50,742 nt of DNA, from positions 1-50,742 of the forward strand of contig JAFWSH010000019.1 in the NCBI GenBank assembly GCA_017519405.1, in the 5' to 3' direction. Source of the stretch: Clostridia bacterium (GTDB lineage Bacteria; Bacillota; Clostridia; Christensenellales; Aristaeellaceae). Each line of letters opens with the position of its first letter. Positions within the stretch are counted from its first letter, which is position 1. The notes beneath the pieces were generated by a model. That model made no database searches and had not been told where the DNA came from. It saw only the letters and a list, made by a program, of their open reading frames with translations. The position numbers and the translations under genes are program-made. Below are positions 1 to 50,742 of this stretch, piece after piece.

Positions 1-72
1 GACGAGGATACTATTCGCCAGGCCGATTATGTCGTCGACATCGGTCCAAGAGCCGGAGAACACGGCGGAGAA
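1..72 (+). pseudogene. uvrA: uvrA internal fragment, truncated on both sides
   Basis: Frame 1 reads [20 protein letters not shown] followed by HGGE. This is the conserved UvrA segment at the end of the first ATPase half (the D-loop/H-loop region seen in UvrA as HDEDTxxxADxxIDIGPGAGxHGG). UvrA is the damage-recognition ATPase of nucleotide excision repair. The reading frame enters from before the window. Recognisable UvrA sequence stops at about base 72, where the DNA becomes the reversed 5' end of tuf. The expected continuation of UvrA is absent, so this is a broken piece. A misassembled contig end is the simplest explanation. Confidence 0.75.
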
Positions 73-124
73 TGGTGCCGATGTTCACATGGGGCTTCGT
101 CCGCTGGAATTTCTCCTTTGCCAT
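71..124 (-). pseudogene. tuf: 5' end of tuf (elongation factor Tu), first 18 codons only
   Basis: On the minus strand the ATG at 124 opens [18 protein letters not shown], the near-invariant N-terminus of bacterial EF-Tu, which delivers aminoacyl-tRNA to the ribosome. A strong ribosome site (AGAGGAGGAG, 131-140) precedes it. The next expected residues (GHVDHGKTT, the P-loop) are missing: after the Ile codon (71-73) the sequence turns into the uvrA fragment on the opposite strand. An open frame continues to base 11 but it is only the uvrA shadow. tRNA-Gly and a good promoter lie upstream, so the normal gene is probably transcribed as tRNA-Gly-tuf. Confidence 0.85.
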
Positions 125-225
125 GGGAATCTCCTCCTCTGTCTCGCATAAACTGCGATGGTCGTTCCCCCCGCAGGCAGCGGGGAATGTCGTCCTGTCG
201 CTGTTCATGGCGATTGATGCGGTGG

Positions 226-299
226 TGGAGCAGGTGATGGGAATCGAACCCACGTGGTCGGCTTGGGAAGCCGAAGCTCTGCCATTGAGCTACACCTGC
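226..299 (-). tRNA. tRNA-Gly (anticodon CCC)
   Basis: Read on the minus strand, a 74-nt cloverleaf runs from GCAGGTG (299) to the encoded TCCA end (226). The acceptor stem GCAGGTG pairs with CACCTGC. The anticodon stem TCGGC/GCCGA closes the loop TTCCCAA, giving anticodon CCC (glycine, GGG codons). The T-arm is GTGGG-TTCGATT-CCCAT. It lies between its promoter and the tuf start, about 100 nt upstream of tuf. Confidence 0.95.
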
Positions 300-340
300 A
301 CGTCCCGCATCCTGCCTAAACAGACATTGCAGACTCGTAA

Positions 341-3475
<3,135 letters not shown>

Positions 3476-3493
3476 GCGGGACGGGAGGACACC

Positions 3494-4144
3494 ATGCGGA
3501 CATTCACGGGAACGGAATTCCTGGAGCGGGCGCTGGTGAAGCGCTTCCGCAAGGAGCTCTGGCAGCCCTGCATCGCGGCGGTGAAGCGCTATGGGCTGCT
3601 GTCCCCGGGGGACCGGGTGGCGGTGCCCATGGACGGCACCGGCCCCGCCCTGGTGATGGCCAAACTCCTCCAGGAGATCCACCGGCACACGGATTTCCCC
3701 TTTGAGGCGGCATACTTTGCGCCGCCGGAGGCGATGGATGCGGCGGAGGCGGCGGGGGTGCCGGCGCAGCCACTGGAAGCGTACCGGCCGGAGGCTTTCA
3801 CCGCCGTGGCGGCGCCGGACTGCATGACCGACGCGGTGGAGACCGTGCTGGCGGGGATGCTGTACCGGGGGGAGCTGGCGGCCTTCCTGCCCCGGGAGAC
3901 GCGGCCGGAGGGGGGCTTCCTCATCCGGCCCCTTTACTGCGCGGAGCGCCGGGACATCCGGGCCTGGCACCGCTACTGCGGCCTGAAATACGTCCCCTCC
4001 CCGGCGGAGAGCGATCCCGCCAGAGGGAAGGTCCGGGCCCTGCTGGAGGAGCAGCGCCGGGAGAACCCCAATGTGGAGATCAGCGTCTTCCGGGCCCTCC
4101 ACGCCGTCCACCTGGACACCTTCCGGGCCTTCACCGAACCCTGA
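3494..4144 (+). CDS. Degenerate TtcA-like PP-loop protein, active site lost
   Basis: 216 residues. It is recognisable by comparison with the intact TtcA-family protein at 35079-35924. Both share the N-terminal segment (F-R-x-x-x-W-x-P-F/C-x-A-x-x-x-Y-x-L-x-x-P-G-D-R-x-A-V), the DAVET/DVIET helix with MLY, IRPL, and the tail where E-x-R-x-x-N aligns with the E-x-P-L region. The PP-loop SGGKDS of the paralogue is replaced by MDGTGPA (about residues 46-52). The CxxC pair that binds the iron-sulfur cluster is gone with a deletion of about 60 residues. ATP adenylation and sulfur transfer to tRNA are therefore unlikely. The reading frame is intact and has a good ribosome site (GGGAGG), so it seems to be maintained. 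It could be a regulatory or scaffolding pseudoenzyme. Its place behind lacZ gives no clear clue. Confidence 0.7.
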   Translation: MRTFTGTEFLERALVKRFRKELWQPCIAAVKRYGLLSPGDRVAVPMDGTGPALVMAKLLQEIHRHTDFPFEAAYFAPPEAMDAAEAAGVPAQPLEAYRPEAFTAVAAPDCMTDAVETVLAGMLYRGELAAFLPRETRPEGGFLIRPLYCAERRDIRAWHRYCGLKYVPSPAESDPARGKVRALLEEQRRENPNVEISVFRALHAVHLDTFRAFTEP

Positions 4145-4247
4145 GCACCCTTCACACAGTTTTCACAGAGCGGTCATGCGGTTTCCATGCCCGGCCGCTA
4201 CCATGGCAGCATCCCGGCGTGTACCGGGAAGAAACGGGGGATTCACC

Positions 4248-5273
4248 ATGACCGATACGGATGCCCGCCCGGCGGGCCGGAAAAAGAAAAAGCGCAGGGG
4301 TCTGCGCCGCGTGATCATCCTGCTGGTGGTGCTGGCGATCCTGGGGGGCGGCGCCCTGATTACGGTGCGCAACCTGCAGGCGCAGTATACCGTCACCTAC
4401 AACGGCTACACCGCCGCCCGGGGCACCATCTCCAACGCCCTGAGCTACACCGGCACCGTGCAGCTGGTGAACACCCAGAACTGCACCGCCCCCTCCGCCG
4501 CCAAGGTGCGGGAGGTCTATGTGGCGGTGGGGGACCGGGTGAAGGAGGGGGACAAGCTGGTGCGCCTCTCCACCGGGGAGACCCTGAAGGCGGACTTTGA
4601 CGGCCGGGTCAACAAGGTGGACGCGGCCAAGGGGGACGAGGTGACCCCCGGGGCCAGCCTGGTGCAGGTGGCGGATTTCGACCACATGCGGGTCTCCTTC
4701 CGCATCGGGGAGAGCGACATCAACGAGGTGACCCTGGGGCAGGCCTGCCGGGTGACGGTGCCCTCCGCCGGGGCCGCCTTCGAGACCAGCGTGGCCACCA
4801 TCGACTACGCCTCCTACTCCGGCAACAACGTGGCCTACTACAACGCCACCCTGGACCTGGATACATCCGGCACGGACCAGATCTACCCCGGCATGCAGGC
4901 CACCATCACCCTGCCCCAGGAGGAGGCGGCGGACGTGGTGGTGCTGCGCATGGACGCCCTGAGCACCGCCCGGGACAACACCGCCTTTGTCTACAAGCAG
5001 CAGGAGGACGGCACCATGGCCCAGGTCCCGGTGACCGTGGGCGTCTCCAACGGCAACTATGTGGAGATCAAATCCGGGGTGGCGGAGGGGGAGACCGTCT
5101 TCGCCGTGGCCAAGCAGGAGGAGACCCTCTCCGGCTGGGCCGCCATGCTCAACAGCTCCTTCGGCTCCCAGCGGGTGAACATGCCCCAGAACAACAACTG
5201 GAACAATGGCAGCAACGGCGGCAACAGCCGCAACCCCGGGAGCCAGCGGAACCCGGGCAATCGGGGGAACTGA
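4248..5273 (+). CDS. MacA/HlyD-type membrane adaptor of an ABC export system
   Basis: 341 residues from the ATG at 4248. The open frame extends further upstream, but this start is followed by a basic stretch and one membrane segment (about residues 22-42), the expected N-in topology. The outside part has the two lipoyl half-motifs joined directly (VREVYVAVGDRVKEGDKLVRL, then GRVNKV with GDEVTPGASLVQVAD), a beta-barrel domain (about 150-260) and a membrane-proximal domain. There is no long coiled-coil hairpin, as is usual in monoderm MacA homologues. The C-terminus is an Asn/Gly-rich tail (about 30 residues). The ABC ATPase gene begins 1 bp after its stop, so it is the adaptor of that transporter. 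The substrate (peptide, antibiotic or lipid) cannot be told from sequence. Confidence 0.88.
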   Translation: MTDTDARPAGRKKKKRRGLRRVIILLVVLAILGGGALITVRNLQAQYTVTYNGYTAARGTISNALSYTGTVQLVNTQNCTAPSAAKVREVYVAVGDRVKEGDKLVRLSTGETLKADFDGRVNKVDAAKGDEVTPGASLVQVADFDHMRVSFRIGESDINEVTLGQACRVTVPSAGAAFETSVATIDYASYSGNNVAYYNATLDLDTSGTDQIYPGMQATITLPQEEAADVVVLRMDALSTARDNTAFVYKQQEDGTMAQVPVTVGVSNGNYVEIKSGVAEGETVFAVAKQEETLSGWAAMLNSSFGSQRVNMPQNNNWNNGSNGGNSRNPGSQRNPGNRGN

Positions 5274-5274
5274 C

Positions 5275-5973
5275 ATGGCCGGGGACATCTTCTTCTCCAT
5301 GCGGGACATTGTGAAGGACTACGCCATGGGGGGCGAGACGGTCCACGCCCTGCGGAAGGTGAGCCTGGAACTGGCGGAGGGGGAATACCTCTCGGTGCTG
5401 GGCCCCTCCGGCTCCGGCAAGTCCACCCTGATGAACATCATCGGCTGCCTGGACACCCCCACCTCCGGGACCTACATCCTGCGGGGCCGGGTGGTGAGCG
5501 AGATGGACGAGGCGGAGCTGGCCCGGCTGCGGAACCGGGAGATCGGCTTCATCTTCCAGAACTCCCAGCTGCTGCCCCGCCTCTCCGCCCGCAAGAACGT
5601 GGAGCTCCCCCTGATCTACGCGGGGGTGCCGCCCCGGGAGCGCAGGCGCCGGGCGGAGGAGATGCTGGAGCGGGTGGGGCTTGCCGAGCGGATGGACCAC
5701 CTGCCCAGCCAGCTCTCCGGCGGCCAGCAGCAGCGGGTGGCCGTGGCCCGGGCCCTGGTGGGCAATCCCTCCATCCTCCTGGCCGACGAGCCCACCGGTG
5801 CCCTGGACCAGAAGACCGGCCGCCAGATCATGGCCCTGTTCCGGGAGCTGAACCAGGAAAAGCGCACCATTGTCATGATCACCCACGACATGAACATCGC
5901 GGCCAACGCCCGGCGGGTGGTGCACATCATCGACGGGGAGATCACCGAGGGGGAGGCGCAGGCCCATGCTTAA
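5275..5973 (+). CDS. ABC transporter ATPase, MacB/LolD type
   Basis: 232 residues from the ATG at 5275. Walker A is GPSGSGKST (43-51). The Q-loop lies in GFIFQNSQLLP, the ABC signature is LSGGQQQR, Walker B is ILLADEPTGALD, and the H-loop is MITHD. The order and the EPTGALD form are typical of the MacB/LolD/FtsE group, which powers mechanotransmission exporters rather than classical channels. It overlaps the permease gene by 8 bp (the permease ATG lies in its last codons), indicating translational coupling. Confidence 0.95.
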   Translation: MAGDIFFSMRDIVKDYAMGGETVHALRKVSLELAEGEYLSVLGPSGSGKSTLMNIIGCLDTPTSGTYILRGRVVSEMDEAELARLRNREIGFIFQNSQLLPRLSARKNVELPLIYAGVPPRERRRRAEEMLERVGLAERMDHLPSQLSGGQQQRVAVARALVGNPSILLADEPTGALDQKTGRQIMALFRELNQEKRTIVMITHDMNIAANARRVVHIIDGEITEGEAQAHA

Positions 5974-7177
5974 GCGAATCCGCGGCACCTTCGTGATGCT
6001 CTGGGAGTGCGTCACCATGTCCCTGGACAACATCCGCAGCAACAAGGTCCGCTCCTTCCTGACCCTGCTGGGCATCATGATCGGCGTGACGGCGGTGATT
6101 GCCCTGATCACCACGGTGTCCGGCGTCACGGGCTCCATCTCCAACTCCTTCACGGAGCTGGGGGTGGGCACCATCACCGTGAGCGTCACCGGCACGGACC
6201 TGAAAACCGGGGTCAACGCGGAGGACCTGGCCCGGCTGTCGGCCCTGGAGACCGTGGACGGCGTGGTGCCCTCCGTGAACCTCAGCGGCCGGGTGGCCTA
6301 CGGCAAAAAGGTGGAGTCCAACGTCACCGTGGCGGGGAAGAACGCCTACTACTTCAACATCAACCCGGACCTGATCGTGGACGGCCGGGCCCTGAACTTT
6401 GTGGACGACGACAACGCCTCCTACGTCTGCGTCATCAGCCAGAGCATGGTGGACACCTTCTTCTTCGGCGTCAACCCGGTGGGGGAGACCCTCTACCTCT
6501 CCGGCCTGCCCTTCACGGTGGTGGGGCGCTATGACACCGACTCCGGCGGCGGCATCGCGGCCATCTTCACCGGGCGGCCGGACGTGATCATCCCCTACAC
6601 CACGGGCTTGCGGGTGCTCAACACCGCCGTGGTGAACAGCTTCACCGTCTACCTGGCGGAGGGCGCCACCTCCAAGGCGGCCTCGGAGGAGATGGAGGCC
6701 CTGCTGGACTCCCTCTTCGACTTCGAGGAGGACACCTTCACCATCACCACCATGGACACCATCGAGGACACCATGCAGACCATGATGGGCATGATGTCCA
6801 GCCTCCTGGCGGGCATCGCCTCCATCGCCCTGGTGGTGGGGGGCATCGGCATCATGAACATGATGCTCACCACCGTCACGGAGCGCACCATGGAGATCGG
6901 CCTGAAAAAAGCCCTGGGGGCCATCCCCTGGCAGATCCAGGTGCAGTTCCTCATCGAGTCCTTCCTGCTCTCCCTCATCGGCGGCTTCCTGGGAATCCTC
7001 CTGGGCCTGGCCCTGTCCTGGGGCCTGAGCCGGGTGCTGGACACGGTGTTTGTCCTCAACTGGGGCGCCGTGGCCCTGGGGGTGGGCTTCTCCGCCGCCG
7101 TGGGCATCATCTTCGGCTGGGCGCCGGCCCGCAAGGCCTCCCGCCTCAATCCCATCGACGCCCTCCGGGCGGTATAA
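5966..7177 (+). CDS. ABC transporter permease, MacB/FtsX type
   Basis: 403 residues. One membrane helix lies near the N-terminus (about 25-50, SFLTLLGIMIGVTAVIALI), then a large extracytoplasmic domain of about 230 residues, then three helices in the C-terminal FtsX domain (about 275-395) with VGGIGIMNMML and the E-I-G-L-x-K-A-x-G coupling segment that contacts the ATPase. It ends with the family motif P-A-R-K-A-S-R-L-N-P-I-D-A-L-R. It completes an adaptor-ATPase-permease set with the two genes before it. Members export peptides, antibiotics or lipoproteins, or act on the wall; the substrate here is unknown. Confidence 0.93.
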   Translation: MLKRIRGTFVMLWECVTMSLDNIRSNKVRSFLTLLGIMIGVTAVIALITTVSGVTGSISNSFTELGVGTITVSVTGTDLKTGVNAEDLARLSALETVDGVVPSVNLSGRVAYGKKVESNVTVAGKNAYYFNINPDLIVDGRALNFVDDDNASYVCVISQSMVDTFFFGVNPVGETLYLSGLPFTVVGRYDTDSGGGIAAIFTGRPDVIIPYTTGLRVLNTAVVNSFTVYLAEGATSKAASEEMEALLDSLFDFEEDTFTITTMDTIEDTMQTMMGMMSSLLAGIASIALVVGGIGIMNMMLTTVTERTMEIGLKKALGAIPWQIQVQFLIESFLLSLIGGFLGILLGLALSWGLSRVLDTVFVLNWGAVALGVGFSAAVGIIFGWAPARKASRLNPIDALRAV

Positions 7178-7218
7178 CCCCCTCTCAGCACGACCATCGG
7201 AATGAAAGGAGCCTTCCC

Positions 7219-8313
7219 ATGAAAAACATGCGCCGTTCCCTTTCCGCCCTGATCCTGGCGCTGATCCTGGCACTTGGCCTGAGCGGCAGCGCCCTGGCGG
7301 ACAGCCTCAGCCTGGAGGGCAAGGTGGTGCCCGCCGCCAGCGTGCCGGTGTACGCGGCCATCGGCGGCACCGTGTCGGAGGTCATCGCCCAGGTGGGCCA
7401 GGAGGTGGCGCCCGGGGATGCCCTCTACAGCCTGAAAACCGGGAAGGTCTACGCCCAGGCCGCCGGCACCGTCACCGGGGTCTTCGGCGAGCCCGGGGAT
7501 GACGCCGCGGCCGTGGCCTCCCGCTACGGCGCCGTCATGTACCTGGAGGAGGCGTCGGTCTTCAGCGTCTCCGCCTCCACCGACAACGCCTACAACGCCA
7601 CGGAGAACAAGTTTGTCCACGTGGGGGAAACGGTGTATCTCCAGTGCCGGTCCAGCCAGGACCGCAAGGGGGAGGGCACCGTCACCGGCGTGGAGGGCAC
7701 CGGCTACACCGTGAAGGTCACCGCCGGCAGCTTCATGCCCGGGGACTCCGTGGATGTGTTCCGGGACGAGGCCCACACCAGCAGCCGGCGGATCGGCCGG
7801 GGCACGGTCAGCCGGGTGAACCCCACCGCCGTCACCGCCACCGGCGCCATTGTGCGCTTCGCCGTGGCCGACGGGGACAAGGTGGAGCGGGGCCAGCTGC
7901 TGCTGGAGACCCTGGACGGCAGCTTCGACGGGCTCTACATGAGCGGAGAGACCCAGACCGCCGGCCAGGCGGGCGTGGTGGGCAGCCTCAGCGCCAGCCA
8001 GGGCAGCCCGGTCCAGAAGGGCGCCGTGGTGGCCGTGATCTACCCCCTGGACACCATGCGGGTGGAGGCCCTGGTGCCGGAGGACAGCCGCGGCCAGATC
8101 AAGGCCGGGGACAAGGTGCGCATCGAGCTCCAGGCCGAGGAGGCCCGGACCTACACCGGCGAGGTGGTGCTGGTCTCCGCCGTGGCGGAGCAGGGCACCG
8201 GCGAGGTGAGCTACAAGGTGCTGGTGGACTTCACCCCCGACGAGGCGGTGTATTTCGGCATGGGCGTGGTGGTCACCACCCCGGAGGAAGAGGCGGACGT
8301 GGATGGCGAGTAA
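7219..8313 (+). CDS. Secreted adaptor-like protein with lipoyl/barrel-sandwich domain
   Basis: 364 residues with a signal peptide (cleavage probably after ALA, residue about 27) and no other membrane segment. GGTVSEVIAQVGQEVAPGDAL is a lipoyl half-motif, followed by an inserted all-beta region (about 100-200) and a second half-motif near VADGDKVERGQLLLETLDG. The last part (about 270-355, MRVEALVPEDSRGQIKAGDKVRIEL and later GMGVVVTTPEE) matches the beta-barrel domain of HlyD/MacA adaptors. It is a paralogue of the protein at 9492-10490. A ribosome site (AAAGGAG) precedes the ATG and the gene follows the permease by 41 bp, so it is probably part of the export operon. How a second, soluble adaptor works in such a system is not known to me. 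Confidence 0.8.
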   Translation: MKNMRRSLSALILALILALGLSGSALADSLSLEGKVVPAASVPVYAAIGGTVSEVIAQVGQEVAPGDALYSLKTGKVYAQAAGTVTGVFGEPGDDAAAVASRYGAVMYLEEASVFSVSASTDNAYNATENKFVHVGETVYLQCRSSQDRKGEGTVTGVEGTGYTVKVTAGSFMPGDSVDVFRDEAHTSSRRIGRGTVSRVNPTAVTATGAIVRFAVADGDKVERGQLLLETLDGSFDGLYMSGETQTAGQAGVVGSLSASQGSPVQKGAVVAVIYPLDTMRVEALVPEDSRGQIKAGDKVRIELQAEEARTYTGEVVLVSAVAEQGTGEVSYKVLVDFTPDEAVYFGMGVVVTTPEEEADVDGE

Positions 8314-9484
8314 GCTGGCGGCGCTGCTGCTGGTGCTGTGCCTGCTGACAGGCGCGGCCCTGGGGGAGGCGGCCACCCCCACGGACCTCCCCGGACCGTC
8401 CACGGACCCGGCGGAGACCGAACCCCAGAACCCTCAGGAGCCTGAAGACCCCCAGGATCCCCAGAATCCCGAACAGGGCCAGGGGGAGGAAGGGGAAGGG
8501 CAAGGCGAAGAGAAAAACGTCACCCCCGTCATCACCCTGGACGGCGCTGTGGAGGACAAGAATCACCTCTGGCACAGCACCCTCAACCCGGAGGCCACCC
8601 TGGTGTTCCGCTGGACGGCGGAAGGGGCGGCGGACAGCTGGCGCGTGAACGTGGCCGGCCCCGGCGGCTACACGGCCCGGGACACCGGCACGGGGGCCGC
8701 CTGGCGGCTGCCGGAGAAGGACCTGGCGGCGGGCAATTACAGCCTGACCCTCACCCTGTACCGGGGGGAGACCAACGTGGGCGCCGGCGAGCTGCGCTTT
8801 GTCCTGGAGGCGCCGGCGGACGACCCCGGGGAGGACACGGGCAGCGGCTATGAGGTCCCCGACGAGAACCCCGGAGGGGATGCCGGCAGCGGCTATGAGG
8901 TGCCCGGGGACGATCCCGGGGAAGACCCCGAGGAGAAACCCGCAGGGAAACCCACCCGGCCCAACTGGTCGGGCCGGGGCAGCGGGCGGGGGGCAGGCCG
9001 GAGCGGCAGCATGGGCTTCACCGTGACCCCCGGCAAGGCCCTCACCAGCCAGCACGCCCGGGGCAGCGGCACCGTGATGCGCTACGGCACCGTGGCGCTG
9101 GAACTCCCGGAGACCCCCATGGAGACCCTGACCCTGGGGGGCGAGATCCTGGACATCGCCTGCGAAGGCACCGTTTTCCACGGGGCGGTGGAGGGGGATA
9201 CCCTGACCCTCACCGCGGAGGCGGAGGGCCGCTGGACGGTGGGCCTGGCGGCGCTGGAGACCCTGGCCCGCTCCGGGGTGGACACCCTGGTCCTGGCCGG
9301 GACCGGCGGGGAGACAACCCTGCCCACCGCCCTCACCCCCTCGGGGGACAGCTATGCCCGGGAGCGGGCAAAGGGCTTTGTGGCCACGGACTTCCTGCTG
9401 CTGGTGGAGGAGGAAGGCCTCTGGCTGCAGGTGGAGGACCGGGTCTATGACCTGGAGGATGAGACCATGAGAACAGGAGGGTGA
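8303..9484 (+). CDS. Secreted protein of unknown function with acidic Pro-rich linkers
   Basis: 393 residues; I do not recognise the family. It has a signal peptide (cleavage near residue 22, GAALGEA), then a Pro/Glu/Asp/Gln-rich segment (about 25-75), a compact beta-rich domain resembling an Ig-like fold (about 78-170, WHSTLNPEATLVFRW to LTLTLYRGE), an acidic linker with two near repeats of GSGYEVP (about 180-215), a Gly/Arg-rich hinge, and a C-terminal beta domain (about 240-393). The ATG lies 11 bp inside the end of the preceding adaptor-like gene, and the next adaptor-like gene follows 7 bp after its stop. This tight coupling suggests it works with the two soluble adaptors, perhaps as a spacer or docking protein in the wall. 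Confidence 0.7.
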   Translation: MASKLAALLLVLCLLTGAALGEAATPTDLPGPSTDPAETEPQNPQEPEDPQDPQNPEQGQGEEGEGQGEEKNVTPVITLDGAVEDKNHLWHSTLNPEATLVFRWTAEGAADSWRVNVAGPGGYTARDTGTGAAWRLPEKDLAAGNYSLTLTLYRGETNVGAGELRFVLEAPADDPGEDTGSGYEVPDENPGGDAGSGYEVPGDDPGEDPEEKPAGKPTRPNWSGRGSGRGAGRSGSMGFTVTPGKALTSQHARGSGTVMRYGTVALELPETPMETLTLGGEILDIACEGTVFHGAVEGDTLTLTAEAEGRWTVGLAALETLARSGVDTLVLAGTGGETTLPTALTPSGDSYARERAKGFVATDFLLLVEEEGLWLQVEDRVYDLEDETMRTGG

Positions 9485-9491
9485 GACCCCC

Positions 9492-10490
9492 GTGAAAAGA
9501 ACCGCTGCCCTGGCCCTCTGCCTGCTGATGCTGCTGTGGGCCGCCGCCGCCCTGTCAGACGCCTGGACCGGCACGGTGGGCGCCGCGGAGACGGTGCTCA
9601 TCACCGCCCCGGCCCAGGGGGTGCTGGAGGATTTCTTCTTGACGGAGGGACAGACGGTGGCCGCCGGGGAGACGGTGGGCCATCTCCGGGACGTCCGGGT
9701 GTTTGCCCCTGCGGACGGGACGGTGGCCGCCGTCCACCACCAGACGGGGGACGAGGTGGAGGACACCGTCCTGGAGATCGCCCCCACCAGCCGCTACACC
9801 GTCACCGCTACCATCTCCGGCTATGCGAAAACCCCGGAGAACGCCCTGGTGCACGGCGGGGAAACCCTGTGGATGCGCTGCACGGCGGACGGCTCCCACC
9901 GGGCGGTGGGGGTGGTCACCGGGATCAGCGGCGCCGCCTTCACCCTGGAGGCCACCGGCGGCGAGCTCTACATCGGCGAGACGGTGAACCTCTACCGGGA
10001 CAGCGCCTTTGCCGCCGCCTCCCTGGTGGGGCGGGGCACCGTCACCGCCCACGACACCCTGGCGGTGGCCGGGACGGGCTGCCTCACGGCGCTGCGGGTG
10101 CAGCCGGGGGACCGGGTGCTCCGGGGGCAGTGGCTTTTCACCCTGGCGGCGGGCCGGGAGACCGCCCTGACGGCCCCGGCGGCCGGCGTGGTGACGGCGG
10201 TGAGCGCCGCGGAGGGCAGCGCCCTGCAGGAGGACCAGGCGGCGGCCACCCTGGGGGTGGGCCGGATCCTCTCCCTCACCGTGGACGCTGAGGAGGCTGC
10301 CCGCTTCCGGACCGGCGCGCTGCTGTCCTATATCCGGGGGGACGACCCCCATGAGACGCCCCGCCCCTGCACCGTCCTGCGACTGCTGGAGCACACGGAG
10401 GACGCCACCGTCACGGTGGAGCTGCTGCCGGAGGAGGAGGACCTCCCCCTGGGGCTCAGCGTCACCGTGACAGATGACCCACTGGAATAA
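9492..10490 (+). CDS. Second secreted adaptor-like protein, paralogue of 7219-8313
   Basis: 332 residues from a GTG at 9492, preceded by AGGAGG at 9476-9481. It has a signal peptide (about residues 1-22), a first lipoyl half-motif (GVLEDFFLTEGQTVAAGETVG), a short DGTVAAVHHQTGDEV repeat, an inserted beta region and a second half (VQPGDRVLRGQWLFTL, then GVVTAVSAAEGSALQ). The middle region aligns along its length with the protein at 7219-8313: both have HxGETxxxxC, G-V-x-T-G, G-x-x-V-x-x-x-R-D and GRGTV in the same order. It lacks a membrane anchor. It is the last gene of the export operon, followed by a terminator at 10498-10543. Confidence 0.78.
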   Translation: MKRTAALALCLLMLLWAAAALSDAWTGTVGAAETVLITAPAQGVLEDFFLTEGQTVAAGETVGHLRDVRVFAPADGTVAAVHHQTGDEVEDTVLEIAPTSRYTVTATISGYAKTPENALVHGGETLWMRCTADGSHRAVGVVTGISGAAFTLEATGGELYIGETVNLYRDSAFAAASLVGRGTVTAHDTLAVAGTGCLTALRVQPGDRVLRGQWLFTLAAGRETALTAPAAGVVTAVSAAEGSALQEDQAAATLGVGRILSLTVDAEEAARFRTGALLSYIRGDDPHETPRPCTVLRLLEHTEDATVTVELLPEEEDLPLGLSVTVTDDPLE

Positions 10491-10497
10491 AGAAGAG

Positions 10498-10543
10498 AAA
10501 AACGCCCGGCCAAACCGCGAAGAACGGTCTGCCGGGCGTTTTG
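10498..10543. terminator. Bidirectional intrinsic terminator
   Basis: The 10-bp stem AACGCCCGGC (10501-10510) / GCCGGGCGTT (10531-10540) is flanked by A-rich and T-rich tracts on either side. It sits between the converging export operon (+) and the aldo/keto reductase gene (-) and can serve both. Confidence 0.85.
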
Positions 10544-11746
10544 TTATGCGGTTGTGTCCTTACGGCCCCGCCGGAAGAGCCACCAGCGGCCCACCGCCAG
10601 GGCGATCCGGGCGTAGAAGGGGCGCAGGGCCCGGTCGGCCTTCTTCAGCTCCTCCCGGATGGGCAGGTGCTGGGGGCAGTGCTGCTCGCAACGGCCGCAG
10701 CCCACGCACTGGTCCGGGGTCACCGCGTCCTTGCGCAGGGTCACGGACTGGAAATAGTCCCGCAGGCCGGAGAAGCGGTTCTGGGTGTAGAGCTCGTTGT
10801 AGCAGTAGAAGGCGCCGGGGATGTCCACGCCCTTGGGGCAGGGCATGCAGTAGCCGCAGCCGGTGCAGCCCACCTTCAGGCGGCTGTTGATGGCGTCCCG
10901 GATGCCGGCGATGAGGGCGTGGTCCTCCGGGGTGAAATGCCCCGGCAGGGCGTCCGACGCCACCCGGCAGTTCTCCTCCAGCATCTCCAGGCTGTTCATC
11001 CCGGAGAGGACGCAGGTGACCGCCTCCTGGTCCCAGAGCCAGCGGAAGGCCAGCTCCGCCGGGGTCCGCTTCTGCGGGTCCGCCGCGATGAGACGCCGGG
11101 CCTCCTCCGGCAGCAGGTTCACCAGGCGCCCGCCCCGCAGCGGCTCCATGATGATGACGGGGATCCCCCGCTCCGCCGCGGCCTGCAGCCCCCGCCGCCC
11201 CGCCTGGCTCACCTCGTCCAGGTAGTTGTACTGGATCTGGCAGAAGTCCCAGTCGTAGGCGGCCAGCACCTTCAGGAACATCTCCGTGTTGCCGTGGAAG
11301 GAGAAGCCGATCTGGCCGATGGCCCCCGTCCGCTTCTTCTCCGCGATCCAGTCCCCGATGCCCAGGGCCGCCAGCTTCTCCCAGGCGTCCAGGTCCGTGA
11401 GCATGTGCATCAGGTAGTAGTCCACCCGGTCGGTGCGCAGGCGGGAAAGCTGCTCGTTGAAGCAGCGGTCGATGTCCTCCCGGCTGCGGATCATGTACTG
11501 GGGGAGCTTGGTGGCGATGCGCACCCGGTCCCGCAGGCCGTGCTTCTCCAGGGCCTGGCCCAGGGCCGCCTCGCTGCCGGGGTAGATGTAGGCGGTGTCG
11601 AAGTAGTTGACCCCCAGCTCCACCGCCCGGCAGACCTCCCGCTCCGTCTCCTCCTGGTCGATGACGCCGCCCTTGCGCCGGAAGCGCATGCATCCGAAGC
11701 CCAGGACGGAGACGTCCTCCCCCCGGCGGTCTTTCCTGTACTGCAT
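10544..11746 (-). CDS. Aldo/keto reductase with C-terminal 4Fe-4S ferredoxin domain
   Basis: 400 residues. The N-terminal aldo/keto reductase barrel (about 5-290) has FDTAYIYPGSE with Asp50 and Tyr55, and Lys80 (IATKLPQY), the expected catalytic residues. The C-terminal part carries Cys-rich iron-sulfur motifs: C294-T-G-C-G-Y-C-M-P-C303-P, and C347-V-G-C-G-R-C-E-Q-H-C357-P. This is the COG1453 type of predicted oxidoreductase common in anaerobes; substrates are mostly unknown. It probably passes electrons between ferredoxin-like clusters and a carbonyl substrate in the cytoplasm. It starts 20 bp after the patatin gene and is probably transcribed with it from the promoter at 12640-12668. Confidence 0.92.
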   Translation of the reverse strand: MQYRKDRRGEDVSVLGFGCMRFRRKGGVIDQEETEREVCRAVELGVNYFDTAYIYPGSEAALGQALEKHGLRDRVRIATKLPQYMIRSREDIDRCFNEQLSRLRTDRVDYYLMHMLTDLDAWEKLAALGIGDWIAEKKRTGAIGQIGFSFHGNTEMFLKVLAAYDWDFCQIQYNYLDEVSQAGRRGLQAAAERGIPVIIMEPLRGGRLVNLLPEEARRLIAADPQKRTPAELAFRWLWDQEAVTCVLSGMNSLEMLEENCRVASDALPGHFTPEDHALIAGIRDAINSRLKVGCTGCGYCMPCPKGVDIPGAFYCYNELYTQNRFSGLRDYFQSVTLRKDAVTPDQCVGCGRCEQHCPQHLPIREELKKADRALRPFYARIALAVGRWWLFRRGRKDTTA

Positions 11747-11766
11747 GTTGCATCTCTCCTGTCCGG

Positions 11767-12615
11767 TTATGGATTCAGGAAGGCCCGGATCTCCTCCAGG
11801 CGTTCCACGGCCTCGGCCCGGCCCAGGCGGTACACCCGCTCCAGCTCCGCCGGGTTCTTCTCCGTGTGGCCGATGTTCAGGGGCGCCCGGGGGCGGATCA
11901 CCAGGGTTTTCCCGGCCTGCTCCCGCTCCCGGATGGCGGCGATGTGGGCGTTGTAGCGCGCCGGCCGGGCCGCCAGGGCCGCCGCCAGGGCCGGATAGCG
12001 CCGCAGCAGCAGGCGGTATGCCCCCGTGAGGGGATCCCGCCCCTTCCGGTAGTCCGCCGGCCGGGTCAGGATGGTGAGGCAGCGGTCATAGCCCCGGGCC
12101 TCCATGTGGAAGAAGGGGGTGGGCTCCACAATGCCCCCGTCCAGGTACAGCCGCCCCCCGGACTCCACCGGCCGGGACACCAGGGGCATGGAGGCCGACG
12201 CCCGGATCCACGTCATGTCATCGTCGTCCCCCGCCGTGCAGTTCCGGTAGACGATCTCCCCGGTGGCCACGTCCGTGGCCCCCACGAAGAAGTCCATGGG
12301 GTTCTCCCGGTAGGCCTGCCGGTCGAAGATGTCCAGCTCGTCGGGGAGGGTGCGGTAGCAGAACTCCGCCCCGTACAGGTCCCCTGTGCGCAGCAGGCTG
12401 CGGAGGCTGCAGTAGCGGGGGTCCCGGCAGAAGCGCTTGTTGTAGCGCAGCGCCCGGCCGATCTGCCCGGACTTGACGTTGCAGCCGAAGGTGGCCCCGG
12501 CGGAGATGCCCCCCGCCCCCTGGAAGGTGATCCCCTGCTCCATGAGCACGTCCGTCACCCCGCAGGTGAACATGCCCCGCATGGCGCCGCCCTCCATCAC
12601 CAGCCCTGTCTTCAT
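11767..12615 (-). CDS. Patatin-like phospholipase (RssA/YjjU type)
   Basis: 282 residues, no signal peptide. The oxyanion-hole motif is GGAMRGMF (9-16). The nucleophile elbow is GGISAGA with Ser38, and the catalytic Asp is in DGG (Asp159), forming the patatin Ser-Asp dyad. This group hydrolyses acyl esters of phospholipids in the cytoplasm; YjjU-type proteins are mostly uncharacterised. The gene has its own extended -10 promoter (12640-12668) and is followed by the aldo/keto reductase, with which it probably forms a two-gene operon. Confidence 0.92.
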   Translation of the reverse strand: MKTGLVMEGGAMRGMFTCGVTDVLMEQGITFQGAGGISAGATFGCNVKSGQIGRALRYNKRFCRDPRYCSLRSLLRTGDLYGAEFCYRTLPDELDIFDRQAYRENPMDFFVGATDVATGEIVYRNCTAGDDDDMTWIRASASMPLVSRPVESGGRLYLDGGIVEPTPFFHMEARGYDRCLTILTRPADYRKGRDPLTGAYRLLLRRYPALAAALAARPARYNAHIAAIREREQAGKTLVIRPRAPLNIGHTEKNPAELERVYRLGRAEAVERLEEIRAFLNP

Positions 12616-12639
12616 ATCCTTCTCCCTCCCGGCCGCCGC

Positions 12640-12668
12640 ATTATAGCATACTTCCCGGCATGAGAAAA
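12640..12668 (-). promoter_or_regulatory. Extended -10 promoter of the patatin-reductase operon
   Basis: On the minus strand TTTTCT (12668-12663), 17 bp, then TATAAT (12645-12640) with TGC directly before it. The -35 element overlaps the T-run of the terminator that ends the preceding operon. Confidence 0.75.
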
Positions 12669-12682
12669 GCCCCGGCGGGGCT
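12663..12682 (-). terminator. Intrinsic terminator after the CoA-ligase-like gene
   Basis: On the minus strand AGCCCC-GCC-GGGGCT followed by TTTTCT, starting 12 bp after the stop at 12694. The stem is short but GC-only in its core. Confidence 0.75.
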
Positions 12683-12693
12683 TCTCTTCCAAT

Positions 12694-14022
12694 TTATGTA
12701 ATATCCCGGAGGACATGCTTGAACTTGCCGCTCACCGGGTCCGCGCGGGGGGGCTCCCGGGAGGGGACGATGGTCACGCCGGCGGCGCCCTGGGCGGCCA
12801 GCCAGCTCCGCAGGGCGGCCTCGGCCTCCGGGAAGGCGTTCTCCGGGTCGTCGCTCACCAGGCGCAGCTCCAGGCGGTCCTCCGCCCGCTGGATCAGCTG
12901 GAAGCGGCGGACAGCGCGCACCTCCTCCAGGATCCTGTACAGGGACATGGGCGCCACCCGGACGCCCCCGGGGAAGGTGAGGATGTCGTCCGTCCGGCCC
13001 TCGATCTCCAGCCAGCGGGTGGTCCGCCCGCAGGGGCACTGCTCCCCGTGGACGATCACCCGGTCGGTGAGCTCGTAGCGGATGAAGGGCTGGATGCGGT
13101 TGGCCAGGTTGGTGATGAGCACATGGTGGGAGCGCTCCCCCTCCGCCACAGGCTTGTTCTCCCCGTCCACCGGCTCCAGGATCACCCAGTCCTCGTTGAT
13201 GTGCAGGTGCCCCTCGCTGCACTCGCAGGCGATCTCCCCCGCCTCCGTGCAGGAGTAGTGGGTCTGCACATAGCAGCCGAACTTCCCGGTGAGCTTCCAC
13301 CGGATCTCCTCCGTGAGCAGCTCGCCGCCGGTGATCACCACGTCCGGGTGAATGTCCAGGGCGGCGCAGTCCGCCAGCAGGGCCAGGTTGGCCGGGTAGC
13401 CGCTGAGCATGGCAGGCCGGAAGGCGTTGAGGCGTTCCACGATCTCCTGCTCCGGGGCGTTCACGTCCACGGTGATCTTGGTCTGCCTCCGGGGCATCTT
13501 CAGCTGGAGATAGCGGGACATGCCGCAGGCCAGGTAGAAGCCGTAGTCGGCGAAAACCCCCGCCGTCCGCTTGCCGTGGCGCAGGAAGGCCCGGAGGTCC
13601 TCCCGCCGGGCAAAGGTCCGGAAGGCGGCCACCGCCGAGGCCACGTCCACGCAGCGCCGGTCATAGAGCACCACCGCCGGGTTCCCCGTGGAGCCCGAGG
13701 TCCGGAACACCAGATACTTCCCGTCCAGCATCCGCCCCACGTTCTCCAGGTCCCCGGTGAAGGCCTCCACCCGGGCCATGGTCACCGCCGGGTCCGTCAG
13801 CACCCGGTCAAAGGCCGCCATCATCTGCGGCTTGGTGGTGACGGGCAGGTCCGCAAGGGAGAAGTCCTCCCCCGCGCCGGCGAACAGGGCCCGGTAGTAG
13901 GGGCTGCGGGCCCGGGCGAAGGACACCAGCTTCCGCAGCCGGCGCTGCTGCAGCTCACGCAGCTTCTCCCGGGACAGGCCCTCCGCCCGCTTCGTTGCCA
14001 GCATCGCGCCGATCAGGCTCAT
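12694..14022 (-). CDS. AMP-forming CoA-ligase-like enzyme (phenylacetate-CoA ligase/CapK family)
   Basis: 442 residues. The ATP-binding loop is FRTSGSTGNP (106-115). Further family landmarks are SGYPANLALLAD, ITGGELLTEE, THYSCTEAGEIACEC (the Y-x-x-T-E motif) and the C-terminal lobe start EIEGRTDDIL. The family activates a carboxylic acid as an acyl-adenylate and often transfers it to CoA or to a sugar or peptide amine. The exact acid cannot be read from sequence; phenylacetate is only the name-giving case. It starts 10 bp after the Na/Pi cotransporter gene, with AGGAGG before its ATG, so the two are cotranscribed. Its own product may be linked to the envelope genes nearby, but this is inference. 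Confidence 0.85.
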   Translation of the reverse strand: MSLIGAMLATKRAEGLSREKLRELQQRRLRKLVSFARARSPYYRALFAGAGEDFSLADLPVTTKPQMMAAFDRVLTDPAVTMARVEAFTGDLENVGRMLDGKYLVFRTSGSTGNPAVVLYDRRCVDVASAVAAFRTFARREDLRAFLRHGKRTAGVFADYGFYLACGMSRYLQLKMPRRQTKITVDVNAPEQEIVERLNAFRPAMLSGYPANLALLADCAALDIHPDVVITGGELLTEEIRWKLTGKFGCYVQTHYSCTEAGEIACECSEGHLHINEDWVILEPVDGENKPVAEGERSHHVLITNLANRIQPFIRYELTDRVIVHGEQCPCGRTTRWLEIEGRTDDILTFPGGVRVAPMSLYRILEEVRAVRRFQLIQRAEDRLELRLVSDDPENAFPEAEAALRSWLAAQGAAGVTIVPSREPPRADPVSGKFKHVLRDIT

Positions 14023-14032
14023 GTGCCCCTCC

Positions 14033-15790
14033 TTACGCCAGGGTGAACCGCTGCCGGAAGCCCTCGTAGAAGCGCTCGAACTCCGGGGTGCGCTTCTCCT
14101 TCAGGCGGTTGAGGTACTCGTGGGTGTCCATGGCGGCGCCGTCCATCTCCAGCCGGGCCACGGCGATGTTGGAGCAGTGGTCGCTCACCCGCTCCAGGTT
14201 GGACACCAGGTCGTTGAAGACAAAGCCCTGGCCGATGGTGCAGCTGCCCTTCTGGAGGCGGTCCACATGGCGCATCCGGACCTCGCTGCACAGCCCGTCG
14301 ATGACCTCCTCCAGGGGCTCCACCTGCTTGATGGCGTCCCGGTCGTCGGCGGTGAAGGCGTGGACCGTCAGGTGCAGGATCTCCTCCACCGCCCGGATCA
14401 GCACCTCCAGCTCCGCCTTGGCCTCCGGGGAGAAGGGGAGCTTCTTGTCGTGGAGCTCCTGGGCGCTCTGGGCGATGTTCAGGGCGTGGTCGGTGAGGCG
14501 CTCAAAGTCCGAGAGGGTCTGGAGGTAGATGGAGGCCTCCCGGCTCTGCTGCTCGGAGAGGGGCTGGGCGGTGAGGCGCACCAGGTAGGCGCTCAGGGCG
14601 TCCTCATAGTGGTCGCCGGCGTCCTCCAGGGCCTTCACCCGCTGGAAGTTCGCCTCGGTGAACAGGCTCAGCAGGGACAGGGACACGCCGATGGCGGTCT
14701 CGGACTGGGAGGCCATGTCGTTGACGGTCAGGCGGCTCTGCTCAATGGCCAGGGCGGGGTAGGCCAGGAAGCGCTCCTCCAGGCGCAGGGTGGGGTCCTC
14801 CTCCACGGAGACCTTCCGGGCGGGGACGATCAGCTCCGCCACCTTCTCCAGCACATCCCCGAAGGGGGCCAGGAGCAGCAGCATGACCAGGCGCAGGATG
14901 GTGTTCACCCAGGCGGTGGAGAAGGGGTTCATGATGTCGTTCACAAAGGGGAAGCGGAAGATCCCCTCCCCGATGTAGAACAGGGAGGCGAAGACCAGCA
15001 CGCCCATGGAGGAGGCCACCAGGTAGCTCACGGCGGTGCGCTTGCCCGGCAGGTTGGCCCCCAGGGCGGAGAGCAGCACCGGCACGGAGGCGCCGATGGC
15101 CACGCCCATCAGCAGCGGCAGCGTGGCGGAGAAGGTCATGGCGCCGGTGACGGACAGGGCCTGCAGGATACCCACGGCGGCGGAGGCGGACTGGAGCACC
15201 GCCGCGAAGAGCACGCCCACCAGGATACCCAGCACCGGGTTGCTCACCGTGGTGAGCAGGTCCGTGAACCAGGGCTCCTTCCCCAGGGCGCTCACCGAGC
15301 CCGACATGGTGCTCATGCCGAACATCAGCACCGCGAAGCCCATCATGATGTCCGCGATGGACTGATGGGTCTGCTTCTTGCTCACCATGCGCAGCACGGT
15401 GCCGCCCACGGCGATGATGCCCGTGAGGGTGGCAGTGGACAGCAGGCTGGCCAGCCCGCTCCCCGCGTCGATATAGCTCAGGCAGATGATCCACCCGGTG
15501 ATGCTGGTGCCCAGAATCGAGCCCAGGATCAGGTAGATGGCCTGCCGGACCTTCATGATGCCGGCGTTGACGAAGCCCACCACCATCACCGAGGTGGCGG
15601 ACGAGGACTGGATCACGGCGGTGACCCCCGTGCCCAGCAGGATCCCCTTCAGGGGCGTGCCGGAGAGCTTATACAGAATCGGCTCCAGCTTGTTGCCGGA
15701 CACCTTCTTCAGGCCGTCCCCCATCAGGCCCATGCCGAAGAGGAACAGGGCGACGCCCGAGAGCAGCTGAATGACCTGCGGTATACCCAT
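14033..15790 (-). CDS. Na/phosphate cotransporter family protein with PhoU-like tail
   Basis: 585 residues. The N-terminal membrane part (about 5-325) has two inverted NaPi-II repeats, with signatures QSSSATSVMVVGF (61-73) and LQSASAAVGILQAL (about 206-220). The C-terminal cytoplasmic region (about 345-560) is helical and PhoU-like. It is expected to move phosphate with sodium; homologues such as E. coli YjbB have been linked to phosphate export. The start is the ATG at 15790 behind AAGGAGGATGACAGC. Upstream lie PHO-box-like repeats and, divergently, a PhoP/PhoR-like pair, which points to control by phosphate. Confidence 0.92.
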   Translation of the reverse strand: MGIPQVIQLLSGVALFLFGMGLMGDGLKKVSGNKLEPILYKLSGTPLKGILLGTGVTAVIQSSSATSVMVVGFVNAGIMKVRQAIYLILGSILGTSITGWIICLSYIDAGSGLASLLSTATLTGIIAVGGTVLRMVSKKQTHQSIADIMMGFAVLMFGMSTMSGSVSALGKEPWFTDLLTTVSNPVLGILVGVLFAAVLQSASAAVGILQALSVTGAMTFSATLPLLMGVAIGASVPVLLSALGANLPGKRTAVSYLVASSMGVLVFASLFYIGEGIFRFPFVNDIMNPFSTAWVNTILRLVMLLLLAPFGDVLEKVAELIVPARKVSVEEDPTLRLEERFLAYPALAIEQSRLTVNDMASQSETAIGVSLSLLSLFTEANFQRVKALEDAGDHYEDALSAYLVRLTAQPLSEQQSREASIYLQTLSDFERLTDHALNIAQSAQELHDKKLPFSPEAKAELEVLIRAVEEILHLTVHAFTADDRDAIKQVEPLEEVIDGLCSEVRMRHVDRLQKGSCTIGQGFVFNDLVSNLERVSDHCSNIAVARLEMDGAAMDTHEYLNRLKEKRTPEFERFYEGFRQRFTLA

Positions 15791-15814
15791 GCTGTCATCC
15801 TCCTTACAGCCCCC

Positions 15815-15869
15815 ATTTTATCAAAGCCATGTTAAATCCTCCAGCGGGTCCGTGTTAAATCTGTGTAAA
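15815..15869 (-). promoter_or_regulatory. PHO-box-like repeats and -10 upstream of the Na/Pi gene
   Basis: On the minus strand TTTACA (15869-15864), TTAACA (15858-15853) and TTAACA (15835-15830) lie on the same face, spaced 11 and 23 bp apart start to start. They fit the Bacillus PhoP half-site TT(A/C/T)A(C/T)A with 11-bp periodicity. A -10-like TAAAAT (15820-15815) starts 9 bp downstream of the last repeat, and no -35 is seen, as at promoters activated by PhoP/PhoB. Assignment is by pattern only. Confidence 0.6.
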
Positions 15870-15909
15870 GCGGCGGATCTCCCCCCTCGTATTTTCCGCC
15901 GGAATATGC

Positions 15910-15915
15910 TATGAT
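15910..15915 (+). promoter_or_regulatory. Extended -10 of the two-component operon
   Basis: TATGAT preceded by TGC (15907-15915), with no convincing -35, lies 36 bp before the GTG start of the response regulator. The PHO-box-like repeats are 40-80 bp upstream, so feedback control is possible. Confidence 0.6.
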
Positions 15916-15951
15916 AAAACCAGCACTGAACAGGGGAAGGAAGAGAGAGCC

Positions 15952-16623
15952 GTGATCTATCTTCTGGAGGATGACGACAGCATCCGCAAGCTGGTGATCT
16001 ACGCCCTGGAGAGCCAGGGGATGGAGGCGGAGGGGTTCGCCGAACCGCCGGCCTTCTGGGCCGCCATGGGGGAGCGGGTCCCGGACCTGGTGCTGCTGGA
16101 CATCATGCTCCCCGGGGAGGACGGCCTCACCATCCTCCGGAAGCTCCGCACCGCCGTCCCCGCCCTGCCGGTGATCATGCTCACCGCCCGGAACACGGAG
16201 TACGACCGGGTGGAGGGGCTGGACGCCGGGGCGGACGACTACATCTCCAAGCCCTTCGGCATCATGGAGCTGGTGGCGCGGATCCGGGCGGTGCTGCGGC
16301 GCGCGGAGCCCCGCACCGGCCCGGCGGAGCTCAGCATCGCCGGCATCCGCATGGTCCCCGACCGCCGGGAGGTCACCGTGGAGGGCCAGGGGGTCACCCT
16401 CACCAACAAGGAGTTCCTCCTGCTGCAGCTGCTGATGGAGAACGCCGGCCTGGTGCTCTCCCGGGAGGTGCTCCTGGACCGGATCTGGGGCATTCCGGCG
16501 GAACTGGAGAACCGCACCCTGGACGTGCACATCCGCTCCCTGCGCGCCAAGCTGGGGGCCGCCGGCGCCTGCATCCGCACGGTGCGGGGCGTGGGCTACC
16601 AGCTCTGTGAAACCCCGGGCTGA
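15952..16623 (+). CDS. phoP: OmpR/PhoB-family response regulator (PhoP-like)
   Basis: 223 residues from a GTG start. The receiver domain (1-115) has the acidic pair E6-D7-D8, phospho-acceptor Asp50 in LLDIMLPGEDG, Thr78 and Lys100 (YISKPFG). The C-terminal winged helix (about 128-220) has LTNKEFLLL and VHIRSLRAKL with VRGVGY. The histidine kinase gene follows after 18 bp. The divergent Na/Pi cotransporter and the PHO-box-like repeats between the two make a phosphate-response role likely, so the symbol rests on context as well as on family. Confidence 0.88.
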   Translation: MIYLLEDDDSIRKLVIYALESQGMEAEGFAEPPAFWAAMGERVPDLVLLDIMLPGEDGLTILRKLRTAVPALPVIMLTARNTEYDRVEGLDAGADDYISKPFGIMELVARIRAVLRRAEPRTGPAELSIAGIRMVPDRREVTVEGQGVTLTNKEFLLLQLLMENAGLVLSREVLLDRIWGIPAELENRTLDVHIRSLRAKLGAAGACIRTVRGVGYQLCETPG

Positions 16624-16641
16624 CCGGGGAGGAGGCTTGCC

Positions 16642-17970
16642 ATGATCAAGACCATCTTCCGCAACACCTTTCTGGTGGGCGTCTCGGTGCTGCTCCTGTG
16701 CGGGCTGCTCTTTTTCGGGGTGCAGTACACCCAGGTCACCGACGAGACCCAGGCGGCGCTGCGCCAGGAGGCGGCCTACGCCGAGCAGGGCCTGGCCATG
16801 AACGGGCAGGCCTACCTGGAGCGGCTGGACGACTTCAACCGGGTCACCTGGATCGCCGCCGACGGCGGGGTGCTCTATGACAGCGGGGCCGCGGGGGGCG
16901 CCGGCCGGGAAGACGCCCCCGAGGTGGCCGAAGCCCTGGCCAGCGGGGAAGGCCAGGTGATCCGCCGCTCCGACAGCACCGGCCAGGACACCATGTACTA
17001 CGCCCTGCGCTGCGCCGACGGCACGGTGCTGCGCCTGGCCCGGCCCCTGAGCCCTATCCGCTACGCCCTCCAGGCCGTGAGCCCCGTGATGTGGGTGCTG
17101 GTGCTGGTGCTGCTCATCTCCGCCGTCCTGGCCTTCCGGGTGGCCAAGCAGATCGTCAGCCCCATCAACGCCCTGGACCTGGACTCCCCGGACCCGGACA
17201 TCTACCCGGAGCTGACCCCCCTCATCCAGCGCATCCAGGAGCAGAAGCTCACCATCCAGCAGGAGGTGGCCCAGCGGGAGCAGCTGCGCCGGGAGTTCTC
17301 CGCCAACGTCTCCCACGAGCTGAAGACCCCCCTGACCTCCATCTCCGGCATGGCGGAGCTCATGGCCCAGGGGGTGGTGACCGGGGAGAAGGTGCAGGAG
17401 TTCTCCGGGGACATCCTCAAGGAATCCCGGCGGATGATGGCCCTCATCGACGACATCATCCGCATCTCCCGCCTGGACGAGGGCGCCGTGGCACCGGAGT
17501 GGGAGGAGGTGGACCTGCGGGAGCTGGCGACCAGCGTGCTGGAGAGCCTGCAGCCCGCCGCCGGGAAGCAGGAGGTCACCCTCCACCTGGAGGGGGAGCC
17601 CGTCCGGGTGCGGGGCGTGTGGCAGCTGCTCCAGGAGATGGTCTACAACCTGTGTGACAACGCCATCAAATACAACCGGCCCGGGGGCAGCGTCACCGTC
17701 ACCGTGGGCCAGCAGGACCAGACGCCCTTCCTGCAGGTGGCGGACACGGGCATCGGCATCCCGGCGGCCCATCAGAGCCGGGTCTTCGAGCGCTTCTACC
17801 GGGTGGACAAGAGCCGCTCCAAGGCGGTGGGCGGCACGGGCCTGGGCCTGTCCATCGTGAAGCACGGCGCCCAGTACCTGGGGGCCGGCGTCAGCCTGGA
17901 GAGCACCCCGGACGTGGGCACCACCGTGACACTGCGCTTCCCCGAGGGCGAGGGAAAGCCGGAGGCATGA
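16642..17970 (+). CDS. phoR: Sensor histidine kinase (PhoR-like)
   Basis: 442 residues. Two membrane helices (about 9-29 and 148-166) enclose a short extracytoplasmic region of about 115 residues. There is a degenerate HAMP-like linker (about 168-200), then the dimerisation domain with His225 in FSANVSHELKTPLTS. The ATPase domain has the N-box (NLCDNAIKYN), G1 (DTGIGIP), the F-box (FERFYRVD) and G2 (GGTGLGLSIV). It partners the response regulator directly upstream. The sensory part is as in PhoR, but the signal is inferred from the phosphate transporter beside the operon. Confidence 0.9.
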   Translation: MIKTIFRNTFLVGVSVLLLCGLLFFGVQYTQVTDETQAALRQEAAYAEQGLAMNGQAYLERLDDFNRVTWIAADGGVLYDSGAAGGAGREDAPEVAEALASGEGQVIRRSDSTGQDTMYYALRCADGTVLRLARPLSPIRYALQAVSPVMWVLVLVLLISAVLAFRVAKQIVSPINALDLDSPDPDIYPELTPLIQRIQEQKLTIQQEVAQREQLRREFSANVSHELKTPLTSISGMAELMAQGVVTGEKVQEFSGDILKESRRMMALIDDIIRISRLDEGAVAPEWEEVDLRELATSVLESLQPAAGKQEVTLHLEGEPVRVRGVWQLLQEMVYNLCDNAIKYNRPGGSVTVTVGQQDQTPFLQVADTGIGIPAAHQSRVFERFYRVDKSRSKAVGGTGLGLSIVKHGAQYLGAGVSLESTPDVGTTVTLRFPEGEGKPEA

Positions 17971-18027
17971 CCCCCTTTTCCCCGTGAGGAAAAACAGAAA
18001 ATGTACCGTGGCGGCCGCCCCCTCCGC

Positions 18028-18056
18028 TTGCAAACGCCCCCCTCCTTGCCTATAAT
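18028..18056 (+). promoter_or_regulatory. Sigma-A promoter of glyA
   Basis: TTGCAA (18028-18033), a 17-bp spacer and consensus TATAAT (18051-18056), 36 bp before the glyA ATG. No T-box or riboswitch-like leader fits in the short 5' region. Confidence 0.8.
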
Positions 18057-18092
18057 AGAACGGATTCATATCATTCCGCAGGAGGAGAACGC

Positions 18093-19331
18093 ATGGAAAT
18101 CGAGATCATCCGCCAGACAGACCCCCAGCTGGCCGACGCCATTGAGGCCGAGCTGGCCCGCCAGCGCTCCCATATCGAGCTCATCGCCTCGGAGAACTTT
18201 GTCTCTCCCGCCGTGATGGCGGCCATGGGCACCTGCCTGACCAACAAATATGCCGAGGGCTACCCGGGCCACCGCTACTACGGCGGCTGCGAGTGCGTGG
18301 ACATCGCGGAGAACCTGGCCCGGGAGCGGGTGTGCCGCCTCTTCGGCGCCGAGCACGCCAACGTGCAGCCCCACTCCGGCGCCCAGGCCAACATGGCCGT
18401 GTATTTCGCCATGCTCCAGCCCGGGGACACCGTGATGGGCATGGCCCTGGACAACGGCGGCCACCTCACCCACGGCAGCCCCGTGAACATGTCCGGCAAG
18501 TATTTCCACTTCGTCCCCTACGGCGTGTCCGAGGCGGACGGGCGCATCGACTATGAGGACGTGCGCCGCCTGGCCCTGGAGTGCAAGCCGAAGCTCATCG
18601 TGGCCGGCGCCTCCGCCTACCCCCGGACCATCGATTTCGCCCGGCTGCGGGCCATCGCCGACGAGGCCGGCGCCCTGCTGATGGTGGACATGGCCCACAT
18701 CGCGGGCCTGGTGGCGGCGGGGGAGCACCCCAGCCCCATCCCCTACGCCGACTTTGTCACCTCCACCACCCACAAGACCCTCCGGGGCCCCCGGGGCGGC
18801 CTGATCCTCTGCCGGGAGCAGTACGCCAAGGCCATCGACAAGGCCATCTTCCCCGGCACCCAGGGCGGCCCGCTGATGCACATCATCGCCGCCAAGGCCG
18901 TGTGCTTCGCCGAGGCCCTGACGGAGGACTTCAAGGCCTATCAGCACCAGATCATCCTCAACGCCAAGGCCCTGGAGAACGCCTTCCGCCGGGAGGGCCT
19001 GGACATGGTCTCCGGCGGCACCGACAACCACCTGATCCTCCTGGACTTCTCCCGCAGCGAGATGACCGGCAAGCTGCTGGAGGGCCTGCTGGAGGAGGCC
19101 AACATCACCGTGAACAAGAACACCGTCCCCGGCGAGAAGCGCTCCCCCTTCGTCACCAGCGGCGTACGGGTGGGCACCCCGGCGGTCACCTCCCGTGGCC
19201 TGAAGGAGCAGGACATGGAGCGGATTGCCGGCTGGATCGCCCGGGTGGTCCGGGAGGGCGAGGCCGCCGTGCCCGGGGTGAAGGCGGAGGTGGAGACCTT
19301 CATGCAGGGCTTCCCCCTCTACCGGGCATAA
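18093..19331 (+). CDS. glyA: Serine hydroxymethyltransferase
   Basis: 412 residues. A cytoplasmic PLP enzyme that converts serine and tetrahydrofolate to glycine and methylene-tetrahydrofolate, the main one-carbon source. Family landmarks are [40 protein letters not shown], and [15 protein letters not shown], which holds the PLP-binding lysine. It also has [16 protein letters not shown] and [11 protein letters not shown]. The length is typical. The ATG follows GCAGGAGG, and the gene has its own promoter at 18028-18056. An A/T-rich 88-bp gap separates it from ispH-rpsA; I see no clear terminator there, so some read-through is possible. Confidence 0.97.
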
Positions 19332-19419
19332 AAAATTTGCAAAAAATGAGATTCATCAGCAGGAATTAAGGAAGAAAGATAGAAAAGGATAAGTTGACTA
19401 ATTCTGAAAGGGGCATGGC

Positions 19420-21459
19420 ATGCCGCTGGAGATCGCGCCGCACGCAGGGTTCTGCATGGGCGTCCGCCGGGCGGTCAGCGCCGCGGAGGCGCTGGCGGAG
19501 CAGGGCGAGCCGGCCTGTACGCTGGGGGAGTTGATCCACAACCCGCAGGTGGTGAACATGCTGCGGGAGAAGGGCATCCCCCCGGTGGCGGATGTGGGCG
19601 AGGCCGCGGGCCGGCGGGTGCTGATCCGCAGCCACGGGGTTTCCCCGGCGGTGCTGCAGGCGCTGGAGGCCGCGGGCTGCGCCGTGGAGGACCTCACCTG
19701 CCCCTTTGTGGACAAACTGCACCACATTGCCGAGGAGGCGTCCGCGGACGGCAGCCCGGTGATCGTGGTGGGGGAGCGGAGCCACCCGGAGGTGGCGGGC
19801 ACCGTGGGCTGGATCCGAAGCCGGGCCTGGGTGGTGGCCACGCCGGAGGAGGCGGAGCTGCTGCCCGAAATGGCGCGGGCCACCGTCTGCAGCCAGACCA
19901 CCTTCCCCCCCAAAGTGTGGGACGCGGTGGTGGCGGTGCTGCGCCGGAAGGTGGAGCAGCTGACGGAAAAGTGCACCATCTGCCCCGCCACGGAGATCCG
20001 GCAGCGGGAGGCCAGGGAGCTGGCGGCCCGGTCGGACGCCATGATCGTGGTGGGAGGGCGGCACAGCGCCAACACGGCCAAGCTCTACGCCACCTGCAGG
20101 GCCCTGTGTCCCCGGACCATTCTGGTAGAGTGCGCGGCGGAGATCCCGCCTGCCTTTGCAAATACTCATTCCGAGAAGATCGGAATCACCGCCGGTGCAT
20201 CGACGCCCGACGGGTTACTGAAGGAGGTTGTCACTACCATGACCGACAATGAGAACATGAACCCGGTCGCACCCCAGGAAGCCGCAGAGAGCGATTTCGC
20301 GGCAGCCATCGACTCCACGATGGTCCACTACCGCCCCGGTGCTGTCCTGACGGGCACCGTCATCTCCATCGGGGATGAGGAAGTGATCGTCAACATCGGC
20401 GGCAAGTCCGACGGACTGATCAAGAAGTCTGACTTGGTGGACAAGGATGTCCAGCCCGGCAGCGAGATCGAGGTGGAGGTCGTCAAGGTCAACGACGGTG
20501 AAGGCAATGTGGTGCTGTCCCAGCGCAACATCGTCAACCGGAAGGCCTGGGAAGCACTTATGGAGAAGTTCCACGCCGGCGAGTATGTGACCGGTGTTGG
20601 CAGGGAGGCGGTTAAGGGCGGTCTGATTGCCGACGTGGACGGCATCCGCGCCTTCGTGCCCGCCTCCCAGCTGGACAACCGCTACGTGGAGAAGATCGCC
20701 AGCTTCGTGGGCAAAGAGATGAAGCTGAAGATCATCGAGGTGGACGAGAAGAAGAAGCGCGTCGTGGCCAGCCGCCGCGCCGCGATTCAGGAGGAGGCCG
20801 CCGCCCGCAAGGAGGAGGCCTGGAGCCGCCTGGAGGAGGGCGCCGTCATCCACGGCATCGTCCGCCGGCTCACCGCCTTCGGTGCCTTTGTGGACGTGGG
20901 CGGCGTGGACGGCCTGGTGCACATCACCGACCTGAGCTGGGCCCACATCAAGGATCCCAGCGAAGTGGTGAAGCCCAACCAGGAGATCGACGTGGTGGTG
21001 CTGAAGCTGGACCGGGAGCGCGACCGCATCCAGCTGGGCTACAAGCAGCTGCAGCCCAAGCCCTGGGACAATGCTGAGCTGAAGTATCCGGTGGGCTCCA
21101 TCGTGGCGGGCAAGGCGGTGCGGATCACCTCCTTCGGCTGCTTCGTGGAGCTGGAGCCCGGCCTGGACGGCCTGGTGCACATCACCCAGTGCGCGCCCAC
21201 GCCTGTGGCCAAGGTGGAGGACGCCGTCACCGTGGGCGAGATCGTCCATGTGAAGGTGCTGAGCGTCGACACCGAGAACAAGCGCATCTCCCTGTCCATC
21301 CGTCAGGCCCTGGAGGAAGAGGCCATGGACAACCTGGAGGAGGAAAACCTGGAGCTGGCCGAGGGCGAGGAAGCCCCTGCTGAGGAAGCCCCTGCTGAGG
21401 AAACCCCCGTGGAGGAGGCCCCCGCTGAGGAAGCTGCCCCCGAGGCCCCCGAGGCGTAA
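19420..21459 (+). CDS. ispH: IspH-ribosomal protein S1 fusion
   Basis: 679 residues. Residues 1-270 are 4-hydroxy-3-methylbut-2-enyl diphosphate reductase, the last MEP-pathway step to isoprenoids. The iron-sulfur cysteines lie in GFCMGVRRA, TCPFVDK and TICPATEIRQ, and the substrate-binding histidines in LIHNPQVV, RSHGVSP and ERSHPEVAG. GITAGASTPDGLL closes the domain. Residues about 274-650 hold four S1 RNA-binding repeats (for example GAFVDVGGVDGLVHITDLSW). The tail is a Glu/Ala/Pro repeat. The fusion is known in Clostridia. An in-frame ATG at 20239 with AAGGAGG at 20221-20227 could also yield S1 alone. The first ATG behind the ribosome site (19415) is out of frame; 19420 is the start. Confidence 0.95.
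   Translation: MPLEIAPHAGFCMGVRRAVSAAEALAEQGEPACTLGELIHNPQVVNMLREKGIPPVADVGEAAGRRVLIRSHGVSPAVLQALEAAGCAVEDLTCPFVDKLHHIAEEASADGSPVIVVGERSHPEVAGTVGWIRSRAWVVATPEEAELLPEMARATVCSQTTFPPKVWDAVVAVLRRKVEQLTEKCTICPATEIRQREARELAARSDAMIVVGGRHSANTAKLYATCRALCPRTILVECAAEIPPAFANTHSEKIGITAGASTPDGLLKEVVTTMTDNENMNPVAPQEAAESDFAAAIDSTMVHYRPGAVLTGTVISIGDEEVIVNIGGKSDGLIKKSDLVDKDVQPGSEIEVEVVKVNDGEGNVVLSQRNIVNRKAWEALMEKFHAGEYVTGVGREAVKGGLIADVDGIRAFVPASQLDNRYVEKIASFVGKEMKLKIIEVDEKKKRVVASRRAAIQEEAAARKEEAWSRLEEGAVIHGIVRRLTAFGAFVDVGGVDGLVHITDLSWAHIKDPSEVVKPNQEIDVVVLKLDRERDRIQLGYKQLQPKPWDNAELKYPVGSIVAGKAVRITSFGCFVELEPGLDGLVHITQCAPTPVAKVEDAVTVGEIVHVKVLSVDTENKRISLSIRQALEEEAMDNLEEENLELAEGEEAPAEEAPAEETPVEEAPAEEAAPEAPEA
20221..20241 (+). 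promoter_or_regulatory. Internal ribosome site and ATG for free S1
   Basis: AAGGAGG (20221-20227) lies 11 nt before an in-frame ATG (20239), exactly at the joint of the IspH and S1 parts (codon 274 of the fusion). Translation from here would give a 406-residue S1 protein beginning MTDNENM. The GGAGG may be forced by the codons for KEVV, so this is a possibility, not a proof. Confidence 0.5.
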
Positions 21460-21478
21460 TCCGGACAAGACAACAGAA

Positions 21479-21513
21479 CCCCGGTGCGGAAGCATCCGTA
21501 CCGGGGCTTTTTC
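21479..21513 (+). terminator. Intrinsic terminator of ispH-rpsA
   Basis: The 11-bp stem CCCCGGTGCGG (21479-21489) / CCGTACCGGGG (21496-21506) with one G-U pair and a 6-nt loop is followed by CTTTTTCT. Confidence 0.9.
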
Positions 21514-21537
21514 TGTGAACGCGGGGCGGGGGACGGG

Positions 21538-22461
21538 TTACATATCCGGGGCGCTGTCCAGCACCGTCAGGCGGTAGTGCTGCTTCAGGCAGCCCTCCAG
21601 GTTGCCATACTCGCTCACCCGCAGGGCGGGCATGTCCAGCAGCTGCATGCAGGCCAGCAGGATGGAGATGCCGTGGACCACGATGTCGGCGCGGCCGGCG
21701 TGGAGGCTGGGGAGGGCCATCCGCTCCGCCAGGGGCATGTCCGCCAGGCGGCAGGCCAGGTCCCGGGCGGCCTCCCGGGTGACCCGGGTGCCGTGGAGAC
21801 AGGCCCGGTCGCTCCAGTGGGTGCCGTTCACCAGGGCCCCCAGGCAGGTGAAGGTGCCGCCGGTGCCCCACCAGGTCTCCGGGGCCTGCCAGCCCTCGCA
21901 GCGGGCAAGGGCCTCGCCGATCACCGCCTCCGCCCGGCCGATAGCCAGGGGCAGGTCCGCCGCGCTGCGGATGGGCAGGGCCTGGTAGAGCCGCACCGCG
22001 CCCATCTGGCAGCTGAAGGAGGCCGCCGGCTGTCCGGCGTCGCCGCTCACCACCTCGGTGGAGCCGCCGCCGATGTCGATGACGCCGCAGCGGCCGCCGT
22101 CGCAGGCCCCCAGGTAGGACTGGAGGGCCTCCTCCCGGCCGGAGCAGACCTGCAGGGGCACCCCCGCGGCCTCCCGGATGAGGGCCCCGAAGACGTCCCG
22201 GTTGGCGGCGTCCCGGGTGGCGGAGGTGGCGAAGACCAGGATCTCCCCGGCCCCGGCGGCCCGGGCGTCGGCGGCCATCCGGGCCACCTCGGCGGCGGTC
22301 TTGGCCATGGCCTCCGGGCTGAGGCACTGGTCCGGCCCCAGCCCGGCAAAGAGCCGGGTGACGGTCCGGTCCCGCCGCAGCCGCAGGCCGCTGCTGCCCC
22401 TCACCTCCGCCAGGAGCATTCTCACAGAGTTGGAGCCGATGCCGATGACTGCCGTTTTCAT
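21538..22461 (-). CDS. Ppx/GppA-family phosphatase
   Basis: 307 residues from the ATG at 22461 (GGGAGGAG about 12 nt upstream). The open frame extends further upstream as a shadow, but MKTAVIGIGSNSVRMLL is the family N-terminus. The actin-like ATPase fold shows phosphate loop 1 (IGIGSNS) and loop 2 (CGVIDIGGGSTEVV), and GTGGTFTCLGA. The family includes exopolyphosphatase and guanosine pentaphosphate phosphatase. At 307 residues it is the short form without the C-terminal HD-like domain, so whether it degrades polyphosphate or pppGpp is open. It is the last gene of the division/wall cluster and faces the ispH-rpsA terminator. Confidence 0.88.
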   Translation of the reverse strand: MKTAVIGIGSNSVRMLLAEVRGSSGLRLRRDRTVTRLFAGLGPDQCLSPEAMAKTAAEVARMAADARAAGAGEILVFATSATRDAANRDVFGALIREAAGVPLQVCSGREEALQSYLGACDGGRCGVIDIGGGSTEVVSGDAGQPAASFSCQMGAVRLYQALPIRSAADLPLAIGRAEAVIGEALARCEGWQAPETWWGTGGTFTCLGALVNGTHWSDRACLHGTRVTREAARDLACRLADMPLAERMALPSLHAGRADIVVHGISILLACMQLLDMPALRVSEYGNLEGCLKQHYRLTVLDSAPDM

Positions 22462-22514
22462 GCGCTGATCCGTCTCCTCCCGTGGTCCGGTCCCCCTGCC
22501 CGCTGCCCGGGCGG

Positions 22515-22898
22515 TCAGTTGCTGAAGAGCATCTCCTCGCTGCGGATCGCCCACTCCTCCTGGGTGTAGGCGTCCAGCTGATCCGCATTTTCGATCTCGA
22601 AGCGGATTTCCCCGGGCTTGAGGTAGCCGTGGTCGGAGCGGGCGTGCACCTCGATGTAGCCCATGGAGCCCACGGTGTCGATCTCCCGCTGGAGGGCCAG
22701 GTTCTGGTGCTCCTTCTGGGCCAGGGTCTCCTGCAGCGCCGCCTCCCGGGTGAGGAGGCGGCGCAGCTCCGCATCGTTGCGGCGCAGGCCGAAAACAAAC
22801 AGCGCGGCCATCACCGCCACCACCGCGATCACCACATACCAGTTCACCTGCCTCGTCCGCAGACGCTGCAGCAGGGTTTCTTTCTCCGGCTGAGCCAT
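22515..22898 (-). CDS. FtsB/DivIC-like septum-formation protein
   Basis: 127 residues from the ATG at 22898. The order is a short basic cytoplasmic head, one membrane segment (about 19-38, WYVVIAVVAVMAALFVFGL), a coiled coil (about 40-75, rich in Leu/Glu/Gln) and a C-terminal domain with the family-like YIEVHARSDHGYLKPGE, which resembles the DivIC 'ExxAR-xxGYVxPGE' motif. Such proteins link FtsQ/DivIB and FtsL and activate septal wall synthesis. The start is chosen for GGAG (22907-22910), 8 nt upstream; a longer frame begins at 22991 but lacks this support. It begins 5 bp after the stop of the preceding unknown gene. Confidence 0.85.
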   Translation of the reverse strand: MAQPEKETLLQRLRTRQVNWYVVIAVVAVMAALFVFGLRRNDAELRRLLTREAALQETLAQKEHQNLALQREIDTVGSMGYIEVHARSDHGYLKPGEIRFEIENADQLDAYTQEEWAIRSEEMLFSN

Positions 22899-22903
22899 GG
22901 TCT

Positions 22904-23725
22904 TCACTCCTGTTCCGGGTGCGTGTCGTTCCACTTCTCCAGCAGTGCCCGGAGGCAGGCAAGCCAGCGGGCGTTGTGCTCCGTCTCCCACAGGGCGCTG
23001 TCCGCCAGGCGGCAGAGGCAGTCGAAGAGCTGGCCGTAGTCGTGGGCCTGCCGGGCGCTTTCGATGCGCTCCCCCAGGGCGGCCTCATCTGCCACGCCCT
23101 CCGCGATGGCCTCCAGGTTGTCCATGCAGCCCTGCAGCAGGCCGGGAATGTCCAGGTCGTAGTCCTCCTCCCGGAACACCCGGGCCAGGCGCTCCATCTG
23201 CTCCAGGGCGTCCTCCGTGGGGAGCCCTGCCCCGTACTGCTCCATCAGCCACAGCCAGCACTCGTCCATGGCCGTCCAGTCCTCCTGGACGTGGCCGCCC
23301 ACGAAGAGCACCGTGCCCTTCTCCAGGGTGAAGTCCTCCGAGGCACGCTGGGCCACCATGGGGATGTTGCCCAGGCGCTTGTGGAGGCTCAGCCAGTCGT
23401 GGGGCTGGAAGCGGTGCTCGCTGTCGTAGGCGAAAACCGCCAGCTGCAGGCCGGCGGGCCCGGGCTTCACACTCAGGCGGCAGGTGGTGGGGATGGCGTC
23501 CCCGTAGGGGGCGTCGCAGATCATCTCATACAGGAAGGTGTCCCCCTCGCCGCCGTCCTCGGCGCTGCGCCGGCGGACCTCCTCCTGCAGCTCCAGGAGG
23601 CTGTAGTGGGGCCGGTCCTCCTCCGGGTCCAGATAGCCGCAGTTGTCCAGCATGCAGGTCAGGAGACGGCAGATGCTGCTCTCGGGGCCGATCACACAGA
23701 CTCGGGCGCGGCTGAGCATGGCCAT
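22904..23725 (-). CDS. Protein of unknown function in the cell-wall cluster
   Basis: 273 residues, no signal peptide or membrane helix; I do not recognise it. The first 35 residues (RARVCVIGPESSICRLLTCML) look like the start of a receiver or nucleotide-binding fold, but no phospho-acceptor pattern follows. The middle (about 60-150) is beta-rich and includes HVQEDWTAMDECWLWLMEQYG. The last 100 residues are helical and acidic. It lies between the PBP gene and the ftsB-like gene, overlapping the ribosome site of the latter, so it is cotranscribed with them. A cytoplasmic partner of the division or elongation machinery is possible, but that rests on position only. Confidence 0.65.
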   Translation of the reverse strand: MAMLSRARVCVIGPESSICRLLTCMLDNCGYLDPEEDRPHYSLLELQEEVRRRSAEDGGEGDTFLYEMICDAPYGDAIPTTCRLSVKPGPAGLQLAVFAYDSEHRFQPHDWLSLHKRLGNIPMVAQRASEDFTLEKGTVLFVGGHVQEDWTAMDECWLWLMEQYGAGLPTEDALEQMERLARVFREEDYDLDIPGLLQGCMDNLEAIAEGVADEAALGERIESARQAHDYGQLFDCLCRLADSALWETEHNARWLACLRALLEKWNDTHPEQE

Positions 23726-23772
23726 GAAAACTCACCTCACTCAAAGGATTGGGAAAACAGGGGAGCCGTGGG

Positions 23773-25215
23773 TCAGGGGGCGTCCGGCCGGTGGTCCCGG
23801 AGCCAGAGGAAGGCGTCGTGGGCCACCAGGGCGGCGGTGCTGCCGCCGGTGGTGCCGCTGTCCAGCCCCTCCACCACCACGGCGATGGCGTAGGGCAGCT
23901 CCTCATCGGCGATGTAGCCGGCGAACCAGCCGTACACGATGGGCTCCCCGCCGTCGGTGGAGTCCGCCGTGCCGGTCTTGCCGCAGACGGTGAGGCCGGG
24001 CACCGCGGCCCGCCAGCCTGTGCCGCCGGTGACGGCGCCCCGCATGTACTCCCCCAGCAGGGCGGCGGTCTCCGGGCTCATGCAGGTGCGGTACTCCGCG
24101 GAGGAGAAGCCGAGGCGCTGGCTGCCGGAGGCGGAGGTCACCCGCTGCAGGAGCCGGGGCTCCATCATCACGCCCCCGTTGGCCACCCCGGCGGCGATCA
24201 TGCACAGGTGCAGGGGGGTGGCGGTGATGGAGGACTGGCCGAAGCCGCAGGCGGCCAGCTCATAGTCGCTGCCGATCCGCTCCGGGAAGGAGGAGTTCTC
24301 CACCACCAGGTCCCGGAAGAGGAAGTTGTCGTTGAAGCCGAACTGCTCCGCGGTCTGCCGCAGGTCCCCCGCCCCCAGGTTCATGGCCAGGGTGGCGAAC
24401 ATCTTGTTGCAGCTCTGGGTGAAGGCGGAGCGCAGGTCCACGGTGCCGTGGGCCTCCCCGCCGTAGTCGCCGATGGTGTGGCCGCCGAAGTCCAGCACGT
24501 CGGTGGAGCAGGTGACGGTGACCTCCCGGGCCTGGGGGAGGTGGTCCAGCGCCGAGGCGGCGGTGACGATCTTGAAGGTGGATCCCGGGGGGATCCGGGC
24601 CTGGGTCACCCGGTTCCAGAAGGCCTTGTCCCCGGCGTCCACCGTGCCGCCGATGTCCTCCGGGTCGAAGGAGGGGAGGGAGGTGAGGGCGGCCACGGCG
24701 CCGGTCTTCCAGTTGAGGATGACGGCGGCGGCGGGCTTGCCGGCGGTGGTCTCGTGCTGCCGGAAGGCGTCGGCCAGGGCGGCGGTGAGGGGGGCGCTCA
24801 CCGTCAGCTGGACGCTGTCCCCCGTGCGGGCATTCCCGGCCAGCAGGTCACCCACCTGGTCCAGCAGGGAGGCCTGGAAGCCGTAGAGATAGCTGGTCTG
24901 GAAGGTCTCCACCCCGTTGGAGACGTGGCCCTGCCGGTCCCCCACCAGGTGCACCAGCGCCCGGCGGACGGCGGGGTCCTCCGCATAGCGGCGGTTGCCC
25001 TCCGGGTCGGTGGAGGCCAGGACCACGCCGTCGGTGTCCAGGATGTCCCCGGGGATCACCTGCTCCCGCTGGGTCCTCACCCGGGGATTGCGGATGGAGG
25101 AGAACCAGCGGTTGCCGTAGGTGAGGACGCTGTAGCTGCCGTAGACGGCCAGGGCGCCGAAGAGGAGGAACAGGAACACCGCCAGCAGCTTGAAGCGCAG
25201 ACGCTGCCGTTTCAC
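23773..25215 (-). CDS. Class B penicillin-binding protein (transpeptidase, PbpA/PBP2 type)
   Basis: 480 residues from a GTG at 25215, in a 4-bp GTGA overlap with the FtsW/RodA stop. One N-terminal membrane segment (about 9-30) is followed by a reduced dimerisation region with RGxI-like PGDILDTDGVVLA, and the transpeptidase domain (about 155-475). Active-site motifs are S212-T-F-K215, S268-C-N270 and K413-T-G415. It cross-links peptidoglycan outside the membrane and is the target of beta-lactams. The small size and adjacency to FtsW/RodA and FHA resemble the rodA-pbpA pair of Actinobacteria. The long open frame upstream of the GTG is a shadow of the FtsW/RodA gene. Confidence 0.93.
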   Translation of the reverse strand: MKRQRLRFKLLAVFLFLLFGALAVYGSYSVLTYGNRWFSSIRNPRVRTQREQVIPGDILDTDGVVLASTDPEGNRRYAEDPAVRRALVHLVGDRQGHVSNGVETFQTSYLYGFQASLLDQVGDLLAGNARTGDSVQLTVSAPLTAALADAFRQHETTAGKPAAAVILNWKTGAVAALTSLPSFDPEDIGGTVDAGDKAFWNRVTQARIPPGSTFKIVTAASALDHLPQAREVTVTCSTDVLDFGGHTIGDYGGEAHGTVDLRSAFTQSCNKMFATLAMNLGAGDLRQTAEQFGFNDNFLFRDLVVENSSFPERIGSDYELAACGFGQSSITATPLHLCMIAAGVANGGVMMEPRLLQRVTSASGSQRLGFSSAEYRTCMSPETAALLGEYMRGAVTGGTGWRAAVPGLTVCGKTGTADSTDGGEPIVYGWFAGYIADEELPYAIAVVVEGLDSGTTGGSTAALVAHDAFLWLRDHRPDAP

Positions 25216-26468
25216 AGCCCCACCTCCTCTTGCGCCAGGGCCAGGCGGGTGTCCTCCGCCAGGTCGTCCTCGTTGCGGCTGGCCACCCCCTGGATCAGCC
25301 CCACCAGGCACATGCTGGACACCAGGGAGGAGCCGCCGTAGCTCACAAAGGGCATGGTGACGCCGGTGAGGGGGATCAGCTTCAGCACGCCGCCGATGAT
25401 GACGAAGGTCTGCAGGCCCAGCATCAGGGTGGCCCCCATGGCCAGCAGGCCGTGGAAGCTGTGGGAGGCCCCCATGGCGATGGTGGCGCCCCGCCACGCC
25501 AGGGCCACATACATGGCCAGGACACACAGGCCGAAGATCAGGCCGAACTGCTCGCAGATCACGGCGAAGATGAAATCCGTGTGGTAGACCGGGATGGTCC
25601 GGGGGGAGCCCAGCCCCAGGCCCACGCCCCACAGCCCGCCGGAGGCGATGGCCATGAGGCCCTGCACCAGCTGGTAGCCTGCGTTGTCATAGTCCGCCCA
25701 GGGGTTGCGCCAGATGGCCACCCGCCGCTTCACGTGGGCGAACATCCGGTAGCCCAGCAGCGCCGCGCCGGTGCCCCCCGCCGCCCCCGCCGCCAGCACC
25801 CACAGGGAGCCGGTGGCGGCGTAGTACATCAGCAGGGCCACGGAGAAGTACAGCAGGGCGGTGCCCAGGTCCTTCTGGAGCATCAGCAGGCCCAGGCACG
25901 CCACCACGAAGAGGGACCAGAACCAGAAGCGCCGCCGGGACATGGCCCGGGCCAGGATGATCAGGAGGCTGATCTTCACGATCTCGCTGGGCTGCACCGA
26001 GATGCCCCCCACAAAGAGCCAGTTCCGGGCGCCGTAGATCTCCCGGCCGAACACCAGCGGCAGGGCCAGCAGCACCAGGGAGACAGGGGCCATCAGCAGG
26101 ATCAGCAGCCGCCAGGAGGAGAACCACTGCACGGCCCGGATGCACAGGGTCATGGCCGCCAGCCCCACCCCGTAGGCGATCACCTGGTGGTAGGCGTAGG
26201 CCGGGTTGGTGTCATAGAGCACCAGCACCCCCAGGGCGCACAGGAAGTTGGTCAGGGAGAGGAGCAGCCGGTCCCCGCCGATGAGCCGGGGCAGCAGGTA
26301 GGTGCCCAGCCACACCATGGCCGGCACCGCGGCGGCCAGGGCATAGCCCTGCCAGGCGTTGTCCCGCAGGGCCAGCAGCAGGAAGGCGCTGAAGAAGAAG
26401 AGCATCACCGCCGCCACCAGGCTGCGGCCGGCCCTGCGGACGGACTCGCTCTGGCGCTTTCTGCTCAT
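25212..26468 (-). CDS. FtsW/RodA/SpoVE-family peptidoglycan polymerase
   Basis: 418 residues with about 10-12 membrane helices. SEDS-family landmarks are GARNWLFVGGISVQPSEIVKI, LQKDLGTALLY, QLVQGLMAIASGGLWGVGLGLGS, and the C-terminal GVTMPFVSYGGSSL. The Asp in QKDLGTA is the catalytic position in this family. It polymerises glycan strands from lipid II together with a class B PBP, here encoded directly downstream with a 4-bp overlap. Whether it acts in elongation (RodA) or division (FtsW) cannot be decided. It also overlaps the FHA gene stop by 4 bp (ATGA). Confidence 0.95.
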   Translation of the reverse strand: MSRKRQSESVRRAGRSLVAAVMLFFFSAFLLLALRDNAWQGYALAAAVPAMVWLGTYLLPRLIGGDRLLLSLTNFLCALGVLVLYDTNPAYAYHQVIAYGVGLAAMTLCIRAVQWFSSWRLLILLMAPVSLVLLALPLVFGREIYGARNWLFVGGISVQPSEIVKISLLIILARAMSRRRFWFWSLFVVACLGLLMLQKDLGTALLYFSVALLMYYAATGSLWVLAAGAAGGTGAALLGYRMFAHVKRRVAIWRNPWADYDNAGYQLVQGLMAIASGGLWGVGLGLGSPRTIPVYHTDFIFAVICEQFGLIFGLCVLAMYVALAWRGATIAMGASHSFHGLLAMGATLMLGLQTFVIIGGVLKLIPLTGVTMPFVSYGGSSLVSSMCLVGLIQGVASRNEDDLAEDTRLALAQEEVGL

Positions 26469-27064
26469 GGCTGCGCCTCCTCTCCGGGGTCATCCTCCGG
26501 GGAGGGCGCGTCCTCCTCCCGCATGAGGGGCGCGGCGCCGTAGCGCAGGGGGGTGGCGGGGTCCAGGACGTCCTCCTGGAAGCGGACCCGGTAGCCCGTC
26601 TCCAGCCCGGCGAAGAGCCGCAGCCGCAGGCAGGCCCGGCCCACCTGCAGGATGGAGCCGTGGCCCATGAGCCCGGGGGCCTTCCGGGTGGCCTCCTCCC
26701 CGTCCACCAGGGCATACCGCCCCCGGCAGGGGATGATGAGCAGGCCCTTCCGGTCCTCCCAGCGGAAATCCAGGTGGAGGCGCTGCAATCCGGCCTCCGG
26801 CACGGGGATGTCGCAGCCCCGCACGCTGCCCATGGTGCCCTCCCGGGGGACCGGCAGGGTGGTGCCCGGGGGATACTCCCCGCTGCCGGAGAGGAGCACA
26901 AACTCCCCGATCATCCCGGCGTCCGGCAGGCGGCGCAGGCGGCGGTGCTTGTCCACATGGTCCTTCCACAGCCACAGAAAGGAGCGCAGCACAATCAGCA
27001 GCCCCAGCGCCGCAAACCAGTAGCGCAGGCCGGAGGAGAGCACCTGGTAGACCTCGGAACTCAT
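26465..27064 (-). CDS. Membrane-anchored FHA-domain protein
   Basis: 199 residues. An N-terminal membrane segment (about 13-32, YWFAALGLLIVLRSFLWLW) is followed by a basic linker and an FHA-like beta sandwich (about 52-155). The GSVRGCDIPVPEAGLQRLHLDF stretch stands for the usual G-R-x-x-x-x-D-I-x-l-x-x-x-x-v-S-x-x-H motif; the strict GR and SxxH residues are altered, so phosphothreonine binding is uncertain. The tail is acidic. FHA proteins of this kind sit beside FtsW/RodA and PBP genes in Actinobacteria and Clostridia and recruit phosphorylated partners. No Ser/Thr kinase gene is in this window. Confidence 0.8.
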   Translation of the reverse strand: MSSEVYQVLSSGLRYWFAALGLLIVLRSFLWLWKDHVDKHRRLRRLPDAGMIGEFVLLSGSGEYPPGTTLPVPREGTMGSVRGCDIPVPEAGLQRLHLDFRWEDRKGLLIIPCRGRYALVDGEEATRKAPGLMGHGSILQVGRACLRLRLFAGLETGYRVRFQEDVLDPATPLRYGAAPLMREEDAPSPEDDPGEEAQP

Positions 27065-27097
27065 GCCCTGCCGCTCCTTTCTTCATAATACAGGCAA

Positions 27098-27132
27098 GCC
27101 CGGCAGTCCCCCGGGGAGGGGACGGACCGGGC
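27098..27132 (-). terminator. Strong hairpin between the J-domain and FHA genes
   Basis: GCCCGG (27098-27103) pairs with CCGGGC (27127-27132), and inside it GTCCCC (27106-27111) pairs with GGGGAC (27118-27123). It begins 3 nt after the J-domain gene stop. There is no good T-run after it on the minus strand (TTGCCTGT), so it may be a weak terminator or an RNA-stability hairpin that sets a lower level for the FHA-FtsW-PBP genes. Confidence 0.5.
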
Positions 27133-27134
27133 GG

Positions 27135-27650
27135 TTATCTCTTGTGCAGCAGACGCCGGATGCGGCCCAGCAGGGTCTTCGCCTTGCGGGCGGCCACGGT
27201 GGCGTCCAGGGCGCCGGCCCGGTAGGTCATGTTGCCGGGCTCCCGGCGGATGGCCTCCCGGTAGGACTGCTCCGCGGACTCATACTGCTCCATGGCCATC
27301 AGGATCTCCCCCTGAAGGCCGTACCAGGCGGCGTTGCGGGTGATGGCGCGCAGCATCTGTCGGAGGGCGGCCTGGGCGTTGCCCCGCTCCAGCAGGCGGC
27401 GGCTCAGCAGGATGGCGTCCTCACAGGTGATGGGCTCGTTGTAGGGGGTCATGGCCCGCTTGGAGGCCAACTGGAGGGCTTCCTGGTAGGCCTGGTTCAG
27501 CACCACCATGTGGCGGGTGGCCTCCTCCTGCTCCTCCGGGGTATGGAACTGATCCGGATGCCAGCGCCTGGCCAGCCGGTGATAGGCGGCACGGACCGCG
27601 TCCACGTCGCTTGTGGGCTTGATCTCCAGGACTGCAAAGGGATCCGTCAC
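27135..27650 (-). CDS. J-domain protein with TPR-like tail
   Basis: 171 residues. The J domain is at the N-terminus (about 3-65) with the essential H31-P-D33 in RRWHPDQF, so it can stimulate a DnaK-type chaperone. It lacks the Gly/Phe, zinc-finger and C-terminal domains of DnaJ. Residues about 75-150 form helical repeats resembling a TPR pair (QAALRQMLRAITRNAAWYGLQGEI, then YESAEQSYREAIRREPGN). It lies 32 bp downstream of murA and is probably in the same transcript. It may target a client among the neighbouring wall proteins, which is inference. Confidence 0.87.
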   Translation of the reverse strand: MTDPFAVLEIKPTSDVDAVRAAYHRLARRWHPDQFHTPEEQEEATRHMVVLNQAYQEALQLASKRAMTPYNEPITCEDAILLSRRLLERGNAQAALRQMLRAITRNAAWYGLQGEILMAMEQYESAEQSYREAIRREPGNMTYRAGALDATVAARKAKTLLGRIRRLLHKR

Positions 27651-27682
27651 GCCTTCTCACCTCCTCTGCCCTGCGGAAGGGA

Positions 27683-28954
27683 TTACTGGGACACCTCCCG
27701 GCGGATGGTGGCGCCCAGGCTCCGGAGCTTCTCCTCGATGTGCTCATAGCCCCGGTCGATGTACCAGGGCTCGTAGATCTCGGTCTGGCCCCGGGCCATG
27801 AGGCCGGCCACCAGCAGGGCGGCGCCGGCCCGCAGGTCCGTCACGGTGACCGGCGCGCCGTAGAGCTCCGGCACCCCGGTGATCAGCGCCGTGCGCTGCT
27901 CGATGACGGTGATGTTGGCCCCCATGCGGTTCAGCTCGTCCACATGGCGGAAGCGGGACTCGAAGATGGTCTCCTCCACCCGGCTGGTGCCAGGGACGGT
28001 GGTGAGCAGGGCGCACATGGGCTGCTGCAGGTCGGTGGGGAAGCCGGGGTAGACCTGGGTGGTGACCTTCACACTGCGCTGGGGGCCGGTGGAGCGGACG
28101 CGGATGCTGTCGCCGGTGGCGGTGACCATCATCCCCATCTCCAGCAGCTTCACCGAGAGGGCGTCCATGTGGATGGGAATGCAGTCGTGGACGGTGACGT
28201 CTCCGTGGGTGGCGGCGGCGGCGATCATCAGCGTGCCGGTCTCGATCTGGTCCGGGATCACCTGGTAGACCGTGCCGTGGAGGCGGGGGTGGCCGGTGAT
28301 GCGGATCACGTCGGTGCCCGCGCCCCGGATGGTGGCCCCCATGCTGTTGAGGAAGTTGGCCAGGTCCACGATGTGGGGCTCCTTGGCGGCGTTGATGAGG
28401 GTGGTCTGTCCCTCTGCCTTGCAGGCCGCCAGCATCACGTTGATGGTGCCGCCCACGGTGGCCATGTCAAAGCTGATGACATTGCCCACGAGGCGGTCTG
28501 CCTCGGCCTGCACCATGCCGCTGCGCTCCTCCACCTCCGCCCCCAGGGCCCGGAAGCCCTTCAGGTGCTGGTCGATGGGCCGCTGGCCGATGCGGCATCC
28601 GCCGGGGGTGGAGACGTGGGCCTTGCCGCGGCGCCCCAGCAGCGCCCCGATGAAGTAGTAGGAGGCCCGGAGCCGCTGGGCGTCCTCATAGCCCACGGTG
28701 TAGCCGTCCGCGTGCCGGGGATCCACCCGCATCTGGGCGCCCGGCTGGTAGTCCACCTCCGCCCCCAGGGAGCGGAGAATGTCCACCAGGGCGTGTACAT
28801 CGTCGATATCGGGCAGGTTTTCGATGACGCAGGGTTCATCGGACAGCAGGGTGGCGGGGATCAGCGCCACGGAGGCGTTCTTGCCTCCGCTGACACGCAC
28901 TTCCCCCTGCAGCGGCTGACCGCCGGTGATCAGCATACGTTCCTTGCCTGACAT
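27683..28954 (-). CDS. murA: UDP-N-acetylglucosamine 1-carboxyvinyltransferase
   Basis: 423 residues. It transfers enolpyruvate from PEP to UDP-GlcNAc, the first committed step of peptidoglycan synthesis in the cytoplasm. The active-site Cys120 (PGGCRIGQRPID) is the fosfomycin target. Lys25-Asn26 of the GGKNA motif are present. SRFRHVDELNRMGANI and the closing EKLRSLGA are typical. Firmicutes often have two MurA copies; whether this is murA or murZ cannot be told. The ATG follows GGGAGGAATACC. It begins 34 bp after the PIG-L-NAGPA gene and is probably expressed from the promoter at 31403-31431. Confidence 0.96.
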   Translation of the reverse strand: MSGKERMLITGGQPLQGEVRVSGGKNASVALIPATLLSDEPCVIENLPDIDDVHALVDILRSLGAEVDYQPGAQMRVDPRHADGYTVGYEDAQRLRASYYFIGALLGRRGKAHVSTPGGCRIGQRPIDQHLKGFRALGAEVEERSGMVQAEADRLVGNVISFDMATVGGTINVMLAACKAEGQTTLINAAKEPHIVDLANFLNSMGATIRGAGTDVIRITGHPRLHGTVYQVIPDQIETGTLMIAAAATHGDVTVHDCIPIHMDALSVKLLEMGMMVTATGDSIRVRSTGPQRSVKVTTQVYPGFPTDLQQPMCALLTTVPGTSRVEETIFESRFRHVDELNRMGANITVIEQRTALITGVPELYGAPVTVTDLRAGAALLVAGLMARGQTEIYEPWYIDRGYEHIEEKLRSLGATIRREVSQ

Positions 28955-28988
28955 GGTATTCCTCCCACGGTTTGATTCAGGGTTGGGG

Positions 28989-31298
28989 TCAGGGTTCCAT
29001 CTGGTAGGTGCCCACCTGGGACGAGGTGCCGAAGGCCAGGCACTCCGCCTGGGCCCGGCCGTTGGGGTCCGACTTCACCACCTGGTTCAGCTGCTGCCCC
29101 ATGAAGCAGAACACGGCTGTCTGGCCGCCGTCCAGGTTCACGGCCAGCTGGCAGCCCCGGTCCTTGAGAAGCTGGGCCAGGTACACCATCTGGACGCCCT
29201 TGGAGCGGGCCAGCCGACCCTCGCACAGGACGGCCACATAGTGCCCGGGCTCCACCATGCCGAAGGCATAGCGGGGGTTGTAGCTCTTGTTGGCGTTGGG
29301 CACATAGTCGGTGAACTCCCCGTCCCGGATCAGGCAGGGGCCGAAGCAGTACACGTCGTAGGCGCCGGCGGCCACATAGTCCTTTGCCGACAGCTCCGTG
29401 TTGGGGTGGCTCTCCAGGTGGCCGTCCGGGAAGAAGGCCAGGGTCTCGTAGTTGGGCATGGTGGGGGGATTCTTCCGGGGATCATCGAAGAAGATCTCCC
29501 CGCCCCGGACAATGATGCCGGTGGGGTAGGGCTGCTTGATGCGGTAGGTGTAGTAGTCCGTGCTGGTGGCGAAGACCACGCGGTTCTCCGTGGCGGTTTT
29601 TTTGATGAACTGGTGGGTGGACCTGGGCCGGTCCGGGTCCGCGAACACCGTCCGGGGCAGCTCGCCGGAGGCCACATCGCACCAGATCTCCGCCGTGAAG
29701 CAGTAGAAGGGGTGCTTCGGGTCCGGCTCCTCATAGGTGCGCTTGATGACCACCTTCAGGGTGGGGTTGATGTAGATCCACAGGCCCCGGCTCTCGCTGG
29801 ACCAGACGAACTCCCCCTCCGGCAGGTAGCCCTTGCTGTTCAGGGCCGGGATGATTCCCGCCAGGTCCGGGTCCGTCTCCACCCAGGGGGTGTCGGCTGC
29901 GTCGGCCGCCTCGGGGGCCGGGGCTTCCTCCGGCGCCGCGGGCGCTTCCATTTCCTCTTCCGCTTCTGCTTCCGCTTCCTCTTCTGCTTCTGCTTCGGCT
30001 TCGGCTTCCGTTACCGCTTCCGTCTCCTCCGCGGGGGCCGTCTCGGCCTCCACGGGCACGGCCACGGTCTCCACCACCACCTCGGGGAGCTCTTCCGGCG
30101 CTTCCGCCGCCTCCACCGGGTCCAGGTGCTCGAAGAAATCGCCGCCCTCCTCGTCCGGGCCCACCAGGCTGACGGCCAGGCCAAAGCGGGTGTTGTCATA
30201 CTCCCGGCCCGTCTCCTCCACGCTCATGCCGCTGGTGCGCTGGGTGATGTGCATGGTGCGGTAGGCGGTGTCCGCCAGCTCCAGGCCCGTCATGCCGCCG
30301 AAGCCCGCCAGGGGCCGGGACCAGTCAAAGACGGAGGCGTTCTCCTTCCACAGGTGGAGATAGAGCTTGCTGCCCGCCCAGGTGCCCCATTGGGCGGCGG
30401 ACTCGGGCCAGCAGGACGCGTCCCCGGTGAGGGGGAACACGTTCAGCACGGCGTGGGAGAGCACCTGGTGCATGGGATGGCCGTACTCCCCGTCGATGTC
30501 CTGGGTGACCACCACCCGGGGCTTCACCTGCCGCAGGACCTCCGCCACCCAGGCCTGGACCTTCTCCTCGCCCCCCAGGGCGCTGTACTGTTTGGTCAGG
30601 TTCTTCTGGAAGCTGTCCCGGAAGGGGCCGATCACCGGGTAGTGCCGCACCCCCAGGTACCACAGGCCGTTGAGCAGCTCCGAGTGGCGGGTGGTGTTGG
30701 AGGCGGTGAGGTAGGCCACGGCCACGCTCCGGCCCTGGTCCACGGCGGTGGGAATGCCGCCGGCGAAGAAGATCAGCTCATCGTCCGGGTGGGTGGAGAA
30801 GAAGAGAATGTCCGCCCCCTCCAGGGTGGGCTCCCAGCGCTGCACCCAGTCCGGCACGTCCCCCGCCCCGAAGACAAAGATCTCGTTGAAGCCCAGCTGC
30901 TGCCGTTCGTTGGAGGTGATGTAGATCCGCACCCCGGAGGTCCCCTCCGGGAACTCATAGAAAGCGTGGAAATAGCCGTTCCCCTGGTACACCGTGGTCC
31001 AGCTGCTGCCGCTGCCGGTCTGCACCTCGTAGGCGTCGGGCAGGTATTTGAAGCACAGGTAGACGCTGTGGATCTTCTGCCCCCCGGGGGCGGTGATGGT
31101 CAGGTAGTTGTGCCGGGCCTCCTTCGTCTCCCAGTAGGTGGTGTACTTGCCGTCGGTCATCTGGGTGTACTTGAAGATGGTGCCGGAGGACTTCAGCTTG
31201 CACTGACGGGTAATCTCCGGCGCCTCCTCTCCGGCGGCGGATGCCAGCAGCAGGGTCAGCAGCAGAATCAGCAGGAAGCCTGGCAGGCGTTTGTTCAT
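28989..31298 (-). CDS. Secreted PIG-L deacetylase fused to phosphodiester-glycosidase (NAGPA) domain
   Basis: 769 residues. Signal peptide (about 1-22); an F5/8- or carbohydrate-binding-like beta domain (about 28-148); a PIG-L-type zinc N-acetyl-sugar deacetylase domain (about 160-400) with H170-P-D-D-E174 and the third ligand region EYGHPMH (His274, His277). Then comes a Glu/Ala linker of about 80 residues, and a NAGPA domain (about 490-769) with N721-L-D-G-G725. NAGPA-type enzymes cleave GlcNAc-1-phosphodiester bonds; PIG-L enzymes remove the N-acetyl group of GlcNAc-type sugars. The first 415 residues match the separate protein at 40267-41496 (both end GPDE-x-GGDF-x-EH). The C-terminal part matches 42621-43619 and 43677-44756 more distantly. 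Substrate unknown; a wall glycopolymer is likely. Confidence 0.88.
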   Translation of the reverse strand: MNKRLPGFLLILLLTLLLASAAGEEAPEITRQCKLKSSGTIFKYTQMTDGKYTTYWETKEARHNYLTITAPGGQKIHSVYLCFKYLPDAYEVQTGSGSSWTTVYQGNGYFHAFYEFPEGTSGVRIYITSNERQQLGFNEIFVFGAGDVPDWVQRWEPTLEGADILFFSTHPDDELIFFAGGIPTAVDQGRSVAVAYLTASNTTRHSELLNGLWYLGVRHYPVIGPFRDSFQKNLTKQYSALGGEEKVQAWVAEVLRQVKPRVVVTQDIDGEYGHPMHQVLSHAVLNVFPLTGDASCWPESAAQWGTWAGSKLYLHLWKENASVFDWSRPLAGFGGMTGLELADTAYRTMHITQRTSGMSVEETGREYDNTRFGLAVSLVGPDEEGGDFFEHLDPVEAAEAPEELPEVVVETVAVPVEAETAPAEETEAVTEAEAEAEAEEEAEAEAEEEMEAPAAPEEAPAPEAADAADTPWVETDPDLAGIIPALNSKGYLPEGEFVWSSESRGLWIYINPTLKVVIKRTYEEPDPKHPFYCFTAEIWCDVASGELPRTVFADPDRPRSTHQFIKKTATENRVVFATSTDYYTYRIKQPYPTGIIVRGGEIFFDDPRKNPPTMPNYETLAFFPDGHLESHPNTELSAKDYVAAGAYDVYCFGPCLIRDGEFTDYVPNANKSYNPRYAFGMVEPGHYVAVLCEGRLARSKGVQMVYLAQLLKDRGCQLAVNLDGGQTAVFCFMGQQLNQVVKSDPNGRAQAECLAFGTSSQVGTYQMEP

Positions 31299-31374
31299 GG
31301 ATCGGGTTCCTCCGTCAAGCCGTCATGCGGCGAAAATCATGCAGATGTCCCGCCTGCGGGAGGCACAGGTACAG

Positions 31375-31426
31375 CAAAAAACCTCCCCACGGGGGCACAT
31401 CCAGTGTACCACATCCCGGGGGAGGT
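31375..31426 (-). terminator. Terminator of the UPF0371 gene, overlapping the next promoter
   Basis: On the minus strand ACCTCCCC (31426-31419) pairs with GGGGAGGT (31388-31381), followed by TTTTTT (31380-31375). The 30-nt loop contains a further CGGG/CCCG pairing. It starts 28 nt after the stop at 31454. Confidence 0.7.
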
Positions 31427-31431
31427 GTCAA
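31403..31431 (-). promoter_or_regulatory. Promoter of the PIG-L-NAGPA-murA transcript
   Basis: On the minus strand TTGACA (31431-31426), a 17-bp spacer and TACACT (31408-31403). It lies inside the terminator hairpin of the preceding gene and about 105 bp before the ATG at 31298. Confidence 0.75.
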
Positions 31432-31453
31432 ATGAAGAGAGTGTTACAGGGAC

Positions 31454-32935
31454 TCAGGTGTGGTAGAGCTTCTTGTTCTGGTAGGCGGGCTCGCAGGTGA
31501 GGTTCACCCCCAGCTTCTTGAAGACCCCCACGTCCACCTGGGAGAGGATGACGGAGGAGTGGACCTCCAGCCCGGCCAGCTCCGGCAGCCTGGCGTAGGC
31601 GGCCTGGGCGGCGGGGTTCTCGCTGGCGGCCAGGGCCAGGGCGATGAGGATCTCGTCGATGTGCAGGAGGGGGTTGTGGTTCCCCAGGTAGCGCACCTTC
31701 AGCTCCATGATGGGCTCGATGACCTCCGGGGCGATGAGCTTCACCTTGTCGTCGATGCCGGCCAGGGCCTTCAGGGCGTTGAGGATCAGGGCGGAGGAGG
31801 CCCCCAGCAGGGGGGAGGTCTTGCCGGTGATGACGGTGCCGTCGGGGAGCTGCATGGCGGCGGCGGGGCCGCCGGTCTCGGTGGAGCGCACGTTGGCGGC
31901 GGCCACCACCGGGCGGTCCGCCACGGTGACGCCGGCCTTCTTCATCAGCAGCTCGATCTTGCGCACGGGCTCGTCCCCGGCGTTGCCCTTGCGGCGCTCG
32001 CACAGGGCGTCGTAGTAGCGGCGGATGATCTCCTGCCGGGCGGCCTGCCGGCAGACCTCGTCGTCCACGATGCAGTTGCCCGCCATGTTCACCCCCATGT
32101 CCGTGGGGCTCTTGTAGGGGCTCTCCCCGAAGATGCCCTCGAAGATGTTCCGCAGCACCGGGAAGACCTCCACGTCCCGGTTGTAGTTCACCACCGGCAC
32201 ACGGTAGGCCTCCATGTGCCAGGGGTCGATCATGTTCACGTCGCTCAGGTCCGCGGTGGCGGCCTCGTAGGCCAGGTTCACCGGGTGGTTCAGGGGCAGG
32301 TTCCAGATGGGGAAGGTCTCGAATTTGGCATAGCCGGCCTTCACGCCCCGCTTCTGCTCGTGCCACAGCTGGCTCAGGCAGGTGGCCATCTTGCCGGAGC
32401 CGGGGCCGGGGGCGGTGACCACCACCAGGGGCCGGGTGGTCTCGATGTAGTCGTTGCGGCCGTAGCCCTCCTCCGAGATGATGAGGGGCAAATTGGCGGG
32501 GTAGCCCTCGATGGGGTAGTGGCGGAAGGTGCGCAGTCCCAGGGCCTTCAGCTTTTTCTCATAGGCGATGGCGGAGGGCTGGCCCCGGAAGCGGGTGAGC
32601 ACCACCGAGCCCACATACAGCCCGTTGGCGGTGAAGGCGTCCACCAGCCGCAGCAGGTCCATGTCGTAGGTGATGCCGATGTCCCCCCGCACCTTGTTCT
32701 TCTCGATGTCATCCGCGTTGATGGCGATGACGATCTCCGTCTGGTCCCGCAGCTGCTTGAGCATGGTGATCTTGGAGTCGGGCTTGAAGCCGGGGAGCAC
32801 CCGGCTGGCGTGGTAGTCGTCGAAGAGCTTGCCGCCGAACTCCAGGTAGAGCTTGCCGAACTTGGCGATGCGGGCCATGATGTGCTCGGACTGGGTCTTC
32901 AGGTAGAGATCGTTGTCGAAACCGGTTTTCTTCAT
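31454..32935 (-). CDS. UPF0371 (DUF1846) family protein
   Basis: 493 residues, full length for the family. The N-terminus (GFDNDLYLKTQSEHI, then GKLYLEFGGKLFDDYHASRVLPGFKPDSK) is the family signature. A P-loop-like TAPGPGSGKMATCLSQ is at about 190-205. Structures of the family show an N-terminal nucleotide-binding-like domain and a C-terminal domain, but the function is not known to me. No signal peptide, so cytoplasmic. It follows the aminotransferase gene by 33 bp and is probably cotranscribed with it from the promoter at 34169-34177. A terminator follows at 31375-31426. Confidence 0.93.
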   Translation of the reverse strand: MKKTGFDNDLYLKTQSEHIMARIAKFGKLYLEFGGKLFDDYHASRVLPGFKPDSKITMLKQLRDQTEIVIAINADDIEKNKVRGDIGITYDMDLLRLVDAFTANGLYVGSVVLTRFRGQPSAIAYEKKLKALGLRTFRHYPIEGYPANLPLIISEEGYGRNDYIETTRPLVVVTAPGPGSGKMATCLSQLWHEQKRGVKAGYAKFETFPIWNLPLNHPVNLAYEAATADLSDVNMIDPWHMEAYRVPVVNYNRDVEVFPVLRNIFEGIFGESPYKSPTDMGVNMAGNCIVDDEVCRQAARQEIIRRYYDALCERRKGNAGDEPVRKIELLMKKAGVTVADRPVVAAANVRSTETGGPAAAMQLPDGTVITGKTSPLLGASSALILNALKALAGIDDKVKLIAPEVIEPIMELKVRYLGNHNPLLHIDEILIALALAASENPAAQAAYARLPELAGLEVHSSVILSQVDVGVFKKLGVNLTCEPAYQNKKLYHT

Positions 32936-32968
32936 TGCCGTTCACCTCGTGCGAATGTCGTGGGGGGG

Positions 32969-34135
32969 TCAGCGGGTCAGCAGGCCGCTTTGGCGGATGG
33001 CCTCCACGGCCAGGGCGATTTTCTCCGGGGGCAGCACCAGGGCGAAGCGGACATAGCCCTCCCCCAGGGGGCCGAAGCTGGCACCGGGGGTGCAGATGAC
33101 GCCCGCCCGCTCCATCAGCTCCAGGCAGAAGGCCATGCTGTCACGGCGGCCGCCGGGGAGGGCGGCCCAGACGAACATGCTGCCCCGGTTGCGGGGCACG
33201 GGCCAGCCGATGGCGGTGAGCCCGTCGCACAGGGCGTTGCGGCGCTCCTCATAGCGCCGGCACTGGGCCAGCACCTCCTCCCGGGGGGTGTCCAGGGCGG
33301 CGATGGCCGCCTGCTGGATGGGGAGGAACATACCGAAGTCGATCTGGCTGCGGAGTTTCCGGAACGCCGCCACCACATCCGGCCGGCCGATGAGGAAGGA
33401 GATCCGGGCGCCGGTGAGGTTGAAGCTCTTGGAGAGGCTGAAGAACTCCACCCCCACCTCCGCCGCGCCGGGCTGGGCCAGGAAGCTGCCGCCCTCCAGG
33501 CCGTCGTAGAGGATGTCCGAGTAGGCGTTGTCGTGGACGATCAGCAGATCGTGGGCCCGGGCGAAGGCGATGATCTCCCGGTAATTCTCCGGCGTGCCCA
33601 CGCTGCCGGTGGGGTTGGAGGGCAGGGAGACCAGCATGTAGCGGGCCCGGTCGGCCACCTCCGGGGGGATGTCCGCCACCCGGGGCAGAAAGCCGGTCTC
33701 CGCCGTCATGGGGTAGAACCAGGGGGTGGCCTGGGCCATCAGCGCGCCGGCCATGAAGACGGGATAGCAGGGGTTGGGGAGCAGCACCGTGTCCCCGGCA
33801 TCGCACAGCACCAGCCCCAGGTGGCCGATGCCCTCCTGGGAGCCGTAGCAGGAGCAGACCATGTCCGGGGTGATCCGGACGCCGAAGCGCCGGTCATAGT
33901 ACCGGCACACCGCCCGGAGCAGCTCCGGGGTGTCCCGCAGGGCGTACTTCCAGTTCTCCGGCGCCATGGCGGCCTCCGCCAGGGCGGTGCGCACCGCCAG
34001 GGACGGCGGGAAATCCGGCGTGCCGATGGAGAGATTGTACAGCACCCGGCCCCGGGCCTCCAGGGCCAGCCGCTTTTCGTTCAGCGCCGCGAACACCTCG
34101 TCCCCGAAGCTGTCCATCCTCCGGCTGAAATGCAA
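32969..34135 (-). CDS. Class I PLP aminotransferase (LL-diaminopimelate aminotransferase-like)
   Basis: 388 residues if it starts at the TTG at 34135. The frame opens earlier (GTG at 34162), but that codon lies only 7 bp after the -10 box TATAAT, too close for a normal leader. The TTG has GGGGG 8 nt upstream, and the resulting N-terminus (LHFSRRMDSFGDEVFAALNEK) fits the family. The PLP lysine is in SLSKSFNLTGARISF. Other landmarks are NLSIGTPDFPP, YGSQEGI, PSNPTGSV and DNAYSDILYDG. The family transfers amino groups between amino acids and 2-oxo acids; the closest relatives include the diaminopimelate aminotransferase group, but the substrate is not certain. UPF0371 lies downstream. Confidence 0.85.
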   Translation of the reverse strand: MHFSRRMDSFGDEVFAALNEKRLALEARGRVLYNLSIGTPDFPPSLAVRTALAEAAMAPENWKYALRDTPELLRAVCRYYDRRFGVRITPDMVCSCYGSQEGIGHLGLVLCDAGDTVLLPNPCYPVFMAGALMAQATPWFYPMTAETGFLPRVADIPPEVADRARYMLVSLPSNPTGSVGTPENYREIIAFARAHDLLIVHDNAYSDILYDGLEGGSFLAQPGAAEVGVEFFSLSKSFNLTGARISFLIGRPDVVAAFRKLRSQIDFGMFLPIQQAAIAALDTPREEVLAQCRRYEERRNALCDGLTAIGWPVPRNRGSMFVWAALPGGRRDSMAFCLELMERAGVICTPGASFGPLGEGYVRFALVLPPEKIALAVEAIRQSGLLTR

Positions 34136-34168
34136 GGCGCATGCCCCCTTTCCGAAAAACACCTTGCC

Positions 34169-34177
34169 ATTATAGCA
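34169..34177 (-). promoter_or_regulatory. Extended -10 promoter of the aminotransferase-UPF0371 operon
   Basis: On the minus strand TGCTATAAT (34177-34169). No good -35 element at 16-18 bp; the TG extension may compensate. It sits divergently to the promoter at 34258-34286. Confidence 0.7.
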
Positions 34178-34257
34178 CGATTCGACGGTTTTTGCTGTCC
34201 TTTCCGTGGATTTCTTCGGCTTTTTTCTCCGGCCTTTTCTCTGCCCCGCGCCCTCGC

Positions 34258-34286
34258 TTGACAGGCGGGAAAGGGCATGATATGAT
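34258..34286 (+). promoter_or_regulatory. Sigma-A promoter of the SH3-TtcA operon
   Basis: TTGACA (34258-34263), a 17-bp spacer and TATGAT (34281-34286), 53 bp before the ATG at 34339. Confidence 0.85.
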
Positions 34287-34338
34287 ACAAACGGCAGGTC
34301 TCGTTGAATTGCATAGTCAGGGAAAATCCGGGAGGACG

Positions 34339-35064
34339 ATGGCCATGAAGAGGAGAGCGTTTTTTGCGGTCCTGCTGGCGGGGCTGCTTTTGGCCACAGC
34401 GGCGCTGGCGGCGGGGGAGGTCCGGCAGGTGCTGCCGGTGATGTGGAACAGCCGCCAGGTGCAGCTGCGGTATGTGGGATCCTACTATTCCGTGGTGAAG
34501 GCCTCGGGCGGGGACAGGACGGTGCTCTCCTCCACCCTCCGGTGGGACAGCGACGGCGGGGCCCGCTTCGGCTATGTCTACGCGGCGAAAAACGGGGTGG
34601 TGAACCTGCGCATGGGCCCCCGGCCCAAGGCCTCCATCGTGGACAAGGCCAAGACCAACCGGCTGGTGCTGATCTTTGAGCAGGGCGAGGCGTGGAGCGG
34701 CGTGCTCTACAACGGCCAGGTGGGCTACCTGATGAACAGCAACCTGAAGGTGATCGACCCCGCGGAGCAGCCCCGGGGCACGGCCGTCCTGGGCTACAAG
34801 GGGGACACCCGGCGCACCACCACGGTCTACATGCGCATGGGCCCGGGCACCAACACCCGGAAGGTGGTGGGCCTGAAGCCCGGCGCGGCGGTGACGGTGT
34901 TCGGGGAGAGCGGCAAGTGGACCGAGGTGGAGATCAACGGCTGGCGCGGCTATGTGCTGACGGAGCACCTGACGGGCTTTGAGGCCCTGAAGCCCGCCAC
35001 CCCCACCGACCTGCCGGCGGAGGGGCCGGAGGAGATTGTGGAAGTGATCCTGCTGGACGACTGA
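34339..35064 (+). CDS. Secreted protein with two bacterial SH3 domains
   Basis: 241 residues from the ATG at 34339 (GGGAGGACG before it). The signal peptide is about 1-24 (cleavage near ALAAG). Two SH3b repeats follow: about 78-137 (VVNLRMGPRPKASIVDKAK, then GYLMNSNLKVID) and about 150-213 (TVYMRMGPGTNTRKVVGLK, then GYVLTEHLTGF). SH3b domains bind peptidoglycan or its peptides, so it is probably wall-associated. There is no catalytic domain. The C-terminus is a short acidic tail. The open frame upstream of this ATG is read-through of the promoter region. The TtcA-like gene follows within 2-14 bp. Confidence 0.88.
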   Translation: MAMKRRAFFAVLLAGLLLATAALAAGEVRQVLPVMWNSRQVQLRYVGSYYSVVKASGGDRTVLSSTLRWDSDGGARFGYVYAAKNGVVNLRMGPRPKASIVDKAKTNRLVLIFEQGEAWSGVLYNGQVGYLMNSNLKVIDPAEQPRGTAVLGYKGDTRRTTTVYMRMGPGTNTRKVVGLKPGAAVTVFGESGKWTEVEINGWRGYVLTEHLTGFEALKPATPTDLPAEGPEEIVEVILLDD

Positions 35065-35078
35065 GGATGAGGAGCAGC

Positions 35079-35924
35079 ATGGAGCAGACAGGAAACAACC
35101 GGGCCCGGGAGGCGGAGGAAAGCATCCTGGGCCCTTTCCGGGAGAGCATCTGGGAGCCCTTCCTGGCGGGGATGGCCCGCTACCGCCTGGTGGAGCCGGG
35201 GGACCGGATCGCCGTGTGCATCTCCGGGGGCAAGGACTCCATGCTGCTGGCGGTGCTCACCCGGATGGCCCGGCAGATGGGGCTTTTCCCGGCGGAGGCG
35301 GTGTGGCTGGTGATGGATCCCGGCTACCATCCGGAGAACCGGGCCCGGGTGGAGGAGAACGCCCGGCTGCTGGAGATCCCCTGCACCTTCTTTGACAGCG
35401 ATATCTTTGCGGTGGCCAACGCCCAGGAGAAGAACCCCTGCTTCCTCTGCGCCAAGATGCGCCGAGGCCACCTCTACAGCAAGGCCCGGGAGCTGGGCTG
35501 CAACAAGATCGCCCTGGGGCACCACCGCAACGACGTCATCGAGACCACCCTGCTGTCCATGCTCTACGGGGCGCAGCTCCAGGCCATGCCCCCGAAGCTG
35601 CAGGCGGCCAACTTCCCCGGCATGGCCCTGATCCGGCCCCTGTTCCTGGTGCGGGAGGAGGCCATCAAGGCCTGGCGGGACCGGAACGGGCTCAGCTTCC
35701 TCCAGTGCGCCTGCCGCTTCACCGAGGCGTCCCAGAACAGCTCCAAGCGCCGGGAGGTGAAGGCCCTCATCGCCCGGCTCCGGCAGGAGGACCCCCTGGT
35801 GGAGGACCACCTCTTCGAAAGCCTTCACAGCCTGCGGCGGGAGACCTTCCCGGGCTGGAAGACCGGGGGCGTCCTCCACACCTTCCCGGACCGGCCGGAC
35901 ACCGGCGGGGAAAGCAGAACGTGA
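35079..35924 (+). CDS. TtcA-family tRNA 2-thiolation protein, intact
   Basis: 281 residues from the ATG at 35079 (GAGGAG 4 nt upstream); an ATG at 35067 is an alternative with almost no ribosome site. The N-type ATP pyrophosphatase PP-loop is S49-G-G-K-D-S54. The cluster cysteines are C121-F-L-C124 and, further on, C210-A-C212, matching the two-plus-one pattern of TtcA. GHHRNDVIETTLLSMLYG is also characteristic. TtcA proteins make 2-thiocytidine at position 32 of some tRNAs through an adenylated intermediate and an iron-sulfur cluster. Family branches differ in substrate, so the exact modification is not certain. The degenerate paralogue is at 3494-4144. Confidence 0.88.
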   Translation: MEQTGNNRAREAEESILGPFRESIWEPFLAGMARYRLVEPGDRIAVCISGGKDSMLLAVLTRMARQMGLFPAEAVWLVMDPGYHPENRARVEENARLLEIPCTFFDSDIFAVANAQEKNPCFLCAKMRRGHLYSKARELGCNKIALGHHRNDVIETTLLSMLYGAQLQAMPPKLQAANFPGMALIRPLFLVREEAIKAWRDRNGLSFLQCACRFTEASQNSSKRREVKALIARLRQEDPLVEDHLFESLHSLRRETFPGWKTGGVLHTFPDRPDTGGESRT

Positions 35925-35929
35925 ACAAC

Positions 35930-35965
35930 GAAAAACCGACAGCCCGCGGGCTGCCGGTCTTTTAT
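35930..35965. terminator. Bidirectional intrinsic terminator
   Basis: The stem ACCGaCAGCCC/GGGCTGcCGGT (35935-35958) is flanked by AAAAA on the left and CTTTTATT on the right. It separates the converging TtcA-like gene (+) and TPR-like lipoprotein gene (-). Confidence 0.88.
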
Positions 35966-35974
35966 TGGGCAGGG

Positions 35975-37900
35975 TTACTTGTTGTCGCTGGCGGTGGTGG
36001 TGACGGGGGTGGCCTCCGCGTCGGGGGCGGCCTCCTCGGCGGCGCCCTCCGCAGCAGGCTCCTCGGCGGCGTCCTCCGCGGTCTCTGCGGCGGCGGGCGT
36101 CTCCTCAGCGGCGGTCTCCGCAGCGGGGGCCTCGGCCTCCTCCGCGGCGGTCTCCTCCTGGACGGGGGTTTCCTCCGCGGCGGTGCCGTTCTTCCGGGCC
36201 TCGCACAGGGCGATCTTCTCCTCCGCGTCGGCGTAGTCCCCGGCCTTGGTGTAGTTCTCGATGGCGGCGTCCCACTTCTCCGTGGCCATGTAGCGCTCCG
36301 CCTGGGCGTAGTAGATGCTCTTGATCTGCTCCTCGCTGTCCCCGAAGCCGTCCGCCTTGCTGAAGGCGGCGAAGGCCCCGATCTCGTCCCCGTCCGCCAG
36401 GAGCTTCAGACCCTTCTGGTAGTAGGGCTCCAGCACCCGCTCGGCGGCGTCGGCGTAGTCCCCGGCCTTCGCAAAGGCGGCGCTGGCCTCGTCCCACTTG
36501 CCCTCGCCCATCAGGGCCACGCCCTGGCGGTAGGAGACCCCGGCGATCTGAACCGCGGCGTCGGAGTAGTCCCCCAGGGCGGCGTACTGGGCCACGGCGC
36601 CCTCATAGTCCCCGGCGGCCTCCAGGCTCTGGGCCTTGCGGTAGAGGGCCTCCTGGGCCATGCGCTGGGAATCCTGATAGTTGTTGAGGGCCAGGAAGGC
36701 CTCCCGGGCCTCGTCATAGCTGCCCTCGCCCAGGAGGGTCACGGCCTCGGCATAGGCCTTCTGGTAGGCGGCCGTTTTCTCCGTATCCCCGGCCAGGGCA
36801 TAGAGCTCACAGGCCCGGGCCAAGTCACCCGCAGCCTCCGCCTCGGCGGCCAGCTTGCCATAGCACAGCTTCAGGGGCTCTGCGGCGGGGGCGTATTCCC
36901 CCAGGGCGGACAGCAGCTCCACGGCGCCGGCGTAGTCCCCGGCGTCCACCAGGGCCATGCCCCGGGCCAGGGTGCAGTCCTTCAGCCTGTCGGCGGCCTC
37001 CGCCACATCGTTCTCCGCCAGCAGGGCGAAGAGGGGCTCCGCGCTGTCCAGCCGGCCGGCGGTGAGGGCCTCGTCCGCCAGGTCCAGGGTCTGCTGCTTC
37101 ATCTTGTTCTCATCGGCGGCATAGGTCAGGGAGAGCAGATTGCCGAAGGCCTCCGCCAGCTCCTCCGACCAGGGCTCGGCCCGGTAGACCTCCGCCGTGG
37201 CGGCGAAGAGGGCGTCCAGCTTGCGGTCCTCCAGGGCCCCCAGGCGCAGGTCCGCGTCCCGGAACACCGGGATGGCGCTGTAGGCGGTGTCCGCCGAGGC
37301 ATAGTCCGCGTCCGCCTCCAGGGCCATGGCGCTGTAGTAGGCGGCCTGCAGGGCGGCGTCGTTGAAATCATCCAGGGCCGTGAAGGCGGTGGCGGCGGTG
37401 GCATAGTCGCCATTCTTCGCCAGCACCATGGCCCGGGCGTACATCCGGTAGCGGCTGGCGTCCTCATAGCCCTCCAGGGCGGCGAAGGCGTCGGCGGCCT
37501 CGGCATACTTGCCGTCCATCAGCAGCAGCTTGGCGGCCGCATAGTCCGCCGCCAGGCCGTTCACCCGGGCGTCGAAGGCGCGGCGGGCGCTGTCCTTGAA
37601 ATCCCCCAGGGCGGCAAAGGCGGTCTGGGCGGCGGCGTAATCGCCGGCAGCCTCGGCATTCAGGGCGTCGATATAGGCCGTCTGGGAGGCGGCGTCCTCA
37701 TAGGTGCCCAGGGCGGCGAAGGCCTCCCGGGCCTCTGCCGTCTTGCCCCCGGCCAGGAGCGCGGCGGCCTTGGCATAGCGGTCAGCATCGGTCTCCTGGA
37801 CCTCCGCCGCCGGGGCGGCCGGCTGGGCACAGGCGCTCAGCAGAAAAACCCCCAGGACCAGCAGGGCGAGAAGAGAGAGCAGTTTTCTGTTTTTCAGCAT
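35975..37900 (-). CDS. Lipoprotein with 13 TPR-like repeats
   Basis: 641 residues from the ATG at 37900 (GGAGGG 6 nt upstream). A lipobox LLSAC (Cys24) marks a membrane-anchored lipoprotein. From about residue 45 to 560 I count 13 helical repeats of the form G-D-Y-x-x-A-x-x-x-F-x-A-L-G-D-Y-x-D-A, with irregular spacers of about 15-25 residues. The last 75 residues are an Ala/Glu/Pro/Thr-rich stretch. The repeats are TPR- or Sel1-like and probably hold partners at the outer membrane face; nothing indicates catalysis. It is a single-gene unit with its own promoter (37959-37987) and terminator. Confidence 0.87.
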   Translation of the reverse strand: MLKNRKLLSLLALLVLGVFLLSACAQPAAPAAEVQETDADRYAKAAALLAGGKTAEAREAFAALGTYEDAASQTAYIDALNAEAAGDYAAAQTAFAALGDFKDSARRAFDARVNGLAADYAAAKLLLMDGKYAEAADAFAALEGYEDASRYRMYARAMVLAKNGDYATAATAFTALDDFNDAALQAAYYSAMALEADADYASADTAYSAIPVFRDADLRLGALEDRKLDALFAATAEVYRAEPWSEELAEAFGNLLSLTYAADENKMKQQTLDLADEALTAGRLDSAEPLFALLAENDVAEAADRLKDCTLARGMALVDAGDYAGAVELLSALGEYAPAAEPLKLCYGKLAAEAEAAGDLARACELYALAGDTEKTAAYQKAYAEAVTLLGEGSYDEAREAFLALNNYQDSQRMAQEALYRKAQSLEAAGDYEGAVAQYAALGDYSDAAVQIAGVSYRQGVALMGEGKWDEASAAFAKAGDYADAAERVLEPYYQKGLKLLADGDEIGAFAAFSKADGFGDSEEQIKSIYYAQAERYMATEKWDAAIENYTKAGDYADAEEKIALCEARKNGTAAEETPVQEETAAEEAEAPAAETAAEETPAAAETAEDAAEEPAAEGAAEEAAPDAEATPVTTTASDNK

Positions 37901-37958
37901 GGGAAACCCTCCAGTCTGACCATTGGTTCTATTGGCCTGTCTGAAACAGCCTGGGATG

Positions 37959-37987
37959 ATTATACCAAAGCCCCGGCGGATGTGCAA
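37959..37987 (-). promoter_or_regulatory. Promoter of the TPR-like lipoprotein gene
   Basis: On the minus strand TTGCAC (37987-37982), a 17-bp spacer and TATAAT (37964-37959) with TGG directly before the -10, so it is also extended. Confidence 0.7.
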
Positions 37988-38137
37988 CCCGGGCGGGAGG
38001 GATGCCCAACGGCCCCAAGGTGCCCCGGCGCCCCCCCAATCCCCCACCGGTGGTGCAATGGACGGGGAGTTGAACACAAAAGATGAGCAGATGGAAGGAA
38101 AAGTTTAATGGAAACGTCATGGAATTGTAACAAATAA

Positions 38138-38160
38138 GGGGTGGGGGAGGGGGACGGGGG
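38138..38160 (+). other. Predicted G-quadruplex motif in a long intergenic region
   Basis: The + strand has GGGG, T, GGGGG, A, GGGGG, AC, GGGGG: four G-runs of 4-5 with loops of 1, 1 and 2 nt. The stretch 37988-38292 has no gene that I can support. Apart from this motif and the palindromic element next to it, it holds a C-rich segment at 38034-38047 and an A/T-rich segment (38095-38137). Confidence 0.7.
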
Positions 38161-38230
38161 TTACCCCTCAGTCACCCGCCCGGGGGCGGGCGACAGCTCC
38201 CCAGTGCGCCGGGGAGCCTTTTGGTTGGTC
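38161..38230. repeat. REP-like palindromic intergenic element
   Basis: Two adjacent hairpins: GTCacCCGCCC/GGGCGGGcGAC (38171-38194) and GCTCCCC/GGGGAGC (38196-38202 / 38211-38217), the second followed by CTTTTGG. The arrangement CCCCTCAGTC, hairpin, ACAGCTCCCC, hairpin, GGGGAGCC-TTTTGG resembles dispersed intergenic repeats that I recall from gut Clostridia genomes. Only one copy is in this window. Confidence 0.6.
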
Positions 38231-38292
38231 GGAACCGGGTTGGGGCGTGCTTTTCGGCATCCGGCGTAACGGAAGATACCCCGTAACCCCAC

Positions 38293-38324
38293 GAAAAAGC
38301 CCTGCCCGGGAAGCCCGGACAGGG
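38293..38324 (-). terminator. Intrinsic terminator of the CARDB-like gene
   Basis: On the minus strand CCCTGTCCGGG-CTT-CCCGGGCAGGG (38324-38300) followed by CTTTTTCG, 21 nt after the stop at 38345. Confidence 0.9.
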
Positions 38325-38344
38325 TGGTTGATTACGATGGGAAA

Positions 38345-40099
38345 TCAGGCCTTGTCGTCGCTGTTTTCCGTGCGGCGATGGCGGCGGACCGGACCGGCCT
38401 GGGCGCCGTCATGCTCCGGATCCCCGGCGGCCGGCGGCTCCTCTGCCTCCTCCGGCTCCTCGCCGTCGGGGGTGCCGGGATCGCTGTCCCTGCCGCGGCT
38501 CTCCGCCTCGTAGTCCCGCAGGCCGCTGAGCTGCAGGTGATCCACCGCGCTCATGGAGCGGACGCCCTTCACCGTGCGGCCGACGAGGCCGATGACGATG
38601 AGCAGCGCGCCGATGGCCACCGGGATCAGCAGGGCGTAGCCCACGGTCCGGAGGGTGCCGGCGGTCTTGGTGTAGTCCTCCGGCAGGTCATCCTTCTCCG
38701 GGATGGGCTGCAGCACGGGGGCCGGCGGGGTGACGATGGGCACCTCCGTGGGCACCGGGGTGGGAGCCGCATAGCGGATGTACACCGTGTTGCCCGGGAA
38801 GGTCTGGGTTTCGCCCAGCTGGTTCTTCACCCGGGCAGAGAACTGGTAGGTGCCGGCCATGGACACGGCGATGGTGCGGGTGAACTCCCGGGTCTCCCCG
38901 GGCTCAATCTGGGGGAAGGTGTAGAAGGTCATGCCGCCGGCCACCACGGACACGTCCTTCAGCGCCGCGCCGGAGGTGTTGGTCACGGACACGGTGAAGG
39001 CCACATCCCCGGGCAGCTGGTGGACGGACTCCTCCGCCGCGGTGGTGTTCACGGTGAGGTTCACCACCTCCGTGGGCTCGATGGCGGTGACCGTGATGCG
39101 GTCGGTGGCGGTGTTCAGGTCCAGGCCGCTCTCGCTCTGGCCGGCCACGGTGAACTGGTAGTCGGTGGTGACGGTGATGGGCACTTCCTTCTCCAGCTTC
39201 ACGGTGCCGCCGGCGGGTACGTTCACGTCCGTGAACACGTCCCCCAGGGTGGGCTCGGAGACGGTGATGCCGTTGTAGTCCTCCTTGCCGCTGTTCTTGA
39301 GGGTGACGGTGAGCTTCACATTGTCGCCCGTGAGGCCGCCCTTCTTGTCGGCGGAGACGCTGGCGCTCAGCTTCATCTCGCCGTAGCGGATGGTGGCGGC
39401 CTCCTTGTTGACGGTGGCCTTCTTGCCGCCGGCGCTGTAGGTGATCTGGGCGTTGGAGGTCAGGTCCCGGGTGCCCATCTTGACCGTGAAGGTGTAGCTC
39501 TCCTTCTCCCCGGCCGCCACCTTGTCGATGGTGCCGGCTTTGTTGGAGACGGACTTGTTCTCGGTGATCTTCACATCGGTGATGTCCACCGTGCCGGTGT
39601 TGATCACCTCATAGGTGACGGAGACTTCCTGTCCCTTGCCGGCGGTGGTGGGGGTGATGGTGCGGTTGACCTCCACCGACGGGACGGCCTGCTCATAGAT
39701 GAGGGTCTTGCCGAAACGCTTGGTCTTGCGCACCAGCTGGCCCTCGTCGTCCACCACATAGTATTTGAGGGAGTAGTACAGGGCGCCGGCTTCCAGCTGG
39801 GACTGGGTGACCCGCCACTGGCCCGTCCAGGTCTTGGAGGCCCCCATGGTCATCTCCGACTCGCCGAACTCCTCGATCAGCTTCTCGCCGGGATCGTAGA
39901 GCGACACGGGGCCGGGGGTGTCATCCTCGCCGATGTTGGTGACCCGGATGTTCACCGTGATGGTGGCCGGCTCGGAAAACCGGTTGCGGCTCAGGTCCAT
40001 CTTCACATCCAGGAAATCGGTGCTCTCAGCGCCGGCACAGCAAACAAACGCTGCGACCACCAGCAATGCGGCGATCATCACAATCAGTCTGCGTTTCAT
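38345..40099 (-). CDS. Surface protein with CARDB/NEW3-like repeats and C-terminal membrane anchor
   Basis: 584 residues from the ATG at 40099 (GGAGG 6 nt upstream; an ATG 6 nt earlier abuts the ribosome site). The signal peptide is about 1-25. The main part holds about four Ig-like beta repeats of about 100 residues, each with a pattern such as VTYEVINTGTVDITDVKI, VKLTVTLKNSGKEDYNGI and VAFTVSVTNTSGAALKDV. This is the COG1361/CARDB type, known as cell-adhesion or scaffold modules. A membrane helix (about 500-520, YALLIPVAIGALLIVIGLVG) and a charged, Pro/Glu-rich cytoplasmic tail of about 60 residues follow. No enzyme domain. It is a monocistronic unit with promoter 40186-40215. Confidence 0.83.
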   Translation of the reverse strand: MKRRLIVMIAALLVVAAFVCCAGAESTDFLDVKMDLSRNRFSEPATITVNIRVTNIGEDDTPGPVSLYDPGEKLIEEFGESEMTMGASKTWTGQWRVTQSQLEAGALYYSLKYYVVDDEGQLVRKTKRFGKTLIYEQAVPSVEVNRTITPTTAGKGQEVSVTYEVINTGTVDITDVKITENKSVSNKAGTIDKVAAGEKESYTFTVKMGTRDLTSNAQITYSAGGKKATVNKEAATIRYGEMKLSASVSADKKGGLTGDNVKLTVTLKNSGKEDYNGITVSEPTLGDVFTDVNVPAGGTVKLEKEVPITVTTDYQFTVAGQSESGLDLNTATDRITVTAIEPTEVVNLTVNTTAAEESVHQLPGDVAFTVSVTNTSGAALKDVSVVAGGMTFYTFPQIEPGETREFTRTIAVSMAGTYQFSARVKNQLGETQTFPGNTVYIRYAAPTPVPTEVPIVTPPAPVLQPIPEKDDLPEDYTKTAGTLRTVGYALLIPVAIGALLIVIGLVGRTVKGVRSMSAVDHLQLSGLRDYEAESRGRDSDPGTPDGEEPEEAEEPPAAGDPEHDGAQAGPVRRHRRTENSDDKA

Positions 40100-40185
40100 C
40101 TTCATCCTCCGGACAGACAGGCTGTCCTTCCTCCTTCCGCGGCCTGCTCCGCACAAGGGCACGGCAAATAGGCGATACCATTGTC

Positions 40186-40215
40186 ATTTTACTCGCATTG
40201 ACTGCATTCTGTCAA
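40186..40215 (-). promoter_or_regulatory. Promoter of the CARDB-like gene
   Basis: On the minus strand TTGACA (40215-40210), an 18-bp spacer and TAAAAT (40191-40186), 87 bp before the ATG. It starts about 50 bp after the stop of the PIG-L gene; only a weak AAAAA/TTTTT pairing lies between, not a convincing terminator. Confidence 0.8.
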
Positions 40216-40266
40216 GAGAGATTGCAAATAAATGAAGAATTTGTGACAAAAATCCTGCGTTTTTGC

Positions 40267-41496
40267 TTACTCTTCCCCGGGCCAGGGGTCAATGTGCTCC
40301 ATGAAATCCCCGCCGGCCTCGTCGGGCCCCACCATGGTCTTCTCCAGGCCGAAGCGCCGGTTGGAGTACTTCTCGCCGGTGCCGGTGACGGACATCTGGG
40401 TGCCCTGCTGGGAGACGTGGCAGGTGTAGGCGCGGACGGCGGCCTCCAGGCCGGTGATCCCCCCCAGGGAATCGAGGGGCACGTCCCAGTCCATGGTGAT
40501 GGGGTTGGTTTTCCCCAGGTGGAGGTAGAGCTTCTGCACCTGCCAGGTGCCGTATTGCTCCGCGGAATCGGGGTAGCGGGCGGGGTCTGCGGCCCGGTCC
40601 CAGGCCAGGGTGGCGGCGGCGGCGGTGACCCGGTGCTGATAGTGGCCATACTCGCCGTACTTGTCGTGGGTGACCACCACCAGGGGCTTGTAGCGGCGGT
40701 AGAGGCCGGTGACCCAGCCGATGACCTTCTTCTGGCCCCCCAGGGCGGAATACTCCGCGGCCATGGTCTTTTTGTGCCGGTCCGGGAAGGGGCCGATGAC
40801 GGGATAGTGCCGCACCCCCATGGACCACAGGCCGTCCAGCAGCTCATGGTTCCGGCGGATGCCGCAGCCGGTGAGGTAGGCCACCACCACCTGGTATCCC
40901 CGCTCCGTGTCGTAGGTGGGGATGCCGCCGCCGAAGAAGATCAGCTCGTCGTCCGCGTGGGAGGAGAGGAAGAGGATGTCCGCCCGCTCCCGGGTGGGGA
41001 GCCACTGCTGGGCGCCCGGGGGGAGGGCGCCGGCGCCGTAGAGCCGCAGCTCCGGGATGGCCACCTTCACCTTCTTCTCCTCCTGCACCAGGAAGCGCAC
41101 CGCGACGGCGGGGGCCTCCAGGGGCACATACACATGGAGGAAGCGGTTGTCGCCGGTGTAGACCGTCTCCCACTCCTCTCCCGCCGGCACCTGGAGGTAC
41201 CAGCGTTCCGGGATCCGGTCGAAGGTCAGGTAGACCCCGCCGATGGGCTCCTCCGCCGTCTCCCCGCTGCGGGCCGTGAGCCAGACGGTCTTGGCCGTGC
41301 TGCTCCAGGCGGTGGTGTAGCGGTTGTCCCGGACCCGGGCGGCGGATTTCACCTGCTCGGTGGTGGAGAAGCTCAGGCTGCAGGCGGCGGTGATGTCCGG
41401 GGCCTCCCGGGCCGGGGCCTCCTCCGCCCGGGAGAGGCAGGGGCAGAGCAGCAGGAGGAGCAGAAGCAGGGGAAGGAATCTCAGCCGGTTATGCAT
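40267..41496 (-). CDS. Secreted PIG-L-family deacetylase
   Basis: 409 residues. Signal peptide (about 1-25), a beta-rich carbohydrate-binding-like domain (about 35-158) and a PIG-L domain (about 165-400). It has H180-A-D-D-E184 in place of the usual HPDDE, and the third ligand region EYGHYQHRV. Family enzymes remove the N-acetyl group from GlcNAc-containing glycolipids, mycothiol or antibiotic precursors using zinc. The whole protein aligns with residues 1-415 of the fusion at 28989-31298 but lacks the NAGPA half. It is the last gene of the capA-NAGPA-NAGPA-lgt-like operon; the two NAGPA proteins upstream supply the missing half in trans. Substrate unknown. Confidence 0.85.
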   Translation of the reverse strand: MHNRLRFLPLLLLLLLLCPCLSRAEEAPAREAPDITAACSLSFSTTEQVKSAARVRDNRYTTAWSSTAKTVWLTARSGETAEEPIGGVYLTFDRIPERWYLQVPAGEEWETVYTGDNRFLHVYVPLEAPAVAVRFLVQEEKKVKVAIPELRLYGAGALPPGAQQWLPTRERADILFLSSHADDELIFFGGGIPTYDTERGYQVVVAYLTGCGIRRNHELLDGLWSMGVRHYPVIGPFPDRHKKTMAAEYSALGGQKKVIGWVTGLYRRYKPLVVVTHDKYGEYGHYQHRVTAAAATLAWDRAADPARYPDSAEQYGTWQVQKLYLHLGKTNPITMDWDVPLDSLGGITGLEAAVRAYTCHVSQQGTQMSVTGTGEKYSNRRFGLEKTMVGPDEAGGDFMEHIDPWPGEE

Positions 41497-41517
41497 GGGT
41501 TTCTCCTTGTCCGCGGC

Positions 41518-42603
41518 TCAGGCATCCCCGGCGGCCGGGGCGCGCTCCCGCAGGTTCACGGCCAGGACGATGCCCATCACCGCCAGGTGGAAGGCCATGA
41601 GGCAGAAGAGCAGGGCGGCGTCGTCCTCAAAGCGGCCCAGAATGTGCACAAGCAGCAGCATGCAGCCCGTGAAGCCCTGCAGTCCCGCCGCCATCCGGCC
41701 CTCCTGCCCCCGCAGGGCCAGGAGCAGCAGGGCGGCCAGCAGGACCGCCAGCAGGGTGGAGAGGTGCAGCCAGAGGTTGTACTGGGGCTTGTCAAAGACG
41801 AACTCGGTGAAGATTACCCCCAGGGTGGCGGCGGCCAGGGTGCCGAAGCTCAGCGCCCAGGTCTGCCAGGGGGCCCGGTGGCGGATCAGCAGGCAGATGA
41901 GGGCGCCGATGAGGGTGGCCATGGCGGCGATCTGGCTGAAGCGGATGAAGGTGGTGATCCGGACAAAATCGTCGCAGCGCAGCTGCTCCAGGAAGATCTG
42001 GCTGGTGCCCAGGAGCCCCAGGAACACCACGGTCTGCTGGCCGGGGAGGCTGCGGCGCCGCCGCAGGAGCAGCACCGCCAGGATCACCAGGGCGGCGGCC
42101 GCCTCCCAGCACCACACCGCCTGGCTCCACTCCACATAGTCCTCCATCTCATAGGAGACAAAGGCGTAGGGGAAGAAGCACAGCTCCTCCTCCATCACCA
42201 CGCTGCCCGCTCCCTGGCCGGTGAAGTACTCCCCCAGCCGGCCGAAGAAGATGGCGGCCGCGGCGCCGGGGGCCAGGGCGTCCAGCACCTCCGCCGCCTG
42301 CGCCCGCATCAGCCGGGCGGAGAGGAAGGCGCCCAGAAGGCCGCCCAGGACGGAGCCGTAGAGGGTGTAGCCCCCCTGCCAGGGCATCAGGAAGGACAGC
42401 AGCAGGGGCTGGGTCAGATACTCCGTGTTGAAGACACACCAGAAGGCGTGGCCGCCCAGGAGGGCCAGCAGGATGGTGAGGGGCAGGGCGGGCAGGGCGC
42501 GGCGCTTGGGCAGCGTCAGCAGCACCCCCGCCAGGGCGCCGGCGAAAATCGTCAGACCGTAGGGGGTCACCTGGAAGGGACCCAGGACAAAGAGCGGTGT
42601 CAT
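41518..42603 (-). CDS. Divergent Lgt-like polytopic membrane protein
   Basis: 361 residues from the ATG at 42603. A TTG at 42624 would overlap the preceding stop and is less likely. About 9-10 membrane helices. It follows the prolipoprotein diacylglyceryl transferase plan: GGYTLYGSVLGGLLG for the usual GG-x-x-x-x-GG-L-I-G, G121-R-L-G-E-Y-F-T-G-Q130 for GRIGNFxNxE, and SQIFLEQLR (201-209) for RxxxExxR. Arg122, Glu206 and Arg209 are kept, but the Asn (to Glu125), the Glu (to Gln130) and the first Arg of the last motif (to Gln202) are changed. It may therefore have another acceptor or be inactive. Lgt normally transfers diacylglycerol from phosphatidylglycerol to lipobox cysteines. It sits inside the surface-glycan operon. 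Confidence 0.75.
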   Translation of the reverse strand: MTPLFVLGPFQVTPYGLTIFAGALAGVLLTLPKRRALPALPLTILLALLGGHAFWCVFNTEYLTQPLLLSFLMPWQGGYTLYGSVLGGLLGAFLSARLMRAQAAEVLDALAPGAAAAIFFGRLGEYFTGQGAGSVVMEEELCFFPYAFVSYEMEDYVEWSQAVWCWEAAAALVILAVLLLRRRRSLPGQQTVVFLGLLGTSQIFLEQLRCDDFVRITTFIRFSQIAAMATLIGALICLLIRHRAPWQTWALSFGTLAAATLGVIFTEFVFDKPQYNLWLHLSTLLAVLLAALLLLALRGQEGRMAAGLQGFTGCMLLLVHILGRFEDDAALLFCLMAFHLAVMGIVLAVNLRERAPAAGDA

Positions 42604-42620
42604 CTCAGCATTCCCCCGAA

Positions 42621-43619
42621 TCAAGGATTGGGCTCGGCGGTGGCAAAGTAGACGATGTCGGCGATGGTGCGCCGCTTGTTGGGGCGGCCCTTGTTCTGGA
42701 TGCGCTCCGTGCCCAGCACCAGCCAGGTGGAGGAGCCGCCGTCCAGGTTGTAGGCCTGGATGGCCCCCATGTCACAGGCCAGCTGGGCGATCTCGGGGAT
42801 GGTGAAGCCGGCGCCCTTCACCTGCTCGGGGCCCTCGGAGGTGATGACCAGATAGCTCAGGGGGCCCATCTGGCACAGCACGTTGCGCTGGGCCAGCTTC
42901 TGGCCGCCGATGTGGCGGAAGATCCAGTCGTCCTGCTCGTCCTTGAGGTTGAAGCGGGTCAGCTCCCCGTCGATCACCAGGCCCGGGCCGAAGACGAAGC
43001 TGTGCATGATGTCATCCCCGAAGGCGCCCACCTGCTCCACCGTGGCGTGGCGGATGATGTGGAAATCCCCCGCCCGGTCGATGACCAGGGAGTCGTAGAC
43101 GCCGCAGTCCCGCTTGCGCAGCAGCTTGCCGTTGCGCCAGACCACCCCACGGCCGCCCTTCTCCTTGCCCACGAAAAAGTCGCCGCTGATGGCCAGGACG
43201 GACTTCTCCCGCTCCGCGATGCTGGTGGCGTAGGCCTCCTGGGCGGAGGGGTAGGGACGGAAGGTGGCGGTGCGCAGCTGGGTGGGATCCGCGATCTGAA
43301 TCCAGGTAAAGAGCACCTTGGTCTTCCCCAGGGTCCGCTCTTCCACCCGGACGGAGAGGGTGCTGTCCACATAGCCGCCGTCGTCGGGGAGAAAGGCGTC
43401 GGCCCGGGGGCCGTAGAGGTTCTTGCCCTCCAGGGGGATGGGATCGGGGGAGGGGTTTTCCAGCGTCACGGGCTGGTAGACGGGCAGCTCGTCCAGGGAA
43501 TAGACCCGCTGGACCTCCTCCGCCTCCGCCCCGGGCACCGCGGCGGGCACCAGGAAGGGGATCAGGAGCAGCAGCAGCACCAGGGGAATCAGCCAGGCAA
43601 GCAGCTTTCCGGTTTTCAC
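42621..43619 (-). CDS. Secreted phosphodiester glycosidase-like (NAGPA-domain) protein
   Basis: 332 residues from a GTG at 43619 (GGAGG 7 nt upstream). One N-terminal hydrophobic segment (about 6-29), either signal peptide or anchor, then a short Pro-rich linker and a NAGPA domain (about 85-330). It has VLAISGDFF, FVFGPGLVIDGEL and the hallmark NLDGGSSTW near the C-terminus. NAGPA is the 'uncovering enzyme' family, which cleaves GlcNAc-1-P-6-mannose phosphodiesters in eukaryotes; bacterial members are thought to act on wall polymers. It is the tandem paralogue of 43677-44756. Substrate not known. It ends directly before the Lgt-like gene. Confidence 0.85.
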   Translation of the reverse strand: MKTGKLLAWLIPLVLLLLLIPFLVPAAVPGAEAEEVQRVYSLDELPVYQPVTLENPSPDPIPLEGKNLYGPRADAFLPDDGGYVDSTLSVRVEERTLGKTKVLFTWIQIADPTQLRTATFRPYPSAQEAYATSIAEREKSVLAISGDFFVGKEKGGRGVVWRNGKLLRKRDCGVYDSLVIDRAGDFHIIRHATVEQVGAFGDDIMHSFVFGPGLVIDGELTRFNLKDEQDDWIFRHIGGQKLAQRNVLCQMGPLSYLVITSEGPEQVKGAGFTIPEIAQLACDMGAIQAYNLDGGSSTWLVLGTERIQNKGRPNKRRTIADIVYFATAEPNP

Positions 43620-43676
43620 ACAGAAGCCTCCTTCAATAAAGTGGGCAAAATGGGCAATGCGGTCAGGGGGCGGGGT

Positions 43677-44756
43677 TCATTCCGGGAGATCCCCGGCGGC
43701 GTCGGGCTCGGCGGTGACGAAGTAGAGCATGTCCCCCACCAGCCGCTTTTTGTGGTTCCGGTCCCGGGTGTTGACGCGCTTCTCCCCCAGCACCAGCCAG
43801 GCGGAGGAGCCGCCGTCCAGGTTGAAGGCCTGGACAGCCCCCATGTCGTAGGCCAGCTGGGCCATCTCGTTGATTTTGAAGCCGGCGCCGCTCACCTGCT
43901 CGGGGCCCTCCGAGACGATGACCAGATAGCTCAGGGTGTCCATCTGGCACAGCACGCAGCGCTGGGTGGCCTTGTTGCCGCCGCTGTGGCGGATGGCCCA
44001 CCGGTCCAGCTCGTTGTCCTCATAGACCTGCACCAGCTCCCCGTCGATCACCAGCCCCGGCCCGAAGACGAAGCTCTGGAGAATGTGCCCCTCCCAGGGG
44101 GCCAGGTCCTCCACGGCGGCGTGGCGCACAATGTGCAGATCCCCCGCGTCGTCGATGACCAGGGCATCGTAGACCCCGAAGTCCTTCTCCCGCAGCAGCT
44201 TGCCGTTGCGGTAGATAACGCCCCGGGTGACCTTCTCTTCGCTCATGAACCAGTCGGCGTTGAGGGCCAGCACGGCCCTCTCCCGCTTGGCCATGGCGTC
44301 CACCAGGCCGATGGCCTTGGAGGGGAAGGGCCGGTATGTGGTGGTGCGCAGCTGGGAGGGGTCGGCGATGGTGACCCAGGCGAAGAGCACCTTGGTCTTC
44401 CCCAGGGTGCGCGTGTCGATTTTCACGGAGAGGGTGCTGTCCACATAGCCGCCGTTGTCGGGCAGGAAGGCGCCGGGGTGGGGGGCGTAGGGCGTTTTCC
44501 CGTCCAGAGGGAGGGGCTCCGGCGTCAGGTTCTCCAGATACACCGGCTCATAGACGGGCAGGTCCGCCGGGGTATAGCAGCGGGGGACGCCGTCGTCGAA
44601 GGAGGCCGGCGCCGTGTCGGCGGGGACCTCCGCCGGGGCTGCCTCCGGCTCCTCCCCCCGCACGCCGGCCGGGGAAAGGCAGGAGATGGCGGCCAGCAGC
44701 AGGGCCAGGACCAGGGCGCGGAACCGGACCGGGGTGGGGTGCTTCCTCACAGGCAT
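43677..44756 (-). CDS. Secreted phosphodiester glycosidase-like (NAGPA-domain) protein, paralogue
   Basis: 359 residues from the ATG at 44756; a GTG 6 nt downstream has better spacing from GGAGG and is a real alternative. The signal peptide (about 1-33) is followed by an acidic linker (about 35-60) and the NAGPA domain (about 110-350). It aligns with the protein at 42621-43619 along its length: both have the G-G-Y-V-D-S-T-L-S-V segment, V-L-F-x-W, F-V-F-G-P-G-L-V-I-D-G-E-L, G-P-E-Q-V-x-G-A-G-F, and NLDGGSS. Two tandem copies suggest distinct substrates or a heterodimer. The gene follows capA by 30 bp. Confidence 0.85.
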   Translation of the reverse strand: MPVRKHPTPVRFRALVLALLLAAISCLSPAGVRGEEPEAAPAEVPADTAPASFDDGVPRCYTPADLPVYEPVYLENLTPEPLPLDGKTPYAPHPGAFLPDNGGYVDSTLSVKIDTRTLGKTKVLFAWVTIADPSQLRTTTYRPFPSKAIGLVDAMAKRERAVLALNADWFMSEEKVTRGVIYRNGKLLREKDFGVYDALVIDDAGDLHIVRHAAVEDLAPWEGHILQSFVFGPGLVIDGELVQVYEDNELDRWAIRHSGGNKATQRCVLCQMDTLSYLVIVSEGPEQVSGAGFKINEMAQLAYDMGAVQAFNLDGGSSAWLVLGEKRVNTRDRNHKKRLVGDMLYFVTAEPDAAGDLPE

Positions 44757-44786
44757 TCGCCTCCTTCGGGCTGCCGGGGGGCCGGC

Positions 44787-46040
44787 TCAGGGACGGCCGG
44801 TGCTCAGGTTGCCGTCCTCCAGCACATAGACGGTGCCGGTGGTGAGAAAATCCTGGGGCAGGTTGTCAAAGCCGTTGACCCGCTTTTTCGACACCAGCCG
44901 GCCGTAGCAGGCCCGGATCTCCTCCTCCGCCTGCAGCAGCTCCGGCCGGTATTCCCCGTATTTGTGGTGGGTCTTCATGGGCACCACGTGCAGGCTCTCC
45001 AGGGTGGGATTCCCCGCCCCGTCCAGGCGGTAGCGCAGCTGGAAGATGCCGGTGTAGGGGTTCATGTCGGCGATGGTGCCGAAGATGAAGTTGCCGGTGG
45101 AGAACATGATGGGCTTGCCCTGGTAGAAGCACACGGGCTGGAGGACGTGGGGGTGGTGCCCCCAGATCATGTCCGCCCCGGCCTCGATGACCTTTTTGGC
45201 GAAGGTGTACTGGCCCGCGTTGGGCTCGGGGTATTTCTTCTCCCGGCCCCAGTGCAGGCTGACGATCACCAGCTGGCAGCCCTCGTCCCGCAGGCGGGTG
45301 ATCCGGTCCCGGATCCGCTGCAGGTCCGCATTCTGGGGGTAGGACAGGCCCACCATGCCAATCTTGCAGCCCTTCACCGTCCGGGTGGTCACCACGTCCC
45401 ACTCCGGGTGCTCCTTGCGGAACAGGGAGCCGAAATTCTGGATGCCCTGCTCCGCCAGGGCGGCCAGGGATTCCGTATAGCCCTGGGCGCCGTAGTCCAT
45501 GCAGTGGTTGTTGACGGTGTTCACCACCTCCACGCTGCCCTCCGTCAGGGCCCGGGCGAATTCGGGCCGGCCGATCAGGGGGAAGGCGGTCTGCTTGTTG
45601 CGGCCCCGCTCATAGGTGGTCAGCACCACCTCCAGGTTGGCAAAGGAGCAGTCGTCGGCGGACAGGAAGGGCAGGGCGGTGGAGAAGGGCCAGGCGGTGC
45701 CCTGCTCCAGGATCACCTTGGTGAGGGAGAGGGGCGTGTTCCGGGAGCCGTAGGCATCCCCCAGGGAGCAGTCCCCCACAAAGGAGAGCAGCAGGGTGCC
45801 GTTGTCCACGGGCGCCGGCTCCGCCGCCGGGGCAGGGACCTCCTCCAGGGGCGGGATCTCCTCCGGAGCGGCCTCCGGATCGGCTTCCTCCGGGGCGGCT
45901 TCCGGATCGGCGGCCTCAGGGGCGGCGGTGGCCATGCCGGGGTTGGTGATGGTGAGGAAGGAAGTCTCCCCCAGGGCCGGGACAGACAGGCCCAGGGCGA
46001 GGCAGAGCGCAAGGACCAGGCAAAGACGTTTTTTCATCAT
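44787..46040 (-). CDS. CapA/PgsA-family secreted metallophosphatase-like protein
   Basis: 417 residues. Signal peptide (about 1-24), an acidic Ala/Pro/Glu-rich linker (about 40-80), and the CapA domain (about 83-400). The metal-binding motifs of the calcineurin-like fold are GDCSLGD, ANLEVVL, NTVNNHCMDYG, SLHWGREKKYP and GHHPHVLQP. Family members include PgsA/CapA of the poly-gamma-glutamate capsule apparatus and many of unknown role. No capB/capC genes are here, so poly-gamma-glutamate synthesis is not implied. It is the first gene of the operon that continues with two NAGPA proteins, an Lgt-like protein and a PIG-L deacetylase; promoter at 46112-46140. Confidence 0.9.
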   Translation of the reverse strand: MMKKRLCLVLALCLALGLSVPALGETSFLTITNPGMATAAPEAADPEAAPEEADPEAAPEEIPPLEEVPAPAAEPAPVDNGTLLLSFVGDCSLGDAYGSRNTPLSLTKVILEQGTAWPFSTALPFLSADDCSFANLEVVLTTYERGRNKQTAFPLIGRPEFARALTEGSVEVVNTVNNHCMDYGAQGYTESLAALAEQGIQNFGSLFRKEHPEWDVVTTRTVKGCKIGMVGLSYPQNADLQRIRDRITRLRDEGCQLVIVSLHWGREKKYPEPNAGQYTFAKKVIEAGADMIWGHHPHVLQPVCFYQGKPIMFSTGNFIFGTIADMNPYTGIFQLRYRLDGAGNPTLESLHVVPMKTHHKYGEYRPELLQAEEEIRACYGRLVSKKRVNGFDNLPQDFLTTGTVYVLEDGNLSTGRP

Positions 46041-46111
46041 GTTCAGCTGCTCCTCACAAGGCGGCGCGGCTACCCGCGGCCCGCGGATTCAGTCATACAA
46101 AACCAGTGTAC

Positions 46112-46140
46112 AGTATAGATCGAAGCCCCCTGAATGTCAA
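46112..46140 (-). promoter_or_regulatory. Promoter of the capA-NAGPA-NAGPA-lgt-PIG-L operon
   Basis: On the minus strand TTGACA (46140-46135), a 17-bp spacer and TATACT (46117-46112), about 70 bp before the capA ATG. No terminator was seen between the five genes (gaps of 17-57 bp). Confidence 0.87.
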
Positions 46141-46174
46141 GAATGGCGCGGCCGGGCGGGGGGAGCCCGGGGGG

Positions 46175-46199
46175 AGAGAAAAAACGGCCGAAGCCGTTT
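46175..46199 (-). terminator. Intrinsic terminator after the MBL-fold gene
   Basis: On the minus strand AAACGGC-TTCG-GCCGTTT (46199-46182) followed by TTTCTC. The hairpin has a stable UUCG loop and begins inside the stop codon. Confidence 0.9.
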
Positions 46200-47176
46200 C
46201 AGGGGGCAGGGGAGGGCCGGGGGGGCAGCAGGGTCCCCAGGGGGAAGGTGCCGGGTTCCACCCCGGCGGCGTACCAGATGCGGCTGCCGTCGGAGGTCAC
46301 CAGCACGTGGCCGTCCTGGTAGCACAGGAACACGGCGTCGGGGTTGGCTCCGGCCTTCCGGGCCACGGTCCGGGCGCCGCCCCGCTCCACCCCCGGAATC
46401 AGCACCAGCCGGGGGTCCATGAAGCCGTAGGTGCGCACCGGCACCTCGTGGGCCCAGATGCCGTGGTGGGGGAAGAGCAGGATGTCCAGCTGGCGGATCT
46501 GGTCGCCGTAGTACTTTTCCCGGCCGGCCCAGATGTAGTCGCCGGTGACGCCGATGGAGATGTCCCCGTAGCGGATCACCAGGTTCATGGAGTCCATGTT
46601 CCGGTTGCCCCACACCGGGTCCCGCCAGGGGGGACCGAAGCAGAAGATCTCCAGGGGGCCCAGGGTGAGGGAGGTGCCCTCCGTCAGCTGCCGGTAGGTG
46701 CCCACGGGCAGGGGGTCCAGGGGCGGGTGCAGCTTCGGGGAGACGCCGTAGACCACGGTGTGCTCCGTGCCGTATTTCTCCGCCAGGATGTCCACGTTGT
46801 AGCAGTGGTCGTTGTGCCAGTGGGTGACGAAGTGGGCGTCCACGTGGTCGATGCCCGAGGCCTCCAGATAGTCCATCAGCGGGCGGTTGATGTGGCGGGC
46901 GGAGATGTCGTCCAGGGTGTCGGAGCCGCAGTCGATGAGCACCACCAGGTCCCCCACCGTGAGCATCCAGGCGGCGCCGGTCTGGATGTTGATCTGGTGG
47001 AGCCGCAGCAGCTCGTTGAGGGGGGTGACGGCCACCTCAGCCGTGGGGACGGGGGCCTCCGCCGCCTCTCCCCGGGCGGCCGGGAGGGAGGACATCAGCA
47101 GGCAGAGGGCAAGAAAAAAGGCGACCCAGGCGCGGAGCAGCGCCCCTGCGGATTTCCCGGACCTTGCAGCATACAT
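46199..47176 (-). CDS. Secreted metallo-beta-lactamase-fold hydrolase (ComEC-like)
   Basis: 325 residues from the ATG at 47176 (GGGGGGAG before it). A hydrophobic signal segment (about 12-35, AWVAFFLALCLLMSSL) with cleavage near ARGEAAE. The MBL domain (about 60-300) has VTHWHNDHCYN for the HxHxDH metal motif, VTGDYIW and LFPHHG for further ligands. It resembles the extracellular domain of the competence protein ComEC and related phosphodiesterases, but without its membrane channel. It may hydrolyse a phosphodiester or lactone outside the cell; the substrate is unknown. It has its own promoter (47219-47247) and terminator, next to the capA operon. Confidence 0.85.
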   Translation of the reverse strand: MYAARSGKSAGALLRAWVAFFLALCLLMSSLPAARGEAAEAPVPTAEVAVTPLNELLRLHQINIQTGAAWMLTVGDLVVLIDCGSDTLDDISARHINRPLMDYLEASGIDHVDAHFVTHWHNDHCYNVDILAEKYGTEHTVVYGVSPKLHPPLDPLPVGTYRQLTEGTSLTLGPLEIFCFGPPWRDPVWGNRNMDSMNLVIRYGDISIGVTGDYIWAGREKYYGDQIRQLDILLFPHHGIWAHEVPVRTYGFMDPRLVLIPGVERGGARTVARKAGANPDAVFLCYQDGHVLVTSDGSRIWYAAGVEPGTFPLGTLLPPRPSPAP

Positions 47177-47218
47177 GAAAGCTCCCCCCTTCTGACGGAC
47201 GGACAAAACCCTGGGGCC

Positions 47219-47247
47219 AAAATAAACCATCGGGGCGGGTTTGTCAA
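47219..47247 (-). promoter_or_regulatory. Promoter of the MBL-fold gene
   Basis: On the minus strand TTGACA (47247-47242), a 17-bp spacer and TATTTT (47224-47219), 42 bp before the ATG at 47176. It is divergent to the fba promoter. Confidence 0.75.
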
Positions 47248-47290
47248 CCGTCCGGGGCCGCCCCGGGGGACAGAAAGCGCGGTTTCCCCC

Positions 47291-47319
47291 TTTTCAATCC
47301 GGGGTTTGTGTGCTATAAT
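47291..47319 (+). promoter_or_regulatory. Extended -10 promoter of fba
   Basis: TTTTCA (47291-47296), a 17-bp spacer ending in TGC, and TATAAT (47314-47319), 44 bp before the ATG at 47364. Same layout as the lacZ promoter. Confidence 0.8.
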
Positions 47320-47363
47320 CCCCCCGTCAACCATTCCCGGAAAGAGAAAAGGAGGGTTTACTC

Positions 47364-48329
47364 ATGGCCATCGTCACCACCACCGAGATGTTCCGCAAGG
47401 CGTATGAGGGCGGCTATGCCATCGGCGCGTTCAACGTGAACAACATGGAGATCATCCAGGGCATCACCGAGGCCGCCGCGCTGGAGCATGCGCCCCTGAT
47501 CCTGCAGGTGTCCGCCGGCGCCCGCAAGTATGCCAAGCACGTCTACCTGATGCACATGATCTATGCCGCCATCGAGGACACGGATCTGCCCATCGCGGTG
47601 CACCTGGACCACGGCCCCGACTTCGAGACCTGCAAGAGCTGCATCGACGGCGGCTTCTCCTCCGTCATGATCGACAAGAGCGGCCTGCCCTTTGAGGAGA
47701 ACATCCGCATCACCAAGCAGGTGGTGGAGTATGCCCACGACCACGGCGTGGTAGTGGAGGCCGAGCTGGGCACCCTGGCCGGCGTGGAGGACGAGGTGAA
47801 GGTCTCCGCCGAGGATTCCTCCTACACCCATCCCGAGGAAGTGGAAGAGTTCGTGACCCGCACGGGCTGCGACTCCCTGGCCATCGCCATCGGCACCTCC
47901 CACGGCGCCTATAAGTTCACCCCCGCCCAGTGCACCCGCAATGCCGACGGCATCCTGGTGCCCCCGCCCCTGCGCTTCGACGTGCTGGAGGAGGTCTCCC
48001 GCCGTCTGCCCGGCTTCCCCATCGTGCTCCACGGCTCCTCCAGCGTGCCCCAGGAGTATGTGAAGATCATCAACGAGAACGGCGGCAAGATGCCCGACGC
48101 CGTGGGCATCCCCGAGGAGCAGCTGCGCAAGGCGGCCTCCATGGCGGTGTGCAAGATCAACATCGACTCCGACCTGCGTCTGGCCTTCACCGCCGCGGTG
48201 CGCAAGCACTTTGTGGAGCATCCGGACCACTTCGATCCCCGTCAGTACCTCACCGAGGCCCGGGCCAACATCCGCGACGTGGTGCGCCACAAGCTGGTCA
48301 ACGTGCTGGGCTGCAACGGCAAGGCCTGA
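47364..48329 (+). CDS. fba: Class II fructose-bisphosphate aldolase
   Basis: 321 residues. A zinc-dependent glycolytic enzyme that splits fructose 1,6-bisphosphate into dihydroxyacetone phosphate and glyceraldehyde 3-phosphate. Landmarks are AFNVNNMEII, LDHGPD with zinc ligand His83 and catalytic Asp82, EAELGTLAGVEDE, GTSHGAYKF (zinc-binding His) and LHGSSSVP. The longer form of family members of this type (about 320 residues) is common in Clostridia; tagatose-bisphosphate aldolases are similar but the housekeeping setting favours Fba. The ATG follows AAAGGAGG. Single-gene unit between its promoter and a strong terminator. Confidence 0.96.
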   Translation: MAIVTTTEMFRKAYEGGYAIGAFNVNNMEIIQGITEAAALEHAPLILQVSAGARKYAKHVYLMHMIYAAIEDTDLPIAVHLDHGPDFETCKSCIDGGFSSVMIDKSGLPFEENIRITKQVVEYAHDHGVVVEAELGTLAGVEDEVKVSAEDSSYTHPEEVEEFVTRTGCDSLAIAIGTSHGAYKFTPAQCTRNADGILVPPPLRFDVLEEVSRRLPGFPIVLHGSSSVPQEYVKIINENGGKMPDAVGIPEEQLRKAASMAVCKINIDSDLRLAFTAAVRKHFVEHPDHFDPRQYLTEARANIRDVVRHKLVNVLGCNGKA

Positions 48330-48344
48330 TTCATTCCTTCAAAC

Positions 48345-48376
48345 CAAAGGCACGGGAGCGATCCCGTGCTTTTTGT
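48345..48376 (+). terminator. Intrinsic terminator of fba
   Basis: GCACGGGA-GCGA-TCCCGTGC (48350-48369) followed by TTTTTGTT. Confidence 0.93.
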
Positions 48377-48470
48377 TCTTCAGGGAGCGACAGGGAAAGG
48401 CAGGGGAAGGAGCCCGGCGGGCGTGATGCGGCCATTTCCGGCATCCCGCGGGGCAGGCGCGATGTCAGCC

Positions 48471-48499
48471 TTGCGTCAGAACGGGTTTTACGGTATAAT
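48471..48499 (+). promoter_or_regulatory. Promoter of the membrane Xre regulator gene
   Basis: TTGCGT (48471-48476), a 17-bp spacer and TATAAT (48494-48499), 34 bp before the ATG at 48534. Confidence 0.8.
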
Positions 48500-48533
48500 G
48501 CCGGGGAATGCTATGGACAAGGGGGATGTGCAT

Positions 48534-49382
48534 ATGCCGTCATTTGCGGAGCAGCTGGCTGCCGCGCGGAAAGCCGCGGGGCTGACCCAGGAGGAACTGG
48601 CCGGGGCTGTCCATGTGACCCGGACGACCATTTCGTCCTGGGAGCGCGGGCGCACGCAGCCGGACCTGGATTCCCTGCGGCTCCTGTCCCAGACGCTGGG
48701 CTGCGATTTTCTGTCGGTGGGGGCCGATGGACAGGCGGCCGGAGCGGCGGACGAGGGTGCGCCGGGATCGGCTGCTCCCGCGGAGACAGGCACACCAGCC
48801 GAGGGACAGCGGCGTCTCTCCGGACGGACAATGGCGATCCTCTGCGCGGCCGCGGTGCTGGTGATCGGCCTGGTTTGCTTTCTGATCTTCGGGCTCCCGG
48901 CCATCCGGGGGCAGCAGGCGGAAAAACCAAATCTGCCGCCGGCCGCCGCCCTCAACCTGTCGGACCTCACCCCGGAGGAGCCGGAGGTCTTCACGCCGGA
49001 CTGGTTCCGGGGCGGCAACATCCGCATGAAGGGGGAGCCCTGGCTGGACATCCGGACCCAGGTTCTGCTGAATCCGGAGAACCAGACCGAGCCCTTCTGG
49101 CGCTATATCCTGACCTTTGATGAGGTGGCCGGCCATACCTTCCACTTTGACGAGCTGGACTGGTACGCCTTCTGGACGCCGGACAATTGTGAATACCGGT
49201 TCTTCAACGCCGACAGCGGCGCGGTGTGGGAGGACGACGAAGGCCGCAGCTGGGAGTTCATCGGCGGCAATCCGGTGCAGGACATGGTGGGCTACGGATT
49301 CATCATCCGGGGCCACGACGACGCCGGGAACAAGATGACCTTCCGCACGCTGATCGACATGACCCAGGCCCCGCGGGAATGA
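48534..49382 (+). CDS. Membrane-anchored Xre/Cro-type transcription regulator
   Basis: 282 residues from the ATG at 48534, which has AAGGGGGA upstream and lies after the -10 box; the open frame further upstream cannot be translated from this promoter. The helix-turn-helix domain is residues about 5-58 (LAAARKAAGLTQEELAGAV, TRTTISSWERGRTQPDLDSL). A Gly/Ala/Pro linker follows, then one membrane helix (about 100-122) and an extracytoplasmic domain (about 130-282) with many Trp/Phe/Tyr residues that I do not recognise. The layout suggests a one-component sensor that joins an outside signal to DNA binding. It may control the next genes (repeats at 49441-49470), which is inference. Confidence 0.87.
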   Translation: MPSFAEQLAAARKAAGLTQEELAGAVHVTRTTISSWERGRTQPDLDSLRLLSQTLGCDFLSVGADGQAAGAADEGAPGSAAPAETGTPAEGQRRLSGRTMAILCAAAVLVIGLVCFLIFGLPAIRGQQAEKPNLPPAAALNLSDLTPEEPEVFTPDWFRGGNIRMKGEPWLDIRTQVLLNPENQTEPFWRYILTFDEVAGHTFHFDELDWYAFWTPDNCEYRFFNADSGAVWEDDEGRSWEFIGGNPVQDMVGYGFIIRGHDDAGNKMTFRTLIDMTQAPRE

Positions 49383-49395
49383 GCGCGGACCCTTT

Positions 49396-49415
49396 GCCCC
49401 GAAAGGGGCTTTTTT
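49396..49415 (+). terminator. Intrinsic terminator of the Xre-type gene
   Basis: GCCCC-GAAA-GGGGC (49396-49409) followed by TTTTTT. A GNRA-type loop. Confidence 0.9.
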
Positions 49416-49440
49416 GGTGCGGAAGGCCGGAAAAGACGGG

Positions 49441-49470
49441 ATGTGACAAAATGAATCGGGGCATGTGACA
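49441..49470. promoter_or_regulatory. Direct repeats ATGTGACA upstream of a small membrane gene
   Basis: ATGTGACA occurs at 49441-49448 and 49463-49470, 22 bp apart (two helical turns), followed by a TTTGTCGCG half-palindrome. A -10-like TATACT (49503-49508) lies 33 bp downstream with no clear -35. Could be an operator, for the Xre-type protein or another regulator. Confidence 0.4.
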
Positions 49471-49566
49471 CTTTGTCGCGTGCCTTTTGCCGGCTTTTCT
49501 CCTATACTGACAGCAGGAAACCCGCGTGGGCGGGCATGAGGAATACGCTGCGAGGGGAGGAGAACC

Positions 49567-49857
49567 ATGCTCTTGTACCTGGGCTGGATCGCCGCGGCTT
49601 TCATGGCGGGGTTTGCGCTGGCCCGGCAGATGAAACGGCACGGCCGGACCCTGCAGCGGCGCATAAGCTGCCTGCCGGTCTTCCGCGGAAAGACCTACGG
49701 GGAGATCCTCCGCGCGGTGGGAGCGGACCCCCAGACGACGGTCCAACGCACGGACGGGCACACCCTGCGCACATGGTGCGATCCCGGCGGCTACAGCATC
49801 TCGCTGCTGTTTGACGACCGGGACCTGTGCCTGGGGGTGGAGGAGGAACACGGATGA
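49567..49857 (+). CDS. Small membrane-anchored protein of unknown function
   Basis: 96 residues, ATG at 49567 behind GGGGAGGAG. An N-terminal membrane helix (about 3-19, LYLGWIAAAFMAGFALA) and a basic stretch (RQMKRHGRTLQRR) give an N-out/C-in topology by the positive-inside rule. The rest (about 40-94) has GKTYGEILRAVGADPQ, then TLRTWCDPGGYSISLLFDD, reminiscent of small SmpA/BLIP-like folds, but I do not assign a family. Its stop overlaps an ATG of the LRR gene (49854), suggesting that the two are coupled. Confidence 0.7.
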   Translation: MLLYLGWIAAAFMAGFALARQMKRHGRTLQRRISCLPVFRGKTYGEILRAVGADPQTTVQRTDGHTLRTWCDPGGYSISLLFDDRDLCLGVEEEHG

Positions 49858-49889
49858 ACACGCGAACCGGATGTGGAGGATTTGACGGA

Positions 49890-50742
49890 ATGAAGCATTG
49901 GCTTTGCCTGGCTGTACTGATGATCGTGGTGCTGGGATGCGGGATTGCCGCCGCGGAAACCATGGACAGCGGGACCTGCGGAGAAGGCCTGACCTGGGTG
50001 CTGGACAACGCGGGCACGCTGACCATCAGCGGATCCGGATACATGGAAGAATATTCCACCGATTATATTGATGGCGCAGACATCACAACCGCACCCTGGG
50101 GAACAAACGTCACGAACATCGTGTTCGCCGGCAATGTGTATTCCATCGGAGACTTTGCCTTCTGCGGCAATAAAGGCCTGACAAGCGTGACGATTCCGGC
50201 CAGTGTCAATGACGTCTCCTGGAGCGCCTTCTATGGCTGCACCGGCCTGGCCAGTGTAACGATGGAGGAAGGCGTCACGAATATTGATGGCGCGGCTTTC
50301 CTCGGCTGCACCGCCCTGACGCAGGTGACCCTTCCAAAGAGCGTGGAAAGCATTGGCTACGGGGCTTTCGCCGGCTGCAGCAGCCTGATGATCATCACGA
50401 TCCCGGAGGGTGTCACCAGCATTGGCAGCGAGGCTTTCCATTCCTGCAGCGGCCTGACGAGCGTCACGCTCCCGGCGGGCATGACCAGCATTGGCGACTC
50501 TGCCTTTTACGCCTGCAGCGGCCTGACGAGCGTCACAATCCCGGAGGGTGTCACCAGCATTGGCGATTCTGCTTTCCATTCCTGCAGCAGCCTGACGAGC
50601 ATCACGATCCCGGAGGGCGTCACCAGCATTGGCAGCGAGGCTTTCCATTCCTGCAGCGGCCTGACGAGCGTCACGCTCCCGGCGGGCATGACCAGCATTG
50701 GCGACTCTGCCTTTTACGCCTGCAGCGGCCTGACGAGCGTCA
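49890..50742 (+). CDS. BspA-type leucine-rich-repeat surface protein, 5' part (runs off the window)
   Basis: At least 284 residues with no stop before the window end. The signal peptide (about 1-22, MKHWLCLAVLMIVVLGCGIA) may carry a lipobox-like Cys17 but is more likely plain. A short N-terminal domain (about 24-70) leads into BspA/LRR_5 repeats of 23 residues (G-V-T-S-I-G-x-x-A-F-x-x-C-S-x-L-T-S-V-T-I-P-E), about nine so far. Such proteins bind host or matrix partners or shape the surface. The ATG at 49890 has GGAGG 10 nt upstream; an in-frame ATG at 49854, overlapping the preceding stop, is an alternative. Base composition is less GC-rich than the neighbours, so recent acquisition is possible. 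Confidence 0.88.
   Translation, partial: MKHWLCLAVLMIVVLGCGIAAAETMDSGTCGEGLTWVLDNAGTLTISGSGYMEEYSTDYIDGADITTAPWGTNVTNIVFAGNVYSIGDFAFCGNKGLTSVTIPASVNDVSWSAFYGCTGLASVTMEEGVTNIDGAAFLGCTALTQVTLPKSVESIGYGAFAGCSSLMIITIPEGVTSIGSEAFHSCSGLTSVTLPAGMTSIGDSAFYACSGLTSVTIPEGVTSIGDSAFHSCSSLTSITIPEGVTSIGSEAFHSCSGLTSVTLPAGMTSIGDSAFYACSGLTSV
50415..50742 (+). repeat. Near-identical tandem DNA repeats inside the LRR gene
   Basis: The 69-bp units (23 codons) show a higher-order 207-bp period: the block beginning ACCAGCATTGGCAGCGAGG at 50415 recurs at 50622 and matches to the end of the window. Very little divergence suggests recent duplication or frequent recombination. Confidence 0.85.

Follow-up and report, generated by a model that had tools for sequence, protein, structure and literature searches.

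The human uncovering enzyme is one of the NAGPA/DUF2233 proteins, and to our knowledge the substrates of bacterial NAGPA proteins are mostly unknown. In Lgt of Escherichia coli two residues relevant to the present locus are essential, N146 (PMC13251419) and R239 (PMC4728403 and PMC13251419), and the R239Q variant does not complement (PMC4728403). The LmbE-like deacetylases, to which PIG-L proteins belong, carry a metal motif consisting of HxDD and a further H (PMC4101496). A literature search for a link between Lgt and NAGPA proteins found none. Relatives of all these proteins lie side by side in the DNA analysed here, a stretch of 50,742 nucleotides from a Clostridia bacterium, referred to below as the window.

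Layout of the cluster and its boundaries

The reading of open reading frames, Pfam searches and a motif scan confirmed five closely spaced minus-strand genes behind a promoter-like site, as an earlier note on this DNA had described them. The families named there were likewise borne out, with all Pfam scores above the curated cut-offs (E-values 9.9e-54 for PGA_cap, 2e-24 for LGT, 1.4e-10 for PIG-L, 6.6e-24 and 6.1e-22 for the two NAGPA proteins), and the view that these proteins are secreted or membrane-bound is supported. The features, including a second PIG-L gene elsewhere in the window, are as follows.

46181..46200, minus strand: hairpin resembling a terminator, belonging to the MBL gene upstream and identified by folding; upstream boundary
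46112..46140, minus strand: sigma-70-like promoter TTGACA-17-TATACT, 11/12 matches
44787..46040, minus strand: CapA, a PGA_cap metallophosphatase-like protein with signal peptide and acidic linker; PF09587, 9.9e-54; PDB relatives 8gq9 and 8gqb
43677..44756, minus strand: NAGPA1, secreted, with a phosphodiester-glycosidase domain; 59% identity to NAGPA2
42621..43619, minus strand: NAGPA2, the partner of LgtL and immediately upstream of it; hydrophobic segment at the N-terminus ending FLVPAA
41518..42603, minus strand: LgtL, a membrane protein with the Lgt fold; E. coli N146 and R239 correspond to E125 and Q202; C-terminal extension with EFxxDK
40267..41496, minus strand: PIG-L (LmbE-like) deacetylase; its N-terminal domain is a CBM32-like beta-sandwich
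40186..40215, minus strand: promoter-like TTGACA-18-TAAAAT before the next gene, 11/12 matches; downstream boundary
28989..31298, minus strand: second PIG-L, a fusion frame joining an N-terminal domain, PIG-L, an acidic linker and NAGPA in a single protein
27683..28954, minus strand: murA, immediately following the fusion gene; TIGR01072, 525 bits

The gaps calculated from the coordinates, in the order CapA, NAGPA1, NAGPA2, LgtL and PIG-L, are 30, 57, 17 and 21 bp. LgtL starts with ATG; an alternative TTG at 42624 would overlap NAGPA2. Five promoter-like sites were counted in 10 kb, both strands included, against a shuffle mean of 1.0. Where the upstream gene ends, a hairpin and T-run (46200-46181) lie within a fold of -14.7 kcal/mol, with a shuffle z-score of only -1.46, and were not reported by the scan of the region itself for promoter- and terminator-like sites. 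In that site scan no minus-strand terminator-like site was found between PIG-L and the second promoter-like site (40215-40186). Both boundaries are additions to the earlier note.

LgtL and its NAGPA partner

The relationship of LgtL to Lgt is seen in the PF01790 score (86.7 bits against a cut-off of 24.9) and in its structural model, for which a Foldseek search of 350,542 chains returned a single match at E <=0.001, namely E. coli Lgt 5azb (E 2.9e-6, TM 0.63 by target). The equivalents of Y26, R143 (here R122), G154 (G133), E243 and R246 are retained, whereas N146 and R239 align with E125 and Q202. H103 is replaced by Y82, a tyrosine also present in 17/17 canonical genes.

The same exchanges were followed through a main set made up of the window, loci L033-L092 and loci L093-L113 (21/22 loci of that batch), from which 78 distinct Lgt-family genes were kept out of 85. 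Part of these loci followed search rank order, with one skipped and taken later, and another batch was hand-picked from lower ranks. The N146 position holds N in 17 genes, E in 60 and Q in one; the terms N and E class refer to this residue only, the second residue and the neighbours being read separately. The R239 position holds R in 17/17 N genes; the E class has Q there in 58/60 and S in 2/60. In the E class the R143 equivalent is R in 60/60, the G154 equivalent is G in 57/60, and E243 and R246 are kept in 56 and 58, respectively. A C-terminal motif new to LgtL is similarly stable (E267 in 60/60, K272 in 52/60). In a second set, the R239 position of 12 E-class genes holds Q in 10, R in one and T in one, and the gene with R carries A at the R143 position. 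On these alignments LgtL is a member of a paralogue group distinct from canonical Lgt at two residues that are essential in E. coli.

The two classes also differ in their neighbourhood. In the main set a NAGPA gene lies within 3 kb of 54/60 E-class genes but of 0/17 N genes, a count obtained with our own HMMs, built from the same loci as those surveyed. For five E-class genes situated away from contig ends (L036, L040, L047, L051, L056) no NAGPA gene was found up to a distance of 5 kb, so that the pairing has exceptions; the sixth miss, L106, begins at the end of a contig. A second set gave NAGPA near 12/12 E-class and 0/3 N genes, and the sole gene with neither residue also has an adjacent NAGPA. 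Four further loci, retrieved for PIG-L and excluded from the pair count (L140, L141, L148, L152), are all E class with NAGPA adjacent. Of six NAGPA domains in the window's own genome, four share a cluster with a gene of the Lgt family and another forms one protein with PIG-L. The core of the cluster that is conserved across the loci read is the pair of NAGPA and LgtL.

The NAGPA domains score above the PF09992 cut-off with a conserved DGG motif, and D147, R162, R245 and D293-G-G are each found in 50 to 52 of the 52 paired domains and in 21/21 fused ones. A classical lipobox, searched for with our own strict pattern, was matched in 0/52 and 0/64 paired NAGPA proteins, although a few carry Cys at or near its place (L053, L060, L062, L140, L141); the idea of NAGPA as an ordinary lipoprotein was dropped. 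This result also bears on the reading of LgtL as a plain second prolipoprotein diacylglyceryl transferase placed by chance among common genes for secreted proteins. The PF01790 match and the five retained residues of the window protein agree with such a role, as do homologues from other bacteria with N146 changed to C, or lacking R143 and R239, noted in PMC13251419. It is nevertheless very improbable given the loss of both the N146 and R239 equivalents, the TIGR00544 (NCBIfam lgt equivalog) score of 53.4 bits, far below the 118.9-bit cut-off, the missing lipobox and the contrast in NAGPA neighbourhood. A canonical Lgt exists elsewhere in the same genome (L073), and a housekeeping function of LgtL was rejected on this ground.

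In the place where a lipobox would sit, paired NAGPA proteins tend to carry a short island, [LIVFM][VIALTF]PS, found in 34/63 of them (64 in the lipobox count, before stricter copy removal; window NAGPA1 is not counted as paired) and in 1/11 unpaired NAGPA, 0/21 fused NAGPA, 0/28 PIG-L and 1/9 CapA proteins, with weakly hydrophobic N-termini omitted (3 paired, 9 unpaired, 5 CapA). This island, together with the exchange of N146 and R239, of which R239Q is the non-complementing change in E. coli Lgt, suggests that LgtL may be a docking protein, which would retain its NAGPA partner at the membrane by binding that protein's N-terminal helix, with no lipid transfer, on the model of the binding of lipoprotein signal peptides by Lgt. 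We consider this possible but doubtful. The wide retention of E (60/61 non-N genes), Q, E267 and K272 looks like selection for an activity; when the N-terminal island is defined more loosely, it is present in 50/63 paired NAGPA but is also common in the comparison proteins (4/11 unpaired, 4/21 fused, 7/28 PIG-L, 4/9 CapA); window NAGPA2 itself carries VPA, not the VPS seen for example in the partner from L096; and the paired NAGPA proteins share a common ancestry. It is quite unlikely, in our estimate, that LgtL is instead a dedicated transferase reading the VPS box that closes the hydrophobic N-terminus of its own NAGPA, with diacylglyceryl attached via serine or otherwise, which would amount to a lipoprotein pathway independent of cysteine, in which each substrate has its own enzyme and the active site has changed from N146/R239 to E/Q.

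PIG-L, CapA and the extent of the module

PIG-L recurs as a third partner of the pair. NAGPA, LgtL and PIG-L are contiguous in six loci (window, L094, L099, L104, L140, L141), and PIG-L is fused with NAGPA in a single frame in 21 genomes, including the second copy of the window, located beside murA and about 9 kb from the five-gene cluster. The fusion was found in 18/20 loci picked for long PIG-L frames (L115-L134), a biased choice, and in 2/20 others (L135-L154), mostly of high rank and without such frames. The metal motif, H180-x-D182-D183 with H288, is kept in 46 to 49 of 49 proteins. In one locus, L147, the canonical Lgt gene is only 1.9 kb from a PIG-L gene.

CapA, with a PF09587 score of 182.9 bits against a cut-off of 27, is found near 10/60 E-class genes of the main set, which makes it a looser member of the cluster than PIG-L or NAGPA; its sole NCBIfam match is MslH, far below the cut-off (59.3 against 700 bits).

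The functional link among the genes that the earlier note had proposed therefore gains support for NAGPA, the Lgt relative and PIG-L, and more weakly for CapA, since these families recur side by side in distant relatives. The five genes as one conserved system had to be rejected: among 60 E-class genes all four families occur together only in the window and in G119:C47, a cluster from the same genus with another gene order and an LgtL from a distant branch. In the loci read, conservation covers a smaller module of the set and not the exact five genes. The earlier note had not remarked on the NAGPA-LgtL core, on the two residues lost from LgtL or on the fusion of PIG-L with NAGPA.

Among the loci read, LgtL is confined to the window's own family. 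No E-class gene or NAGPA match was found in the stretches read from 29 loci at class level (28 N, 1 C), from 21 loci at order level in other families (all N) and from L114 (N); the first two sets have five genomes in common and comprise the best-scoring loci among many more matches listed. Two further signals in the neighbourhoods were set aside. A candidate recurrent gene, the ORF cluster comp1 (94 ORFs in 39 loci), overlaps a labelled gene in 78/94 cases and was regarded as antisense noise, and GNAT and thymidine kinase neighbours were taken as shared synteny, not function.

Proposed role and comparison with known systems

The sequences directly show the genes, the coupling of NAGPA with LgtL, the exchange of two residues and the repeated occurrence of PIG-L next to NAGPA or fused with it. 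From them we infer, with about even confidence, an extracytoplasmic module that edits a surface glycan, whose core would be a secreted or anchored NAGPA and an Lgt paralogue with a rebuilt active site. The N-terminal domain of PIG-L would bind the glycan and its catalytic domain would strip N-acetyl groups off an amino sugar. NAGPA would act on that glycan too, cleaving or transferring a sugar-1-phosphodiester bond such as the one between polymer and peptidoglycan made by LCP proteins, or that of a polyprenyl-phosphate sugar. LgtL would keep NAGPA at the membrane and handle the lipid side through the retained equivalents of R143, E243 and R246, with the metallophosphatase-like CapA as an accessory.

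Three LCP genes are present in the window's genome, and the neighbours of LgtL loci include LCP (L042, L060) and GT2-GtrA (L074) proteins. A TagO-type GlcNAc-1-phosphate transferase was not seen, as the sole PF00953 gene found (assembly 80% complete) is mraY; this weakens the wall-teichoic version of the glycan-editing model, and a teichoic linkage via TagO was dropped. An LtaS-type sulfatase was searched for and not found. The GT2-GtrA protein stands beside four divergent pairs (L074, L078, L082, L088; cluster c17), and the one from the window's own genome (L074) matches relatives of polyprenyl-phosphate glycosyltransferases, all far under the NCBIfam cut-offs. With the retained R143 equivalent on the phospholipid side, this neighbour is consistent with a narrower reading, in which the substrates are polyprenyl-phosphate sugars or another lipid-linked sugar-1-phosphodiester, LgtL being the protein that binds the lipid phosphate and NAGPA the one that hydrolyses the sugar or transfers it. 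Such a reading is unlikely, as GT2-GtrA is a neighbour in only 4/44 loci and is missing from the window cluster.

The LgtL paralogues combine a coherent active-site exchange with several copies per genome, mostly beside a glycan-phosphodiester enzyme, and suggest that the Lgt fold has been reused for surface-glycan work. A handle on bacterial NAGPA proteins would follow from the pairing, and an annotation as Lgt is not warranted for every PF01790 match in these bacteria.

Compared with known systems, LgtL shares with Lgt (PDB 5azb/5azc) the fold, the PF01790 domain and five residue equivalents, and differs from it in N146 to E, R239 to Q, the C-terminal EFxxDK extension, the coupling to NAGPA and the coexistence with canonical Lgt in one genome. 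Window CapA carries PF09587, as do the PGA_cap protein CapA and MslH, a lasso-peptide epimerase, but is a loosely attached member of an LgtL cluster. PplD of streptococci is not known to be a PIG-L relative. A possible analogy of role is sugar deacetylation at the polymer-wall linkage, PplD being a linkage-unit de-N-acetylase (PMC8807736). The window PIG-L has the fold and the HxDD and H motif of the LmbE-like/PIG-L deacetylases (MshB, BshB, diacetylchitobiose deacetylase); in contrast to these, it is secreted, carries an N-terminal CBM32-like domain and belongs to a group fused to NAGPA in many genomes. The window NAGPA proteins are secreted and share PF09992 and DGG with NAGPA/DUF2233 proteins (Slr0280, 5h3k; a DUF2233 protein, 3ohg), from which they are distinguished by an LgtL partner or by fusion with PIG-L.

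Layout and boundaries of the putative operon

Reading of the open reading frames confirmed the five closely spaced minus-strand genes claimed by the earlier note (CapA, NAGPA1, NAGPA2, an Lgt-like gene and PIG-L), and all five products lie above the Pfam curated cut-offs of the families assigned to them; no NCBIfam model reached its cut-off for any of the five proteins. Taking the ATG at 42603 as the Lgt-like start, the intergenic gaps are, in order, 30, 57, 17 and 21 bp. The single promoter proposed at 46140-46112 was also recovered as a promoter-like site with an 11/12 consensus match, in a 10-kb region containing five such sites against 1.0 in shuffles. The surroundings contain the following features:

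40215-40186, minus strand: second promoter-like site (11/12 match), ahead of the gene downstream of the operon
end of the gene upstream of the operon, minus strand: hairpin with T-run, fold z-score only -1.46
46199-47230, minus strand: gene of a secreted MBL-fold protein, with a terminator-like end and, at 47247-47219, a promoter-like site of its own
38345-40162, minus strand: large protein of CARDB/DUF11-like repeats; its strong promoter-like site lies right after the operon
35975-38077, minus strand: repeat protein, weakly matching TPR, whose translation shows an apparent lipobox

The site and hairpin boundaries are consistent with one operon. Among the loci fetched from related genomes (L-numbers), L064 carries an MBL ORF immediately upstream of a pair of NAGPA and Lgt-like (LgtL) genes, and ORFs resembling the 35975-38077 repeat protein (cluster c43 of similar neighbour ORFs) occur near such pairs in L052 and L070.

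Pairing of NAGPA with a deviant Lgt paralogue

The Lgt-like protein had matches in 147/150 family genomes, often several per genome. Sixty loci around these matches were fetched, together with 22 from named genomes (metagenome-assembled Clostridia, many ruminant-gut, one labelled Christensenellaceae), of which 21 were counted; removal of copies left 78 distinct Lgt-family genes. At the position of E. coli Lgt N146, the residue is the canonical N in 17, E in 60 and Q in one. The R239 position follows this division: R is present in 17/17 N genes, whereas E genes carry Q (58/60) or S (2/60). Y26, H103, R143, N146, G154 and R239 are listed as required by E. coli Lgt (PMC13251419), and complementation is reported to fail for R239A, E, H, K and Q alike (PMC4728403). 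Profile alignment to 5azb places LgtL Y15, Y82, R122, E125, G133 and Q202 at these six positions, and E206 and R209 at E243 and R246. Over the 60 E genes the equivalents of R143 (60), G154 (57), E243 (56), R246 (58) and Y26 (43) are conserved, as is a C-terminal EFxxDK motif (E267 60/60, F268 58/60, K272 52/60). The Y at the H103 position is no argument, since 17/17 canonical genes also have it. The predicted LgtL model (pLDDT 83) gave a single Foldseek match at E <=0.001, E. coli Lgt. In a quick-search tree of 127 rows, a branch with SH-aLRT 100 separates two groups, one of 63 E rows plus a single Q row, the other of 62 N rows plus a single C row.

The two classes also differ in their neighbours. 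NAGPA lies within 3 kb of 54/60 E genes versus 0/17 N genes, and 51/60 E genes have it on their own strand at a distance below 400 bp. Within the same distance E genes have CapA in ten cases, PIG-L in five (a sixth, L077, at 3.08 kb) and MBL in one; none of the three was found within 3 kb of the 17 N genes. A counter-example to the pattern is a canonical Lgt gene in L147, 1.9 kb from a PIG-L gene. NAGPA is absent at five E genes well inside contigs (L036, L040, L047, L051, L056), where the upstream ORFs read look unrelated. In a second set (L215-L229), NAGPA is within 3 kb of 12/12 E genes (R239 position: Q 10, R 1, T 1) and beside 0/3 N genes; the L224 gene has neither N nor E, and NAGPA adjoins it. 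Three loci (L060, L067, L071) contain tandem double pairs; the second LgtL of each is strongly diverged, and the R246 equivalent is missing in L067 and L071.

Outside the family, the best loci of two samples, 29 at class level (28 N, 1 C) and 21 at order level (all N), contained no E gene and no NAGPA match in the short stretch covered at each; the two samples share five genomes. At this sampling, LgtL appears restricted to the window's own family.

The lipobox ends in cysteine; in many paired NAGPA proteins the hydrophobic N-terminus closes with an L-V-P-S-A-like motif at the place of that residue. With weakly hydrophobic N-termini left out, [LIVFM][VIALTF]PS was found in 34/63 paired and 1/11 unpaired NAGPA (the latter, L057, 631 bp from an LgtL), 0/21 fusions with PIG-L, 0/28 PIG-L and 1/9 CapA; a looser, less specific form gave 50/63, 4/11, 4/21, 7/28 and 4/9, respectively. 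Among 689 NAGPA sequence pairs whose mature domains are <35% identical, the P column agrees in 57% and the S column in 43%, compared with 4 to 39% for the other N-terminal columns 4 to 43 of that alignment and 52% for a proline that follows the probable cleavage site. Mean agreement in the mature domain is 32%, with 19% of its columns matching or exceeding P and 26% S. Because Lgt acts at the signal-peptide end, the conservation of this end in the partner is suggestive of docking or of special lipidation. The window's NAGPA2 has VPA in place of VPS, therefore the serine cannot be an obligatory acceptor. In other work (PMC12419801), a serine-for-cysteine lipobox is proposed together with a different type of enzyme.

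PIG-L fusions and further partners

The operon PIG-L found one other copy in its own genome, at 30111-31289 of the same window (46% identical), where the following ORF is read:

28989-31298, minus strand: fusion ORF of N-terminal domain, PIG-L, acidic linker and NAGPA domain

The next gene downstream is murA. A PIG-L gene directly precedes murA in 6/6 genus genomes of the family sample (window, L119, L121, L122, L127, L135), as a fusion in five and alone in L135. PIG-L matches were obtained in 111/150 family genomes, and two locus sets were drawn from this one list, 20 picked for long frames and then 20 others. In the former, NAGPA is within the same ORF in 18/20; in L134 it occupies the next ORF past an in-frame stop, and L132 is without it. 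The further 20 include two fusions (L138, L139), three adjoining same-strand NAGPA ORFs (L142, L144, L154), two consecutive NAGPA-LgtL-PIG-L groups (L140, L141), two NAGPA-LgtL pairs about 6 kb off (L148, L152) and one NAGPA on the opposite strand (L150). L154 (7684-11285, plus strand) has consecutive ORFs for PIG-L, a NAGPA domain and a CapA domain, without LgtL. The fusion occurs in 21 genomes, the window's own included, and is the strongest genomic hint of a common substrate for the two domains.

The HxDD motif and second His of PIG-L, as described in PMC4101496, are kept (H180 49/49, D182 46/49, D183 47/49, H288 46/49). In the weak PIG-L model (overall pLDDT 61) the catalytic part resembles known deacetylases and the N-terminal sandwich CBM32 4a42 (TM 0.57 by target). 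D147, R162, R245 and D293-G-G are kept in 50 to 52 of 52 paired and 21/21 fused NAGPA. Nothing in these motifs suggests dead enzymes.

NAGPA, LgtL and PIG-L are contiguous in six loci (window, L094, L099, L104, L140, L141). In a same-genus genome, G119, PIG-L, CapA, NAGPA and LgtL are clustered in a different order (L077, L230). Its LgtL sits on a distant tree branch, and in L062 PIG-L lies near another distant LgtL, which suggests that these families were assembled on more than one occasion.

Candidate substrates and comparison with known systems

The observed genes, pairing, residue exchanges, fusions and retained metal and NAGPA motifs would fit extracellular glycan deacetylation plus phosphodiester cleavage or transfer on the same glycan, with LgtL as a putative membrane partner. 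By analogy with streptococcal PplD, described as deacetylating a polymer-to-wall sugar-1-phosphate linkage (PMC8807736), and given the LCP genes present, the substrate may be such a linkage. LCP neighbours form cluster c11 (L042, L060, L067, L071; members checked in L042 and L060), and peptidoglycan-binding domains occur nearby in L086 and L077. Alternatively, GT2-GtrA fusion neighbours indicate that a polyprenyl-phosphate sugar may be the substrate. These form cluster c17 (L074, L078, L082, L088; Pfam check in L074 only); the L074 member (10606-11823, minus strand) adjoins a divergent group of NAGPA-LgtL pairs, as in the other three.

The window's genome (assembly about 80% complete) encodes four CapA, three LCP, three PF02397 sugar-phosphate transferases and six NAGPA domains. 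Four of the latter have an Lgt-family gene in their cluster (two in the operon, one each on contigs C4 and C26, both with E-class LgtL), one is fused to PIG-L, and one, on C22, has no such partner in the 11 kb read. The lone PF00953 gene is mraY, and no LtaS-type sulfatase was found in this assembly. Since the same assembly gave no TagO match, a classical teichoic linkage unit is disfavoured.

No description of an Lgt-NAGPA module was found in searches of the open-licence PMC literature. Fusions of NAGPA with other surface domains have been described (PMC11488536, PMC12419801), and deviant Lgt homologues as such are not new, since PMC13251419 already notes N146 replaced by C, and groups without R143 and R239, in other phyla.
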